Shown piece after piece: positions 1 through 64,000 of a stretch of DNA of 64,000 nt; the first letter of the stretch is position 1, and the number at the start of each line of letters is the position of its first letter. This DNA is from Bugulina stolonifera (Eukaryota; Bryozoa; Gymnolaemata; Cheilostomatida; Bugulidae). Under the pieces are notes generated by a model. The model had not been told where the DNA came from. It did not search any database and saw nothing but the letters and a program-made list of their open reading frames with translations. The translations under genes and the position numbers were made by a program. Where the stretch lies: positions 744,001 to 808,000 of the forward strand of contig OW285190.1 in NCBI GenBank assembly GCA_935421135.1, read 5' to 3'.

Positions 1-394
1 TGAAGGACTTTCACGGGATAATTTCGACCTGTCCAATTACTGTTATATAAAAGGCCTCAAGGTGAAGGGTTTTCACAAGAAGGTCTTGTCCAATTACTGT
101 TGATTTTGGCAAAAAAAAATGGGATTTTGACGGAAAAAAAACAATAATAAATAGAAGAGATATACAAAAAAAAAAAAAGAGAAAAGGTAAGGGAAGAGAG
201 AAAGGGGAGTGAGATGATAGGGATTGCAGGCGCTTAGGACGAGATAGGAACGGGCGGGTAAGGAATTAGGGGATGTCAAGGTCAACTGGGAGAGAGGCCA
301 AGAAAAAGACGAGGGAGGAGTCATTCTAGGATTGGAAGTGGTTGAAGGAAGACGAAGAGTTACACGATACTTAAGGTGAGTTGAGTACAAGCAT
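1..394. other. Non-coding flank with a short direct repeat
   Basis: No credible gene is seen. Two imperfect direct repeats share TTTCAC followed by GTCCAATTACTGTT (about 9-46 and 70-104). Poly-A and purine-rich runs follow before the satellite begins. Confidence 0.4.
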
Positions 395-2475
395 TAGATA
401 GAATACATTGATCACATAGAATGCATTCTATGCACTCTATGCATTCCATGTAATCTATGCGTTCTATGCATAGGATACATAGATTGCATTCTATGCATTC
501 TATGCATAGAATACATATAATTCTATGTCTTCTATGTATTCTATGCATTCAATGCATAGAATACATAGATTTCACTCTATGCAATCTATGCATTCCATGT
601 AATCTATGCATTCTATGTATTCTATGCATTCGGTGCATAGAATACATTTTATGCATAGAATGCATAGAATACATTGATCACATAGAATGCATTCTATGCA
701 CTGAATGCATAGAATTCATAGGATGCATAGAGTGCATTCTATGCGTTTTATGAGTTCTATGCATTCTATGTAGTCTATGCATTGCATAGAACACATAGAT
801 TGCATTCTCTGCACTCTATGCATTCCATGTAATCTATGCATTCTATGTATTCTATGCATTCGATGCATATAATACATTTTATGCATAGAATGCATAGAAT
901 ACATTGATCACATAGAATGCATTCTATGCACTCTATGCATTCCATGTACATGTAATCTATGCGTTCTATGCATAGAATACATAGATTGCATTCTATGCAT
1001 TTTATGCATAGAATACATAGAATGCATTCTGTGCAATCTATGCACTCTATGCATAGAATACATAGATTGCATTCTATGCATTCTATGCATCGAATACATA
1101 TAATACATAGATTGCATTCTATGCATAGAATATCTTGATCACATAGAATGCATTCTATGCACTTTATGCATTCCATGTAATCTATGCGTTCTACGCATTC
1201 TATGCATTTTATGCATAGAATACATAGAAAACATAAAAGACATAGAAGACATAGAATGCATTCTGTGCAATCTATGCATAGAATACATAAATTGCATTCT
1301 ATGCATTCTATGCATAGAATATATATAATACATATATTGCATTCTATGCACTCTATGCATTCCATGTATTCTATGCATTCTATGTATTCTATTCATTCGA
1401 TGCATAGAATACATTTTATGCATAGAATGCAAGGAATACATTGATCACATAGGATGCATTCTATGCATTCTATGCATTCCATGCAATCTATGCATTCTAT
1501 GCATAGAATACATAGATTGCATTCTATGCATTCTATGCATAGAATACATATAATTCTATGTCTTCTATGTATTCTATGCATTCTATGCATAGAATACATA
1601 GATTGCATTCTATGCATAGAATACATATAATTCTATGTCTTCTATGTATTCTGTGCATTCTATGCATAGAATACATAGATATACATTCTATGAATGGAAT
1701 GCATTCTATGTATTCTATGCATAGAACGCATAGAATACATTCTATGCATTCTATGTCCTCTATGTAATCTATTTAATCTATGCATAGAATGCAATATATG
1801 TATTCTATGTATAGAATGCATAGATTGCATGGAATGCATAAAGTGCATAGAATGCTATCTATTTATTCTATGCATAGAATACATAGATAACATTGCATAC
1901 ATCGAATGCATAGAATGCATTCTATGTAATCAATGTATTCTACGCATTCTATGCATAGAATGTATTCTATGCATCGAATGCATAGAGTACATAGAATGCA
2001 TAGATTACATAGAATGCCTTCTATACATTCTATGCATGGAATGCATCCTATGCATATAATGCATAGAATGCATTCTATGCACATAATGCATAGAATGCAT
2101 TCTATGCACATAATGCATAGAATTCATTCTATGTATTCTATGCATAGAATGCATAGAATACATTCATTCTATGCATTCTATGCATCCTATGTCTTCTATG
2201 TCTTCTATGTATTCCATGCACAGAATACAATCTATGTATTCTATGCATAGAATGCAATCTTTGCATTCTATGCATAGAATGCATAGATAACAAGGAATGC
2301 ATAGAGTGCATAGAATGCAATCTATGTATTTTATGCATCGAATGCATAGAGTATATAGAGTGTATAAAATACATAGAATGCATAGAATGTGCTCTATGCA
2401 TCCTATACATTCTATGTCTTCTATGTATTCTATGTAATCCATGCTTATAATGCATCGAATGCATTCTATGTATAA
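395..2475. repeat. 9-bp satellite array, block 1
   Basis: The block is built of 9-bp units CATTCTATG and the reverse complement CATAGAATG, with point variants such as CACTCTATG, CATTCCATG, TAATCTATG and CATAGATTG. Both orientations are mixed but stay in one 9-bp register. Because nine is a multiple of three and the units contain few stop codons, long open frames appear on both strands by composition alone. They spell Met-His-Arg/Ser or Cys-Ile-Glu/Leu repeats and I do not regard them as genes. ATGCAT and TCTATGCATAGA palindromes recur throughout. Confidence 0.9.
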
Positions 2476-2984
2476 GGGTCTACTAACATTGACTTATTGC
2501 ATTGAACATTACATAGTCTATAGCGCTTGCTACTACATTAGAATACTATACATTATGGCATCTCACGTTATTATTTTCAACACATTTGCACATGAACTTT
2601 TTAATCATCAGTATGGTTTTTATATTTTGTAAGATCTGATGTTGTCGTTTTTATTCTGTAAGAAGCTTCCACATATTAATTTGCCTGGTCATTTCCACAT
2701 TATAGCCTGTACCAGGATTAGGCATACATTATTGTAATACTTATTCAAGCCTGTACCAGGATATGCATCATAACGCTGACGTTTAATTAACCACTAAAAC
2801 ATTGTTTGTAACGCTTGTTTTTTTTTGTCTGACCGCCTGTGCCTGGTCATGCTTACGTCAATTGGTTGGTTTGAACCCATCTCCACCCAGCACCATAATC
2901 TGGTTTACAATTTAATTCTGCGTCTTCTGACGGAAAACGTCTGAAGCTTTAATTATGTGTTTTTGCCGATTTCGGACACTACAA

Positions 2985-3165
2985 CGTCCAATCAGTTTCT
3001 TAAGTTATTTTTAGACGCTATAAATATACTACTACTATAAAACTGAGCGAAAACTTAGGTTCAGTACCCAGTTTAGTATTGGATACCCACACTATAACAA
3101 CGTGTACTTCTCTAACTACTATTCTATTCTTTTGGAGACACCTCCACAGCTACATAGTAAGTTGT
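2985..3165 (+). promoter_or_regulatory. Possible Pol II promoter with 5' splice site
   Basis: A CCAAT box (GTCCAATCAG, near 2988) is followed about 30 bp later by a TATA-like GCTATAAATATA and, near 3160, by a GTAAGT-like donor (ACATAGTAAGTTG). The order and spacing resemble a eukaryotic core promoter and short first exon, but no downstream coding exon was found. Confidence 0.25.
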
Positions 3166-3884
3166 TGCATTCAGCCATGCATTTATACTTATATTTCTTT
3201 CTTGTTAAGTAGGCGTATATTATTTTAATATCTTTTAATACTTATGTAACATGTGCAAATGCTTAAGTTCTATTTTTAACACATTATTGTAGCCATGATG
3301 CCTGTAGTATGTAAAATATATTTAGTAAAAGTTGTTCTTTAAAATTCGGTCTAATTAATCCCAACTCACTAATACTATGTTACATAACACTTGGTAACCA
3401 ATATAAGTTACATGTAGCATACAGCTTGGTCAAATATTACTATCATACACATGTACATGTATAAACAACACCTATATCATATCATATATATTACACCTTG
3501 GCAGTAAGGCTAAGGACAGCATACAACTCAGTCAATTAATATTATCCAAATTATCCAAATTATGTTGTGTAATTAATAGTCTGTCTATTGGGATTTGTTT
3601 TACTTCCAAGCCCTTATTGTCTTAAACTTCCATCTTTTTATATAGTAATTCTTAGTCTTCTTTTAAACAAAATGTTTGTTGGAGTTGTATGCTGTCTAAT
3701 TTAATCATGGACCAATAGGCATCCAACTAGTTCCAAACTGCGTGTTTAAACTGTGACCCATAATATACAAGGGAACTCGTGTTGTTGGTTTCATTGTCTT
3801 TGAACGAAGCTCCATTACACCATAGAAGCCATTGTATGATTATTTGTCTCGAAGTATTTTGGGCACCTTACCATCGTGGGAGAT

Positions 3885-3957
3885 AACTGCATATAAAAAG
3901 CCGGCAAACAATAACAGTTTCTCTTCTCCCTAGTACAAGGGGCAAATTTTCATTACA
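3885..3957 (+). promoter_or_regulatory. TATA-like site directly upstream of satellite block 2
   Basis: GCATATAAAAAGCCGGC lies about 60 bp before the first unit of block 2. If used, it would drive transcription straight into the satellite. This rests on sequence resemblance only. Confidence 0.2.
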
Positions 3958-6085
3958 TATGCATAGAATGCATTCTATGTATTCTATGCATAGAATGCAT
4001 AGAATACATTCATTCTATGCATTCTATGTCTTCTATGTATTCTATGCATTCCATGCATAGAATGCATAGAATGCAATCTATGTATTCTATGCATTCTATG
4101 CATAGAATGCAATCTTTGTATTCTATGCATAGAATGCATAGATTACAAGGAATGCATAGAGTGCATAGAATGCAATCTATGTATTTTATGCATCGAATAC
4201 ATAGAGTATATAGAATGCATAGGATACATAGAATGCATAGAATGCACTCCATGCATCCTATACACTCTATGCATTTAATGCATTCTATGCATTCTATGAA
4301 TGGAATGCATTCTTTGTATTCAATGTATTCTATGCATAGAACGCGTAGAATACATTCTATGTCTTCTATGTATTCTATGTAATCCATGCATAGAATGCAT
4401 TCTACGTATTCAAAGTGTCCTATGCATAGAATGCAATATATGTATTCTATGCATAGAATACGTTCTATGCATTCTATCTATTCTATGTATTCCATGCATA
4501 GAATGCATAGAATGCAATCTATGTATACTATACATCGAATACATAGAATACATCGAATACATAGAATGCATAAAATGTATTCGATGTAATAAATGTATTC
4601 TATGTATCGAATGCATAGAAAGCAATCTATACATTCTACGCATAGAATGTATTCTATGCATTCTATGTACTCTATGCATTCGATGCATAAAATACATAGA
4701 TTTCATTCTATGAACTCTATGCATTCCTTGTAATCTATGCATTCTATGCATATAATGCATAGATTGCATTCTATGCATTCTATGTATTCTATGCATTCTA
4801 TGCATTCGATGCATAGAATACATAGATTGCATTCTACGCATAGAATACATAGAATGCATTCTATGCATTATATGCATAAAATGCATAGAATGTATAGATG
4901 GCTTTCTATGTTTTCTATGCAATCCATGCATTCTATGCATAGTATACATAGATTGCTTTCTATGCATTCTATGCATGGAATAACTACAATACATAGAATG
5001 CATAGAACGTATTCTATGCATAGAGTACATTTATTGCATTCTATGTATTCAAAGTGTTCTATGCATAGAATGCATTCTATGCATTCGATGTATGCAATGT
5101 ATTCTATGTATTCTATGCATAGAATACATAGATAGCATTCTATGCACTCTATGCATTCCATGCAATCTATGCATTCTATGCATAGAATACATAGATTGCA
5201 TTCTATGCATTCTATACATGGAATAACTACAATACATAGAATGCATAGATCGTATTCTATGCATAGAATACATATACTGCATTCTATGCATTCTATGCAT
5301 AGAACACTTAGATAGCATTCTATGCACTCTATGCATTCCATGCAATCTATGCATTCTATGCATAGAATACATAGATTGCATTCTATGCATTCTATACATG
5401 GAATAACTACAATACATAGAATGCATAGAACGTATTCTATGCATAGAATACATATACTGCATTCTATGCATTCTATGCATAGAACACTTTGAATACATAG
5501 AATGCATTCTATGTATTCAATGTATTCTATGCCTATGCATAAAATGTATTCTATGCATCGAATGCATAGAGTACATAGAATGCATAGAATGTCTTCTATA
5601 CATTCTATGTATTCTATGCATATAATGCATAGATTACAAGAAACGCATGGAGTGCATAGAATGTAATCTATGTACTTCATGCATCGAATGCATAGAGTAC
5701 ATAGAATACATAAAATGCATAGAATGCGCTCTATGCATCCTAGACATTCTATGCATTCAATGCATAGAATGCATTCTATACATTCTATGAATGGAACGCA
5801 TTCTATGTATTCAATGTATTCTATGCATAGAATGCATAGAATGCAATCTATGTATTCTCTGCATCGAATGCATAGAATACATTGAATACATAGAATGCAC
5901 AAAATGTATTCGATGTAATCAATATATTCTATGCATCGAATGCATTGAATCCGTAGAATGCATAGAATGTATTCGATGTAATCAATATATTCTATGCATC
6001 GAATGCATAGAATACATGGCATGCCTTCTATACATTCTATGCATGGAATGCATTCTATGCATAGAATGCATTCTATGTATTCTAG
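3958..6085. repeat. 9-bp satellite array, block 2
   Basis: Same mixed-orientation CATTCTATG/CATAGAATG register as block 1. It includes a 180-bp higher-order duplication (listed separately) and variants with short irregularities such as GAATAACTACAATACATAG. All open frames inside are composition artefacts. Confidence 0.9.
5134..5493. repeat. 180-bp higher-order repeat, two copies
   Basis: A 180-bp segment (20 units of 9 bp) is present twice in tandem, at about 5134-5313 and 5314-5493. The copies differ at only a few positions, for example GATCGTATTC versus GAACGTATTC. This shows recent unequal exchange or replication slippage at multi-unit scale. Confidence 0.75.
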
Positions 6086-7599
6086 TTACTATACTTGTAC
6101 CCAAATTCCATGTCATATGCTCTATTATTACCATACCAGTCAACTACTTGTTGCTTAACCTACGTTTGTGCTTTGTTACATTGGACTAAGGCCTCTATTA
6201 ATAGTTACAATCCATTTATTATACTAAGTACATTGCTATATGCATTTTTGGCTATGACCGACCCAAGAGGTTGGCCCTAGTACCTTTTCCTCCATGTTGT
6301 TACACAATACCTATGCCGGTGCTATGTAACTTTACTGGAAACGCAACTACTATATAAAGCGAATGCTTTTCATATGTTAGTTAGTTGTTGCTTGGATTTC
6401 AATAAAGATTACACATCTCTTATACAGATCTACAGAGCCTTCTTGCTTAGCTAAGCTAGTTCCAGCTCTAAATCCTGTCGAACTTAGAAGCCCTAACTTA
6501 CAGTACTACTAAGCAAGAACAGACCATAGACAATAACTCAGTATGATTTCTGGGTTGTACCTACAGGTCACAGCAATAATTACAAGTCATCACACATACT
6601 ACTTGAGCCTTTATGTAATGAGGAAGGTCTAGCACCACTCACAGGTCCTTCCCATACTTGTGTCTACCACACAATGCACAATACAAACATTGGCAGAAAC
6701 ATCACAATATTCCTACAGTACTATTTTTATGCAAACCACTAGAATTACAATTTCTAGATTAGACAACTGTATGGTGGCCAGCAGGATTGATGTTTGCTTC
6801 GTGAGCTTTTTAAGTCTCCTGCAAAGTAATTAATATTATTAGTATATTACCCATACAAATTTTACTAAGGCACAACATTCACTTTCTATGCGACTATTAT
6901 ATGTCCAATATGGACTCTAGTATAAAGCTGCATGAAAATTCAATTCACAAAGAACTTAATATACAATTGAATTGACCAGTAAAAACCACGAAACATTAAA
7001 ATTGTGATTAAAGAGCCAAGTTCAGACCAACAACAAGGGAATCAGGTTACAAGTTTTACTAGCACCCTTCTTTGGTCTTCTACAATAGTACAAAATATAT
7101 TCAAACTATCATACATGTAGAATAAAATATCCTGAAATTTTTACAGGGATTCTTTGAACAGCAATGCTCCAGCAACTCTTTGCAGTTTGCGATAATATAT
7201 CTAAGGTGAGAACTGTATTCTCACCACTATGGCCATGGCTATAGATTGACGTCCCTGAAAGAAATCTGCGCAAATATAATTTTTAAAGATTCTGAAGAGC
7301 CTGCCAAGTCACTCCTATTTAGTTTTGACTGATACGCCCATAACATGATGTCAACTACACATGTTCACGCTCTGACACATAGGAACTCTGACTAAGTGTC
7401 TTCGAACACACCCAATTTTCACATTTTCACTTAAAGATCATCATGGCCTGTAGCAGTAACTACATCTGTACACGTAGATCGCAAAGAAAACACTGTTATT
7501 TCTATCAAAAATTCGTTTAGCAGTAAAACATCTGTACTGTAAACAGTTGAATTACCGACTTCGACCACATTGTTGAGGTAAAAGCAGGTAAGTAAACTA
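6086..7599. other. Non-coding; TATA and polyA-like signals
   Basis: No gene is recognisable. TATATAAAG at 6351-6359 and AATAAA at 6401-6406 are about 45 bp apart, as in a compact LTR (promoter, then polyadenylation site), but no second LTR copy or primer-binding site was found. The rest is AT-rich and featureless. Confidence 0.35.
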
Positions 7600-7717
7600 T
7601 TAACAGGTAGATTGGATGTAAATCTGTGTATAGTAACCATCTCCCATGGGCATGTAGAACCGCCAGTGTCTATTTACTTCCTCTACCAATTCATTCAAGT
7701 AAAGTAAAGCAATAAAC
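7600..7717 (-). CDS. Possible additional minus-strand exon
   Basis: Reading the minus strand, an open stretch of about 35 codons begins after a possible acceptor (ACCCAG) and ends at TAA (7600-7602). It includes the peptide VNRHWRFYMPMGDGYYTQIY, whose composition looks protein-like rather than random. It lies just downstream of the better-supported exon set at 7807-8485 on the same strand and could be an alternative terminal exon. I do not recognise the family. Confidence 0.25.
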
Positions 7718-7806
7718 CAGGTTCTGGGTTATAATCCTGCAAAGCACACAATTTCCAACACTGATCACCATAAGATTATAATAATCAGCATATTAACATT
7801 ACTTAC

Positions 7807-8485
7807 CTAGTAAATATCAAGTCAGTTTGGAGGCATGACCACCACAAGTGGGTGATATCCTCAAAATACCAGATACTAGTTTGAATACTCAACAGCTGCG
7901 AAAGGATGCCACTTGTTCAGCCATGATAACTCAGAAAAATGATTACATACCTCAGCCATTACTTATCCTGTATTGTTGGTCTGGTCTAAAAAATTTCTAT
8001 TCAAGACAATAGGGCTACATGTAAATTTATAATAATACATGTATATTCGATAAAACCCTACCTAAAACTGCTCGCCGAAGCAGTTTTTGCTTTTCTGCTG
8101 CATTCAGCATTATCAGGTCCATTTCATCTATTACAAGGAGAGGATTTTCATCTGCAGACACCTCTGTAATAATATCATACTCGTGGCAATGCAATTACTG
8201 TTGAGTGAACTTTGCTCATTCTGTAAGTATCAGCATAAAGACATAGTAGATGTATAACAAGTCTACTCACCAGTATCTGTTTCATATTCCTCTTTCATGG
8301 GAATGATACACTTACCAACTGCCTCCTTTATCATTTTGGCAGAGGCTTCGTTCACAAACATGGGCGAACCTAAAATTTGTTTTAAAACTACTGGGAGGGC
8401 CAGTTAACAAGTAAAAATAATTTCATTATAAAATTCAATAAAATAGTAACACAGTTGCATACCTAACTTTTCAAGAGACAGGAGA
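7807..8485 (-). CDS. Unrecognised spliced gene fragment, about four exons
   Basis: On the minus strand I see consecutive GT-AG exons whose phases fit: about 8485-8463 (donor GTATGC), 8369-8271 (acceptor TTTTAG, donor GTGAGT), 8163-8062 (acceptor TTACAG, donor GTAGGG) and 7895-7807 (acceptor TTCGCAG, donor GTAAGT). The first three read in one frame, including MFVNEASAKMIKEAVGKCII in the second and NPLLVIDEMDLIMLNAAEKQ in the third. The latter, hydrophobics then Asp-Glu (LLVIDE), resembles a Walker B strand. In phase, the fourth exon stops after six residues, so it may be terminal or mis-assigned. The 23-nt first exon may extend upstream. No matching Walker A is visible. It may be a host gene remnant. 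I cannot name it. Confidence 0.4.
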
Positions 8486-9090
8486 CTATTCGCAATATTC
8501 AGATTAATGAAAATACAAATGTGAACATAGTTCTAGTTCACCATTTCTATTATTGTGCACAAAAACACATGGTAACTGCTATGAAAACTCCTCAACCTAC
8601 AAATGTAACAATAGATTGATGCAATAGCACAGAGAATTTAGAACCGACTGCAATGTTGGCAATGAGGATAACATAAGCATAAAACTAACTTATTTAAGAC
8701 GACAATTTTTTAAAAGAACTTATTTTTTTATACACGTTTTGTTTGAAACGACCTCAATTTTCTTTCTTTGAAGATCTGTTTTGTACCTAAACATAAATAA
8801 ATGAAACCTTGGTAATTGGAGTCTGGTGTCACATAACTGATGATTTGATTGGCCTATATTCAAAGATCTATGATAATTTAAGTAACAGTCTATGTATTAG
8901 CAGAATTACCAGTTAACAAACTAGCCTACCAGTTACCAAACATAAAAGATTGTGCATTTTGACATGATGATGCGGAAGCATGTAGGCCTACACATCTGGA
9001 TGCATCAATATGCAGGGGCCACTCATATTCCACATAATGCTTTTATCTCCCAAAATCTTTCTTCTGCATCTTAATCAGCTTATCTAATAA

Positions 9091-9309
9091 TGTAACATAC
9101 TTCTTTGTATACTAAAGATTGTATTGGGAGCTAGGTAAGAGCACTAAGGCTAAGGGGATAGGTAAGATTATAAGAATAGCTTGGAGATAGCTGGAGACTT
9201 AAGAAGGGGACACTTGATGGTTGAGAGTGAATGAGAGAGGTAGAGGGGACAGACTAACAGTACAGAGGAAGGATACATGTATATTAAACTTGTGAATACA
9301 GACATTACA
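9091..9309 (+). repeat. Putative 5' LTR of a gag-bearing element
   Basis: The segment starts TGTAA and ends TTACA. It is followed at once by TGGTGTCAGAAGTGGGATC (9310-9328), which has the form of a primer-binding site complementary to a tRNA-Leu 3' end. No 3' LTR was found, so the left edge is inferred from the terminal motif only. Confidence 0.5.
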
Positions 9310-9473
9310 TGGTGTCAGAAGTGGGATCATTGGATAATACACAGGTTACAGTAGAACACAGAAAGGTGGGGTAAGTTATAGATCTGTACCTAGACAAGTC
9401 ATAGGCCTGATAGGAAATTTTTCCAGTGTTTAATTCAAATTCAAGTAAAGGGTTAAGTTCAGGTAATATAAAC

Positions 9474-10492
9474 ATGGCTACAAGAGGAGATAAACATAGT
9501 GCAAGGGATGGGTTATCAGTAGAGGATTGGCAGAAGTTTATCAAACATTTTGAGATACAAATGGCATTTCATGACTTCAAGACAACTGGGGTGAACCAGC
9601 CAAGGTAGCTATAATAGAACACAAGAAGGGCTGTATGCTACTTAATAGATTAGGGGAACACGGGTTTGAGATATACAATGAATGGAATATAGCGGTTAAT
9701 GAAGTAAGGTACACAGACATCAAACAACGGTTTGATGAACACTTTAAGGGGAAGGGGCATGCGGTTAGGAACCTGGACAGCTTTTTCGCCTGTAGGCAGA
9801 GGGAGAATGAGGATTTCACGGGGTACATCGCTAGGCCTAATACGATAGCTAAAGGATGCGAGCTAGGGGCACTAAAAAATAAAATTATTCTGCATAGGGC
9901 TTTAGTGGGGACGACAAACGACGCAGTTAGGGTACAAGTGTTGAATGAAATGGCCAAAGGGGATGGGGGAATAGACTATGGGGCAATGATAAAGCTAGGA
10001 AAGGACATTGAAACAGCCATGAAGAATGCGGATTACATGAGCAATCCAGGTATGAGGCAAAATGATCCAGAGGAGGAGTGGGTAGGCATTCATAGGGAGG
10101 GACAAGGGCTTAGGCGCAGAGAGGACGAGAGACACCAAGCAGGCTCTCCACCTAGACCACAAAGACAACCCTTTAGGAGGGCTAGCCCAAAAAGGAGTCC
10201 GGACATGACATGCTACAATTGTGGGAAGCTAGGGCACTTCACTAGGGAATGTAGAAAAAAAGGGAACGATGCCTGTTTCAAATGTGGTGGTAGAGGACAT
10301 TACGCTAGAGAATGCAGGGAATCTCAGAGAACTAAGCAGGGGCAGGATAAAACAAAATATATGGGGTCTCCAGGAAGGGAGTTAAGATGCTACAAGTTCG
10401 AGGGCAAAGGGCACATCTCACGGGAATGTCCTTCAAAAATCCCTAGGGCTAGAGACGTAAGGGAAGAGGACAGCGATTCAGACTCGGTATGA
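9474..10492 (+). pseudogene. gag: LTR-retrotransposon Gag, frameshifted
   Basis: A nucleocapsid/capsid-type Gag follows the LTR and primer-binding site. The first part (ATG at 9474, MATRGDKHSARDG...) stops at 9606-9608. The same protein resumes in another frame from about 9610 to 10492, so at least one frameshift separates them. Near the C-terminus lie CCHC zinc knuckles: CYNCGKLGHFTREC and CFKCGGRGHYAREC are intact, while a third (CYKFEGKGHISREC) has Phe in place of the second Cys. The knuckles bind genomic RNA during packaging in this family. No protease, RT or integrase follows, so the element is truncated or internally deleted. A basic Arg/Pro-rich linker precedes the knuckles. Confidence 0.8.
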
Positions 10493-10829
10493 CTATTCGT
10501 GGGAAAATGTGGGACTGCGGGAGAGGGACTTATGAGTACAGACATGACAAAGATTAGTATACTATTAATTTCTTCTCAATTTTTTTGTTATTGACAGGAG
10601 AAACCGGCGAGTCTGTTAGCGAGTCTGAACGTCAAAATTGATGTGACGATATACCTGCCTAAATCATAGACCTTGAGGGAAGATAACTCCAAGGTCGTAG
10701 AAAAGGTGCATTTAGTAAAAGGTCGTAGTCGTAGGACGTAGGGGGAGAAAAGTCGTAAGTATACGACTTAGGTCGTAGAGTTGGCAACACTGAATATAAC
10801 AGTAATTACTTGTTTGTTCTGCTAAAACC
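10493..10829. other. Non-coding spacer
   Basis: No gene is seen. It holds a cluster of GGTCGTAG/GACGTAG repeats (about 10,690-10,785) that may be a degenerate short tandem repeat. Confidence 0.4.
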
Positions 10830-11425
10830 ATAACCACAGCTCTTTGACCACAGTTGGGAACATAGAGGTAGGACCTCTATGGTTGGGAATTCCGAAAACT
10901 ACCATACGCACAAAAGAAAAGCACGATGTCAAGCGAGCGCTCATTCCGCCGTTCATCTTAATCTGACCATCTGTTTATTTTCCGAACCGTGTGGTTCTGT
11001 TGAAAAATGGCAAGTTTGAATTTAGTTGAAAAGCCTTGAGCTGCTATAAAATTTTGAGCCAACAAAATTTGGCACTCGCCACATTCATACTATTTCTCCG
11101 GAATACCCACAGTTCACCAACGTATGAGTTTCCTTCTATTGCTAAAACTGTTCACTGCCATTGTAATTTACAACCTATTATATAGGTTAGTACAATATCG
11201 TTTGCATAAATGTTTATTGCTACTCAGCTCAGAAACATTGTGGGCCAGATATTTGAGAGTCGAGATGTTTAGATTCTACTTGCCAATTTATTCTCTTTTG
11301 CTCGTCTGATTTAAGATTTATAATTTATTTTTGTAATTATCAATTACTGTGGTTGACTTTTACAAAGATTTTATGAGTTTATAACACTAGAATGGTGTTT
11401 GTAATGCACCAATGGCATGCTATTA
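10830..11425 (+). repeat. Dispersed repeat, copy 1
   Basis: About 600 bp matches 53,906-54,505 in the same orientation. Shared landmarks are AGTTGGGAATTCCGAAAA, AAATGGCAAGTTTGAA and a stretch encoding LWARYLRVEMFRFYL in both copies. That conserved 15-residue peptide sits in a 61-65-codon frame. The rest diverges by substitutions and indels, so a real protein is unproven. The family is unidentified. Confidence 0.6.
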
Positions 11426-11700
11426 CAGGGGCGTAACTTTTGAAAAATTTTTGGGGTGGCTAGAAGTCGGGGGTTTATGCAGGCCATCGGCCTGCCGGAG
11501 CGTGAGGTGGGTACGGGAAGGGCGCAGCACCCTCCTGCAAGGGGGGTCCGGGGGTCTCCCCCGGAAAAATTACTACCTAGATATGCAATTTCGGGACGTT
11601 TAAGGTGTAAAATTACTGCTCAAAATAATTGGATATTAGATATGTATAGTCAAGTAAATCAAAGTAGCACAAGACAGTTGAAATTTTTCACGCTGTGATA
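11426..11700 (+). mobile_element. Fragment of a CAGGGGCGTA-terminus DNA transposon
   Basis: It begins CAGGGGCGTAAC, a terminus of the kind seen in hAT-like elements and in the element at 51,413. It continues with a GC-rich hairpin (GTCCGGGGGTCTCCCCCGG). No matching 3' end was found, so it is truncated. It starts where dispersed repeat copy 1 ends. Confidence 0.4.
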
Positions 11701-12239
11701 CATTAAACTGAGCTTTTCATAAACAGATATAGAATAAGTTTGAGCGCCAAAAAAATATAGGTTAAATTGGTTCTGTTATATGATTTTCTAAGTAATTATT
11801 CCTCACTACTAAAGCTTCACTAGAATTTAGACCTATATTATCTCAACTAGACCACCTTTTTTTTTTTTTTTAAATTTTCTCACACAGACCACACTTGTGT
11901 GTGTAAAGTCGTGAGAACTCAGTTATTTTTTTTGTAAGTTTATGTTATAGGTGCTATTTTAGTGCTATATTTTTTTTTGCTTGTTTTGTGTTATATGTAT
12001 TTCAACTAGCCCCAGTTATAGATCCAGAGCGTAGCTCTCTAAGGGTTCTGGGCCAAAAAGAATAATAAAAAACATTCGTTTTAATGTGCGGTGTGTATGT
12101 ATTGAGAGCCTGTCTTGTGTTGTGCATTTTATTTAAATCATAATTAAAAGATGGCTCAATACCTTCTGCCAGGCACCTAAAAAATAGTGAAAATCTTGCC
12201 TCTCTTCTTCTCTCTTGCAGGGATTTTATGCCAACTTTT
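11701..12239. other. Non-coding, AT-rich
   Basis: No gene or recognisable element boundary. There are several poly-T runs. The lower part may be the 3' UTR of the minus-strand LINE that follows. Confidence 0.4.
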
Positions 12240-12268
12240 TCTCTTAACTGCTTAAAGCTAATCTGCCC

Positions 12269-13710
12269 TTAGATATTATAAATAAACCTTAGCCCTCTAT
12301 TTTGGACCTTTTCTATTTGTTTGACTTGATTTTTTTGATGAGGGTCCCACACCTGACTTGCAAACTCTAACAAGGGTCTTACCAATGTCAAATAAACTAT
12401 TCGACGTGTTGGCATATTTGAATATTTTAAAATTCTGCGTAACTGGGTCATTCTTAGCGTTGCAGTGTGGGCAATTTCATTGATGTGTCGATCCCATTTC
12501 AAATTTGACTGAAGAAAAACTCCGAGATAGGAGTGAAATTCAACTTGTTGCAAAATTTGATGGTGTAAAAAAGTAGTCCTGTTTATCACAGTTACCTCTC
12601 CGTCACATTTGTAAAAAGCTGCATTTTAATACGTTAAAATTCATTTGCCAATTTTCTGACCATCTTTCTAGTTTGTCCAAATCGTTCTGTAAAATTGATG
12701 TGTTTTCAGCGGTGTTATAGATGATCACATCATCTGCAAATAATCTACATTCAGACTTCAACTGTGAGGGCAAATCATTGATAAAAATTAAAAAGAGCAG
12801 TGGCCCCAAAACAGAACTCTGAGGAACCCCTGATGTTACCGGTCTACAGCTAGAGTTTTGACCTTTTACTGCGACATATTGTCTACGATCCTTCAAAAAA
12901 TGTGTAATCCAACTGACAATAGTTCTGTTAATACCAATTTGTTCCATTTTAAAAATCAGCTTTCTATGGTTTACTGTATCAAATGCTTTAGAAAAATCCA
13001 AAATAATTAAGTCGATGGTCTTACCTAAATCATATAAATAGGAAACATGTCCAAGAGTATGAACAAGTTGTGTGTCACAGGATCTGTGTGGACGAAAACC
13101 ATGTTGACCATCCGCAAAAAAAGTCTATTTCTCTTAAAACACTATGTAAATGAGAGGAAATAATATGCTCAAGGAGCTTGCATGTTATACAAGTCAATGA
13201 AACTGGACGGTAGTTATTAGGCAACTGTTTACTTCCCTTTTTATGAATGGGTTGAATTCTGGCCAGTCTCCAAACTGAAGGTAGTACTCCTGAAGAAAGT
13301 GAATAACAAAATATATTCTTAAGAGAAATGTTGATTACGGAAGCAAAGACTTTCAATACAATGCCTGAGATATTATCAGGCCCACCTGCTTTGTTGGTAT
13401 CTATGTTGTTAAGTAACTTTAAAACACCTTTGGCCGTCACAGTAATCTCCTTACTAACAATTGCTCTGTCATAAGAAGTACCAAGAGTTTGGCAAACAGT
13501 CTCATCGTTCACCGTGAACACGGACTCAAAAAATTCATTGAAGCAGTTGGCTTTAGATTCTGGTGTTTTTAGAACTTGATTAGAATATTTCAAGTGTGGA
13601 ATAATGTTTGAATCATTACCTCTGCATGATCGGAGATACCTATAAAAAGATTTTGAATTGCCTGCCATAAGAGGTTTGTATAACTTTTTATTCATAACGC
13701 TTTTTAGCAT
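12269..13710 (-). pseudogene. LINE ORF2 reverse transcriptase, three broken frames
   Basis: RT motifs occur in order on the minus strand. WRLARIQPIHKKGS and NNYRPVSLT lie in 13,710-13,075. After a frameshift in a poly-A run near 13,120, the stretch to 13,001 carries the HGF block. DFSKAFDTV, GVPQSSVLGPLLF (usually GVPQGSVLGP) and the catalytic FADD (YADD in relatives) lie in 13,001-12,603. The thumb (FLQSNLKWDRHI, LEFASQVWDPH) lies in 12,589-12,269. At least two frame changes make it non-functional. CR1/L2/Jockey-type by motif style. Confidence 0.8.
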
Positions 13711-14760
13711 GCTTTACTAAGATCTTATTCTTTTTCCTACAAACCTTATATTTTTTGATGTTATAGTCTGATGAAAATGTTTTCATTTTGTTATAAAGTG
13801 TGCGTTGATGGCTAATGGCATTTTTTAAACTTTTTGTCATCCATTCTGGACTATTAGAAACCTGTTTAATAGTTCTATTTTTTATGCATTTGTTCTTTAA
13901 ATCTTGTAGTGATTGAATAAATATATCATAAACAAGGTCTATGTGTTCCTTCTTTTCAATGGCTTGTTCTATTGCCTCTTCCCATGGAACAAAAGTTTCT
14001 TTAGCCCGTTTGATGTCCACTCTATCATAATTGAATATTGTACTTGTATTCAAATCATTAGTAGTTTCTGCACCTACATTTAGAGACATTATTATTATTG
14101 AGTGATCACTTAATACAGGGGCTAGCACTGTTATATCATATACTATCATCTCATTGCTAAATACAAGGTCCAATATGTTTCCCTGAATGTGAGTCGGCTG
14201 GAATATATGTTGAGTTAGCCCAAGATCATGTAAACAGGATAAAAATGGGTCATATAGAGCTTTTATTCCTGAATGTGAAGCTAGGTGCCAGTTTATACGT
14301 GGAAAATTAAAATCATCACATATAAGCAATGAACAGTTTGTTTGCGAAGACAACATTACAACCTCCTTAAATAAATTAGGAATCAAAAGGCTGTCAATGT
14401 TACTTGGAGGTCTGTACACACATATAAGTATGATTTTTTGTTTATCTTTACCAATGGATATTTTAAGACACACAGCCTCAGCTGCAGAATCCAATAATAG
14501 ACTAGACGCTTCAATGCTGTTGTGCAAATATATTGCGACTCCACCACCGTTGATATTTCGATCCTGGCGGTAAACTGTAAAATTAGTGATCTTTATTTCT
14601 CCACTAGAAACTGTAGTGTCCAGCATTGTTTCTGTGATACAAATGATTTTTATGTTGGGGTTGACAATTGTCTTCCATTCTAAACTGACAGACTTTTTTC
14701 GTAAAGAGCGTATGTTGGTATATAAAACATCAAATGGAATTCTTTGGTTAGATTTTTTTT
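13688..14760 (-). pseudogene. LINE ORF2 endonuclease domain
   Basis: Apurinic/apyrimidinic-like endonuclease, which nicks target DNA for target-primed reverse transcription. Open from about 14,750 in frame with the N-terminal NIRSL and ITET motifs. It then shows IYLHNS, the ICVYRPPS strand, the CDDFNFP motif (D in the place of the usual GDFN) and DHSIIIMSL near the end, carrying the catalytic DH. A poly-A/T run near 14,755 is a likely frameshift point upstream. The frame closes at 13,688, 22 nt inside the RT frame, so a frameshift separates the domains. Confidence 0.75.
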
Positions 14761-14836
14761 TTGTTTTTTGTGATGGTTCTGGTTCACCATATTGTTTAAC
14801 TGCTCTCTCACAATTAGTTTTCTCATTGGTATCATC

Positions 14837-15619
14837 CTAGTCTGATATCTGCACAATCAATCCTTTTTTAATTTTCACACTTTCCCCTTTAGCTCTTCTT
14901 GCCCTACATTCTTGTCTTAGATGGAATTGATGATCTCTTTCTGTTTTTGTCAGGTCGGGATTGACAAACATGCCTGAAAGGTCAGAGACTGTTGTACAGA
15001 TATTCCGAGCTTGGCCTATGGCTTTCCATTTATCAGCCTCAGAGTCTAGTTCTACAAGAAAAATTTCTTTTTCTGATTTCCCAATCTTTTTTACTTTAAC
15101 TGATACAATGGTTAGCCTATTTAAGAAAGATTTCACCTTAGGTTCCGTCACTGTCCCAGTGAATACTTGGTTCTTGGCTCTTGTCTCTCTCTCTTTCAAT
15201 TCTTTGACAATAGTGGTTATTGTGGTATTCTCAATATTTGGGGTAAGTTTTGCCTCCTGTGGGCATAGGGTCATTTTATCAAATTGGTCTTTTGTTTTGG
15301 CACCATACTCTTCTACTTTCTCTGTCAACACTTTAATTTGTTGCTCCAAATTACCTAAATTTTGTTCCATTACTGTGATACGCTGCAAAATTTTTTTGGT
15401 GCTACTTTCACAGCTAGTGTAAAACCAGTGAATGCTACTCTTCTTACCAGCAGATGAGTTCAAAAATGTAATAGCCGCTGAGTCAGCACCAGAACATCTT
15501 ATATCAAACCAGAGTTCACACATATTGCATTGGAGTGCATCTCCCTTCAATGCTTTTTTGCAACCTCCACAAACAGAAGACATGATGATAATCACTGCAC
15601 CAAGAAAACAGATTAACAA
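14837..15619 (-). CDS. LINE ORF1 with PHD-like zinc finger
   Basis: 260 codons. The N-terminus has a Cys-rich module, CGGCKKALKGDALQCNMCEL, continuing to a WF and Cys, like the PHD-type finger in ORF1 of many CR1/L2 LINEs. A heptad-like Leu/Val/Glu region follows (about residues 85-110: LQRITVMEQNLGNLEQQIKV), suggesting a coiled coil for trimerisation. The C-terminal half is Lys/Arg-rich, consistent with nucleic-acid binding. ORF1 proteins chaperone LINE RNA in ribonucleoprotein particles. The better ATG is at residue 13 (MSSVCGGC). The frame is intact. It is followed downstream by the endonuclease. Confidence 0.7.
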   Translation of the reverse strand: MLICFLGAVIIIMSSVCGGCKKALKGDALQCNMCELWFDIRCSGADSAAITFLNSSAGKKSSIHWFYTSCESSTKKILQRITVMEQNLGNLEQQIKVLTEKVEEYGAKTKDQFDKMTLCPQEAKLTPNIENTTITTIVKELKERETRAKNQVFTGTVTEPKVKSFLNRLTIVSVKVKKIGKSEKEIFLVELDSEADKWKAIGQARNICTTVSDLSGMFVNPDLTKTERDHQFHLRQECRARRAKGESVKIKKGLIVQISD

Positions 15620-15773
15620 AAAGAGAAAAAATAGAGCACACCTGAGTCAAAGTTAATTAAATATGAAAAAGCCGCCCAAATCGAATAGTTACAAGTTAGT
15701 GTTAGTAGTCGCTATCGCCAATGAACTTAGTATAAATAGTTATGATATCTAGCAAAGTTAATGTAAATATAAT

Positions 15774-15994
15774 TGTTGAGACATTATAATATGACAATAA
15801 TTACTGTTGGGTTTTGTTGGAGTCATCGCTTCCTGTCATATTATGTGCAAAGCTAGCTTTTGGCTAGAATAGCTATAGCTGTAAGATATTAGATATATTT
15901 TTTGGTATAAAAACACTTCTGCTATATGGTGAAGTCCGAGTTGAGATTGAGCAGTAACACAAGACATTATATGAACTGTTAGAAGAATACAACA
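15774..15994 (+). repeat. 5' LTR of Gypsy element 1
   Basis: 221 bp, TGTTGAG to ACAACA, nearly identical to 21,852-22,072. A TATA-like GGTATAAAAACAC lies near 15,904. Confidence 0.95.
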
Positions 15995-16090
15995 AATTTG
16001 GCGACGAGGATTAACCACATATCAAGTATCAACTCATCAGCTGTCATCTGAACCAAAGGTAAATTTGACTCGCATATTGGTCAAATAACT

Positions 16091-17670
16091 ATGGCTACTA
16101 CAACTGAACAACTAGTTACCTTGCTAGCCCAACAAATTGCTCAACAGAAGGAACAGATGGAGCAGCAGAAGGAACAAATGGAGCAGCAGAAGGAACATCT
16201 GGAAAGGCAGCTGTAGGAACAGAGATCACAGCATGCAGAACAGATGAAGTTACTTGCTCAATTAACAGGCAGGCAAGTGCAAACCACACCAAGTTTCACC
16301 GCATTCAATCCGAATACGGAACTATGGACTGATTACTTCTCAAGGTTCACTACTTTTATCCAGGCTCAGTCTATCACAGATGAAAAAGTACCACAGGTAT
16401 TCTTGACTAACCAATCTACTGATATATACAAACAACTGAAGGATTGGACAGAGCAGCAGCCAAGAAAAGACATACAGAAACTGGAAATGGAGGAAATCTA
16501 CAACTACATGATGACTCAATATAACCCAAGGACTTTTATCATCAGAAAGAGGTACAGATTCTGGAGTGACATGAACAGAAAACCAGGAGAGACAATTCCA
16601 GAATTAGCAGCTAGGATTCGGCATGATGCAGCCACATGCGACTTCACATCTATTCAGGGTCCCCAGGATGAAGCCTGACGAACAAGATTCATATGTTCAG
16701 TAGGAAATGAAGCCATCTTAAAAGCACTTTTCAAATTGAAAGATGGAAATTTAACTTTCAACAGAGCAATAGAGGTAGCAGCTGAAGCGGAAGAAGCAGC
16801 CAAGGTAGCCAAGGAAACTGTCCATGAAACAACCAATACACTACACTTGCTACGGAAGAAGAAGACGACTCCAACAACAAAGACACACTCACAAACAGCT
16901 TCACCGTGTAACTGCTGTAGAAGAACAAATCATAATCAAAGGGACTGCAGATACAAGAACGCTGCATGCAACTACTGCAAGATAACAGGACATCTAGAAG
17001 CAGTCTGCCGCAAGAAGAAGAAGGTGAACTCTCAGCCATTAAATATTGTGAGGGCTCTAAAAACAGTACATGCTGTTCCACAAATCCAAGTAGAATTAAT
17101 TCTTCAAGGACAGCCATTGAAACTAGAAGTGGACACAGGAGCGGGAGACAACTTTCTATCAGAACACAATTGGAGAAGACTAGGAGCACCTACACTGCAA
17201 CCACCACTGATTCACTATGAGTCAGCTACCCATCACTCGATAGAGATTATAGGCACGTGTACACTCAACACCAAAGTAGGAGGTCAGCAAGAGAAACCCC
17301 TTCAGTTTGTAATCAGCAAAATACCTAATCTCAACCTTCTGGGCAGAGGTGGAATCCAACAGCTAGACATCTCCCTAGATTCTCTGATGCCACAAGCCGA
17401 TAGAAGACAACATACAGACATTCTCACAATCAGCAGCAACCTTAAGGAAGCATGCAGAAGACTAACATCAGAGTTCAAGGATCTCTTCACGCCAGAATTA
17501 GGATGTCTAAAGGATTTTGAACTAGAAGTGAAGTTCAAACAAGACAGTAAGCCTATTTTCTGCAAACCCCGACCAGTACCATATGCCATCCAAGAAGATT
17601 TAGGCCAAGCGTATGATGCTGGAATCAGTAGAGGAGTCTGGGAACCTGTACAGTTTAACTCTTATGGTAC
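16091..17670 (+). pseudogene. gag-pol: Gypsy 1 Gag, protease and start of RT
   Basis: One reading frame from ATG 16,091 carries Gag, a spacer and the start of Pol. It is interrupted by TAG (16,214-16,216) and TGA (16,676-16,678), either decayed Gln/Arg-type codons or, less likely, recoding signals. The N-terminus has tandem QKEQMEQ coiled-coil repeats. Two CCHC knuckles follow (CNCCRRTNHNQRDC and CNYCKITGHLEAVC). The aspartic protease active site is VDTGAGDNFL near 17,130. The RT N-terminus (RPVPYAI, RGVWEPVQFNSYGT) stops where the LINE enters at 17,670. The fused gag-pol frame is usual for this branch of Gypsy elements. Confidence 0.85.
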
Positions 17671-19213
17671 TTTTAGTATTTAGTATTTTATTTTTTTATC
17701 TACACTCAAAAGTACCGCAATCGGTCAGAAATGAAATGTTTGCAATAAAAATTAAAAATAGATCAACCTTTGTACATAAAATTGTTATTATAAAATGTAG
17801 TAAAATAATTAAAAAAACTGTTTGTTCTTTTCTCGGTTCGACATTTTTTTGGATAAAAAGGAATATTTGTCCTGGTAGATGTTCTGATGGAGCTATATTT
17901 GGAGGTTAGAGGTAGTCTTTTATGAAGCGGGTGTGTTGTTTCTTCCCAGATGAACTTAAAATGGTTGGCACATAGCTTAAATAAAAAATCAGTTAGTGAA
18001 GGCATATTTAAAGTTTTTAATCTGTCGGCGTATTCCTTATCTGGTAGTATCACTTTGGTAGCCGCTCTCTGGATCGATTCCAGCTTCATTTTGTCATGAT
18101 TCGAGAGGAGGCTAAACCATGCTGGTGCAGCGTAGCAGATAACCGATTGGATGTTAGTGATATAGAAGGTAGTTAGTCCATTGTTACCTAGACCTAGAAT
18201 TTTGAGTTTCCTCATCAGGAAGAGTCTGCTATTGCATTTGTTCTTTATTTGTGATATATGCTCTGAAAAAGACAGTTTGTGATCTATGACTATGCCTAAG
18301 AATTTGGTGTAGGGGCTCGGCATTAGCTTAACTTCACCCGTTTCTACTGGGTTTCCATAGTTATGTTTATATGATAGGCAGGTGTTCATAACAACAGTTT
18401 TGTTAGTGTTTAGCTGCATGTTGTTCTCCTCAGACCAAGTTTGTGTTGTTTCTATTGCAGGTGCTATAGTGCTGTGATTAGTCGTGTTCTTTACAACAGC
18501 AAAGAATGTTGTATCATCTGCATACTTTATGTGATGGAATCCTTCTGCCTTAAGATTATTTGAGTAGATTAACCACAGCACAGGTCCCAGCTTAGTGCCC
18601 TGAGGAGATCCTACATGAAGATCTATGTAGTTGGATTTACCTTCACCATATTTAACACATTGAGTTCGTCTATCCAGGAAGTCTTTTATCAATAGCACAA
18701 TGTTTGAGTTGAAACCACACTCCACCATTTTACGTATGAGTGTTGCAGGCTGGAGCTTGTCAAAAGCTTTTGAAAAATCTAGTGATGCACTTTGTATGTA
18801 CTTGGTACTGGGCTGGTCTAATTGGTAGGTGTAGTCATCCAACAACTGAATCAAGGCATCAACAGTACCTAGTTTGCGCTTGTAAGCATATTGTGATGAT
18901 TCAATGAGTAGTTGTAACTTGTGTCTCATTTTCTCTATTATGATGTCTTCAGCTAGATTACCTAGATGAAATAGCAGTGATATTGGTCGATAGTCTTTAA
19001 GTTTACATGGATGAGATGTCTTAGGAACCGGGCTAATCTGGGCACGTTTCCACTTGTCAGGGAATTCTAAGGATGATAGCATGGAGCACAGGATATTGTG
19101 AAGTGGTATACATATATCTTCTTTACCTTCCTTGGACACCCATGTAGGGAAGTCTTCTGCAGATGTAGCTTTTGATACATTTAGTCGGTTTAACCTTAGT
19201 TTTATTTCTCCTA
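17671..19213 (-). mobile_element. 5'-truncated LINE inserted in Gypsy 1
   Basis: A minus-strand LINE splits the Gypsy RT. Candidate target duplication is GTAC (17,667-17,670 and 19,214-19,217). The low-coordinate end is an A-rich 3' tail with ACTAAAT-type repeats. The 5' end is truncated inside the RT N-terminus, as expected from incomplete target-primed reverse transcription. The Gypsy frame does not rejoin exactly, so a small target deletion or change is likely. Confidence 0.85.
17763..19213 (-). CDS. LINE reverse transcriptase, open over about 480 codons
   Basis: A CR1/Jockey-style RT in a single uninterrupted frame. Motifs in order: WKRAQISPVPK; KDYRPISLLF; SQYAYKRKLGT (usually QxGFRxxxST); LDFSKAFDK; SPQGTKLGPVLWL; catalytic YADD in KYADDTTFF; KTVVMNT; TKFLGIVIDHKLSF; then the thumb with AAPAWFSLL and IQRAATKVIL. 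The N-terminal endonuclease is missing by 5' truncation, so it cannot move alone. Intactness compared with the host Gypsy implies a recent insertion. It runs to a stop at 17,763, leaving about 90 bp of 3' UTR. The first residues of the longer open frame upstream are Gypsy sequence read backwards. Confidence 0.85.
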
Positions 19214-20206
19214 GTACCAATAAGAAAAGCACAGCTACCTGGACAACCAAGACGGAAGTTGAGAGTTTGTGGAGACTACTCAGTGACAGTCAACGCACAG
19301 TTAGAAGATCATCGTCAGCCAATCCCTTTACCAGAAGAACTGATGAGGAAGCTAGGAGGCGGACATGGTTTTTCAAAGATTGACTTGGCTGATGCGTACA
19401 ACCAGATTTCCTTAGCACCAGAAAGTCAAAAGAAACTAGCACTCAGCACACACAGAGGAGTCCTATTACAGAAGCGCTTACCTTTTGGAATAAGTTCTGC
19501 ACCAGGATATTTCCAAGAGATTATGGAGCAACTAACCCAAGATCTGCCTGGAGTCGCTGTCTATCTGGATGATATTCTAGTGTCCGGAGCAACAGCAGAA
19601 GATCACCTAATCAATCTTCGAAGACTACTTCAACGCCTGCAAGACCGAGGGTTAAGATGCAATCTCCAGAAATGTGTCTTTGCAGAAGACACAGTAGAAT
19701 ACCTGGGACACCAGCTATCTCAAGAAGGCATAGCAAAAGGATCTGGAGTAGAAGATGTAAAGAAGATGCCACCACCCACTGATGTAACAGGTCTACAATC
19801 TTTCATGGGTTCCATCCAATTCTACCACAAGTTTCTACCAGATCTATCAACAGTCACAGCACCTCTTCAGAAGTTATTAAGAAAGGGAGAGAAATGGCAA
19901 TGGACACCAATTCAACAAGCAGCATTTTCTCAACTCAAGCAGATGTTATGCAGTGACCTTGTCCTGGCACATTTTGACCCATCATTAAAGTTAGGCATAT
20001 CCTGTGATGCATCAGCAGTGGGACTCGGGGTAGTGCTATTTCATCGATACGGAGATGGATCTGAAAGACCAATTGCCCATGCAAGCAAGACACTGACACA
20101 GACTCAACGAGGATACAGCCAAACCCAGAAGGAAGCACTAGCTATTATCTTTGGCATCACCAAGTTCCATCAGTTCTTATATGGGAGGAAGTTCAGAGAT
20201 CGATGA
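19214..20206 (+). pseudogene. pol: Gypsy 1 RT and RNase H, first part
   Basis: The Gypsy RT continues after the LINE: RKLRVCGDYSVTVN, the LPFGISSAPG strand, catalytic YLDD in AVYLDDILVSG, CVFAEDTVEYLGHQLS and the connection domain. RNase H begins with ISCDASAVGLGVVLF (first catalytic Asp) and ERPIAHASKTL. The frame ends in a stop at 20,206 created by the 54-bp palindrome at 20,195-20,248, which replaced a few bases between YGRKF and LITDHRSLL. Confidence 0.85.
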
Positions 20207-20248
20207 TCCGTTATTAGTATGCATACTAATAACGGATCATCGATCTCT
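20195..20248. repeat. Perfect 54-bp palindrome in RNase H
   Basis: AGAGATCGATGATCCGTTAT... reads identically on both strands over 54 bp with no spacer, centred on ATGCAT. The right half is ordinary Gypsy coding sequence (ILITDHRS). The left half is an extra inverted copy. It shifts the pol frame by +1. Confidence 0.95.
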
Positions 20249-21644
20249 ACTTACTCTGTTTGGCCCCAACAAAGCAACACCGGCTATGGCGGCCAACAGA
20301 CTCGCCAGATGGGCACTTACACTGAACCAGTATCAGTACTCCATTGAATACAGGAAAACCTCGGAACATGGAAATGCAGATGTACTCAGCAGACTACCTA
20401 GTGGCCCTGATGCTAAGTTTGATGCAGAAGAAGAAGGAGAAGATATAGACACTGTTTGCTGTATCAAAGCTATCGGCACACAGCTCTCTCCGACAGAACC
20501 CGGAGTGCTAAAGAAAGAAACGGCTAAAGATCCAGTACTCAGCAAAATTATGAGATGTACCAGGGAAGGCTGGCAAGATGAAGAGCAGAATCCATATCAG
20601 AGTGAAGTAAACTTGGAAGGCGACAGCATCAAGGATTTCCAGACGTTAAATGCATCACTATCAATCGAAAATGGATGTTTACTATATGGAAGCAGAGTGG
20701 TAATTCCCCTATTTCTCCAAAAGGAAGTGTTTCAACTGATACATATGGGACATTTTGGCATGCAGACAATGAAGCAACTGGCTCGCACTGCAGTCTACTG
20801 GCCTCGTATGGACAAGGGCATTATGGAGATGACTCAAAAATGCACCACCTGCAGGGAACATCAGAACCAACCAACTAAGGCACCAATTCACCCTTGGATG
20901 CCAGAAAAGCCGTGGAGCAGACTACACATCGACCACGCAATCAACTTCATGGGGACCAATTGGCTGGTCCTAGTAGATGCTTACACCAAGTATCCTTGTA
21001 TACATTCAACAAGTTCTACCTCTACCAAAGCAACTACAGACCTACTGGAAAAAGATTTTGCTCACTTTGGTTACCCTCATACCATAGTCACAGATAATGG
21101 AACAAGCTTCACCTCAGATGAGTTTCAGCAGTGGTGTAAGGAGAGGGGAATCATCCACCTACGAGGAGCACCTTACCATCCAGCCACTAATGGAGCAGCT
21201 GAACGAATGGTGGGATCATTTAAACAGTCTCTAAAGAAGTCTACTCTTTCCACCAACCAAGCTCTTCAGGAGTTTCTAATGCAATATAGACGAACACCGC
21301 TATCCTATGGATTCTCTCCTAGTGAGCTACTGAATGGACGACAGATCAGGACAAAGATAGATGTGCTGTTACCTTCTCCGGCTCATTTGGCTCAAGGAAA
21401 ACAAATGCAAGACGTCCAGAGAACTAAGAAGTTACATTGTTATAATGTAGGAACCCCCTGTTATGCGCTATATTGTGGACCTAGACGAAACAGGCTACCT
21501 AAATGGATAGAGGCGGTGGTCACCAAAGTTCTGGGAAGCAGATCGGTAATGGTCAAGATTATGTCAAGAGGACCAGTCTGGAAAAGGCACATAGATCAGT
21601 TACAGCTTCGACATGTCAGTGCAGAGGATGGTGAACCACCATAA
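20221..21644 (+). pseudogene. pol: Gypsy 1 RNase H C-terminus and integrase
   Basis: Starts inside RNase H (ITDHRSLLTLF, ADVLSRLPSG). The integrase has the HHCC zinc finger (HMGHFGMQTMKQLAR followed by CTTC) and the DDE core: Asp in HIDHAINF, Asp in TDNGTSF, Glu in NGAAERMV, with family-typical spacing. The C-terminal domain ends about 21,644. Integrase joins cDNA to target DNA, and the ATAAT duplication fits its 5-bp stagger. The frame itself is clean. Only the upstream palindrome disconnects it. Confidence 0.85.
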
Positions 21645-21851
21645 GATATACATATACCTGAATCTCCTACAAGCAACACAAATAAGGAGAGAAGTACAGA
21701 ACCTGAACACAATACACCACCAACACCACCGAAGATCAAATACCGGAATCCCAGGATGCCAGACCCAAGTGCATACACACGTTCTAACCCCAGACGATTC
21801 ACAAGAAACCGGAAGCCCAAATAAAAGAACAATCAAATTTCAGGAAAGAGG

Positions 21852-22072
21852 TGTTGAGACATTATAATATGACAATAATTACTGTTGGGTTTTGTTGGAG
21901 TCATCGCTTCCTGTCATATTATGTGCAAAGCTAGCTTTTGGCTAGAATAGCTATAGCTGTAAGATATTAGATATATTTTTTGGTATAAAAACACTTCTGC
22001 TATATGGTGAAGTCAGAGTTGAGATTGAGCAGTAACATAAGACATTATATGAACTGTTAGAAGAATACAACA
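21852..22072 (+). repeat. 3' LTR of Gypsy element 1
   Basis: 221 bp. The visible differences from the 5' LTR are few (for example GTCAGAG versus GTCCGAG, and ACATAAG versus ACACAAG), so the insertion is young relative to its internal damage. Confidence 0.95.
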
Positions 22073-22077
22073 ATAAT

Positions 22078-22490
22078 ACAGTACATATAGTTAATAGTAA
22101 TAGTAATTATAATTCAATAATCTAGTAATTTGGAGAGCCATTCGAAAACATTATTGCCCAAAAATCCTAGTGTCATAGTTTATAACTTGGCTCCGGTTAT
22201 TTTCTTTACTCAAAACAGAAATTATTGTCTAGTCTAGATGTATGAAAAAGAAAAAAAATTATATTATATAAATATTAATTTATTGTTATTATATTTTATT
22301 AATATTCATTTTTAATAATATCAAAATCCCACTCATGTAGCCACCAAATCTAGCAACAAGCTTTGCTCACATACATACGATACTAACAATCTACTTGAAA
22401 GCCTATACAATGTTCATCTTTTTATTGGAGGACGGAGGTTGTAAAGAAGCAACTACAATTTAAAAAGTAGCAACAAGTTATTCGGTCTAT
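22078..22490. other. Non-coding, AT-rich
   Basis: No gene or element is seen between the Gypsy target duplication and the hairpin. Confidence 0.4.
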
Positions 22491-22593
22491 ACCATAGAGG
22501 TAGGTATACCCAAAGGGGTATATATACCATAGAGGTAACACCCCATGATAACTCTATGATATATACCCCTTTGGGTATACCTACCTCTATGGT
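22491..22593. repeat. Perfect 34-bp-arm inverted repeat
   Basis: Arms at 22,491-22,524 and 22,560-22,593 are exact reverse complements (starting ACCATAGAGGTAGGTATACC) with a 35-nt loop. The loop itself begins and ends with CATAGAG and CTCTATG. It may be a tiny foldback element or hairpin. The arm's first 15 bp recur in the giant palindrome. Confidence 0.85.
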
Positions 22594-22766
22594 CTATACA
22601 GAAAATTCCCAGTTATGTAGCTTGAGATTAAAGTAATTCATTAGCTACAAACCTTGGGCTAATCACCCTGATTGTAAATAATGATTGGCTATTTCTAGTA
22701 ATCCAATAATTTGGTTGGCTTGTGGAGAAAGTAGCATGTCGCATAAATTATATTCTATACTACATC

Positions 22767-23299
22767 CAAAGTTTCTATATACCAAGTTTATCCAGTAAAC
22801 GATGCGCATACTTATTTGCCATAGTTCTTCCACCAAAATGGGCAAACCGTTGCTCTTTAACGAGCGCCCAGCCTGTGGTCAAACGCTTAGGCTAGAAAAA
22901 TATAGGTCAGCAATAGTAGTTGACCGTCTGCACAAAGAGCGTACTTTTACTATCTTTGGTCTACATGAGACATAAATAGTCCAGACCACGTGATCAGTAG
23001 GATGGCTCGAACTTTTTGGGCTTTTTTTCTATATTTATGCTCTTCTAAATGCTTGCATCTTCTATTGATGCTATCGGTATAAACATCATGTATTCTGAAA
23101 ATAATGGGCTAACATTACAGGTAGTTTTAGCTAATCTCAGGGCAATTTTTTCGCCAATCTTGAGAAGACTCCATTGTTTCATTGGTAATTTTTTGTTGCC
23201 ACTCAACTACTTTGAACTAGGCCGCTTATTAGGTCAGATTTCGCGCGATCCTATTGGTGCATAAAGCCGTGGAACAACTTATTAGTTCTATAAACTTTG
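22767..23299. mobile_element. 533-bp TIR element (CAAAGTTT family), copy 1
   Basis: Begins CAAAGTTTCTATATA and ends TATAAACTTTG, flanked by CTACATC on both sides (22,760-22,766 and 23,300-23,306). A closely similar copy is at 49,025-49,558 in the same orientation. There is no transposase, so it is non-autonomous. The 7-bp duplication fits several DNA-transposon superfamilies. Superfamily unassigned. Confidence 0.9.
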
Positions 23300-23375
23300 C
23301 TACATCCTTAGAAATACGCAAAGGGGTATATATCAAAGATAGATCTTTGTATAGACCCCTTTGGAAATACGTAGT

Positions 23376-23622
23376 AGGTGTCTTCGCGACCTGAACTTCA
23401 GACCCAGGCCGATTTACAAAAATATTTTTCGGCACACATCCAGCACAGGGTCGCGAACACACCGGCCTGGGCCAAAAGCAAAATCTTCATTTCCGCGCGA
23501 AGAAATCAGGTGTGCCGATGAGCTAGGGATGGTTCCGTCCGGCCAAGCAAAATCCTAGGCCAATAGCCCTTCTGGCCTTGGTCGGACGGCCATCTTGTAA
23601 ATTTTATTTGCGACCCGGGTCC
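23376..23622 (+). mobile_element. AGGTGTC-family TIR element, 3'-truncated copy
   Basis: Starts AGGTGTCTTCGCGACCT and matches the complete copy at 29,658-29,928 up to GCGACCCGGGTCC. It lacks the terminal AGGTCGCGAAGACACCT. CATAGAGGTA follows directly at the break. Confidence 0.8.
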
Positions 23623-25032
23623 ATAGAGGTAACACCCCATAGAGCAGGAACTTGAAAATTTTCCGCTATTAAACGCCGATTGGCCACTTGATGCCAATTT
23701 TCCCCACGGGCGGCCATGATGCGATGGGGATTTCGTCCATTTGTTTACATTAGTTACCATTACAATTATATATAAAACATAAAATTTTTCAACGCTGTTA
23801 TTTACAGATACTATTTGTGTAAAATGTTTTTAATTTATATTTAAACTGTTTAATAATATCTCTGCTTTTTCACAATAACAGTGATTTTAAAAAATCTCTT
23901 TGTAAAATAGGACTTTAAAGAAAAATAAGAATGGATGTTTACTCGACCAAATAATACTAGTAACCGACTAGTACGGCAGTGTATATTGGTAGAAAGTCTG
24001 TGAATGCGTTGATTGGTCAACCAAAACAAAACCGCATATTATTGGGTATTAAAATCTCTAATCGCTAGCATGATAGGCTTATTGTACAGAATTATCTACC
24101 CATAAAGGACTTTCGATAGCACGTGAACAATTCTCTGCTCATTTCAAAAAATGAGCGCGGAGCTAGTTGTACTAGTGGCATTCCTGGAACAATAATTTAC
24201 AATCTGACAATCTCATATAGTTAACATTGGTGTGATTGCAAGAGTGTACTTTGGGTTTCTTTGGACTAACAGTGTGGTTAGTAGGAATACAGTACGGTTG
24301 TTGTGAGTTAGAACTGGAAAGACAATGAAATAAATTCAATTGTTATTTATTCTTATTGTAGAATTATTATTATATTATTGTTGTAAAATTCAAAAATTAC
24401 TCAATAGTAAAATTAAATAATATAATAAGTTATAGCAAGTATAATATTGTTTAAAATTAATAAGCACATTCATTTATCCAGTAATAGTGGAATCTCTCGG
24501 TACTGTTATTGATTGATTGAGGCTGAGTTAAATTAACTTTGCTCCCTGTCACTGCTGTACCTATAGTTATTAATTATAGTAATGGTAATAGGCTACTACT
24601 ACGTTGTACATACAGTAATACTATCAGGTGAAGTTGTGATCGCGACTCACTAGCAATTTATTACAATAGTCACAGATCACAATCACTCACTCATTAGATC
24701 AGTGACTACACTATACCTACTAACTAGTATTTTATTAATTCAGGTGATTTCCATAGACTATCTATCAACATGAACATGTTTATTATTGAATTGATTATAT
24801 TTATATAATTATTTTATAATATTAATATGTGTGATTGTAAATTAATTTTTTTGTAATAATAGTTATAATTGATATAATAGGCTATAAATATAATAGACCT
24901 ATTATGATTATAATTATTGTAATTGTGTTGTAGGCCTATCATCATTACTTTGAATGTTAGTATAGGCTAACTTTATATTGCTAGGAAATTTATTTAAGAA
25001 ATCTATAAACTATCAATGACTTTGTTTCACAG
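23623..25032. other. Non-coding, AT-rich
   Basis: No reading frame of substance. Several GT/AG-like signals exist but I could not build phased exons. Confidence 0.4.
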
Positions 25033-26058
25033 ATGTGAACTTCCCTTTGTCCATTCCTGTCTAGAGTTTGATTCCGAGGCTTTGTAGTATCTAATTGCCT
25101 AGCACAGTTAGTAGCCTAAATACATTATAATCAAAGATCTACACCAGCTTAGCATACTCTTAGAATGGTTTCAAGCTAAACTATAACTGAAAGGAAAGAT
25201 GATGTGGAAGGAAAAATCTAAATTTATTAGGGCTGTTAATTAGTCATTAAACATTATAATGTAGAACGTTGAATAGTCTTATGCAAGTTTATAGGCCTAC
25301 GTCATTTATTTAATTTCTTGGTAACAGTTTGTTTAACCAAAACTTTCCTAGCCTTTCTACCTACAATAGAATAGGTGCAGGTTGAGTTGTAACATTGATT
25401 TGTTATTTATAGGTTGGAGATTAAAGTGAAATCTGAATACCATGATGCACATCACCACAACTCTATGTGTGGTGCTCATCCATCATACCCATCAAGTAGG
25501 TTATGTTTATGAACTCTTTTCCTGGGACTCGTGCACACAAACTGTAACAACTGCTTCCCAATTAGAAATGGGTTTCACGATTAAAATGAGATGCTTGATT
25601 TAATTAAGGCTTGTTGTTTTATATATATGTGTGAGAAGGTACTTGGTAGATTTCTGTCGTCTATTGTAGAGCTGTTATGAATTTAATTCATAGGTAACAT
25701 CCAGAGTGATCAGCTATATCAACATATATGTCTTATCGAAATCGTACTTTATTTTACTCTGATATAATGTGATGCCAATTTGGCAAGAATTATGTAACTA
25801 CTAATAGCTGTACTATTATGGTAGAACAGTAGGCATTGAACATATTTCGTTACTGCTTTATTATTTGGATCTAATACCTCTTATATGTCTGTAAACTATT
25901 TATCTGTGGCAAGCGGGAAGCATTTATTTATCTGGTATCAATTTCCTAATATAGATCTACTAGACAGAATATTGATCTGTGCTTATGCTGTGAATTTTGA
26001 AGAGCTGGCTGACCTTATTCCTAAGAATGGCAAGGAGCGACTTCTGAATATTGAATAA
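25033..26058 (+). CDS. Candidate 3' end of an unrecognised host gene, three exons
   Basis: Three short open exons with splice sites fit in phase: 25,033-25,083 (acceptor TTTCACAG, weak donor GTAGTA), 25,413-25,495 (acceptor TTATTTATAG, donor GTAGGT) and 25,955-26,058 (acceptor CTAATATAG, ending in TAA). Exon 2 reads VKSEYHDAHHHNSMCGAHPS, His-rich. Exon 3 reads AYAVNFEELADLIPKNGKER then a short tail to the stop. Both junctions keep frame (phase 2 to 1, phase 1 to 2). No family is recognised. The first exon's donor is poor and no upstream exon was found, so this is a hypothesis resting on phase, composition and splice consensus. Confidence 0.35.
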
Positions 26059-26755
26059 GAGTTCTTATGCTATTTTTATTCAGTAAATATTTAAAATAGA
26101 TTTGGTCAAAAGATTGGCATTTATACTCCATGTTATGAATTGGTTTTGTTTGTCTACATAAATGTTTTTATTTGTAATATGCAACTTCTGCAAATCTGTT
26201 CTACATATAGAAATACACCTATTAATACTTATACTCTATCAATTATGTGATACCAAGGTAAACCATAGGACGTAGGACAATTAACAACTACAGTAGCTTT
26301 AGCTGTATTGTAATTTGAGGTAAAAGTGAAGTAATCTTGCCTACTGAAAGCCAAAATAACCAGAACTAGGAGCTGGGTAATAATAATTTTGTGATGTACT
26401 TATATACTAATATACAATATTTGCAATTACCATGCAGTTACTATCAAAGTTACAAAATATAATAAATACAATAATTATGTTGGTCTGAAATAATTGGAAA
26501 ATATGTGTGCAACAGAAAATTTCAGATTATTGGTAGCAAAGAACAAATTTTGACTACTAACTAAATGACTAACTAATCATAGCAGCGCATAGGTAGCTAA
26601 TGTAAACAAACTGTAACTACCCCAACACATCATGGCCGCTAGGGATGAAAAGTGGCATCACAAAATTTACCGGAGTTCCTGCTTTAGGGGAGATAACTCT
26701 ATGCCCGGGTCCGTCCAAGAGATCGTGGTCATAGGAAGATAACTCTATGGCCGCC
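26059..26755. other. Non-coding; fragments of short repeats near the end
   Basis: No gene. 26,690-26,750 contains two GATAACTCTATG motifs and a CCCGGGTCCGTCCAAGAGATCG scrap matching the 3' end of the AGGTGTC family. Confidence 0.4.
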
Positions 26756-26764
26756 GTAGAATTG

Positions 26765-29557
26765 CGGTAGTGGTAAAAGACGTTAGCGTGACGTGAACAT
26801 AAATGGCGTGAAAAAGTAGAAAACAACTCCAACTGACGTTAGAATACCCAAACTAGGGGGAGCTAAAAGCGGAAATAAGACTGTTGGTCAAGGTTAACAT
26901 GGGGAAATTCCAAATCAAGAATTAATTTTGCTATGAGACTCTTGTAACTTGAATTATAATTGAATTAATGCAATCTCTCAAGACTCTTGACTTCCACATA
27001 ATAACTTTAAAATGTTTGTTTTCTATATTGATAAAAATGCTCATGATAGAAATAAGTGAAATTACACGTATAACAAATTTGAAATTTTATACAAAAGCAC
27101 TCATCAGCAACACTTTTATTTTCATTTTACTTCCCATCATGATTATTTAGTTACAATATTTCACCAAAACTAAATAATAGCCTAAAAACTCTAAAGGAAC
27201 CGGGAGCTAAAAAAACAATTAAATAATAGCTTGACTTGTAGTCACTTTTACTCTTTAGTAACTTGAGTTTTGGGACATTGAATGTTTGATTTGGGTTGTT
27301 AAAAGTTAAGTACTTAATTGAATTTATTATTCTTTATTAGCTGTCTTGATTAATGAATTAAATGTTTGATTATGTAATTATAAATACGGTTAAAATAAAA
27401 GTAGTAGTATAAAAGTAGTAGCATGGGTCAGATACATTATCAGCTCACGTTCTTCCAACTATTGATGGTGGTAATCATCTAAATCTAGTGCTATAGCCTA
27501 CCAGCTAACTGGTAAACTGAGTTATATATGTAGACGGGTTACACTTTTTCACTGCCAAGTTTCTATATTTATTAAAAATAGATATGCATATTTCTGCTCT
27601 TGTTTAATGTTGACAAATTATGTGACGCCAACCGTGGTAAGTGATAATGGTAATTGGCGATTACTGATTATATGGTACAGGTGGGATCGCCTTGTCCTAC
27701 AGCTGATTTGTGGGTGCAATTCCCATGAGGGTTGGCTACCCAAACTCTGTTAAGACAAAATTGGTTGCAGGTAGGCTTTCCGCCCTGGTTCACTCTAGAT
27801 TTAGGAACTTAGCTGAGAGCATATTAGTCTAAAAAAATAACCCCAGTTTTTGTTTAGATAGAACAGATGTGTCTGTATTGAACTCCAAAGAACATATAAA
27901 AACATCAATGCAAAATCTGTTTTTGGTTACTTCCAGCAAAAAGACGACGAACAGACAATCTCACAATATGCAAAAAGAATACGATAAGCAGGTATCTAGA
28001 AGGAGACTTAAAATCAAGCGTCTGAGGACTGACCTACCAATGATCGCTCCCCTCCTCCAGATCGGGTAAAATACAAAATAGTATAGAAAACGCAAGTATA
28101 TCATACAGAAAACGAGGTACACTTTAACTTGGCACTCTATCTTATACAATCATGCAATAGAATGCAATTTATACATATATGTATTTACATGTGAGGTAAG
28201 AAATGTCCGTTTCACCACAATATGTGCATAATTGTATAAATCCACAATTAGTGAATATTATCAAACAGTTTGAGGTATTTACTATCAAGCACTGAACAGA
28301 TTAGCGAGTAAGCACAGTATATCTATAAATCCACTATTCTTCGCTGACAGAAAAAAATCCTTGTTCTTGATGATATTATGATAGTAGTGTGCATCAACGT
28401 GTTGACCAACATAACCTGCAGAAATGAAGAGAATAACATGATGTGAAGGAAAATAACTAATTTTTACATTATTCTGGTTATGCAGGAGAAGAAGTAATTG
28501 CGATCTGACAGTGATGAGAAGGCAAAGTAGAGATATTTTCTAAACAAAATTGAAACATTATAAGGAGATAATCACGGTTTCACAAAACTACGATGGCATT
28601 GATGATAATAATAATAATAGCAGAGTTGAGTTAAAATAATTATTCTAACTGTACTCAAACATACACATGGCACTTGAACAGATGGTTGTCTACAGTTACG
28701 GTGTCTACAGTTACCTGACAAACATTGCTGTAAATACTAATATGAATGTCAATAACTGCAAACTTTTCTACAGGTACCTTAGAAGACAGCGTTTCAAGCG
28801 CCGGTAAAGGGGCCACAAAGACGAGGCTTGGAGCAGATAGGCTACAATTAGGACAATATTTCGCTCAGTACCTGCACTTACCAGTCATTAGAGTCCTGTG
28901 AAATTCCATGGGGAGATAAAATTCAAGTAAGATGTGAAACTTCCACTAGGCCTACAACAAACGGTTATCAGACAGTTATACGCTGAGTGATTGCAAATAA
29001 TAGTAAATCAAAGTCATGAGAATTGAGAAACAAAATAGCATTAAACAGAAATACATGTACGTTGGAATTAAATTTACATTATTGCAAAGGCTCAGCTACA
29101 CAAAGTATTATTCAATTGTTTGTTTAGCTTACGCCTCCTTTAGATATTTAGGGCTATTATTTAGTTATGGTAAAATATTGTAACTAAAAAATCATGAATG
29201 AATGATGGAAAACAAAATAAAAATGTTACTGTTGAGTGTTTTTGTACAAAATTCGTTATAACTTCACTAACTTTTATTATAAATATTTCTATCACGATAG
29301 AAACTTTGAGTCATTGAACATTTTAAAACCATTATGTGCAAGTTAAGAGTCTTTGGACAATGCCATAAATAAATCACTTTCATAGCAAAATAAATATTTG
29401 ATTTGGATTTCTCCCATCTTAACCTTGACCGTAACTATTTCCGTCATTAGCTCCTCCCAGTACTGGTATTCTAACGGCAGTAACACCAGTTGGAGTTGTT
29501 TTCTACTTTTTCACGCCATTTACTTTCACGTCACGCTAACGTCTTTTACCACTACCG
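26765..29557. mobile_element. Long-TIR DNA transposon, 9-bp target duplication (Mutator-like)
   Basis: Ends are CGGTAGTGG and CCACTACCG, with GTAGAATTG on both sides (26,756-26,764 and 29,558-29,566). The terminal inverted repeats extend about 450 bp inward with moderate divergence: TAAAAGACGTTAGCGTGACG on the left has its complement near 29,550. A 9-bp duplication plus TIRs of hundreds of bp is the usual picture for Mutator-like elements. No transposase frame is seen in the 2.8 kb, so it is non-autonomous. The interior is AT-rich with one tRNA-arm-like stretch. Confidence 0.85.
27680..27800 (+). repeat. Possible tRNA-related SINE fragment
   Basis: GTGGGTGCAATTCCCAT (about 27,709) has the form of a tRNA T-arm and Pol III B box. 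A related GTGGGAATTGCACCCAC occurs inverted at about 51,090. No full cloverleaf or A box is convincing. Confidence 0.25.
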
Positions 29558-29573
29558 GTAGAATTGATCATAA

Positions 29574-30117
29574 AGTGTCTTCGCGACCTCTTGGACAGAC
29601 CCGGGTCGCAAATAAAATTTACAAGATGGCCGTCCGACCAAGGCCAGAACGGCTATTAGGTGTCTTCGCGACCTAAGCTTCAGACCCAGGCTGATTTACA
29701 AAAATATTTTCCGGCACACATCTGTCACAGGGTCGCGAACACACCGGCCTGGGCCAAAAGCAAAACACTCGTTTGCGCGCGAAGAAATCAGGTGTGCCGA
29801 TCAGCTAGGGATGGTTTCGTCCGGCCAAGCGAAATCCCAGGCCAATAGCCCTTCTGGCCTTGGTCGGACGGCCATCTTGTAATTTTTATTTGCGACCCGG
29901 GTCCGTCCAAGAGGTCGCGAAGACACCTATTGGCCTAGGATTTTGCTTGGCCGGACGAAACCATCCCTAGCTTATCGGCACACCTGATTTCTTCGCGCGG
30001 AAATGAGGATTTTGCTATTGGCCCAGGCCGGTGTGTTCGCGACACTGTGACGGATGTGTGCCGGAAAATATTTTCGTAGATCGGCCTGGGTCTGAAGCTG
30101 AGGTCGCGAAGACACCT
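29574..30117 (-). mobile_element. AGGTGTC-family TIR element, outer copy, split by its own kind
   Basis: A reverse-orientation copy runs from about 29,574 (AGTGTCTTCGCGACCT) to 30,117 (AGGTCGCGAAGACACCT) and is interrupted at 29,658 by a complete copy in the other orientation. Outer halves join exactly across the insert (GGCT, ATT, GGCC). Confidence 0.85.
29658..29928 (+). mobile_element. AGGTGTC-family TIR element, complete 271-bp copy
   Basis: Perfect 17-bp TIRs AGGTGTCTTCGCGACCT and AGGTCGCGAAGACACCT, flanked by ATT on both sides (29,655-29,657 and 29,929-29,931). It is inserted in the outer copy. Short, GC-richer than its surroundings and non-coding, hence a MITE. A 3-bp duplication fits PIF/Harbinger or Academ-like enzymes, but ATT is not the Harbinger TWA consensus. 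Confidence 0.85.
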
Positions 30118-30234
30118 ATAGAGTTACCTCTATGGAATTGATACCCCAGACAAAGAGAGTAAAAGGAAAGAGGTTTCACTCCAGCCAAAAACTGTCTCCC
30201 TCCCGCCTCCGAACGCGGTACGGTTTAAGCAAGG

Positions 30235-30335
30235 AGTTGTCATACCTTGTATGCAAATCAGCGATTATGATTGGCGTTCCGCAGACCAATAAGAAGCGCT
30301 TCTTTACAACGGGCTCGTATAAACTCTCTATTTAC
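30235..30335 (+). promoter_or_regulatory. Octamer/CCAAT/TATA promoter-like cluster
   Basis: ATGCAAATCAG (octamer-like), GATTGGCG (inverted CCAAT), GACCAATAAG (CCAAT) and GTATAAAC (TATA) occur in order over 80 bp, the arrangement seen in histone gene promoters. No histone coding sequence follows, so this is a relic, an element-borne promoter or a coincidence. Confidence 0.3.
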
Positions 30336-30479
30336 ACTAACGAGATTTCAATACGTGGTCTTAAATATAACAATCGTTAAGCTTCAATTACAGTCGATCA
30401 GCTATCCAAAATATCAGTAGGCAAATGGCGGGAAAGCTGATCGCGGAACGTCGGTACCGCCAAATTGGGCGTATTTTGT

Positions 30480-30626
30480 GAGACAGGGTATTATCATTGA
30501 GTGATCCCTCTTTCCTTTTACGCTCTTTGCCCCAGAATTCAAAAACACTATTTTTGGGCCACTTTATTTTGAGATTTAGGGGCGGCCATGCCGCTCTGTC
30601 GCCCCTAAAGTTATGGCCCTGTTTTA
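30480..30626 (-). mobile_element. Terminal fragment related to the 51.4-52.8 kb element
   Basis: The block CACTATTTTTGGGCCACTTT followed by AGGGGCGGC and GTCGCCCCTAAAG and ending GGCCCTG matches, with divergence, the right end of the element at 51,413-52,759. The other end was not found. Confidence 0.45.
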
Positions 30627-30635
30627 AGTGAGGCG

Positions 30636-30745
30636 TCCAAAGAAATTCCATTCTGTTCAATTCATCCGCTGTTCGGTGGGTCCGGTGCCGGAAAAACACC
30701 GAACCACCGAACAGCGGAATGGAAATCACCGAACAGATCGAGCCA
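30636..30745. repeat. GTTCGGTG hairpin repeat, copy 1
   Basis: CCGCTGTTCGGTGGGTCCGG at 30,666 pairs with ACCGAACCACCGAACAGCGG ending at 30,717. The same family lies at 54,518-54,640, including the leader CAAAGAAATTC and CATTCTGTT. Foldback-type short repeat, function unknown. Confidence 0.6.
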
Positions 30746-31278
30746 GTATAAAGACATGTCGACCTAGCATAAAATCGCCCATCTTTCATAAAATTGATCA
30801 ATAATAAACAATATTAATATATCAACTGTGTTGAACAATAACAATAATCATTATCACAACAAATCAAATACCATTTAAATAAAAATACCATGTGTATTGT
30901 ATATAACAATACTTATCACATTGACATTATATTTATTTATTAATATACATTAATTTATTTTATATCAATGAGTTCATATTCTACTGTGCAGAAGTTCCGT
31001 ATGAATTTTCATAGTGATGAAACAACAAATTAAAATAAAATAATCATTTCTTAACCTTCCAAACTACTATTAATTAGTATTATGGGTTTGTTCTACTAAA
31101 ACTTAAAATAAAAATTAAAGTCAATAGCTCATTGATTGTAAATTACCATAACCACAGCTTTATAGAGTATTATTTTCAGCTGGTTTATCAGTAACACCGT
31201 TTATCACTAATTGATCAAAACTTAAACCCGATCATACACATCAATAAAATCCTAAATAATAATCTGGAGGCTTGATTA
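30746..31278. other. Non-coding, AT-rich
   Basis: No gene. 31,152-31,183 is an inverted match (about 30 bp) to 53,906-53,937 (AAACCAGCTGAAAATAATAC and onward). Confidence 0.4.
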
Positions 31279-31389
31279 TGTCAGATGCCACTCTGGACAT
31301 AAACATTGTGCAAGATATTTGTATACATTAAACAACTACAGCTAAATACACACCCATTATTTGGTGTAATATTGAGTAAACATGTATAT

Positions 31390-31640
31390 AGGCTTGGTTC
31401 TTAACTGTCGTAATAACAGCAACCCCAGCCACAACATCTTTATTACCATTATTAGATGGCAATCTAACACATGGGTATTTATATATATATTATCAGCCAA
31501 TCACAGCACAGCATATCCACTAATTAGCATGACTGATACTATACAATAATAGACTTAATTCTTAACTATCATAATAACAACAACCCCAGCCACAACATTT
31601 TTAATTACCATACTCTATATATACTGTATATATTGATAGA
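31390..31640. repeat. Direct repeats in the outer arm
   Basis: A block containing AACCCCAGCCACAACAT followed by TTATTACCAT or TTAATTACCAT occurs twice, about 31,395-31,465 and 31,555-31,620, with roughly 85% similarity. Both are mirrored in the right arm (about 48,890-48,950 and 49,580-49,645). Confidence 0.7.
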
Positions 31641-31877
31641 AGTTGGAACCCATACACAAACTTATGGATACCAGGATAACTTATTCATATTCAATTACCA
31701 GCAGATAGACATTGAATAATATCAATACTAATCTTCCCTTATGATATGTACTAAGATAGCACAGATACAATAACTAACATGAATATTAATTAGAAGCCAG
31801 ACAAAACATAGTTACCTACAACATCCTTTTATTTTCTATGTATTGTAGGATACATACACAGATAGATATACATGTAT

Positions 31878-32009
31878 TGTTATGAGTTGTGTTCTCCTGT
31901 AATATTATATACTTATGTTTGGAATTATCTACTCTTTATATGTTAATAGAATCGTCCTTATATATGCACGCTATTGATAAAATAAACACTACTTGGTAAC
32001 ACATAAACA
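31878..32009 (+). repeat. 5' LTR of Gypsy element 2
   Basis: 132 bp. Differs from the 3' LTR at a handful of positions (for example CTCCTGTAAT/CTCCCGTAAT and TACTTATG/TACCTCTG). AATAAA lies near its 3' end (31,980). Confidence 0.95.
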
Positions 32010-32201
32010 TGGTGGCAGCGCGGTTTTTAAAGAACCCAACAACAACAAAAAAAATTAATCTGTACTAATTTCTGACTTATACACGTCATCTTACACTAAG
32101 ATTGATACCTAATGTATATTGCTAGTAATAGTAAATAACAGATAGACTTTAATGACACAAACAACAGTGTGTATCAAGTGAAGACCAAGTGAAGGAAAAA
32201 G

Positions 32202-35200
32202 GTGATTATGGCTAAGCTAAAACCTCCACCCAATTTCGACTTTGCTAACCCCAACAGTTTTGGAGACTGGTTAAGGACGTTCCAACTGTATAGAATTGCC
32301 TCAGAATTGAAGGGCAAAGATGGCGAAATTCAGGTAGCAACGTTATTATATACAATGGGAAAAGATGCAGAGACAATAATGGATACTTTTACCTTTGCCG
32401 ATGATGATCAAAAAAAGGACTTCGATGCAGTAAGCAAAAAGTACGTGGAATACTACACACCAAAAAAGAATGTGATTCATCTGAGATCACTCTTCCATTC
32501 AAGAAATCAGTCACCACAAGAGTCGAGCAAAAATTATATACGGGACTTATACAAACTTGCTGAAAACGCCGAGTTCGACAACAAAGATGAACAAATTCGA
32601 GATCGCCTTGTAGTGGGCATCATAGACAAAGAACTATCAAGGAAGTTACAACTAGAACCGAATCTGACATTACAAAGTGCCATTACTATGATTCGACAGA
32701 CTGAACAAGTGAAATCTGACATGAACAAGCAAGATGTGTCATCAGTACAAGCAGATAGTGCGAGAGCTCAACACAGCACACATAACCCCAAGAAATTCCG
32801 AGAAAGGGACACAACGTCAGGTGATACAAAAACTCAATCACAATGCAAGCGTTGTGGAAGAAGACACCCCCCGAGGAGTTGTCCCGCCTACAAGGTAACA
32901 TGTCACAATTGCCATAAGAGTGGACATTTTGCCAAGTTCTGCTTAAGTAAGCAACACAAATCTGACACTAATCCTGGAAACAGACAGAATAACGCCAACA
33001 ACCGTACTAGCAGACACAACTTTGAAGTAAGTCGTCAGAAAGAAAGTGATTATTACTTCTGTGATACTGTACAAACTAATCAGAGATCTCTTGATATCCA
33101 TGACAATCACGAACCGTGGTATGTTACACTAACCACATTCTGTAGCCCGACAAAGTTCAAAATAGACACTGGAGCTGATGTTACGGTAATGTGTGAAGAG
33201 TCATACAATGCTCTTAGTTATAAGCCAAACTTGTGTAAACCTGATATTGCATTAAATAGTGCAAATTCAACCATGCATGTTATAGGGTTTTGCTATCTAG
33301 ATGTAACTTACAAAGACAAATCTTTTGTGTTGAAAGCATACATTGCTAAGTGCCATACAAATTTATTGTCACGATCAGCTGCTATTAGCATGTCACTTTT
33401 ACGGCGAGCTGATGCACTTGGTACAGTGCGAGGTGAAGTAGCGCACATCAAAATGAACGAGAAAATATCACCGGTCGCTGTTAGCGCGCCGCGAAGAGTA
33501 CCTTTTCCACTGTTGTCAAAAGTTAACACGGAGCTAGATAGAATGCTCAAAGACGGTGTTATACGTCCTATCACCGATCCAACTGAGTGGTGTTCTAACA
33601 TCATTCCTGTAGAAAAAGCAAATGGGTCTGTCAGAATATGCGTAGATCTGCGCTCTGTCAATAGAGCAGTTCAAAGGGAATTTTACCCAATACCAAGCTT
33701 TGATGAGCTAGCAACCAAATTAAGCGGTGCAGTTGCATTTTCCACACTAGATGCTAGGTCAGGTTATCACCAAATTCCTCTAAGTTCTGAGTCACAAAAA
33801 CTCACAACATTTATCACACATCGTGGAAGGTTTTGCTTTCAAAGGTTGCCATTTGGCATAACAAGTGCTAGTGAGATATTTCAGTGCATCATGGAGACAC
33901 TTTTGAAGGATGTCCCTGGTGTAGTCATATACCAAGATGACATTGTAGTGTTTGGCAAATCCATCAAAGAACATGATTCCAAGTTGAAAGTTGTTTTGAA
34001 ACTACTAAATGAAGCTGGCCTAGAGTTGAATAAAACTAAATGCATTTACCGTAAGGAGACAATTAAATTTCTAGGTCACATGTTTAGCAAGGAAGGCGTA
34101 GCAGTAGACCCAGACAAAATAAAGACAATAGAGGCCTTAGGTAAACCGACTGACATAACTAGCCTGCGTAGACTACTGGGTGCAGTAAATTACTTACAAA
34201 AGTTTATACCCAATCTGTCAACCCTCACCTCCCCGTTAAATGACCTTCTGAGAAAAGATACCGAGTGGTTTTGGGGACACGCGCAAAAAGCGGCAATGAG
34301 TGAGATAATAAACAGGCTAAAGCATGCTAAAACACTCAAGTACTATAGCCCAGCTGAAGATGTAGTTATTTCAGCAGATGCTTCAATGACTGGTCTAGGT
34401 GCTGTACTTACACAAGGTAACCAATGTGTCACATTTGCCTCTAGAACATTGACTGACACAGAGAGAAATTACTCAAACATAGAATGTGAGTTCCTAGCTC
34501 TGGTATGGGGTTGCGAAAAGTATGACCAGTATATTAGGGGACTACCTAGGTTTACTTTACAGACTGACCATAAACCCCTAATCCCCACGATCAATGGTAG
34601 TGACCTAAATAAAGCTCCACTAAGGTGCCAAAGACTGCTGATGCGATTGATGAGGTACAACCCACATGCTATGTACGTCCCTGGCAAAAACATGTATCTA
34701 CCTGATGCATTATCACGGAGTCCAAGCGGTATTCCCACTCAAGCAGATATTCTATTTGCTGCTGAAGTAGAGAGCTTTGCTAAATCTATTACTGACAATC
34801 TACCTATATCAGACACCAGACTTACGCAAATTAGAAATGAGTCACAAGATGACAGCGTACTTTGTAGAGCAATAAAATATACCATAAATGGTTGGCCAAG
34901 GCAAGTCAAAGATGTGGAGAGCGACCTACAGAGTTTATTCTCTGTGAGAGCACTCCTCTCTGTAGCTAATGGCATACTCTTATATAGTACCAGAATCGTA
35001 ATACCTCGCTCACTTAGGACTGAGATACTTTCCTCGCTACATGAAGGCCATTGGGGTATCCACAAGTCCAGAGGCCGAGCTAATCAGTTGGTATGGTGGC
35101 CCAGAATGTCACAAGACATTGTGCAGTATTCACAGCAATGTGTTCACTGCAATGAACATGCCAACGCTAACAGGCGTGAGCCCATGGTGATCAGTGAACC

Positions 35201-35516
35201 ACCACCCACCAAATGGTATCGCATATCAATGGATTTATTCTATTTTGAGTCCAAGAATTATATGGTCGTCCAGGACCAACATAGCAAATACCTGGAAATA
35301 GTTCAGCTGAGCAATACTGAATCTCATATGGTCATTCAAAAACTAATGACTATATTTTCAAGATGGGGATTCCCTGTAGAGATTGTGTCAGATAATGGTC
35401 CACAATACTCAAGTGATGAATTCAGAAAATTTATCAACATGTACAACATGACCCACATTACGAGTAGCCCATTGTACCCCAATCCAACGGGTCAGCGGAA
35501 AAAGCAGTACAAATAG
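32202..35516 (+). CDS. gag-pol: Gypsy 2 Gag-Pol polyprotein
   Basis: An open frame of 1,104 codons. Gag has the WLRTFQLYRIAS start block and two zinc knuckles: CKRCGRRHPPRSC (residues about 217-229) and CHNCHKSGHFAKFC. The protease active site is FKIDTGADVTVM (about residue 325). RT has VRICVDLRSVN, LPFGITSASEIFQ and catalytic YQDD in VIYQDDIVVFG. RNase H has ISADASMTGLGAVL and TDHKPL. Integrase has the HHCC finger (HWGIHKSRGRANQLVWWPR, CVHCNEH) and the first two acids (ISMDLFYFE, SDNGPQYS). The frame shifts just before the catalytic Glu near 35,486. The start ATG could be codon 1 or 3. A single gag-pol frame is normal in this Mag-like group. The polyprotein would form particles, copy RNA and integrate. 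Confidence 0.93.
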   Translation: MIMAKLKPPPNFDFANPNSFGDWLRTFQLYRIASELKGKDGEIQVATLLYTMGKDAETIMDTFTFADDDQKKDFDAVSKKYVEYYTPKKNVIHLRSLFHSRNQSPQESSKNYIRDLYKLAENAEFDNKDEQIRDRLVVGIIDKELSRKLQLEPNLTLQSAITMIRQTEQVKSDMNKQDVSSVQADSARAQHSTHNPKKFRERDTTSGDTKTQSQCKRCGRRHPPRSCPAYKVTCHNCHKSGHFAKFCLSKQHKSDTNPGNRQNNANNRTSRHNFEVSRQKESDYYFCDTVQTNQRSLDIHDNHEPWYVTLTTFCSPTKFKIDTGADVTVMCEESYNALSYKPNLCKPDIALNSANSTMHVIGFCYLDVTYKDKSFVLKAYIAKCHTNLLSRSAAISMSLLRRADALGTVRGEVAHIKMNEKISPVAVSAPRRVPFPLLSKVNTELDRMLKDGVIRPITDPTEWCSNIIPVEKANGSVRICVDLRSVNRAVQREFYPIPSFDELATKLSGAVAFSTLDARSGYHQIPLSSESQKLTTFITHRGRFCFQRLPFGITSASEIFQCIMETLLKDVPGVVIYQDDIVVFGKSIKEHDSKLKVVLKLLNEAGLELNKTKCIYRKETIKFLGHMFSKEGVAVDPDKIKTIEALGKPTDITSLRRLLGAVNYLQKFIPNLSTLTSPLNDLLRKDTEWFWGHAQKAAMSEIINRLKHAKTLKYYSPAEDVVISADASMTGLGAVLTQGNQCVTFASRTLTDTERNYSNIECEFLALVWGCEKYDQYIRGLPRFTLQTDHKPLIPTINGSDLNKAPLRCQRLLMRLMRYNPHAMYVPGKNMYLPDALSRSPSGIPTQADILFAAEVESFAKSITDNLPISDTRLTQIRNESQDDSVLCRAIKYTINGWPRQVKDVESDLQSLFSVRALLSVANGILLYSTRIVIPRSLRTEILSSLHEGHWGIHKSRGRANQLVWWPRMSQDIVQYSQQCVHCNEHANANRREPMVISEPPPTKWYRISMDLFYFESKNYMVVQDQHSKYLEIVQLSNTESHMVIQKLMTIFSRWGFPVEIVSDNGPQYSSDEFRKFINMYNMTHITSSPLYPNPTGQRKKQYK

Positions 35517-36085
35517 CAAAGAAGGTACTGACATCAGAAAATCCCAACTTAGCACTTTTAGCATACAGATCTGCCAAAACCAACACGGGATACTCTCCTA
35601 ATGAGATCATGTTAGGGCGACAAGTTTGCACCACTGTGCCTTGCCGTGAGTCCGCTTTAGGCGACATAGACCTAGATGACAAAATTATCCAGCAAGCAAA
35701 CAGCGAATCAAAACAAGTTGCTAAACATTATTATGATAAGGTTGCTTTGAAACAGCCACTAAGTGAATTAACACCTGGCTCCCCAGTTAGAATCCGTAGA
35801 GACGGGAATTGGTCACCTGAGAAATATGTAGTACTCGGTAAAGCCAATACACCACGCTCTTATGTAGTAAATGATCCGGATTCTGGTGGGAAATTTAGAA
35901 GGAACAGAAGGCAGCTTTTACCTGCTGTTCTGACACCCTCATTAGATCAAAGTGAACCAGATCAACCATCCCCAGATGGGTCGGTGACAGAGCACGCATT
36001 GCAAAATGACAGCAGCGGGAAATATGCGCGTCCTAAGCGTGTAATTAAATTGCCTGCGAGATTTGGTGATTACGAAATGAAATAG
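35486..36085 (+). pseudogene. pol: Gypsy 2 integrase C-terminus after a frameshift
   Basis: Starting near 35,486 the other frame continues the integrase with NGSAEKAVQ (catalytic Glu), LAYRSAKTNTGYSPNEIMLG and a C-terminal GSPVRIRRDGNWSPEKY block, ending at 36,085. One missing base between CCAATCC and AACGGG explains the shift. Everything else looks functional. 270 bp of 3' UTR precede the polypurine tract. Confidence 0.85.
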
Positions 36086-36354
36086 TAGTCTTGATAGGCG
36101 CTAACAATTCTCGTGCTGTACCAAGAGCGAATTTCATTTTCTCAAGACAATGCTAATCTCACTGATCAAAGTTCTAAATATTATATTAGTCATATTAACT
36201 AATTATCCACATTATATCAGTTATATCACATAGTGTAATTCGTCTGTAATATTTCCTTATATGTAGTAGCAATTCCTTTTATTGTGTTATAACTTCAGTT
36301 TCTAATTATGCCAACAAGTTTTCTAACATGCTTATATTTGACTTAGAAGGGAGA

Positions 36355-36487
36355 TGTTATGAGTTGTGTTCTCCCGTAATATTATATACCTCTGTTTGGA
36401 ATTATCTACTCTTTATATGTTAATAGAATCGTCCTTATATATGCACGCTATTGATAAAATAAACACTACTTGGTAACACATCAAACA
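36355..36487 (+). repeat. 3' LTR of Gypsy element 2
   Basis: 133 bp, ending ATCAAACA, followed by the target copy TGTAT. Confidence 0.95.
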
Positions 36488-36492
36488 TGTAT

Positions 36493-38001
36493 ATGCAGTG
36501 ATCATGTATGAGGGTATGAGAGTGAATTTTACCCAACGATACTTTTATAAATAGCCTAAACAACAAATACATTATACCAGTTGGAACCCAGGCCTAGCAC
36601 ACTTATATGCCTGCACCTTCATATATATACACATTATTATAGACTACATACACAGACATAAGTATCTATATTATATACATAGGGTATGAAGTCGAATATC
36701 TGTACGACAACTGTGTTTTATAAAACACAGCGAAGGCAGACGCATCAGTTAGGTTGGATAATATATTGAACACAAATGATTGTACCATTTCCTAGTTTTT
36801 TTGTTATATGATGGATTACATTGAGACGTGTGCATTTGTGTATACCTGTCGGTAGGCTTATGTGTTTGATGGACAGGGTGTGTCAGTGGATGGGTGTAAA
36901 GATAATGCTGCGGCTAAAAGGGAATACTAATGTTAAAGAAAAGTTGACCATGGGTTGACATTTACACAGACAATATATTATATTGATAGTAGGTAATCAC
37001 ATAAATTAGAAGAAAGACTCGTCCACTACGCAATAAAAGTTTGGAAAAGAGAAAGTCCTAAAGATTACCATTGCTGACATAAACAAACAAACAACACATG
37101 AAAATGATTACAACACATTACATCACTAAGGATTAAGTATACTGGGATAGATGGCCATTGGTTAACATAAACCAATCAACAAGACAGGAATAGTATACAT
37201 CCTCCCATAAGATAAATTGTTGCTGACATGGAATTCCAAGAGAGGAGGATATAAGGAGACGCATCCCAAGACTTAGATCAGAGAGGGGAAGAGGAGCAGC
37301 CCAGGAGGACAGAAGAACCTACAACATGGAACAATAAGGATCTCTACTCTGCTATAAGTAAGTCAGAATATTATATTATTTTTTCCTGAATATTGGAAGG
37401 ACTCCTCTCTCACACACACACAGATGGAGATACTGTAAGTTATTATACTCTTTTATTTTTTTTACTATTGGAATTTTTTTTATTGAGGATAATTATATCC
37501 CTGCTCTCTGAAAGGACTATTTTTGCGATTTGAAATATTGTTGAATTTGTGGGTAGAACCCAATCAGACAGATTATTATTGAATGATAATTATACTAGTC
37601 CCAATAATTGGTTGACACTGTTCCTGGTTTTTGATCGCACATATTGGATTCATAATTTTATATTTTTGCGGAACTGATTGCAGTTGATTGATTGATAAAT
37701 ATATCAGTATTGTCAGACATAACATTGACACACAGAATTGATTGATTGGTTGATAAACCCTTACCTGAATTATTGTACAGTACCAGAGATTGTCTGTACG
37801 GACCTTGATTGTCCTATTGTATGTCCTGATTTGTCAGTAGACTTGTTATAAATTTTCACAGGGGAGATAGTCTCAATTTGTCACTCGGGTTTCATTTCTA
37901 AAATAGAGAGTGATTGATATTATATGTCCACGAGAGGAATCATAATTGAATGCATATTGTCCTGAGTGCTACCATTACCATATTTGAACCACACACACAT
38001 A
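36493..38001. repeat. Left arm, outer segment (mirrors about 47,080-48,615)
   Basis: Reverse-complementary to the right arm with small indels. Landmarks: TAAAACACAGCGAAGGC, TAAGCCTACCGACAGGTAT (on the complement) and GACTCGTCCACTACGC. No long reading frame. A TATA/donor module is listed separately. Confidence 0.8.
37245..37363 (+). promoter_or_regulatory. Inward-facing TATA, short exon and splice donor, left arm
   Basis: GATATAAGG (37,249-37,257) is followed by a purine-rich stretch and, 100 bp on, by CTGCTATAA and GTAAGTCAG (donor at 37,358). The layout is that of a core promoter with a first non-coding exon pointing to the palindrome centre. A diverged mirror copy (GGAGTATATAAGG read on the minus strand) lies near 47,835 with its donor near 47,724. 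Confidence 0.35.
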
Positions 38002-38821
38002 CACAGAACCATTATTCATTGCCATTGGGCAAATATTGAATTGAGTACAGGAGGTTATAGAATTTCAGATTATTGAATCGAAATTATTCATAGGGAGAAG
38101 TTATTCCCTCTATCGCGATTATCAGAATTGGCAGATATTCAATTGAATAGATTACATGAGCATAGAAGTTATCTTCTCTATATAGAGTTGAACAGGAGAA
38201 GACAACAAATTACACAGTCATTTACTTATTTACAGTTTACAAATCAATTTACACATCCAAAAATAACTCAGTCATTTATATTACATTCATTTGTATTACA
38301 TTCAATTCACATACTACTTAATTATAATTGATTTGATTATAATTATTTATACATCATTACTATACATCATCATTATATTACATAATTATTTAAAATTTCC
38401 TCGTGACATTATGTCACGAGGGAATTTTCAAATATAATTAATAAAAATGTGTATATGTATAGTAATGATGTAATTAATTATAATTATAATCAATCAATTA
38501 TAATTACGTAGTATGTGAATTGAGTGTGTATAAAAAAAAAATGAATGAGTTATTTTTGGATGTATAAATTGATTTGTGTACAATTCGTAAATGAGTAAAT
38601 GACAGTGTAATTTGTAGTTGTCTTCTCCTGTTCAACTCTATGTAGAGAAGATAACTTCTATGCTCATGTAATCTATTCAATTGAATATCTGCCAATTCTG
38701 TTAATCGCGATAGAAGGGATAACTTCTCCCTATGAATAATTTTGATCCAATAATCTCAAATTCTATAACCTCCTGTACTCAATTCAATATTCGCCCAATG
38801 GCAATGAATAATGGTTCTGTG
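38002..38821. mobile_element. 820-bp foldback inserted in the left arm only
   Basis: CACAGAACCATTATTC at 38,002 pairs with GAATAATGGTTCTGTG ending 38,821. The arms meet at CCTCGTGACATTATGTCACG near 38,411. The right arm lacks it: there the sequence runs directly from CACATACACAGAA to GTAGTATAGTC (complement, near 47,065). Hence it is a later insertion or a local inverted duplication. No coding content beyond mirrored short frames. Confidence 0.8.
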
Positions 38822-39539
38822 AGTAGTATAGTCAGTGCAGATCTACACAGACACCCGGCCCTTTCCGCGTCGTATTAGCCCTAGATCCAAAAACTCCCCG
38901 GGCGGACGACCACCCCACCCGTCCTCTCGCCCCTCCTCTCCCCTAAACCTCACTCTATGTGCAAAGCCCTAGAACCTACTCCCCCCCATCGCGGGTGGGG
39001 TTTCAAAAACCTCATCGGCTGTTCCGTAGAACCCAGTCTAAAGAGCAAACCCCTCGCCCGGTCCCACGGCTCGGGCGAGGGGGCGCGCGCGTACGCGCGC
39101 GCCCCCCCCGCCCCGCGAACCCCACCCGTCCTCCCTCCACCCGTCCCCGCCCCTCCCCACCCCTCCCCACCCCAAACCCCTCCGCCTCGCCCTCCGCCTC
39201 GCGGCGGTTCTCGTTCGCGAGTCCAGCCGTGGCCCCACGCCGCCCTCCCCCCGCCCATCCCCCGCCCCTCCCCCGCTCTCCCGCCCCAACGACCCGTCGC
39301 GGCCCTCGCGGGCGGACCGTCGGCTGGAGTAGGGTGAAGCGAAGGAAAATACGGGTTAGAGTAATGATATCCGGCTATGAAAAACGTGAGCGAGGGTAAT
39401 GGTACACGAATTTGTTTTAAATTTCAATACGTTTGAGAGTAATAGTACGGTGAAGCGAAGAAAAATACGGGTTGGAGTAATGATAGGGTACGCCCGTGCG
39501 GAGTGCCCGTGCAGAGTTTACGACGCTGACTATACTACT
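38822..39539. repeat. GC-rich block bounded by 14-bp inverted repeats, left arm
   Basis: AGTAGTATAGTCAG (38,822-38,835) and CTGACTATACTACT (39,526-39,539) bound about 720 bp of very GC-rich DNA in an otherwise AT-rich arm. It contains a GCGCGCGCGTACGCGCGCGC palindrome near 39,085 and a 37-bp direct repeat (about 39,333 and 39,449, starting GGTGAAGCGAAG). Long open frames here are due to lack of A/T-rich stops. No family is recognised. Confidence 0.75.
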
Positions 39540-39552
39540 ATAAGAAACTTAC

Positions 39553-39911
39553 CGAGTGGTGGTGGTGGTGCTTCCGGATGATTTCTTCGCCGGGGACTGT
39601 TGAGACTGAACTGGTCGGGGTGACACCGCACTCGCGCGCTCCTCCGTTCGAGCGCCCCCGGACCTCCGATGAAAGACTCGCGCCTTAACCCTCGTTTCCC
39701 CCGGACCCTCCCCTAGGGAAATCGCCCGTCCCCGTGACGAGCGGCGAGGGAAAGTGAAGGCGGTGGCTCTTTCGCGCTTCAAACCGTAGACCTCGCGAGG
39801 TGGTTCGCCGGCGACATCCTCGCTCGGAGGGGTAGAAATAGATAAATGGAATAAATGGATGGCTGTCTTCTCATCATCATCATCATCATCATCATCAACA
39901 TCATCATCATC
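39553..39911 (-). CDS. Acidic/basic protein exon, left arm (outward)
   Basis: Mirror of 45,979-46,337. On the minus strand, acceptor TATTTGTAG, an Asp-codon run, about 120 codons and donor GTAAGT. Frame and splice sites are kept in both arms, so whatever maintained the arms (gene conversion or recent duplication) kept the exon. See the right-arm entry for the composition. Confidence 0.45.
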
Positions 39912-40426
39912 CTACAAATAGACCCGCCTCCACGATGATGTCGTTGACTCCCCACCAATTTCTTCGACCACCGCGTCCACTTTCCCCCGGGTAGCAAACT
40001 CCGATAGGGAGAGAGCGCATCGTGCGCGTGCGATGTCACCCCCCACCTACGAATGAAGACGATAGAAGAAATGTGAACTGATAAGGGGTGAGTATGAGTG
40101 GAAGTTGCACTAGTACCGTCTACCCCTTTGGTTTGGCGAGGTAAATGGTTTTTAATGTATTAGCTAGTGTTTTATTGCTCGGTTTTAAGGTTACAACCGG
40201 TAAACCCTCCGTTTTGAGGACGGAGACCCCTTACAATAGAGAGTGAATGTGAAGAAAAATATACGGGTATATGTACAAGGGTTATGTTGCACTGTTCGTT
40301 TACTCTCCAATTTATCGAATGAAGTAGTCTCATCTCCGAGAAATCAGTACTAGCATTCTATAGGACTCGTACTCACCCCGTCTTCTGCAACCTTCCGCTT
40401 ACCATAGAGGTAGGTGAGTCCGGTCT

Positions 40427-40574
40427 TTAGCTGGGTGTAGCTATACGTTTGGTTTCCTCTTCTGATAAATTTTTATCTTTTCGGATGAGCGCATCTATAC
40501 TACGAGCACTCAGGGCCATGTAAGCGCTATCCGTGTCCATTTCTACGTACTCAAACTCCTCTCTGCTGACGAAT
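40427..40574 (-). CDS. Family-B DNA polymerase motif-C exon, left arm (outward)
   Basis: Exact-register mirror of 45,316-45,463, read on the minus strand: acceptor TTTTATTTTCACAG, then a frame with EFEYVEMDTDSAYMAL, ending TAA. Same interpretation and uncertainty as the right-arm copy. Confidence 0.55.
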
Positions 40575-40679
40575 CTGTGAAAATAAAATGGACGGGTTGG
40601 AGGGTGCTGACACCGAAGAATAAATAGAGAAGGATTTGATAAAATCTTTGTGTAGTCTAGTTCTACTCATCTATCCATA

Positions 40680-42390
40680 TGTGTACACATGTTAAAATAC
40701 CTTTATATAATAGTTCAAACACAATTGAATGAATAAAAGACACATATCTAAAGGAGTATGTCATAGCTATTATTAGCAAGAAAAGACTGTGTGCATGTGT
40801 TAAGTCAGCATACATAATACATTAAATAAGCTTTTCACAATAGTAGCGATAGAATAAATAAAAGGTTGTATGCATGTGTTAAGTCAGCATTATGTAATTC
40901 ATTAAATAAACTTTTCACAATAGTAGCAATAGAATATATAAAAGGTTGTATGCATGTGTTAAGTCAGCATTATGTAATACATTAAATAAACTTTTTACAA
41001 TACTAGCAATAGAATGAATAAATGTGTACACATGGTAAAATACCATTATATAATAATTTAAACACAATTGAATGAATAAAACGCACATATATGTAAAGGA
41101 GTATGGCATACCTATTATTAGCAAGAAAAGGCTGTGTGCATGTGTTAAGTCAGCATATATAATACATTAAATAAACTTTTCACAAAGTCAGCATAATATA
41201 TAATACATTAAATAAACTTTTCACAATAGTAGCAATAGAATAAATAAAAGGTTGTGTGCATGTGTTAAGTCAGCATTATGTAATTCATTAAATAAACTTT
41301 TCACAATAGTAGCAATAGAATAAATAAAAGATTGTGTACACATGTTAAAATACCATTATATAATAATTTAAACACAATTGAATGAATAAAAGGCACATAT
41401 GTAAAGGAGTATGACATACCTATTATTAGCAAGAAAAGGCTGTGTGCATGTGTTAAGTCAGCATATATAATACATTAAATAAACTTTTCACAAAGTCAGC
41501 ATAAGATATAATACATTAAATAAACTTTTCACAATAGTAGCAATAGAATAAATAAAGGGTTGTGTGCATGTGTTAAGTCAGCATTATGTAATTCATTAAA
41601 TAAACTTTTCACAATAGTAGCTATAGAATAAATAAAAGAGTGTGTACACATGTTAAAATACCTTTATATAATAATTTAAACACAATTGAAAGAATAGGCT
41701 GTGTGCATGTGTTAAGTCAGCATATATAATGGATTAAATAAGCTTTTCACATAAAATACCTTTATATAATAATTTAAACACAGTTGAAAGAATAGGCTGT
41801 GTGCATGTGTTAAGTCAGCATATATAATAGATTAAATAAGCTTTTCACATACCTATTATTAGCAAGAAAAGGCAGTGTGCATGTGTTAAGTCAGCATATA
41901 TAATAGATTAAATAAGCTTTTCACAATAGTAGCAATAGAATAAATAAAAGGTTGTGTGCATGTGTTAAGTCAGCATTATGTAATTCATTAAATAAACTTT
42001 TCACAATAGTAGCAATAGAATAAATAAAAGATTGTGTACACATGTTGAAATACCTTTATATAATAGATTAAATAAGCTTTTCACATACCTATTATTAGCA
42101 AGAAAAGGCTGTGTGCATGTGTTAAGTCAGCATATATAATAGATTAAATAAGCTTTTCACAATAGTAGCAATAGAATAAATAAAAGGTTGTGTGCATGTG
42201 TTAAGTCAGCATTATGTAATTCATTAAATAAACTTTTCACAATAGTAGCAATAGAATAAATAAAAGATTGTGTACACATGTTAAAATACCTTTATATAAT
42301 AATTTAAACACAATTGAAAGAATAGGCTGTGTGCATGTGTTAAGTCAGCATATATAATAGATTAAATAAGCTTTTCAATAGTAGGTAGGT
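40680..42390. repeat. Composite tandem array, left arm
   Basis: Repeats of roughly 80 bp sharing GCATGTGTTAAGTCAGCA, ATTAAATAAACTTTTCAC and AATAGTAGCAATAGAATAAA, alternating with a second module (ACACAATTGAATGAATAAA, CCTATTATTAGCAAGAAAAG). Unit order is irregular, as expected from unequal exchange. Mirrored at about 43,660-45,215. Confidence 0.85.
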
Positions 42391-42689
42391 GTCACTGTTT
42401 TAGTCTCCCTATAATAAATATAAAGTAGCAGGGTGTAAGTAATTTTTTAGCTTGATAGCATTATATACAATAAACACTTCACAATTGCTGCCAATTACCC
42501 TATTTAGCACTAACCTTATGTTCTACTTGTTGAAATCTCTGATCAGGTGCTGACTAGTAGGTAGCTGTCTCTGTTTTAGTCTCACTCTGTTGACTAGAGG
42601 CTGATTGTACATACTGCTAGAGTGAGAAACTCATACCTTAAATAGTAGTATTCAGTAGGCGGAGTCTAACCATTTCCCCACCCTTTGCA

Positions 42690-43035
42690 ATACCACCCCG
42701 ATGCGTCCCGATGTGAATCCGAAGCCTCCCGATGCACCCCGATGCGAATCCGAAGCCTCCCGATGCACCCCGATGCGAATCCGAAGCCTCCCGATGCACC
42801 CCGATGTGAATCCGAAGCATCCCGATGCACCCCGATGCGAATCCGAAGCCTCCCGATGCACCCCGATGTGAATCCGAAGCCTCCCGATGCACCCCGATGT
42901 GAATCCGAAGCCTCCCGATGCGAATCCGAAGCCTCCCGATGCACCCCGATGTGAATCCGAAGCTTCCCGATGCACCCCGATGCGAATCCGAAGCCTCCCG
43001 ATGCATCCCGATGCACCCCGATGTGCCCCGATGTG
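42690..43035. repeat. 31-bp minisatellite, left half
   Basis: About ten 31-bp units built from CCCGATGYGAATCCGAAGCC and CCCGATGCAC. Because 31 is not a multiple of three, each frame cycles through three peptides. The open frames on both strands are repeat artefacts. Confidence 0.9.
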
Positions 43036-43050
43036 TCAAATCACATCGGG
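43027..43050. other. Palindrome centre
   Basis: CCCGATGTG, spacer TCAAAT (43,036-43,041), CACATCGGG. The minisatellite changes strand here. A 6-nt loop is short enough for efficient hairpin or cruciform formation. Confidence 0.9.
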
Positions 43051-43360
43051 GTGCATCGGGTTACATCGGGATGCATCGGGAAGCTTCGGATTCACATCGG
43101 GAGGCTTCGGATTCGCATCGGGGTGCATCGGGAGGCTTCGGATTCACATCGGGGTGCATCGGGATGCTTCGGATTCACATCGGGGTGCATCGGGAGGCTT
43201 CGGATTCGCATCGGGGTGCATCGGGAGGCTTCGGATTCACATCGGGGTGCATCGGGAGGCTTCGGATTCGCATCGGGGTGCATCGGGAGGCTTCGGATTC
43301 GCATCGGGGTGCATCGGGAGGCTTCGGATTCACATCGGGACGCATCGGGGTGGTATTGCA
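43042..43360. repeat. 31-bp minisatellite, right half (inverted)
   Basis: Reverse complement of the left half (GGCTTCGGATTCRCATCGGG units), with one or two units' difference in order and number. Confidence 0.9.
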
Positions 43361-43659
43361 AAGGGTGGGGAAATGGTTAGACTCCGCCTACTGAATACTA
43401 CTATTTAAGGTATGAGTTTCTCACTCTAGCAGTATGTACAATCAGCCTCTAGTCAACAGAGTGAGACTAAAACAGAGACAGCTACCTACTAGTCAGCACC
43501 TGATCAGAGATTTCAACAAGTAGAACATAAGGTTAGTGCTAAATAGGGTAATTGGCAGCAATTGTGAAGTGTTTATTGTATATAATGCTATCAAGCTAAA
43601 AAATTACTTACACCCTGCTACTTTATATTTATTATAGGGAGACTAAAACAGTGACACCT

Positions 43660-45215
43660 ACCTACTATTGAAAAGCTTATTTAATCTATTATATATGCTG
43701 ACTTAACACATGCACACAGCCTATTCTTTCAATTGTGTTTAAATTATTATATAAAGGTATTTTAACATGTGTACACAATCTTTTATTTATTCTATTGCTA
43801 CTATTGTGAAAAGTTTATTTAATCTATTATATATGCTGACTTAACACATGCACACAGCCTTTTCTTGCTAATAATAGGTATGTGAAAAGCTTATTTAATC
43901 TATTATATAAAGGTATTTCAACATGTGTACACAATCTTTTATTTATTCTATTGCTACTATTGTGAAAAGTTTATTTAATGAATTACATAATGCTGACTTA
44001 ACACATGCACACAACCTTTTATTTATTCAATTGCTACTATTGTGAAAAGCTTATTTAATCTATTATATATGCTGACTTAACACATGCACACAGCCTATTC
44101 TTTCAACTGTGTTTAAATTATTATATAAAGGTATTTTATGTGAAAAGCTTATTTAATCTATTATATATGCTGACTTAACACATGCACACAGCCTATTCTT
44201 TCAATTGTGTTTAAATTATTATATAAAGGTATTTTAACATGTGTACACACTCTTTTATTTATTCTATAGCTACTATTGTGAAAAGTTTATTTAATGAATT
44301 ACATAATGCTGACTTAACACATGCACACAACCCTTTATTTATTCTATTGCTACTATTGTGAAAAGTTTATTTAATGTATTATATCTTATGCTGACTTTGT
44401 GAAAAGTTTATTTAATGTATTATATATGCTGACTTAACACATGCACACAGCCTTTTCTTGCTAATAATAGGTATGTCATACTCCTTTACATATGTGCCTT
44501 TTATTCATTCAATTGTGTTTAAATTATTATATAATGGTATTTTAACATGTGTACACAATCTTTTATTTATTCTATTGCTACTATTGTGAAAAGTTTATTT
44601 AATGAATTACATAATGCTGACTTAACACATGCACACAACCTTTTATTTATTCTATTGCTACTATTGTGAAAAGTTTATTTAATGTATTATATATTATGCT
44701 GACTTTGTGAAAAGTTTATTTAATGTATTATATATGCTGACTTAACACATGCACACAGCCTTTTCTTGCTAATAATAGGTATGCCATACTCCTTTACATA
44801 TATGTGCGTTTTATTCATTCAATTGTGTTTAAATTATTATATAATGGTATTTTACCATGTGTACACATTTATTCATTCTATTGCTAGTATTGTAAAAAGT
44901 TTATTTAATGTATTACATAATGCTGACTTAACACATGCATACAACCTTTTATATATTCTATTGCTACTATTGTGAAAAGTTTATTTAATGAATTACATAA
45001 TGCTGACTTAACACATGCATACAACCTTTTATTTATTCTATCGCTACTATTGTGAAAAGCTTATTTAATGTATTATGTATGCTGACTTAACACATGCACA
45101 CAGTCTTTTCTTGCTAATAATAGCTATGACATACTCCTTTAGATATGTGTCTTTTATTCATTCAATTGTGTTTGAACTATTATATAAAGGTATTTTAACA
45201 TGTGTACACATATGG
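43660..45215. repeat. Composite tandem array, right arm
   Basis: Inverse of the left-arm array. It has the same two modules on the other strand and minor unit-number differences. Confidence 0.85.
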
Positions 45216-45315
45216 ATAGATGAGTAGAACTAGACTACACAAAGATTTTATCAAATCCTTCTCTATTTATTCTTCGGTGTCAGCACCCTCCAACCCGTCC
45301 ATTTTATTTTCACAG

Positions 45316-45463
45316 ATTCGTCAGCAGAGAGGAGTTTGAGTACGTAGAAATGGACACGGATAGCGCTTACATGGCCCTGAGTGCTCGTAGTATAGATGCG
45401 CTCATCCGAAAAGATAAAAATTTATCAGAAGAGGAAACCAAACGTATAGCTACACCCAGCTAA
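45316..45463 (+). CDS. Family-B DNA polymerase motif-C exon, right arm (outward)
   Basis: After acceptor TTTTATTTTCACAG (ending 45,315) a frame reads FVSREEFEYVEMDTDSAYMA and continues 27 codons to TAA. The DTDS core preceded by hydrophobic/acidic residues and followed by Y and M is motif C of family-B DNA polymerases, where the two aspartates bind the catalytic metals. The VEMDTDSAYMAL style is like polymerases of protein-primed elements and plasmid-like entities rather than nuclear replicative ones (inference). It is only about 48 residues, whereas a polymerase needs several hundred; motifs A and B and the exonuclease are not seen. So this is a fragment or one exon of a decayed gene, duplicated by the palindrome. 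Confidence 0.6.
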
Positions 45464-45843
45464 AGACCGGACTCACCTACCTCTATGGTAAGCGGAAGGT
45501 TGCAGAAGACGGGGTGAGTACGAGTCCTATAGAATGCTAGTACTGATTTCTCGGAGATGAGACTACTTCATTCGATAAATTGGAGAGTAAACGAACAGTG
45601 CAACATAACCCTTGTACATATACCCGTATATTTTTCTTCACATTCACTCTCTATTGTAAGGGGTCTCCGTCCTCAAAACGGAGGGTTTACCGGTTGTAAC
45701 CTTAAAACCGAGCAATAAAACACTAGCTAATACATTAAAAACCATTTACCTCGCCAAACCAAAGGGGTAGACGGTACTAGTGCAACTTCCACTCATACTC
45801 ACCCCTTATCAGTTCACATTTCTTCTATCGTCTTCATTCGTAG

Positions 45844-45978
45844 GTGGGGGGTGACATCGCACGCGCACGATGCGCTCTCTCCCTATCGGAGTTTGCTACC
45901 CGGGGGAAAGTGGACGCGGTGGTCGAAGAAATTGGTGGGGAGTCAACGGCATCATCGTGGAGGCGGGTCTATTTGTAG
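45844..45978 (+). CDS. Possible small exon with conserved frame
   Basis: After acceptor TTCATTCGTAG (ending 45,843) a 44-codon frame runs to TAG, including LSLSEFATRGKVDAVVEEIG. The left-arm counterpart differs by at least one amino acid (Ala to Thr in the ESTASS stretch) without breaking the frame. It overlaps the acceptor of the next exon, so the two would be alternatives. Not recognised. Confidence 0.25.
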   Translation: MGGDIARARCALSLSEFATRGKVDAVVEEIGGESTASSWRRVYL

Positions 45979-46337
45979 GATGATGATGATGTTGATGATG
46001 ATGATGATGATGATGATGAGAAGACAGCCATCCATTTATTCCATTTATCTATTTCTACCCCTCCGAGCGAGGATGTCGCCGGCGAACCACCTCGCGAGGT
46101 CTACGGTTTGAAGCGCGAAAGAGCCACCGCCTTCACTTTCCCTCGCCGCTCGTCACGGGGACGGGCGATTTCCCTAGGGGAGGGTCCGGGGGAAACGAGG
46201 GTTAAGGCGCGAGTCTTTCATCGGAGGTCCGGGGGCGCTCGAACGGAGGAGCGCACGAGTGCGGTGTCACCCCGACCAGTTCAGTCTCAACAGTCCCCGG
46301 CGAAGAAATCATCCGGAAGCACCACCACCACCACTCG
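45979..46337 (+). CDS. Acidic/basic protein exon, right arm (outward)
   Basis: Acceptor TATTTGTAG ends at 45,978 and donor GTAAGT begins at 46,338, giving 359 nt (about 120 codons, phase 2 exit). The frame begins with four Asp, Val and eight Asp from a GAT repeat, then Glu-Lys and a mixed segment (STPPSEDVAGEPPREVYGLK). A Ser/Arg/Gly-rich basic stretch follows (FPRRSSRGRAISLGEGPGE), then SPAKKSSGSTTTTTR. Low-complexity, charge-segregated composition suggests a disordered nuclear or nucleic-acid-binding protein. It lies 0.5 kb downstream of the polymerase-like exon on the same strand and could belong to the same transcript. Family unknown. Conservation of frame and splice sites in both arms is the main support. 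Confidence 0.5.
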
Positions 46338-46350
46338 GTAAGTTTCTTAT

Positions 46351-47068
46351 AGTAGTATAGTCAGCGTCGTAAACTCTGCACGGGCACTCCGCACGGGCGT
46401 ACCCTATCATTACTCCAACCCGTATTTTTCTTCGCTTCACCGTACTATTACTCTCAAACGTATTGAAATTTAAAACAAATTCGTGTACCATTACCCTCGC
46501 TCACGTTTTTCATAGCCGGATATCATTACTCTAACCCGTATTTTCCTTCGCTTCACCCTACTCCAGCCGACGGTCCGCCCGCGAGGGCCGCGACGGGTCG
46601 TTGGGGCGGGAGAGCGGGGGAGGGGCGGGGGATGGGCGGGGGGGAGGGCGGCGTGGGGCCACGGCTGGACTCGCGAACGAGAACCGCCGCGAGGCGGAGG
46701 GCGAGGCGGAGGGGTTTGGGGTGGGGAGGGGTGGGGAGGGGCGGGGACGGGTGGAGGGAGGACGGGTGGGGTTCGCGGGGCGGGGGGGCGCGCGCGTACG
46801 CGCGCGCCCCCTCGCCCGAGCCGTGGGACCGGGCGAGGGGTTTGCTCTTTAGACTGGGTTCTACGGAACAGCCGATGAGGTTTTTGAAACCCCACCCGCG
46901 ATGGGGGGGAGTAGGTTCTAGGGCTTTGCACATAGAGTGAGGTTTAGGGGAGAGGAGGGGCGAGAGGACGGGTGGGGTGGTCGTCCACCCGGGGAGTTTT
47001 TGGATCTAGGGCTAATACGACGCGGAAAGGGCCGGGTGTCTGTGTAGATCTGCACTGACTATACTACT
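46351..47068. repeat. GC-rich block bounded by 14-bp inverted repeats, right arm
   Basis: Mirror of 38,822-39,539, with small homopolymer differences in G runs. AGTAGTATAGTCAG and CTGACTATACTACT bound it. It starts 13 bp after the splice donor of the acidic exon, so it would lie in the following intron. Confidence 0.75.
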
Positions 47069-49017
47069 TCTGTGTATGTGTGTGTGGTTCAATTATGGTA
47101 ATGGTAGCACTCAGGACAATATGCACTCAATTATGATTCCTCTCGTGGACATATAATAATAATCACTCTCTATTTTAGAAATGAAACCCGAGTGACAAAT
47201 TGGGACTATCTCCCCTGTGGAAATTTATAACAAGTCTACTGACAAATCAGGACATACATACAATAGGACAATCAAGGTCCGTACAGACAATCTCTGGTAC
47301 TATACAATAATTCAGGTAAGGGTTTATCAACCAATCAATCAATTCTGTGTGTCAATGTTATGTCTGACAATACTGATATATATTTATCAATCAATCAAAT
47401 GCAATCAGTTCCGCAAAATATAAAATTATGAATCCAATATGTGCGATCAAAAACCAGGAACAGTGTCAACCAATTATTGGGACTAGTATAATTATCATTC
47501 AATAATAATCTGTCTGATTGGGTTCTTCCCAAAATTCAACAATATTTCAAATCGCAAAAATAGTCCTTTCAGGGAGCAGGGATATAATTATCCTCAATAA
47601 AAAAATTCCAATAGTAAAAAAATAAAAGAGTATAATAACTTACAGTATCTCTGTCTGTGTGTGTGTGAGAGAGGGTCCACTTCCAATATTCAGAAAAAAA
47701 TAATATAATATTCTGACTTACTTATAGCAGAGTAGATAGATCCTTATTGTTCCATGTTGTAGGTTCCTCTGTCCTCCTGAGATGCTCCTCTCCCCCTCTC
47801 TCTCTCTCTGATTCAGCCTTGAGATGTGCCTCCTTATATACTCCTCCGGTGATCTTATGTAATGATTGCATGCTGTAACTGATGCTATTTCTGTCTTATT
47901 TTTGCTATTTCTGTCTTGTTTGTTTGTATATGTCAGCAGCGGTCATCTATCCCAGTATATAGAATCATAGGTGTTGTAATATGTTGTAATCTGTGAGTCA
48001 TTGTCATGTGTTGTTTGTTTGTTTGTTTGTTTATGTCAGCAATGGTCATCTTTAGGACTTTCTCTTTTCCAAACTTTTATTGCGTAGTGGACGAGTCTTT
48101 CTTCTAATTCATGTGATTACCTACAATCAATATATTCTCTGTGTAAATGTCAACCCATGGTCAACTTTTCTTTAACATTAGTATTCCCTTTTAGCCGCAG
48201 CATTATCTTTACACCCATCCACTGACACACCCTGTCCATCAAACACATAAGCCTACCGACAGGTATACACAAATGCACACGTCTCAATGTAATCCATCAT
48301 ATAACAAAAAAACTAGGAAATGGTACAATCATTTGTGTTCAATATATTATCCAACCTAACTGATGCGTCTGCCTTCGCTGTGTTTTATAAAACACAGTTG
48401 TCGTACAGATATTCGACTTCATACCCTATGTATATGGTATAGATACCTATGTCTGTGTGTGTAGTCTATAATAATGCGTATATATATGAAGGTGCAGGCA
48501 TATAAGTGTGCTAGGCCTGGGTTCCAACTGGTATAATGTATTTGTTGTTTAGGCTATTTATAAAAGTATCGTTGGGTAAAATTCACTCTCATACCCTCAT
48601 ACATGATCACTGCATATACATGTATATCTATCTGTGTATGTATCCTACAATACATAGAAAATAAAAGGATGTTGTAGGTAACTATGTTTTGTCTGGCTTC
48701 TAATTAATATTCATGTTAGTTATTGTATCTGTGCTATCTTAGTACATATCATAAGGGAAGATTAGTATTGATATTATTCAATGTCTATCTGCTGGTAATT
48801 GAATATGAATAAGTTATCCTGGTATCCATAAGTTTGTGTATGGGTTCCAACTTCTATCAATATATACAGTATATATAGAGTATGGTAATTAAAAATGTTG
48901 TGGCTGGGGTTGTTGTTATTATGATAGTTAAGAATTAAGTCTATTATTGTATAGTATCAGTCATGCTAATTAGTGGATATGCTGTGCTGTGATTGGCTGA
49001 TAATATATATATAAATA
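47069..49017. repeat. Right arm, outer segment
   Basis: Reverse complement of 36,493-38,001 plus the outer left arm before the Gypsy insertion. It carries the uninterrupted Gypsy 2 target (TGCATATACATGTATATC, about 48,611-48,628). No gene. Confidence 0.8.
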
Positions 49018-49024
49018 CCCATGT

Positions 49025-49558
49025 CAAAGTTTCTATATACCAAGTTTATCCAGTAAACGATGCGTATACTCGTTTGCCATAGTTCTCTCGCCAAAATGGG
49101 CAAACCGTTGCTCTTTAACGAGCGCCCAGCCTGTGGTAAAACGCTTAGGCTATAGAAATATAGGTCGACAATAGTAGTTGACAGTCTGGACAAAGAGCGT
49201 ACTTTTACCATCTTTGATCGACATGAGACATAAATAGTCCAGACCACGTGATCAGTAGGATGGCTCGAACTTTTTGGGCCTTTTTCCTATATTTATGCTC
49301 TTCTAAATGCTTGCATCTTCTATTGATGCTATCGGTATAAACATCATTGTATTCTGAAAATAATGGGCTAGCATTACAGGTACTTTTAGCCAATCTCAGG
49401 GGAATTTTTTCGCCAATCTTGAGAAGACCCCATTGTGTCATTGGTAGTTTTTCGTTGCCACTCAACTACTTTGAACTAGGCCGCTTATTAGGTCAGATTT
49501 CGCGCGATCCTATTGGTGCATAAAGCCGTGGAACAACTTATTAGTTCTATAAACTTTG
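49025..49558. mobile_element. 534-bp TIR element (CAAAGTTT family), copy 2
   Basis: CAAAGTTTCTATATA to TATAAACTTTG, flanked by CCCATGT (49,018-49,024 and 49,559-49,565). The left arm keeps the single empty site ACACATGGGTATTTATA (near 31,470). Very similar to 22,767-23,299. Confidence 0.92.
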
Positions 49559-50999
49559 CCCATGTGTTAGATTGCCATCTAATAATGGTAATAAAAATGT
49601 TGTGGCTGGGGTTGCTGTTATTACGACAGTCAAGAACCAAGCCTATATACATGTTTACTCAATATTACACCAAATAATGGGTGTGTATTTAGCTGTAGTT
49701 GTTTAATGTATACAAATATATTGCACAATGTTTATGTCCAGAGTGGCATCTGACAATTAGAACAATTTTTGAAAGATTTTTCAGGTGAAGATGGCTAAAA
49801 TTCCGCAAAAAATTTGCGGTAGAGAATAAATAATTTTCCACACATGATTTCAACTTTAATTCGACTTAAATTTCGCTAAATTAAGATTTTTTCGATATCT
49901 AACTTCGAAGTTCATAATTGCAGATGATATATTATATATTTGCTACTGCATTTTTCATTCAAAAAAGGGTGTAACTAAAACACCGTCTACGCCGTCTACA
50001 CCGTCTCCAGAAAAACGCCGTCTGCTTCCGGTTTAAAGAAATAATATTTTAGTAACGAGAAATCTTTGGAGTTGTCTTTTCTTCGACTTAAATTTTAAAA
50101 GAAGACAACTTCAACTTGCTTTCTCCAACAATAAATTGTGATGGCGATTAAAATGCCAGTTTATCTGCTGTTTTACTGCTAGCATATTGCAATGTTTTAT
50201 AATTGTATAATTATGCATAATGCTGCATTATATTGTACATTATACATTACAAGGCTTTACACAGGCTATAACTCTTTTTGAACCAATTAATGATCACAAT
50301 CATGTGAAGTTTGCTTCTCTTCTTGCTAGAAACAAGTTGGAGAAGGCAACTTCACACTAGGAAGTAGATTATTAATAGCCTGACTGATAAGATTGTCTAT
50401 AATATTAATTTTTTGGTGCTAATTATGATTTCCGATTGCAGGATTTGTTGTACAAAGCAAGTCTGTTTCAAGAAGGTGTGAAGCCTAACAGGGTTGCATG
50501 AGATTGATGACAACTTATAAAATAAATTGGTACTCAAATTATAACTCTACAAGTAGGTAAGGCGAAACCTTGAGTTGTACTTTGTGCTGCCTACAGCTGT
50601 GGTCATAGTATTTTGTACATACCTAGAGACATGTGCACAGGCATTTGTTGCAGAACAACATAATATTGCTACAATATGTACTTTTGCCGCATTACCACTA
50701 TACCATAAATATACAGTAAAATTATTCCTTCCGAAAGTACAAAGGAGGCAAAGCTTCATTTAATTTGGACAGACCTGTGCTGAGTAGGTGCGACTCCTAC
50801 GGAGCCCAAACTCTATGTTAGCATCAGCACCGAATGTCCCCATTTTCCTATATCCAGCAGTTTGTTACCAGTTACCAGCTACTATCCAGTTTGTTACCCA
50901 AGGTTAGAGCTGAACCAAATATAGTTGATTCAAACATTAAATTTGCAACAAAGATATATCGACATAAATGTACATTACAGATAAACATGCCACCATAAT

Positions 51000-51240
51000 A
51001 ATTTTTGACTACTACTTTACAATCGACAATTCCTGTTTACTATGGCGACATTAGTGTTAGTGACTACCAGGAGGTCTGATACAACCCCGTGGGAATTGCA
51101 CCCACCTAACACATTACTCAAGGGTTTTCTCAGCTGTAACAAATGGCAGAATATTTGGCAAACCAAACAGTTTCTTGGACTCCAGAGGAACACCTCAATT
51201 CCCACCTATCCCACTGATCTAAACCCTGGACAAGGTACAA
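51000..51240 (-). repeat. Possible tRNA-related SINE remnant
   Basis: On the minus strand GTGGGTGCAATTCCCACGGG resembles a tRNA T-arm/B box and is followed by a SINE-like tail region (CACTAACACTAATGTCGCC). The related motif at 27,709 supports a dispersed family. No clear A box. Confidence 0.3.
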
Positions 51241-51608
51241 CGTAGATAGGACCCTACTGACTCTGCTAATTAGATAACCTACACCTATAACAATGCATAC
51301 CATGCAAAGAAATCTTAATATCCACATGTATATGTACAATAAGACATCACACGTTGTGAAACATTGGTTTATGAGAAATACTGCAATGATTGCATAAAGT
51401 ATTATTGTTATACAGGGGCGTAGGTTAGAAAAATTGAGTGGGGAGGCAGAAAGTTTGGTGGGAGGGGGGTGGGGTGTGGGCACCCCCACAAGTGCACGCG
51501 CAGCGGAAAATTTTAAAATTTCACTCTCTGAAGTGCAAAAATTAGACATAGCAGCATGCTACAAGTACTCACTACTTCTGTTACTACAACTTGCAATAGG
51601 AGTGAAAG

Positions 51609-51704
51609 TGTTACAGTACTATTACTAGCTAGTAGAATTTTATAATAACTACAATTATTATAGTTATTATAAAGCTCTACTAGCTAGTAATAGTACTGTA
51701 ACAC
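51609..51704. repeat. Internal inverted repeat, 96 bp
   Basis: GTGTTACAGTACTATTACTA pairs with TAGTAATAGTACTGTAACAC. The inner arms (TTATAATAACTA / TAGTTATTATAA) extend it. Near-perfect foldback. Confidence 0.85.
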
Positions 51705-51709
51705 TTTTA

Positions 51710-51932
51710 AATGTATTTGATTTTAAATAATTAATTTATAATGACAATAGTTGTTGATCAGCTATTAAAAGTTGAAAATTTTAATTTATAAAATACTACA
51801 TGATTGTATCTTTTACAAAAAGTCCACAGGCGCAAGTGTATTTCATAAATTAAAATTTTCAACTTTTAATAGCTGATCAACAACTATTGTCATTATGAAT
51901 TAATTATTTAAAATCAAATGCATTTAAAATAA
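51710..51932. repeat. Internal inverted repeat, about 85-bp arms
   Basis: ATTTGATTTTAAATAATTAA with TAGTTGTTGATCAGCTATTA pairs with the complement ending near 51,930, with a 50-nt loop. It adjoins the preceding hairpin, so the element carries two consecutive foldbacks. Confidence 0.85.
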
Positions 51933-52098
51933 AAATCTTTGCGAGAAAGGTGCAGTAGCCTATTAAAGCTAAGATAATATTAATAGTATAATTATATTAT
52001 ATATAAATTAAAATATTAAAAAGATTAAAATATCTAATTATTTTATTATTATTGTTATATTTTATATTATTTTTTTATATTATTTTATTTTCAAATTA

Positions 52099-52584
52099 GT
52101 GTTTTTTCTTCACAATAAATATTTAGTTGTTAGTAGTGAATGTAGCAGTAGAGTAGTAGCTGTCAGTGGAGTGGCAATGGCTAAAATGAGTGCAAACACT
52201 TTTAATTATATTAAAAGAATAAATCACAAATATTTGAAAGAAGCCAAAATAATATTGGAATTAAATTTCATGCATCTGCTCGTAGTCAGTGACAGGGAAG
52301 AAACAACCTCGTGGATAGCAGTGACTTACAAATTGATTCACCTATTAGTAATTCAACTGCTCACTACTTTTACTTTTGCACTTATAATTTTTTCCTTGGT
52401 ATACATAACTATTCATAAAAAATATTTATTCATTCATTCACAAGACCGCAAGTCTTTATTTAACCTTGGCATAGTCATAAAGCCTTTTAGCAGAGCACAC
52501 AGTTTTATGGGTCTCTCTGTTTACCACTTGCAATGCAGTCATTATTCCAGGATTACTGGTTATCGTTACGCAGCAACACCATAG
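52099..52584 (+). CDS. 161-codon open frame, unrecognised
   Basis: It lies near the right end of the CAGGGGCGTA element. A hydrophobic central stretch (LLVIQLLTTFTFALIIFSLV, about residues 83-102) could span a membrane. No transposase motif, zinc finger or homologue is recognised. The AT-rich context makes a chance frame plausible. Confidence 0.2.
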   Translation: MFFLHNKYLVVSSECSSRVVAVSGVAMAKMSANTFNYIKRINHKYLKEAKIILELNFMHLLVVSDREETTSWIAVTYKLIHLLVIQLLTTFTFALIIFSLVYITIHKKYLFIHSQDRKSLFNLGIVIKPFSRAHSFMGLSVYHLQCSHYSRITGYRYAATP

Positions 52585-53905
52585 AGTTATAAGCAGAATG
52601 ATAACGCCATAGAGATATAAATAGAGTGCTAACGCTTCGGAAATGAAGCAAATATTAAGGGGAAAAATGCCAAATTTTCAAAAGTAGTGTTTTTAGGCCA
52701 CTTTATTTTGGTAACAGGGGCGGCAGTGCCTCCCTGCCGCCCCTTAAAATACGCCCCTGTTATATAACTAAATTAGTACTAACCTGTTTATTCAACCCAT
52801 CAAGTCTGGTCAGAAGTTATACTCTCCTGCTATGTGTGCACAAGAGTGGACAATTTAACGTTTTGTTGCAATTGTTTGCAAGATTGTGTGCTATAGAATA
52901 ATGGCAGTGTACATGGAGCATGGCTGTGTGAAATGTAATACAATTATAATTGACTGCTACAAAGAAAAAGTAAATTATTCAATTTTGGTATAATTCCCCC
53001 TAGGCCACTTTATGCAATAGAGTTTCCTTCCCATTTAGTTACCAAGAAAAAAAGCAAACTTGACAGTAGGCCTATAATCACAAATCAGAGAAAGCTATGA
53101 CATGCAAAAAGCTAGGTAAAATGTACAAGACCTCTTCAATAATAATTGTCAGCACTATTGGTATGATAAACTGGCATTACTGCCATCACGCCTTCTTCAA
53201 ACAGACTCAGCTTGCTTTGCACAGCAATTTCTACAATTTAAAATGATAATTAAACATTAACTAAATATTATAGAGACAAGCTTACCAGTCAGGTTAATAA
53301 TAATCTACTTCCTAGTGTGAAGTTGCCTTCTCCAACTTGTTTCTAGCAAGAACAGAAGAAAACTTCACATGATTGGGATCATTAATTGGTTCAAAGATGG
53401 CTATAACCTGTGTAAAGCCAAGTAAAAGTAATCATTACAGCATTGCACATACATGATTGTATAACATTATGAAGCAGCAAAACAGCAGCCAAACTGACAT
53501 TTTTATTGCCAAAAGCATCACAAGAATTTATAGCAAGACTTCCATCGCAAATTATTAGAGAAGCGGGTAGAAGTTGTCTTCTTTTACAATTTGAGTCAAA
53601 AGAAAAGACAAATCCAAAGATTTTTCGCCACAAAAGTATTATTTCTTTAAACCGGAAGTAGACGGCGTTTTTCTGGAGACGGTGTAGACGGCGTAGACGG
53701 TGTTTTAGTTACACCCTTCAAAAAATGATTTTTCTATTGAGTTCTATGTGTTGTTAAAAAGTTATCATGTCATCTTGTAGAAATAAAAATTGGAAGTATC
53801 TCATCTGGGAGGTAGAAACGTACTCTTCAACACTTAGAATGTCTCTGTGAAATCTGGAGACTTGACATGTATACCAACCACTAAGCTGATAGGCTTTGCT
53901 TGCAA

Positions 53906-54505
53906 ACCAGCTGAAAATAATACTTTATAAAGCTCGCCGCACAGTTGGGAATTCCGAAAAGCGAAGTCACATTTTGCTACCATCCACACAAAAGAAAAGT
54001 ACCCTTTTCAGCAAACGCACATTGCGCCGCTGATTATCTGTTTGTTTTCCGAACTGTGTAGTTCTAGTGAAGAAATGGCAAGTTTGAACTTAGTCGAAAT
54101 GTCTTGAGCTGCAATAAAAATCTTGAACTAATAAAATTTGGGACTCATTATATTCATTACTATTTCTCAGGAACACTCACCGTTCATCAATGCATAAGTT
54201 GCCTTTTATTTCTAAAGCTGTTCATTTTCATTGTGATTTAGCCTACAACTTATTAAATAGGTTAGTAAAATATTTTTTGCACAAAATATTATGTTTATTG
54301 CCACTCAGCTCAGGAACATTGTGGGCTAGATATTTGAGAGTCGAGATGTTTAGATTCTACTTACTCACTTATTTATTGCTCGTCTGAATAAAAATTTATA
54401 ATTAATTTTTTATAATTATAAATGACATAGTTGAATTGCACAAAAGTTTTATGAGTTCATAACAGTAAAATGCTGGTTACAATGGCTAAATATCATGCTA
54501 TAAGT
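53906..54505 (+). repeat. Dispersed repeat, copy 2
   Basis: Direct-orientation partner of 10,830-11,425, sharing GAATTCCGAAAA, AAATGGCAAGTTTGAA and the peptide-level block LWARYLRVEMFRFYL. The shared sequence ends near ATGCTAT in both copies. Confidence 0.6.
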
Positions 54506-54517
54506 AAGGCATACAAA

Positions 54518-54640
54518 GAAATTCTATTCTGTTAAATTCATCCGCTGTTCGGTGAATTCCATTCCGCCATTCCGCTGTTCGGTGGTTCGGTGTTTTTCCG
54601 GCACCGTCGGTGGGTCGGTGTTTTTCTGGCACCACTTGAC
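54518..54640. repeat. GTTCGGTG hairpin repeat, copy 2
   Basis: Contains CCGCTGTTCGGTG twice and the complement-like GGCACCGTCGGTGGGTCGG. Homologous to 30,636-30,745 but rearranged. Confidence 0.6.
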
Positions 54641-54690
54641 TAATAATTCGTATGATAATGATCATAATGATGTGGATCGTTGATCATAAT

Positions 54691-54720
54691 CGTATGAATG
54701 AATGAATCTTTATTGCACTA
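54691..54720 (-). repeat. LINE-like 3' tail
   Basis: On the minus strand GCAATAAAGATTCATTCATT resembles a polyA signal followed by a short tandem tail, as ends many CR1/L2-group elements. No body is visible. Confidence 0.3.
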
Positions 54721-55829
54721 TTATTATATTATTTATATTATTATTTTATTCTAGAAAAGGCCTTTATGCTCTATTAGTTGCCATGATTTACTCCTTGATT
54801 TAACAGTGGGGATAATTGTAAAATAGCATAAATAATACTAAAATTAAAAATAATTAATAATATAATATAATTATTATTAATATTTAGTTATATTGCTAGT
54901 TGAATTTTATAAAAGTTATAAAATATTATAATTATTTCAACAATTTTATAAATTTAATAATCAAGGAGTAAAAGGTTGTTACTCCTTGTTTGTAATAATA
55001 TAATTTTAAATTTACATTAACATTTGTTTACTTTTTTATTTTATCAGCTGATCAAATCTTTATTTATCTAGTTTTAATTTAATCAAGGAGTAAGGGAGGA
55101 AGGAAGCTCGTCTATGAAAACCTGTATATATGTTACAATGGGCTTCCGGTGTTCGATGTGCACCTTGGGTACTTGGCAAAGTCAGAAGAAAAGATGATGA
55201 ATATTTATAAAAAAAATAATATTCACACATTAACTTAAATTAAAATATAAACAATGCCAACAATTGGTATCACTCCAATGTACAAGCTGACTATATACAT
55301 ACTACATATTTCAATGGGATACGATAGATATCGGCAAGTAAATTTGCCAAATTTGAAAAAAATTGCGTATCTCAACATAAAATGACACTTTTTGCCATGG
55401 CCGTATCCACCCATTCGGCCACACAGCCTGCCGTGCCAACTTCGAAAGTACACGGTCGCATATTTACTCAATTTAGTATCTTGATCAAATCGGTGCTTAA
55501 ATCTTCCATTCTGCTATTAACAGGATTTACAAAATACACAAGGACAACATGATAAAAGGTGGAGGAAAGATTTTTATATCAAAAGATCCTAAATGATGTC
55601 AAGCTTAACCACAAATACATGATATTTTAGATATTGATAACAGAGCAGGAGAGACAAATCTGAATTTCAAGAATATTTCTGATGCAGCGTTGTTAATTTC
55701 AGTGTATGCACAGTCCATGTACTGTATGTATTACAAAAAATTAGCCTTGAAAACCTAAACAGTTAAATGAGTTTTTATTGAATAAATTTTTTTGGATTCA
55801 GCTACCTGTCTGCGATGCGTTGTTGTCAA
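54721..55829. other. Non-coding, AT-rich
   Basis: No gene or element boundary recognised. Confidence 0.4.
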
Positions 55830-55929
55830 TATATTTACATAGACATAGTCGTAAAGGAAGAGGTATCTCTAAAGTAAGTAAATGGCAGACCCTCAATTCT
55901 GAGTATGTTGGTGGTATTTTATACCACAT

Positions 55930-56365
55930 CATCCACCATCAAAAAGTTCATATTGCATATGTGAAAGATGTCAGCACCAATGCACTGAAATGGATAGTCA
56001 GGTATAGGATAGGGCAACAGTGGTTCCTTCTTGCCGCCTCTCTCAGCACTCAAACAAGAATCACATGGCAAACATTTATCCTCAATGTGCTTCTTTATAC
56101 CCGGTCAGAATACAGTTCTGTACGCTCTCTGTAGCGTCTTACTAACACACTGATGCGCCGCATGCAGAATCTCAACAACAGGATTTCTCAGTGAAGAAGG
56201 AGTGACAACTCTCAATTCGTACATAACCATATCATCAGCTATAGATAAAGAATCCCTCAAATTAGAATAAGGCAGAGTCAAACTTGAGCAAGCCTTTCTG
56301 GTACACGGCCAACCATTGAAAATGTACTGCATAACTTTATTCAACTCAGCATCACACATTGTCAC
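55930..56365 (-). pseudogene. pol: Gypsy 3 integrase fragments
   Basis: 56,365-56,105 carries the pre-integrase segment (MQYIFNGWP, LRVVTPSSLR, ILHAAHQ, the first part of the zinc finger). 56,105-55,930 carries CLPCDSC and CIGADIF, the second zinc pair and first core Asp. Beyond this the frame fails. Confidence 0.65.
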
Positions 56366-56682
56366 ATTTTTTACTTATCCATCGCATTATCGGTTTTAAT
56401 GCTTAACTGGCAAATCTTCAGTAATGGATCAATGCCTTAATCCTTAAACAAATCCGTACCCTGTGGACGCATCTTTGACAAAACATCAGCCAAAACCATT
56501 TCTGCACCCGGCTTATGAACCAGTTCAATGGATTACGGCAGCAGTCCTAACCTCATCTGAGCCAGACGTGGTGAAATATCACTGGTAGCTTTTTTTATTA
56601 AGCCAATTAGTGGTTGATGATCAGTTTTCACCGTGATTGATTTTCTACCCCATAAATAGTACTTAAAGTGCTTCACTGCAAA

Positions 56683-57714
56683 CTATATAGCCAACAGTTC
56701 GTTCTCAATCTGTGAATATCTCTGCTGTGTGTCAGTCAATGATTTAGCTATGAACTCTACAGGTTTTTCATCTTGTAACAATACAGTAACCAAACTGTGA
56801 GCACTACTATCAGCCAAAACAACCACATCGCAGTCAGGATCATACAAAGCCAGGGTTGATGCATTTGCAACAGCATCCTTGTCTTTTCGAAAAGCCACCT
56901 GCTGTGGTCTCTCCCACGTGAACTGTGTCTTTTTCTTACACACATCTCGAATAGGTTTAGCCAACTTCGACAGATTCCCTATGAGTTTTGACAAATAGCC
57001 TACAAATTCTAAAAACGATTGAGCAGCCTGGTTATCATGCGGTTCCATCATTTCATTAACAGCCTTCACATTGGAATCCTGTGGCTGAATACCATCACTA
57101 GAAATCCAATGACCAAAGAAATCCACACTCTTGTTCAAGGTGATATCAGCTTCCAAAAACCTCTTCAATGCCTTATCCAAGCACCTACATGTATTATGCT
57201 CCTCCATGGTGTCAGCATGTGTCAAAACGTCATTTATGTATACCTCAACTCCCGGAATCCCTTTCAACAAATCCAGCATCACCTGATTGAACAGTTCAGG
57301 CGCATTGGTAAACCCCATTGGAAGCCTCAAATACCGGAACTTACCAAACGGAGTCAAGAAACAGGTAAGCCTAGAAGACTCATGATCCAACTTAAGCTGG
57401 TGAAATCCTTGCTTTCCATCGAAACTTGAAAAATATTTAGATCCATGTAGTCTACTGAATATCCCAGTTGATGTGCTCAACAAACATTGATTACGAACCA
57501 GTTGTGTGTTCAAATACTGTAGATCCAGGCAAAGGCGAATCGAGCCATCAAGTTTTTCAACAATAATAGGAGGACTCAACCATTCCGAAGGCTCATTATT
57601 AGGAGTTATGATCCCTTCACTTACCAATCGGTCAAGCTCTGCTTTGAGCTTTTTTCTAAGATGTTCTGGTACACAACGAGGTGCACTGGCCTTAGGTACA
57701 GCATCACTTTTCAA
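56683..57714 (-). pseudogene. pol: Gypsy 3 RT and start of RNase H
   Basis: Motifs: WLSPPIIVEKLDGSIRLCLD, FSSFDGKQGFHQL (usually DLK/DA), LPMGFTNAPELFNQV, and YIND in the catalytic box (YINDVLTHA) where YVDD/YIDD is expected. The first catalytic Asp is therefore Asn and the enzyme is dead. VVVLADSSAHSLVTVLL starts RNase H. The frame closes at 56,683. RNase H continues in another frame (TDHQPLIGLIKKA) to about 56,430. Confidence 0.8.
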
Positions 57715-57806
57715 CTGCAGTGAGATTACTTTGTTTTTGTACTTCCCAACCCCACTAAATACTTTATCATACCTGGCCAGTATATCTACACAGGAGTTGT
57801 TCTCTC

Positions 57807-58166
57807 TTACCTGATTGTTGGTATCAACTGTATTGCCTGAATAACAGGAAATCCCAACAATGTATCAGGGTCAGCACGACTGCTGTCATCAGCCACATAA
57901 AATGTTTCCTTACAATTCCAATCCTTACAAGAATACTTTACACAAATTTCCAAATTATTCCTACCTAGGATGTTGATAGTGTTACCCAAATAGCTACGGA
58001 GTGTCATATGAGGACACCGGTTTGCTCGTTTAATACCAAAGGCCTTAGCTACCTGTTTGGGCATAACTGAAACTTCCGCAACTGTGTCCACTTTAGCAGT
58101 AAAAAAATCTGCAATCACTAGTATTAATATCCAAAAACCATTTAGACCTAGCCTTAGAGGTTGCAT
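57807..58166 (-). pseudogene. pol: Gypsy 3 protease region
   Basis: The active-site block reads AKVDTVAEVSVMP: the usual DTGA is DTVA, so catalysis would be lost. LGNTINILGR and DTLLGFPVIQAIQLI follow, matching the flap and C-terminal parts of retropepsins. Confidence 0.7.
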
Positions 58167-58287
58167 CAGAAATGAAACAAATAGTATCTACATGTAAATA
58201 AAAAAATCATTATATTCAGACTCAGTGTGCACAGTATTTGCACGTTTAGCATTAAATTTAAACACTTTAGAAAAATGATTGAATTGC

Positions 58288-59012
58288 TTACAGTTGTTGC
58301 ATCATTTTCCATAAGCCGGACATCTCCACAGTATCCGCAGTCTCTTTTGCAGAATATTCACTCCCACTCCTACTCCGGGGGCTTTCTGGGGTAGTCGAGC
58401 CAAATTGCAGGCCACGACCATGGCCTCCTCTCCTTGCGCCACCATAGCCAACTCTAGCCACCGATTGTTGCTGGGTTCTCTGATTATTGATGATAATCTC
58501 TTTCGCACGCATTTGTCTTTTAATATCTTCCAGTGTTACCATATCGTTGATTTGCAGCTGTCGCGATAGTGCTCTATCTCTCATGCCTCCCAACAGTCTG
58601 ATCTTGATCATATTTTCCTTCTGAGCATTTTCCAGTCCGCATTTTGCCGCCAGTTCATACACACCTCTGATGAATTCTTCGTTGGTCTCATTTGTACTCT
58701 GATCACGATTGCTCAGTAGAATGGAATAGTGTAAGGTGTTGCTGGTGGGATTGAAATATTCTTTGAATGCCGCAACAGTTCTTTTATATAATACCTGAGC
58801 ATCAGCAGTAACTTGTTCATCTGTTGGAGTTTCTATCTCAAGTTGACTGTATACAGTCTCCGCTTCCTTTCCCATACACCATATCAGCGTGTCAACATGC
58901 TTCTGTGCACTTTTCTCGTCCAATCCGGTAGCTTTTATATCCAAGCAGGCCAGGTTTCCTGCACATTTGAAAAGTCCAATTGTGAAATGCTTGATCCCCC
59001 AGCAGCAGCCAT
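58288..59012 (-). pseudogene. gag: Gypsy 3 Gag
   Basis: ATG at 59,012 begins MAAAGGSSISQLDFSNV and meets a stop after about 25 codons. The capsid-like body resumes in a shifted frame to 58,288: CMGKEAETVYSQLEI, EYFNPTSNTLHYSILL, FIRGVYELAAKCGLE, MIKIRLLGGMRDRALS. The C-terminus is Gly/Arg-rich. Zinc knuckles are not clear in this piece. The closest relative in the window is the plus-strand Gag at 59,347, but the two differ widely. Confidence 0.8.
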
Positions 59013-59093
59013 ATTTAAAGTATCGAGTTGAAACTGTTAACCAAGTGTCACAGAATATTGATTAGTCAATGTCTCTCCAAAAAATATACGCCA

Positions 59094-59276
59094 TGTCATG
59101 AATTTGTTCTATGGTGTTATAGATTATACAATGTAGCTGTAGGTAGTTTGGAAGCTTATATTATAGCTGTATGTAGCTTGCTATATGTAACTAGAATGGT
59201 AGAGTGCAACAGCATTCATTGACTTGGTGCTGTACAAAGTGTATGCTTAATAAAAGTAATCAATAAACTTAAGACA
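59094..59276. repeat. LTR-like segment shared by two divergent Gypsy remnants
   Basis: Starts TGTCATG, ends AAGACA. On the right it is followed by TGGCGTCGTAGAAAGGATC (a primer-binding-like site for the plus element). On the left, read on the minus strand, it is followed by TGGCGTATATTTTTTGG (for the minus element). AATAAA near 59,249 favours the plus orientation. Confidence 0.45.
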
Positions 59277-59346
59277 TGGCGTCGTAGAAAGGATCAAGAG
59301 AGTTTGGCTGGAAAGATATTTACAAGGACTTAAGCAAAGGCTGACA

Positions 59347-60800
59347 ATGGCTGGTATAACCCCACCTAAAGGTTTGGACTTTATTCATGCTAGAAGCACT
59401 TGGGGTGCTTGGAGAAATAGGTTTGAGAGATATAGAATTGCCAGTGGGGTTATGGATAAGAGTATAGAGCAGCAAGTGAATGTATTAAACCACTACTGTC
59501 GCACCATTCAATATTTTCAAATAATCTTGTTCATCCTTTTTCAGTAAGATTGATGTGTTGTTTGTCTTTGCAAACCTAGCAGCTGCCAAGAAAACCCTAT
59601 TTTAATATTGGCTGATTTCACCTTCATTCAGCCTATGCTGGGAATTTTGGAAGCTCTCAAGCAGTTAATATAAAACTGTGCTACAGAGATAGCCATAGGA
59701 CTTGCAATGCATTGCATTGTTTTTTGTGGGCATGACCCTAACTTACTTATTCATCACTGTGCACAAGAGTTATTTATAGAATGACAGTTAGTGTTGGCTC
59801 AATAAGATTACTGGGCTATTTGATGTTAGTAGCTTACCTATGTACATAAGTTACAAGAACAGGCATAGCCATAGGAACTTAACAGGTCTCAATGCTGAAT
59901 TGAGGTCATAATAGCCAATATTCAAATGAGTTTATCTTGGCTGCCACTAGGTTTACAAAGACAAACAGCACATCAATCTTCATGAAATAAGATGACCAGT
60001 ATTCTTTGCAAATATTGAATGGTGAGACAGTAGTGGTTTAATATATGTAATGGGGGGGGGGGGGGGGAGGAAAGAGGCAGAGTCAATACATAATCAACTC
60101 ACCATAAGAGCACAGAAGGTAGAAGATGGTGCACCTGTTGCTACCGATAACATCTATATACGGACACTAGAAGCATTTGTTGGTTATTTTAATCCCCGAG
60201 GAAATACGGTGCACTACAAAATCATGTTTAGCTCACTCATACAATCCAGTAAAGAGTCTAATGAACAATTTATTAGAGAAGTATATGAGCTGGCAGCCAA
60301 GTGTAGGTGGGCTGAAGAGGTTAAACAGGACATGATTAAGACAAGACTGTTAGCAGGAATGAATGATAAGTCACTGTTTATGGAGTTACAGTTGAAGGCT
60401 GATGTAACATTAGACAACATTAAGTTGGCTATGGGATCAAAGAAAATCATCTTTCACAATCAGAAATGTGAGATAGATGGGGCTGTTGGAGCAGTAGCTG
60501 AGCTAACAATTCACCAGGTATCTAAGAGAAACAACTACAAAGATGAGAGCCCGATGACCCAAAAGTCCCTGGGGCAGGACAGTCAGTGGGCAGAAGCAGA
60601 AGGTGAAGGTGGCAGACATGCAGGACCCAGGAGCAGATATGGATAGTTTACCAATGCAGCTAAGTTTAACTATTTAAATGAGTGTCAATACTGTGGGCTT
60701 AAGCATGTGAGAGGACAATGCCCTGCTTATAACGAACGTTGTAATTTATGTAATAAGTTCAATCATTTTGCTAGGGTGTGTAAAACAAATACTAGTAATC
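59347..60800 (+). pseudogene. gag: Gypsy element 4 Gag, split by a TTAA element
   Basis: ATG 59,347 begins MAGITPPKGLDFIHA, then the WGAWRNRFERYRIASG block of Mag-like Gags. A 549-bp TIR element interrupts at 59,485. After it come a run of 16 G replacing the expected MGKEAE codons, then EAESIHNQL, YFNPRGNTVHYKIMF, FIREVYELAAKCRW and KTRLLAGMNDKS to a stop at 60,646. Two CCHC knuckles (CQYCGLKHVRGQC and CNLCNKFNHFARVC) follow at about 60,690-60,780 in a different frame. No pol follows. Confidence 0.8.
59489..60037. mobile_element. 549-bp TTAA-flanked TIR element
   Basis: Between TTAA (59,485-59,488) and TTAA (60,038-60,041). Starts ACCACTACTGTCGCACCATT and ends with the complement (AATGGTGAGACAGTAGTGGT). 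Imperfect TIRs reach about 100 bp (to GTTTGTCTTTGCAAACCTAG). TTAA duplications fit piggyBac or Kolobok-type transposases. No coding capacity. Confidence 0.88.
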
Positions 60801-60939
60801 AGGCACATGCAGTATTAACATTTAATACATGTACAATTATCATTTTGATTTTATTTATATTTATGAATTTTGTGGTAATAATAGTATGAAGAGCCAACAA
60901 GTTGTGTTCTGAAGAAAATAACAACCTGCCAACAGCAGT
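60801..60939. other. Non-coding
   Basis: Short AT-rich link between gag and LINE fragments. Confidence 0.3.
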
Positions 60940-61215
60940 GTCTCTCTGCACGATGCTGAGCTCACAAGTGCTGAGAACATCCACTACCTGGGAGTTACTC
61001 TCGGCCAAAATATCATCTGAAACAAACACTGCGGCAGCTAAGGGAAATTCCACTCTTGGTTTCATGTGGAGAAATTTGTTCACCAGCTCCGAGACTTCCA
61101 AGAATAACTTCTATGCACACTCTTAGAGTATGTTTCTGCAGCTTGAGACTCTGTGTCCGACTTAACTGCTAACTGTCTCGAAGCTGTATTGAGAAGAGCA
61201 GCACTCCTTATCCGT
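60940..61215 (+). pseudogene. Degenerate LINE reverse transcriptase thumb, plus strand
   Basis: Across several frames the plus strand reads AENIHYLGVTLGQNI, NSTLGFMWRNL, LEYVSAA and LEAVLRRAALLI. This matches the order of the RT palm/thumb end in Jockey/CR1-type LINEs (YLGV, NKH, K..TLGFLRRNL, LEYA..VWDP, LE.VQRRAAR). Stops and indels throughout. Confidence 0.55.
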
Positions 61216-61539
61216 GGCATCAGGTAGATTGATAAAGAATAAGTGCCACCAGTTTCCTTGGAAAAACCCAACCTCCAACCACTCTCATCTTCTTAGTCAG
61301 AGATGCCAATGAATCTAATGACTTTGTTTTCTGCATGTTCCATCATTCCATCAAAATACTAAGATTTCATCTACGCTGACTAGTGGCTAACCACCGATTT
61401 GGGTTGGATTGAGGGGTCCGTTTTTCTTATGAAACACTAAAACCTCACACTTTTTATTGTTAATAAGAGTTTTATTTGTGGCTGCCCAGTAATATAGAAA
61501 CCTGATGTTCATCTGAAAAGTCATCTTCATCTCTGTCAT

Positions 61540-62150
61540 CATTTAAAACATTATACAGAAGAAGATCATCAGCATAGAGGCTAACATTATGTCATGTGAC
61601 ACAGTCAGACAGTTTGTTGATGTAGGTCCCAGTACAGATATTTGGGGAACACATGATGTTACGCCTAACTGTGTGGATTCAGCATCCTTTATGACTACCC
61701 GTTGGCTCAGGTTGGAAAAGAAACCTCTGGATCGAGTTGGCAATGTGCTGTGCAATGTGCTTCTTACTTTCTTCAGATTTTAGTGTTACAGCTTAAACTA
61801 ATGAAGAATTGTCTGCTGTTTTTACGAGATCTTTGCACAGAGTTGTCTCTCCTAAAGCCATGTTGCCTGTTGTGTAGTACTGTGTCAAATTTAGCAGTAT
61901 ATCTTCCATCATTTCGCATAGAATGCTAGTGAGTGAGATAGGTCGGTAGTTACTGGCCTCATCCCTAGCTCACTTTAATGGATCGCAGTTATTATCACAG
62001 GTTTCCGGACAGTTGGTAGTTTGTCCGAATTCAATAACACTTAAAAATGGGCATTTTGGGCATCAAGCTGTAATAGTGGGATGTACACGCTTCTCGCATT
62101 TTTGGTTTGGTCAGGTCCAGGTGATTTGTTGCCCTGCTAGGATTGGCAAA
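61540..62150 (-). pseudogene. Degenerate LINE reverse transcriptase, minus strand
   Basis: Minus-strand fragments include SPGPDQ near 62,130, QRVVIKDAESTQLGVTS, VPQISVLGP (usually VPQGSVLGP) and the catalytic YADDLLLYN near 61,560. It faces opposite to the plus-strand fragment at 60,940. Confidence 0.55.
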
Positions 62151-63116
62151 CTTCGTCAGAATGGTGCTGTCTCAATTGGGTAGTACTAGGCAGGTAGCAC
62201 TGTAACTGCCAATTCTCAGCTCAATAGGATATATTTATGCTATAGGAAAGTAAAAAATAGAAATGATGCAGACAGTGAGCTTTCACATGCATGATTAAAG
62301 AGACGGAAACCCGCAATTGGTCCAAACCAACCAAGAAGCTGAAAAGGTCTGCTAGTACAAATGGTGCAGAAAAGACCCCTTTACCACAAAAATTGTATCA
62401 AAACATTAGCTGTTCTACATTAGTATGGCTAATCCAAACTCCAAGGGACCGTCATAATTGGTTTGATTCAGGCATGAGTTTGAATTGTGTGATCACTTCA
62501 TTTTGTATAATGACTCGGATGCCTACTTCACAGATATTACTATAAATGCAATTGTACATGCACATGTATGTGCATGTAGGCCTACGCATTACCTTTAATT
62601 TGCTTAAACTGTGAAGAAAACTGAGGAAAAACAAATTTTAAGTTTACCATGATGGCTTCCTATGTAATACGACTTGATGCAATGTGTATTACACTCAAAC
62701 CGACAGCACGGCATATGAGCAAAATGCTATGCATCACATGTACAGGACAACAATATGAAATCCGCATTTAGCCACGGAACAGTAAAGCAATCAGCTGGTT
62801 TTTCCTGCTTATCTTGAGCAGAACCATATTACAGTTTAGTGTGCATTAGATGACTATTATTAGGTTTACGTGCACGATGAGCAGTCAAGTGTAACTAATG
62901 CTGGCTGTAGTAGTATTAGCATTAATTACACTATGAGCTTAAACGCCGTGAAGTTTGAAGTGCACATAATAAACTCAAATTGGCTGAAGCCATTTATTTA
63001 TATAGTACTCAGCAGGGACCAAGGCTAATTATTTGAACTAGTCAAGTATTCGAATTATTTGCTGTAGATCGCAAATAATTCCTCCAAATCATCACTTGTT
63101 CTGCTCACTGATACAG
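62151..63116. other. Non-coding
   Basis: No recognisable gene or element. Confidence 0.4.
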
Positions 63117-63389
63117 TTAATTTTCCTTGCAGAATATCTTATTGACATAATGTCCCACCTTTCTGCACACACTACATTTAAAATGTATTGCTGGACAGTC
63201 TTTGCTCTCTGATGCGTCTAATTTTTCCACATTTAAAGCAGTCTCTTGGGCTAAAGCATTTTTTGTTTCAAAATGATGTGCAAATGGTCTAGGTTGACAT
63301 CTCCACATGGGTGTAGCCTTCCTTTGGAAAAACTGTGACGAGTTTGTTGTTGTAGATTTTCTGTCTTTTTTTTCCGGTAACCGTAGCAA
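63117..63389 (-). pseudogene. Gag zinc-knuckle remnant
   Basis: The 90-codon minus-strand frame ends KDCPAIHFKCSVCRKVGHYV then NKIFCKEN. CPA followed by KC..C....GH....C is the typical second knuckle of Mag-like Gypsy Gags. The first knuckle's cysteines are lost (LNVEKLDASESKDCPA) and the last spacing is two residues too long. A dead scrap. Confidence 0.5.
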
Positions 63390-64000
63390 TGATGGTGGAT
63401 CTCTATAGGCTAGTCAAAGTTGATTTTCGATATCCTGCAAATTTTCTCAACAAAATTTAGATTCCTTCGGCAGGTTGTAAATAGAGGTTCGACTTTAGTG
63501 GTTTGTAGGAAGGTATGAGGTACATTATGTGCGTAGTCTGAGCTGCCAATATAGTTGAACGCACCTTTTATCTGAGTGTATGGCATTTATCACGAGCTTG
63601 ATCTCCTCTGGTTATTAATATTCATTTAGCCGGAATGGGAGCTGGTTGAAATACTTTACAATTGCTTTACTTGTGATGTTATTGATCTACATGTAGTACC
63701 CTTGAAGTCACTTCTTATAGCACAGATTTTTATGTAAATGTTGTATAATAGCAGCAAACATTTGATAGAGGTAAATTTATGGGAAGGGGGATTTCATTTG
63801 CAGTTGGAATCTTGTAAGTTTTAATTGTGTAATAAATGATTTGGTTATTAGTTGACCATATCCTGTCTCTCTCTCTCGCTCTTGGCAATCCCTCGGTAAT
63901 ACGAGTAAGATGTCTATCTGTTCTGGGTTTTATGAGTTCTCATATGGCTTGAAAGTTCAATCCTTGAGAGGCACACTTTCTGACAGTGAGTACAGACGAA
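63390..64000. other. Non-coding
   Basis: No gene seen to the window end. A short CT-rich tract (TCTCTCTCTCGCTC) is near 63,870. Confidence 0.4.

Follow-up and report, generated by a model that had tools for sequence, protein, structure and literature searches.

An 8,247-bp palindrome in the genome of the bryozoan Bugulina stolonifera probably represents a derivative of a 9.65-kb transposon of the Maverick type, likely generated by fold-back at a minisatellite and likely mobilised in trans. It forms the core of an 18-kb inverted structure within the window, a stretch of 64,000 nucleotides from contig OW285190.1. This 18-kb "palindrome" consists of several mobile elements nested in each other (Table 1) and is not one TIR element. 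Two palindrome layers can be distinguished: the opposed LTRs of a large Gypsy element on the outside and, independent of them, the palindromic element within.

Table 1. Features of the nested structure, in positions of the window
Feature	Position	Strand
ATTA, left flank of outer structure	31275..31278	
Gypsy LTR+, TGTCAG...CCTCGTGACA, interrupted by small Gypsy element	31279..38408	+
Smaller Gypsy element nested in LTR+, terminal direct repeats of ~130 bp	31878..36484	+
TTA separating the two LTR 3' ends (GTGACA-TTA-TGTCAC)	38409..38411	
Second Gypsy LTR (LTR-), 3' end part	38412..38821	-
TCTGTG, 6-bp target-site duplication left of core	38816..38821	
Core palindromic Maverick-derived element, 8,247 bp	38822..47068	
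Parental TIR (~548 bp), left copy, AGTAGTATAGTCAGTG...	38822..39369	+
PolB 3' exon piece (DTDSAYMALS) with intron edge, left arm	40470..40679	-
80-bp tandem array, left arm	40680..42384	
Parental PolB leader/putative promoter-side segment, left arm	42385..42696	-
Inverted 31-bp minisatellite arrays including palindrome centre	42697..43349	
Parental PolB leader segment, right arm (boundary approximate)	43350..43668	+
80-bp tandem array, right arm (boundary approximate)	43669..45210	
PolB 3' exon piece, right arm	45211..45420	+
Parental TIR, right copy	46521..47068	-
TCTGTG, 6-bp target-site duplication right of core	47069..47074	
Second Gypsy LTR, remainder up to CTGACA, interrupted by 534-bp insertion	47069..49755	-
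MITE-like insertion, 534 bp, ends CAAAGTTT...AAACTTTG, 7-bp repeat CCCATGT	49025..49558	
ATTA, right flank of outer structure	49756..49759	

The core palindrome, its copies and its parent

The core was inserted into one of the two Gypsy LTRs and made its own 6-bp duplication. Its ends AGTAGT//ACTACT are flanked by TCTGTG, and the corresponding position in the sister LTR is an empty site with CACAGA present once. A preliminary description of this locus had set it apart from Polintons on account of their 6-bp duplications, a contrast that does not hold for the core. When the first 1,858 bp of the core were compared with its mirror image, 1,852 positions matched, the remainder being 3 mismatches and 3 gap positions; the 6-nt spacer already reported for the centre is TCAAAT (43036-43041, in the context GATGTG-TCAAAT-CACATC). 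No parental gene is complete in the core, and PolB is present only as a 3' fragment. The 80-bp tandem array had no match in the two parental elements read (L037 and L039, see below). Another element with an end of the AGTAGTATAGTCAGTG type (L009) holds a related array (66-75% identity to that of the core), so a chimeric origin of the array is possible.

The genome (234,951,659 bases in 27 contigs) was searched for further copies. The core end gave 657 exact matches (327 forward, 330 reverse; control 0), and among the matches listed 96 of 100 end rows could be paired by hand to yield 48 elements, 32 of them 9.2-9.9 kb long, 13 of 7.2-8.5 kb and 3 of other lengths. A junction specific for the palindrome was found 81 times genome-wide with up to 2 mismatches, and a control pattern 0 times. 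Of these matches, 72 form 36 inverted pairs on 11 contigs, this locus included, and 9 are unpaired; 34 of the 36 pairs are spaced 2.8-5 kb. Among the matches listed, the junction is present in 11 of the 13 elements of 7.2-8.5 kb and in 0 of the 32 elements of ~9.65 kb. All four elements that were read have AGTAGTATAG/CTATACTACT ends and perfect 6-bp duplications (core, TCTGTG; L037, GATCTT; L038, ATCGTT; L039, TCCATA). The array lengths differ between palindromes. In addition, 17 micro-palindromes of forty bases were noted, which may be integrated fold-back or internally deleted elements, or else remnants of recombination.

The parent, of ~9.65 kb, is not palindromic and has AGTAGT//ACTACT ends as in the core. 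Both parents read have TIRs of ~550 bp, 6-bp duplications, ORFs that run leftward and a PolB gene that runs rightward, with an inverted 31-bp minisatellite between them. The centre sequence is identical save one base across two palindromes and two parents, and the PolB leader of the core matches that of L037 at 292 of 314 compared bases and that of L039 at 298 of 315. A stretch of 1,500 bp from the other gene half of the parent had no match in the two palindromes. The core repeats the polymerase half of the parent in mirror image on either side of the minisatellite, and the other half is absent. Core and parent have the (AGT)2//(ACT)2 terminal motif, the TIRs and the 6-bp duplication that are typical of Maverick/Polinton elements, a class reportedly treated by Kapitonov and Jurka in 2006 (cited in PMC10328495).

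A PolB marker gave 265 matches in the genome with up to 2 mismatches. The PolB of L039 scores 27.3 bits with the Pfam model DNA_pol_B_2 (cut-off 25.8), and the PolB piece of L037 scores 19.6 bits, below that cut-off. The gene also has a Vsr-like stretch (Pfam E 0.0016-0.004, which misses the Pfam cut-off; PHROG endonuclease E 1.1e-4), and a Vsr-like insertion marks the group I Mavericks as characterised in PMC10328495. By homology the parental PolB is classed with the family B DNA polymerases of protein-primed type and resembles that of group I Mavericks; it has close PolB relatives, and the named ones come from amphioxus, corals, anemones, sea cucumber, sea star and bivalves. A structural model of the PolB N-terminus (mean pLDDT 79) resembled exonuclease parts of polymerases and OTU domains of viruses only weakly, with 0 structural matches at E<=0.001 and a best E of 0.0088. 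The OTU-like stretch was noted as such a weak structural match.

The 241-aa product of the parent is predicted to be a single-strand-DNA-binding protein with tandem OB folds. All 17 Foldseek matches of its AF2 model (mean pLDDT 74.7) at E<=0.001 are RPA, POT1-containing or Teb1 structures, with low TM-scores, and VIA-align gave low Z values (best 5.5). PHROGs gave nothing for the parental 241-aa and 163-aa ORFs. No palindromes of the side with this predicted protein were seen by eye among the 100 matches listed of 417.

Neither a retroviral-like DDE integrase nor capsid, ATPase or protease genes were detected by Pfam scans, which included no capsid-specific model, in 6 ORFs of L037 and 9 of L039, and both copies have little coding room left. 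A larger Maverick in the same genome encodes an rve integrase (E 2.3e-9), an A32 ATPase and its own PolB. The ATPase alone is insufficient to call a Maverick, since the PF04665 search was also positive in 2 of 14 control genomes; at one PF04665 match (L040), an adjoining integrase and PolB identify the element. One copy of the larger Maverick has the terminus AGTAGTATAG, the other AGTAGTATAA, and its terminal 9-10 bp are common to parent and core. As no integrase was found in the parent copies read, the 9.65-kb element is probably moved by that of the larger Maverick.

Origin and mobilisation of the palindrome

We propose as the most likely course that a protein-primed strand started at the PolB end of the parent, met the inverted minisatellite, changed template there to the inverted array and was extended back as far as its own end, which would yield a molecule with the PolB-side end at both termini. 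Since this founder, the body of PolB would have been lost, with the 80-bp tandem array now in its place. The palindrome would be replicated with the parental polymerase and the predicted single-strand-binding protein, and inserted by the integrase of the larger Maverick that has the same terminal 9-10 bp. A fold-back product of a protein-primed replicon had already been suggested for the whole 18-kb structure; for the core, no other reading is as well supported. The outer arms are Gypsy LTRs.

A possible but unlikely alternative is that the founder arose by recombination or break repair between inverted arrays, in one or two chromosomal copies, and was then mobilised as a unit. The inverted minisatellite of the parent is a substrate for either route, and the palindrome keeps the slightly asymmetric centre of the parent. 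However, a chromosomal product would need mobilisation anyway to reach dozens of sites.

A doubtful reading concerns mobilisation: the PolB element could be self-sufficient, the Vsr-like nuclease within PolB cutting and joining the ends with no borrowed integrase. The copies number hundreds, and the scanned ORFs of two of them gave no integrase. On the other side, group I Mavericks also have the Vsr insertion (PMC10328495), vertebrate Mavericks have an integrase gene according to PMC8097293, and the terminal 9-10 bp of the element equal those of a Maverick in this genome that carries an integrase.

Fold-back with mobilisation in trans would fit into a parasite chain of three tiers, to which we give even chances: larger, integrase-bearing Mavericks, a 9.65-kb satellite with its own polymerase and ssDNA-binding protein but a borrowed integrase, and palindromes that borrow everything. 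The palindromes, reduced to ends, an origin-like palindromic minisatellite and arrays, would then be a chromosomal counterpart of defective-interfering genomes, which we hold to be just as likely true as false.

To our knowledge, direct evidence for protein-primed Maverick replication in animals is scarce. Mavericks are expected to replicate in this manner (PMC8097293), and a young, dispersed family of palindromes that can be linked with one particular parent and hairpin would record it at the sequence level, with many near-identical copies available for testing. If built-in inverted minisatellites do produce fold-back, chromosomal sequence could be used to follow the protein-primed replication of animal transposons. 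An element that carries a polymerase, exists in hundreds of copies and has so far yielded no integrase would set replication apart from integration as two halves of the Maverick life cycle, and would suggest the existence of Maverick satellites.

The outer arms

The outer structure begins with TGTCAG at 31279, ends with CTGACA at 49755 and is flanked by ATTA on both sides, as the preliminary description had it. Its interpretation as a single element with two 6.2-kb TIRs had to be abandoned: the arms measure ~11.7 kb on the left and ~6.7 kb on the right, unequal because a 4.6-kb Gypsy element (with an ORF at 32202-35516 for RT, RNase H and integrase) and the 534-bp insertion interrupt them. Further loci with the same ends, which had been suggested as a check, do occur: the LTR end recurs elsewhere in the genome, and so does the core end. 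Matching 4-bp target duplications were found at 9 of 10 other insertions of the outer LTR examined. One copy with two LTRs has coding capacity for gag, protease, RT, RNase H and integrase domains. The family thus has the TG...CA LTRs, a duplication within the 4-6 bp usual for Ty3/Gypsy and gag-pol between LTRs. In the two-LTR copy, gag and protease are separated by a stretch that resembles a membrane protein.

Each outer end is the 5' end of an LTR and adjoins ATTA, the LTR 3' ends abut with TTA, and the two LTRs are 99.5% identical across the outer ~600 bp, all of which is consistent with a single snap-back cDNA product integrated once with an ATTA duplication. However, this origin is disfavoured by an identity of just 93.7% across the next ~1.5 kb, where LTR- is 96.0-97.4% identical to 6 of 7 other LTR rows compared. 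These values agree better with two LTR variants whose outer part has been homogenised, and we consider the single cDNA improbable.

Long palindromes are a known class of assembly artefact. For the present structure, an artefact of assembly or of fold-back reads is very unlikely, because 36 inverted pairs of the junction are spread over 11 contigs, at separate loci; the target duplications at both palindromes read (TCTGTG, ATCGTT) and the differing array lengths also argue against it, and we rejected this reading. The TGT ends and the flanking 4-bp repeat had suggested a Ginger-type transposon worn down to its TIRs, which we reject as next to impossible, together with the single giant TIR element: the TGTCAG end with its 4-bp duplication is an LTR 5' end, the other LTR end being ...CCTCGTGACA, and the copies elsewhere are LTRs (TGTCAG...GTGACA), not elements with a DDE transposase, TGTNR inverted termini and 4-bp duplications.

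Comparison with known systems

The outer arms share the TG...CA LTRs, the 4-bp duplications and the gag-PR-RT-RH-IN domains with Ty3/Gypsy, and differ in that two solo LTRs stand tail to tail and carry nested insertions. MITEs and other non-autonomous DNA transposons have parental ends, no complete gene and are moved in trans. The core resembles them in its ends, its lack of a complete gene and its probable movement in trans; it differs in being 8 kb long, palindromic and derived from a polymerase-carrying element. Foldback/Galileo elements have the ends and transposase of the P superfamily and a 7-bp duplication, whereas a 6-bp duplication and Maverick ends were found in the core. Long inverted arms with internal repeats are common to both, but Galileo is grouped with P elements in PMC3573991, and the core has a PolB-carrying parent.

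The snapback defective genomes of AAV, as outlined in PMC8235507, are likewise self-complementary, have one parental end on both sides and are replicated by parental functions. AAV, however, is a parvovirus with another mode of replication, and the product described here is fixed and dispersed in host chromosomes.

Among Mavericks, (AGT)2//(ACT)2 with 6-bp duplications is given as the commonest vertebrate signature and (AG)3//(CT)3 as an alternative terminal motif (PMC8097293). Group I elements agree with ours in the former ends, the 6-bp duplications and TIRs of a few hundred bp (PMC10328495, PMC8097293), as well as in a PolB of protein-primed type that bears a Vsr-like insertion (PMC10328495). 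The degraded Mavericks reported for the Hessian fly include copies with a polymerase or integrase domain alone, but these are fragments of 0.6-4.5 kb (PMC8504770), whereas our 9.65-kb elements are uniform in length and retain both TIRs and the duplications. Among the literature matches listed, no palindromic or polymerase-only Maverick of 9-10 kb was found by title or opening of the abstract. The parent differs from intact vertebrate Mavericks in its length (~9.65 kb against 12.7-24.6 kb; PMC8097293), and neither of its copies read yielded an integrase, ATPase or capsid gene. The family described here is further distinguished by its 657 exact end matches and by a derivative that is a near-perfect palindrome.

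Two LTRs and their insertions

The ends claimed in the preliminary description were borne out by the window sequence (TGTCAG at 31279, CTGACA at 49755, ATTA flanking both), as were the long inverted arms with a 6-nt spacer. The arms are not the two simple TIRs proposed there: both contain insertions, and the left exceeds the right by about 5 kb because it includes a 4.6-kb Gypsy element.

Features located in the window
Feature	Location	Position	Characteristics
Gypsy element, 4.6 kb	left arm	31878-36484	RT, RNase H and integrase domains
Palindromic element, 8,247 bp	minus LTR	38822-47068	ends AGTAGTATAG and CTATACTACT; TCTGTG flanking both sides
MITE-like insertion, 534 bp	right arm	49025-49558	ends CAAAGTTT...AAACTTTG; 7-bp repeat CCCATGT
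Degenerate 9-bp repeat array (ATGCATTCT type)		421-2470	higher-order periods
Degenerate 9-bp repeat array (ATGCATTCT type)		3959-6084	higher-order periods

The first 301 bp of the outer structure had 47 genome matches, and ten further insertions were fetched and compared at their ends and flanks. They share a unit of ~2.5-2.6 kb (TGTCAG...CCTCGTGACA), and matching 4-bp repeats flank nine of them (ATAC, AAAG, CTAA, TAAA, GTTG, CATG, AAAC, TTAC, CTTC), the exception being L011. At one insertion (contig C7, 14862702 to ~14880235), two direct copies of the unit enclose a long open frame with gag, aspartic protease, RT, RNase H and integrase domains, read in two pieces. Because of these duplications and the two direct units around a gag-pol frame, the unit is a Gypsy LTR. 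The C7 element (L013, L014) spans 17.5 kb. Its ~2.5-kb LTRs are near-identical, and its very long frame has a membrane-protein-like stretch placed between gag and protease instead of downstream of pol; the Pfam Glycoprotein_B match of this stretch is very weak (E 0.079, far below the cut-off).

In the window, two LTRs stand tail to tail (junction GTGACA-TTA-TGTCAC). They are 99.5% identical in the outer ~600 bp. A single inverted cDNA product fits this pair less well, since the next ~1.5 kb is just 93.7% identical, and over that stretch the minus LTR is closer to other LTRs (96.0-97.4% identity to six of seven other rows). Their sequences are thus better explained as two LTR variants, partly homogenised. 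The ATTA common to both flanks would then be either a re-used target or chance.

The palindromic family

The site occupied by the palindromic core in the minus LTR is single and uninterrupted in the plus LTR. Set against their own mirror image, the first 1,858 bp of the core show 3 mismatches and 3 gap positions, and the 40 candidates scored of 708 were 97-100% identical to this stretch. Genome matches to the 21-bp end number 327 in forward and 330 in reverse orientation (control: 0). A longer-end search gave 353 matches; pairing was done on the 100 listed, 96 of which formed 48 elements: 32 of 9.2-9.9 kb (median 9,671), 13 of 7.2-8.5 kb and 3 others. The palindrome-specific junction, where the PolB piece meets the 80-bp array, was present in 11 of the 13 short and none of the 32 long elements among these matches. 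Genome-wide (up to 2 mismatches) it had 81 matches, 72 of them forming 36 inverted pairs on 11 contigs (spacing 2.8-5 kb in 34) and 9 unpaired. The palindromes are a real, dispersed and apparently young family, Maverick-derived and nested here in an ordinary LTR pair.

An SSB-side marker was commoner (417 matches, up to 1 mismatch) than a PolB marker (265, up to 2 mismatches), a hint of short derivatives in which the SSB side is retained, such as a 2.8-kb end pair at C1:19723371-19726161. At 17 loci, 40-bp palindromes consist of two TIR tips alone, joined at self-complementary GCAGATCTGC (5 perfect, 7 with one mismatch, 5 with two; e.g. G000:C1:14505550-14505589 and C8:2899210-2899249); these may be micro fold-back products or the remains of whole elements deleted from end to end.

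Proposed integration of the elements

Larger Mavericks are also present in this genome. The PF04665 ATPase gave 10 genome matches, five of equal score, in a search that also matched in 2 of 14 control genomes. Around one match (L040, G000:C1:12829300-12839299) lie an rve integrase, an A32 ATPase and PolB; the portion read gave no Vsr match for this PolB. One copy of this larger Maverick was read over at least 13 kb. Two copies share 99.6% identity across 3.4 kb, suggesting a young family, and place its terminus at AGTAGTATAG in one and AGTAGTATAA in the other. Against the TIR of the 9.65-kb non-palindromic parent, no blastn match was obtained past the terminal 9-10 bp. As these terminal bases are common to both elements, the simplest reading is that parent and palindrome would be inserted by an integrase borrowed from the larger Maverick; alternatively, a Vsr-like nuclease in the parent's own PolB may perform the insertion.

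Derivation from the parent

In the parent, an inverted 31-bp minisatellite, itself palindromic over several hundred bp, separates two gene regions. Its centre is the same except for one base in both palindromes (core and L038) and both parents (L037 and L039) read. In the core, the parental PolB leader lies on both outer sides of the minisatellite arrays (292/314 compared bases identical to L037, 298/315 to L039), and 1,500 bp of the parent's other gene half had no match in either palindrome. By these comparisons, the core is the PolB half of the parent mirrored about the parental hairpin. Core 1-1858 is the counterpart of the L039 end on the PolB side, less a ~0.3-kb deletion; L039 2130-5995 (PolB body) is missing, its place being occupied by the 80-bp array. 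The common junction and the near-identity of the palindromes point to one founder, which then spread in palindromic form. Another element, with a AGTAGTATAGTCAGTG-type end (G000:C6, L009 from 3108 onward), carries an 80-bp-type array related to that of the palindrome (66-75% identity).

Fold-back during replication most probably made the palindrome, the alternative being inverted-repeat recombination. A strand initiated from the PolB end would arrive at the inverted minisatellite, where it could anneal to the inverted array and be extended back towards its start, and the product would have two functional ends. AGT-repeat Maverick ends suit the jumping-back step expected in protein-primed replication (PMC8097293). 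An analogue is provided by AAV, for which snapback genomes replicating by means of parental functions are described (PMC8235507).
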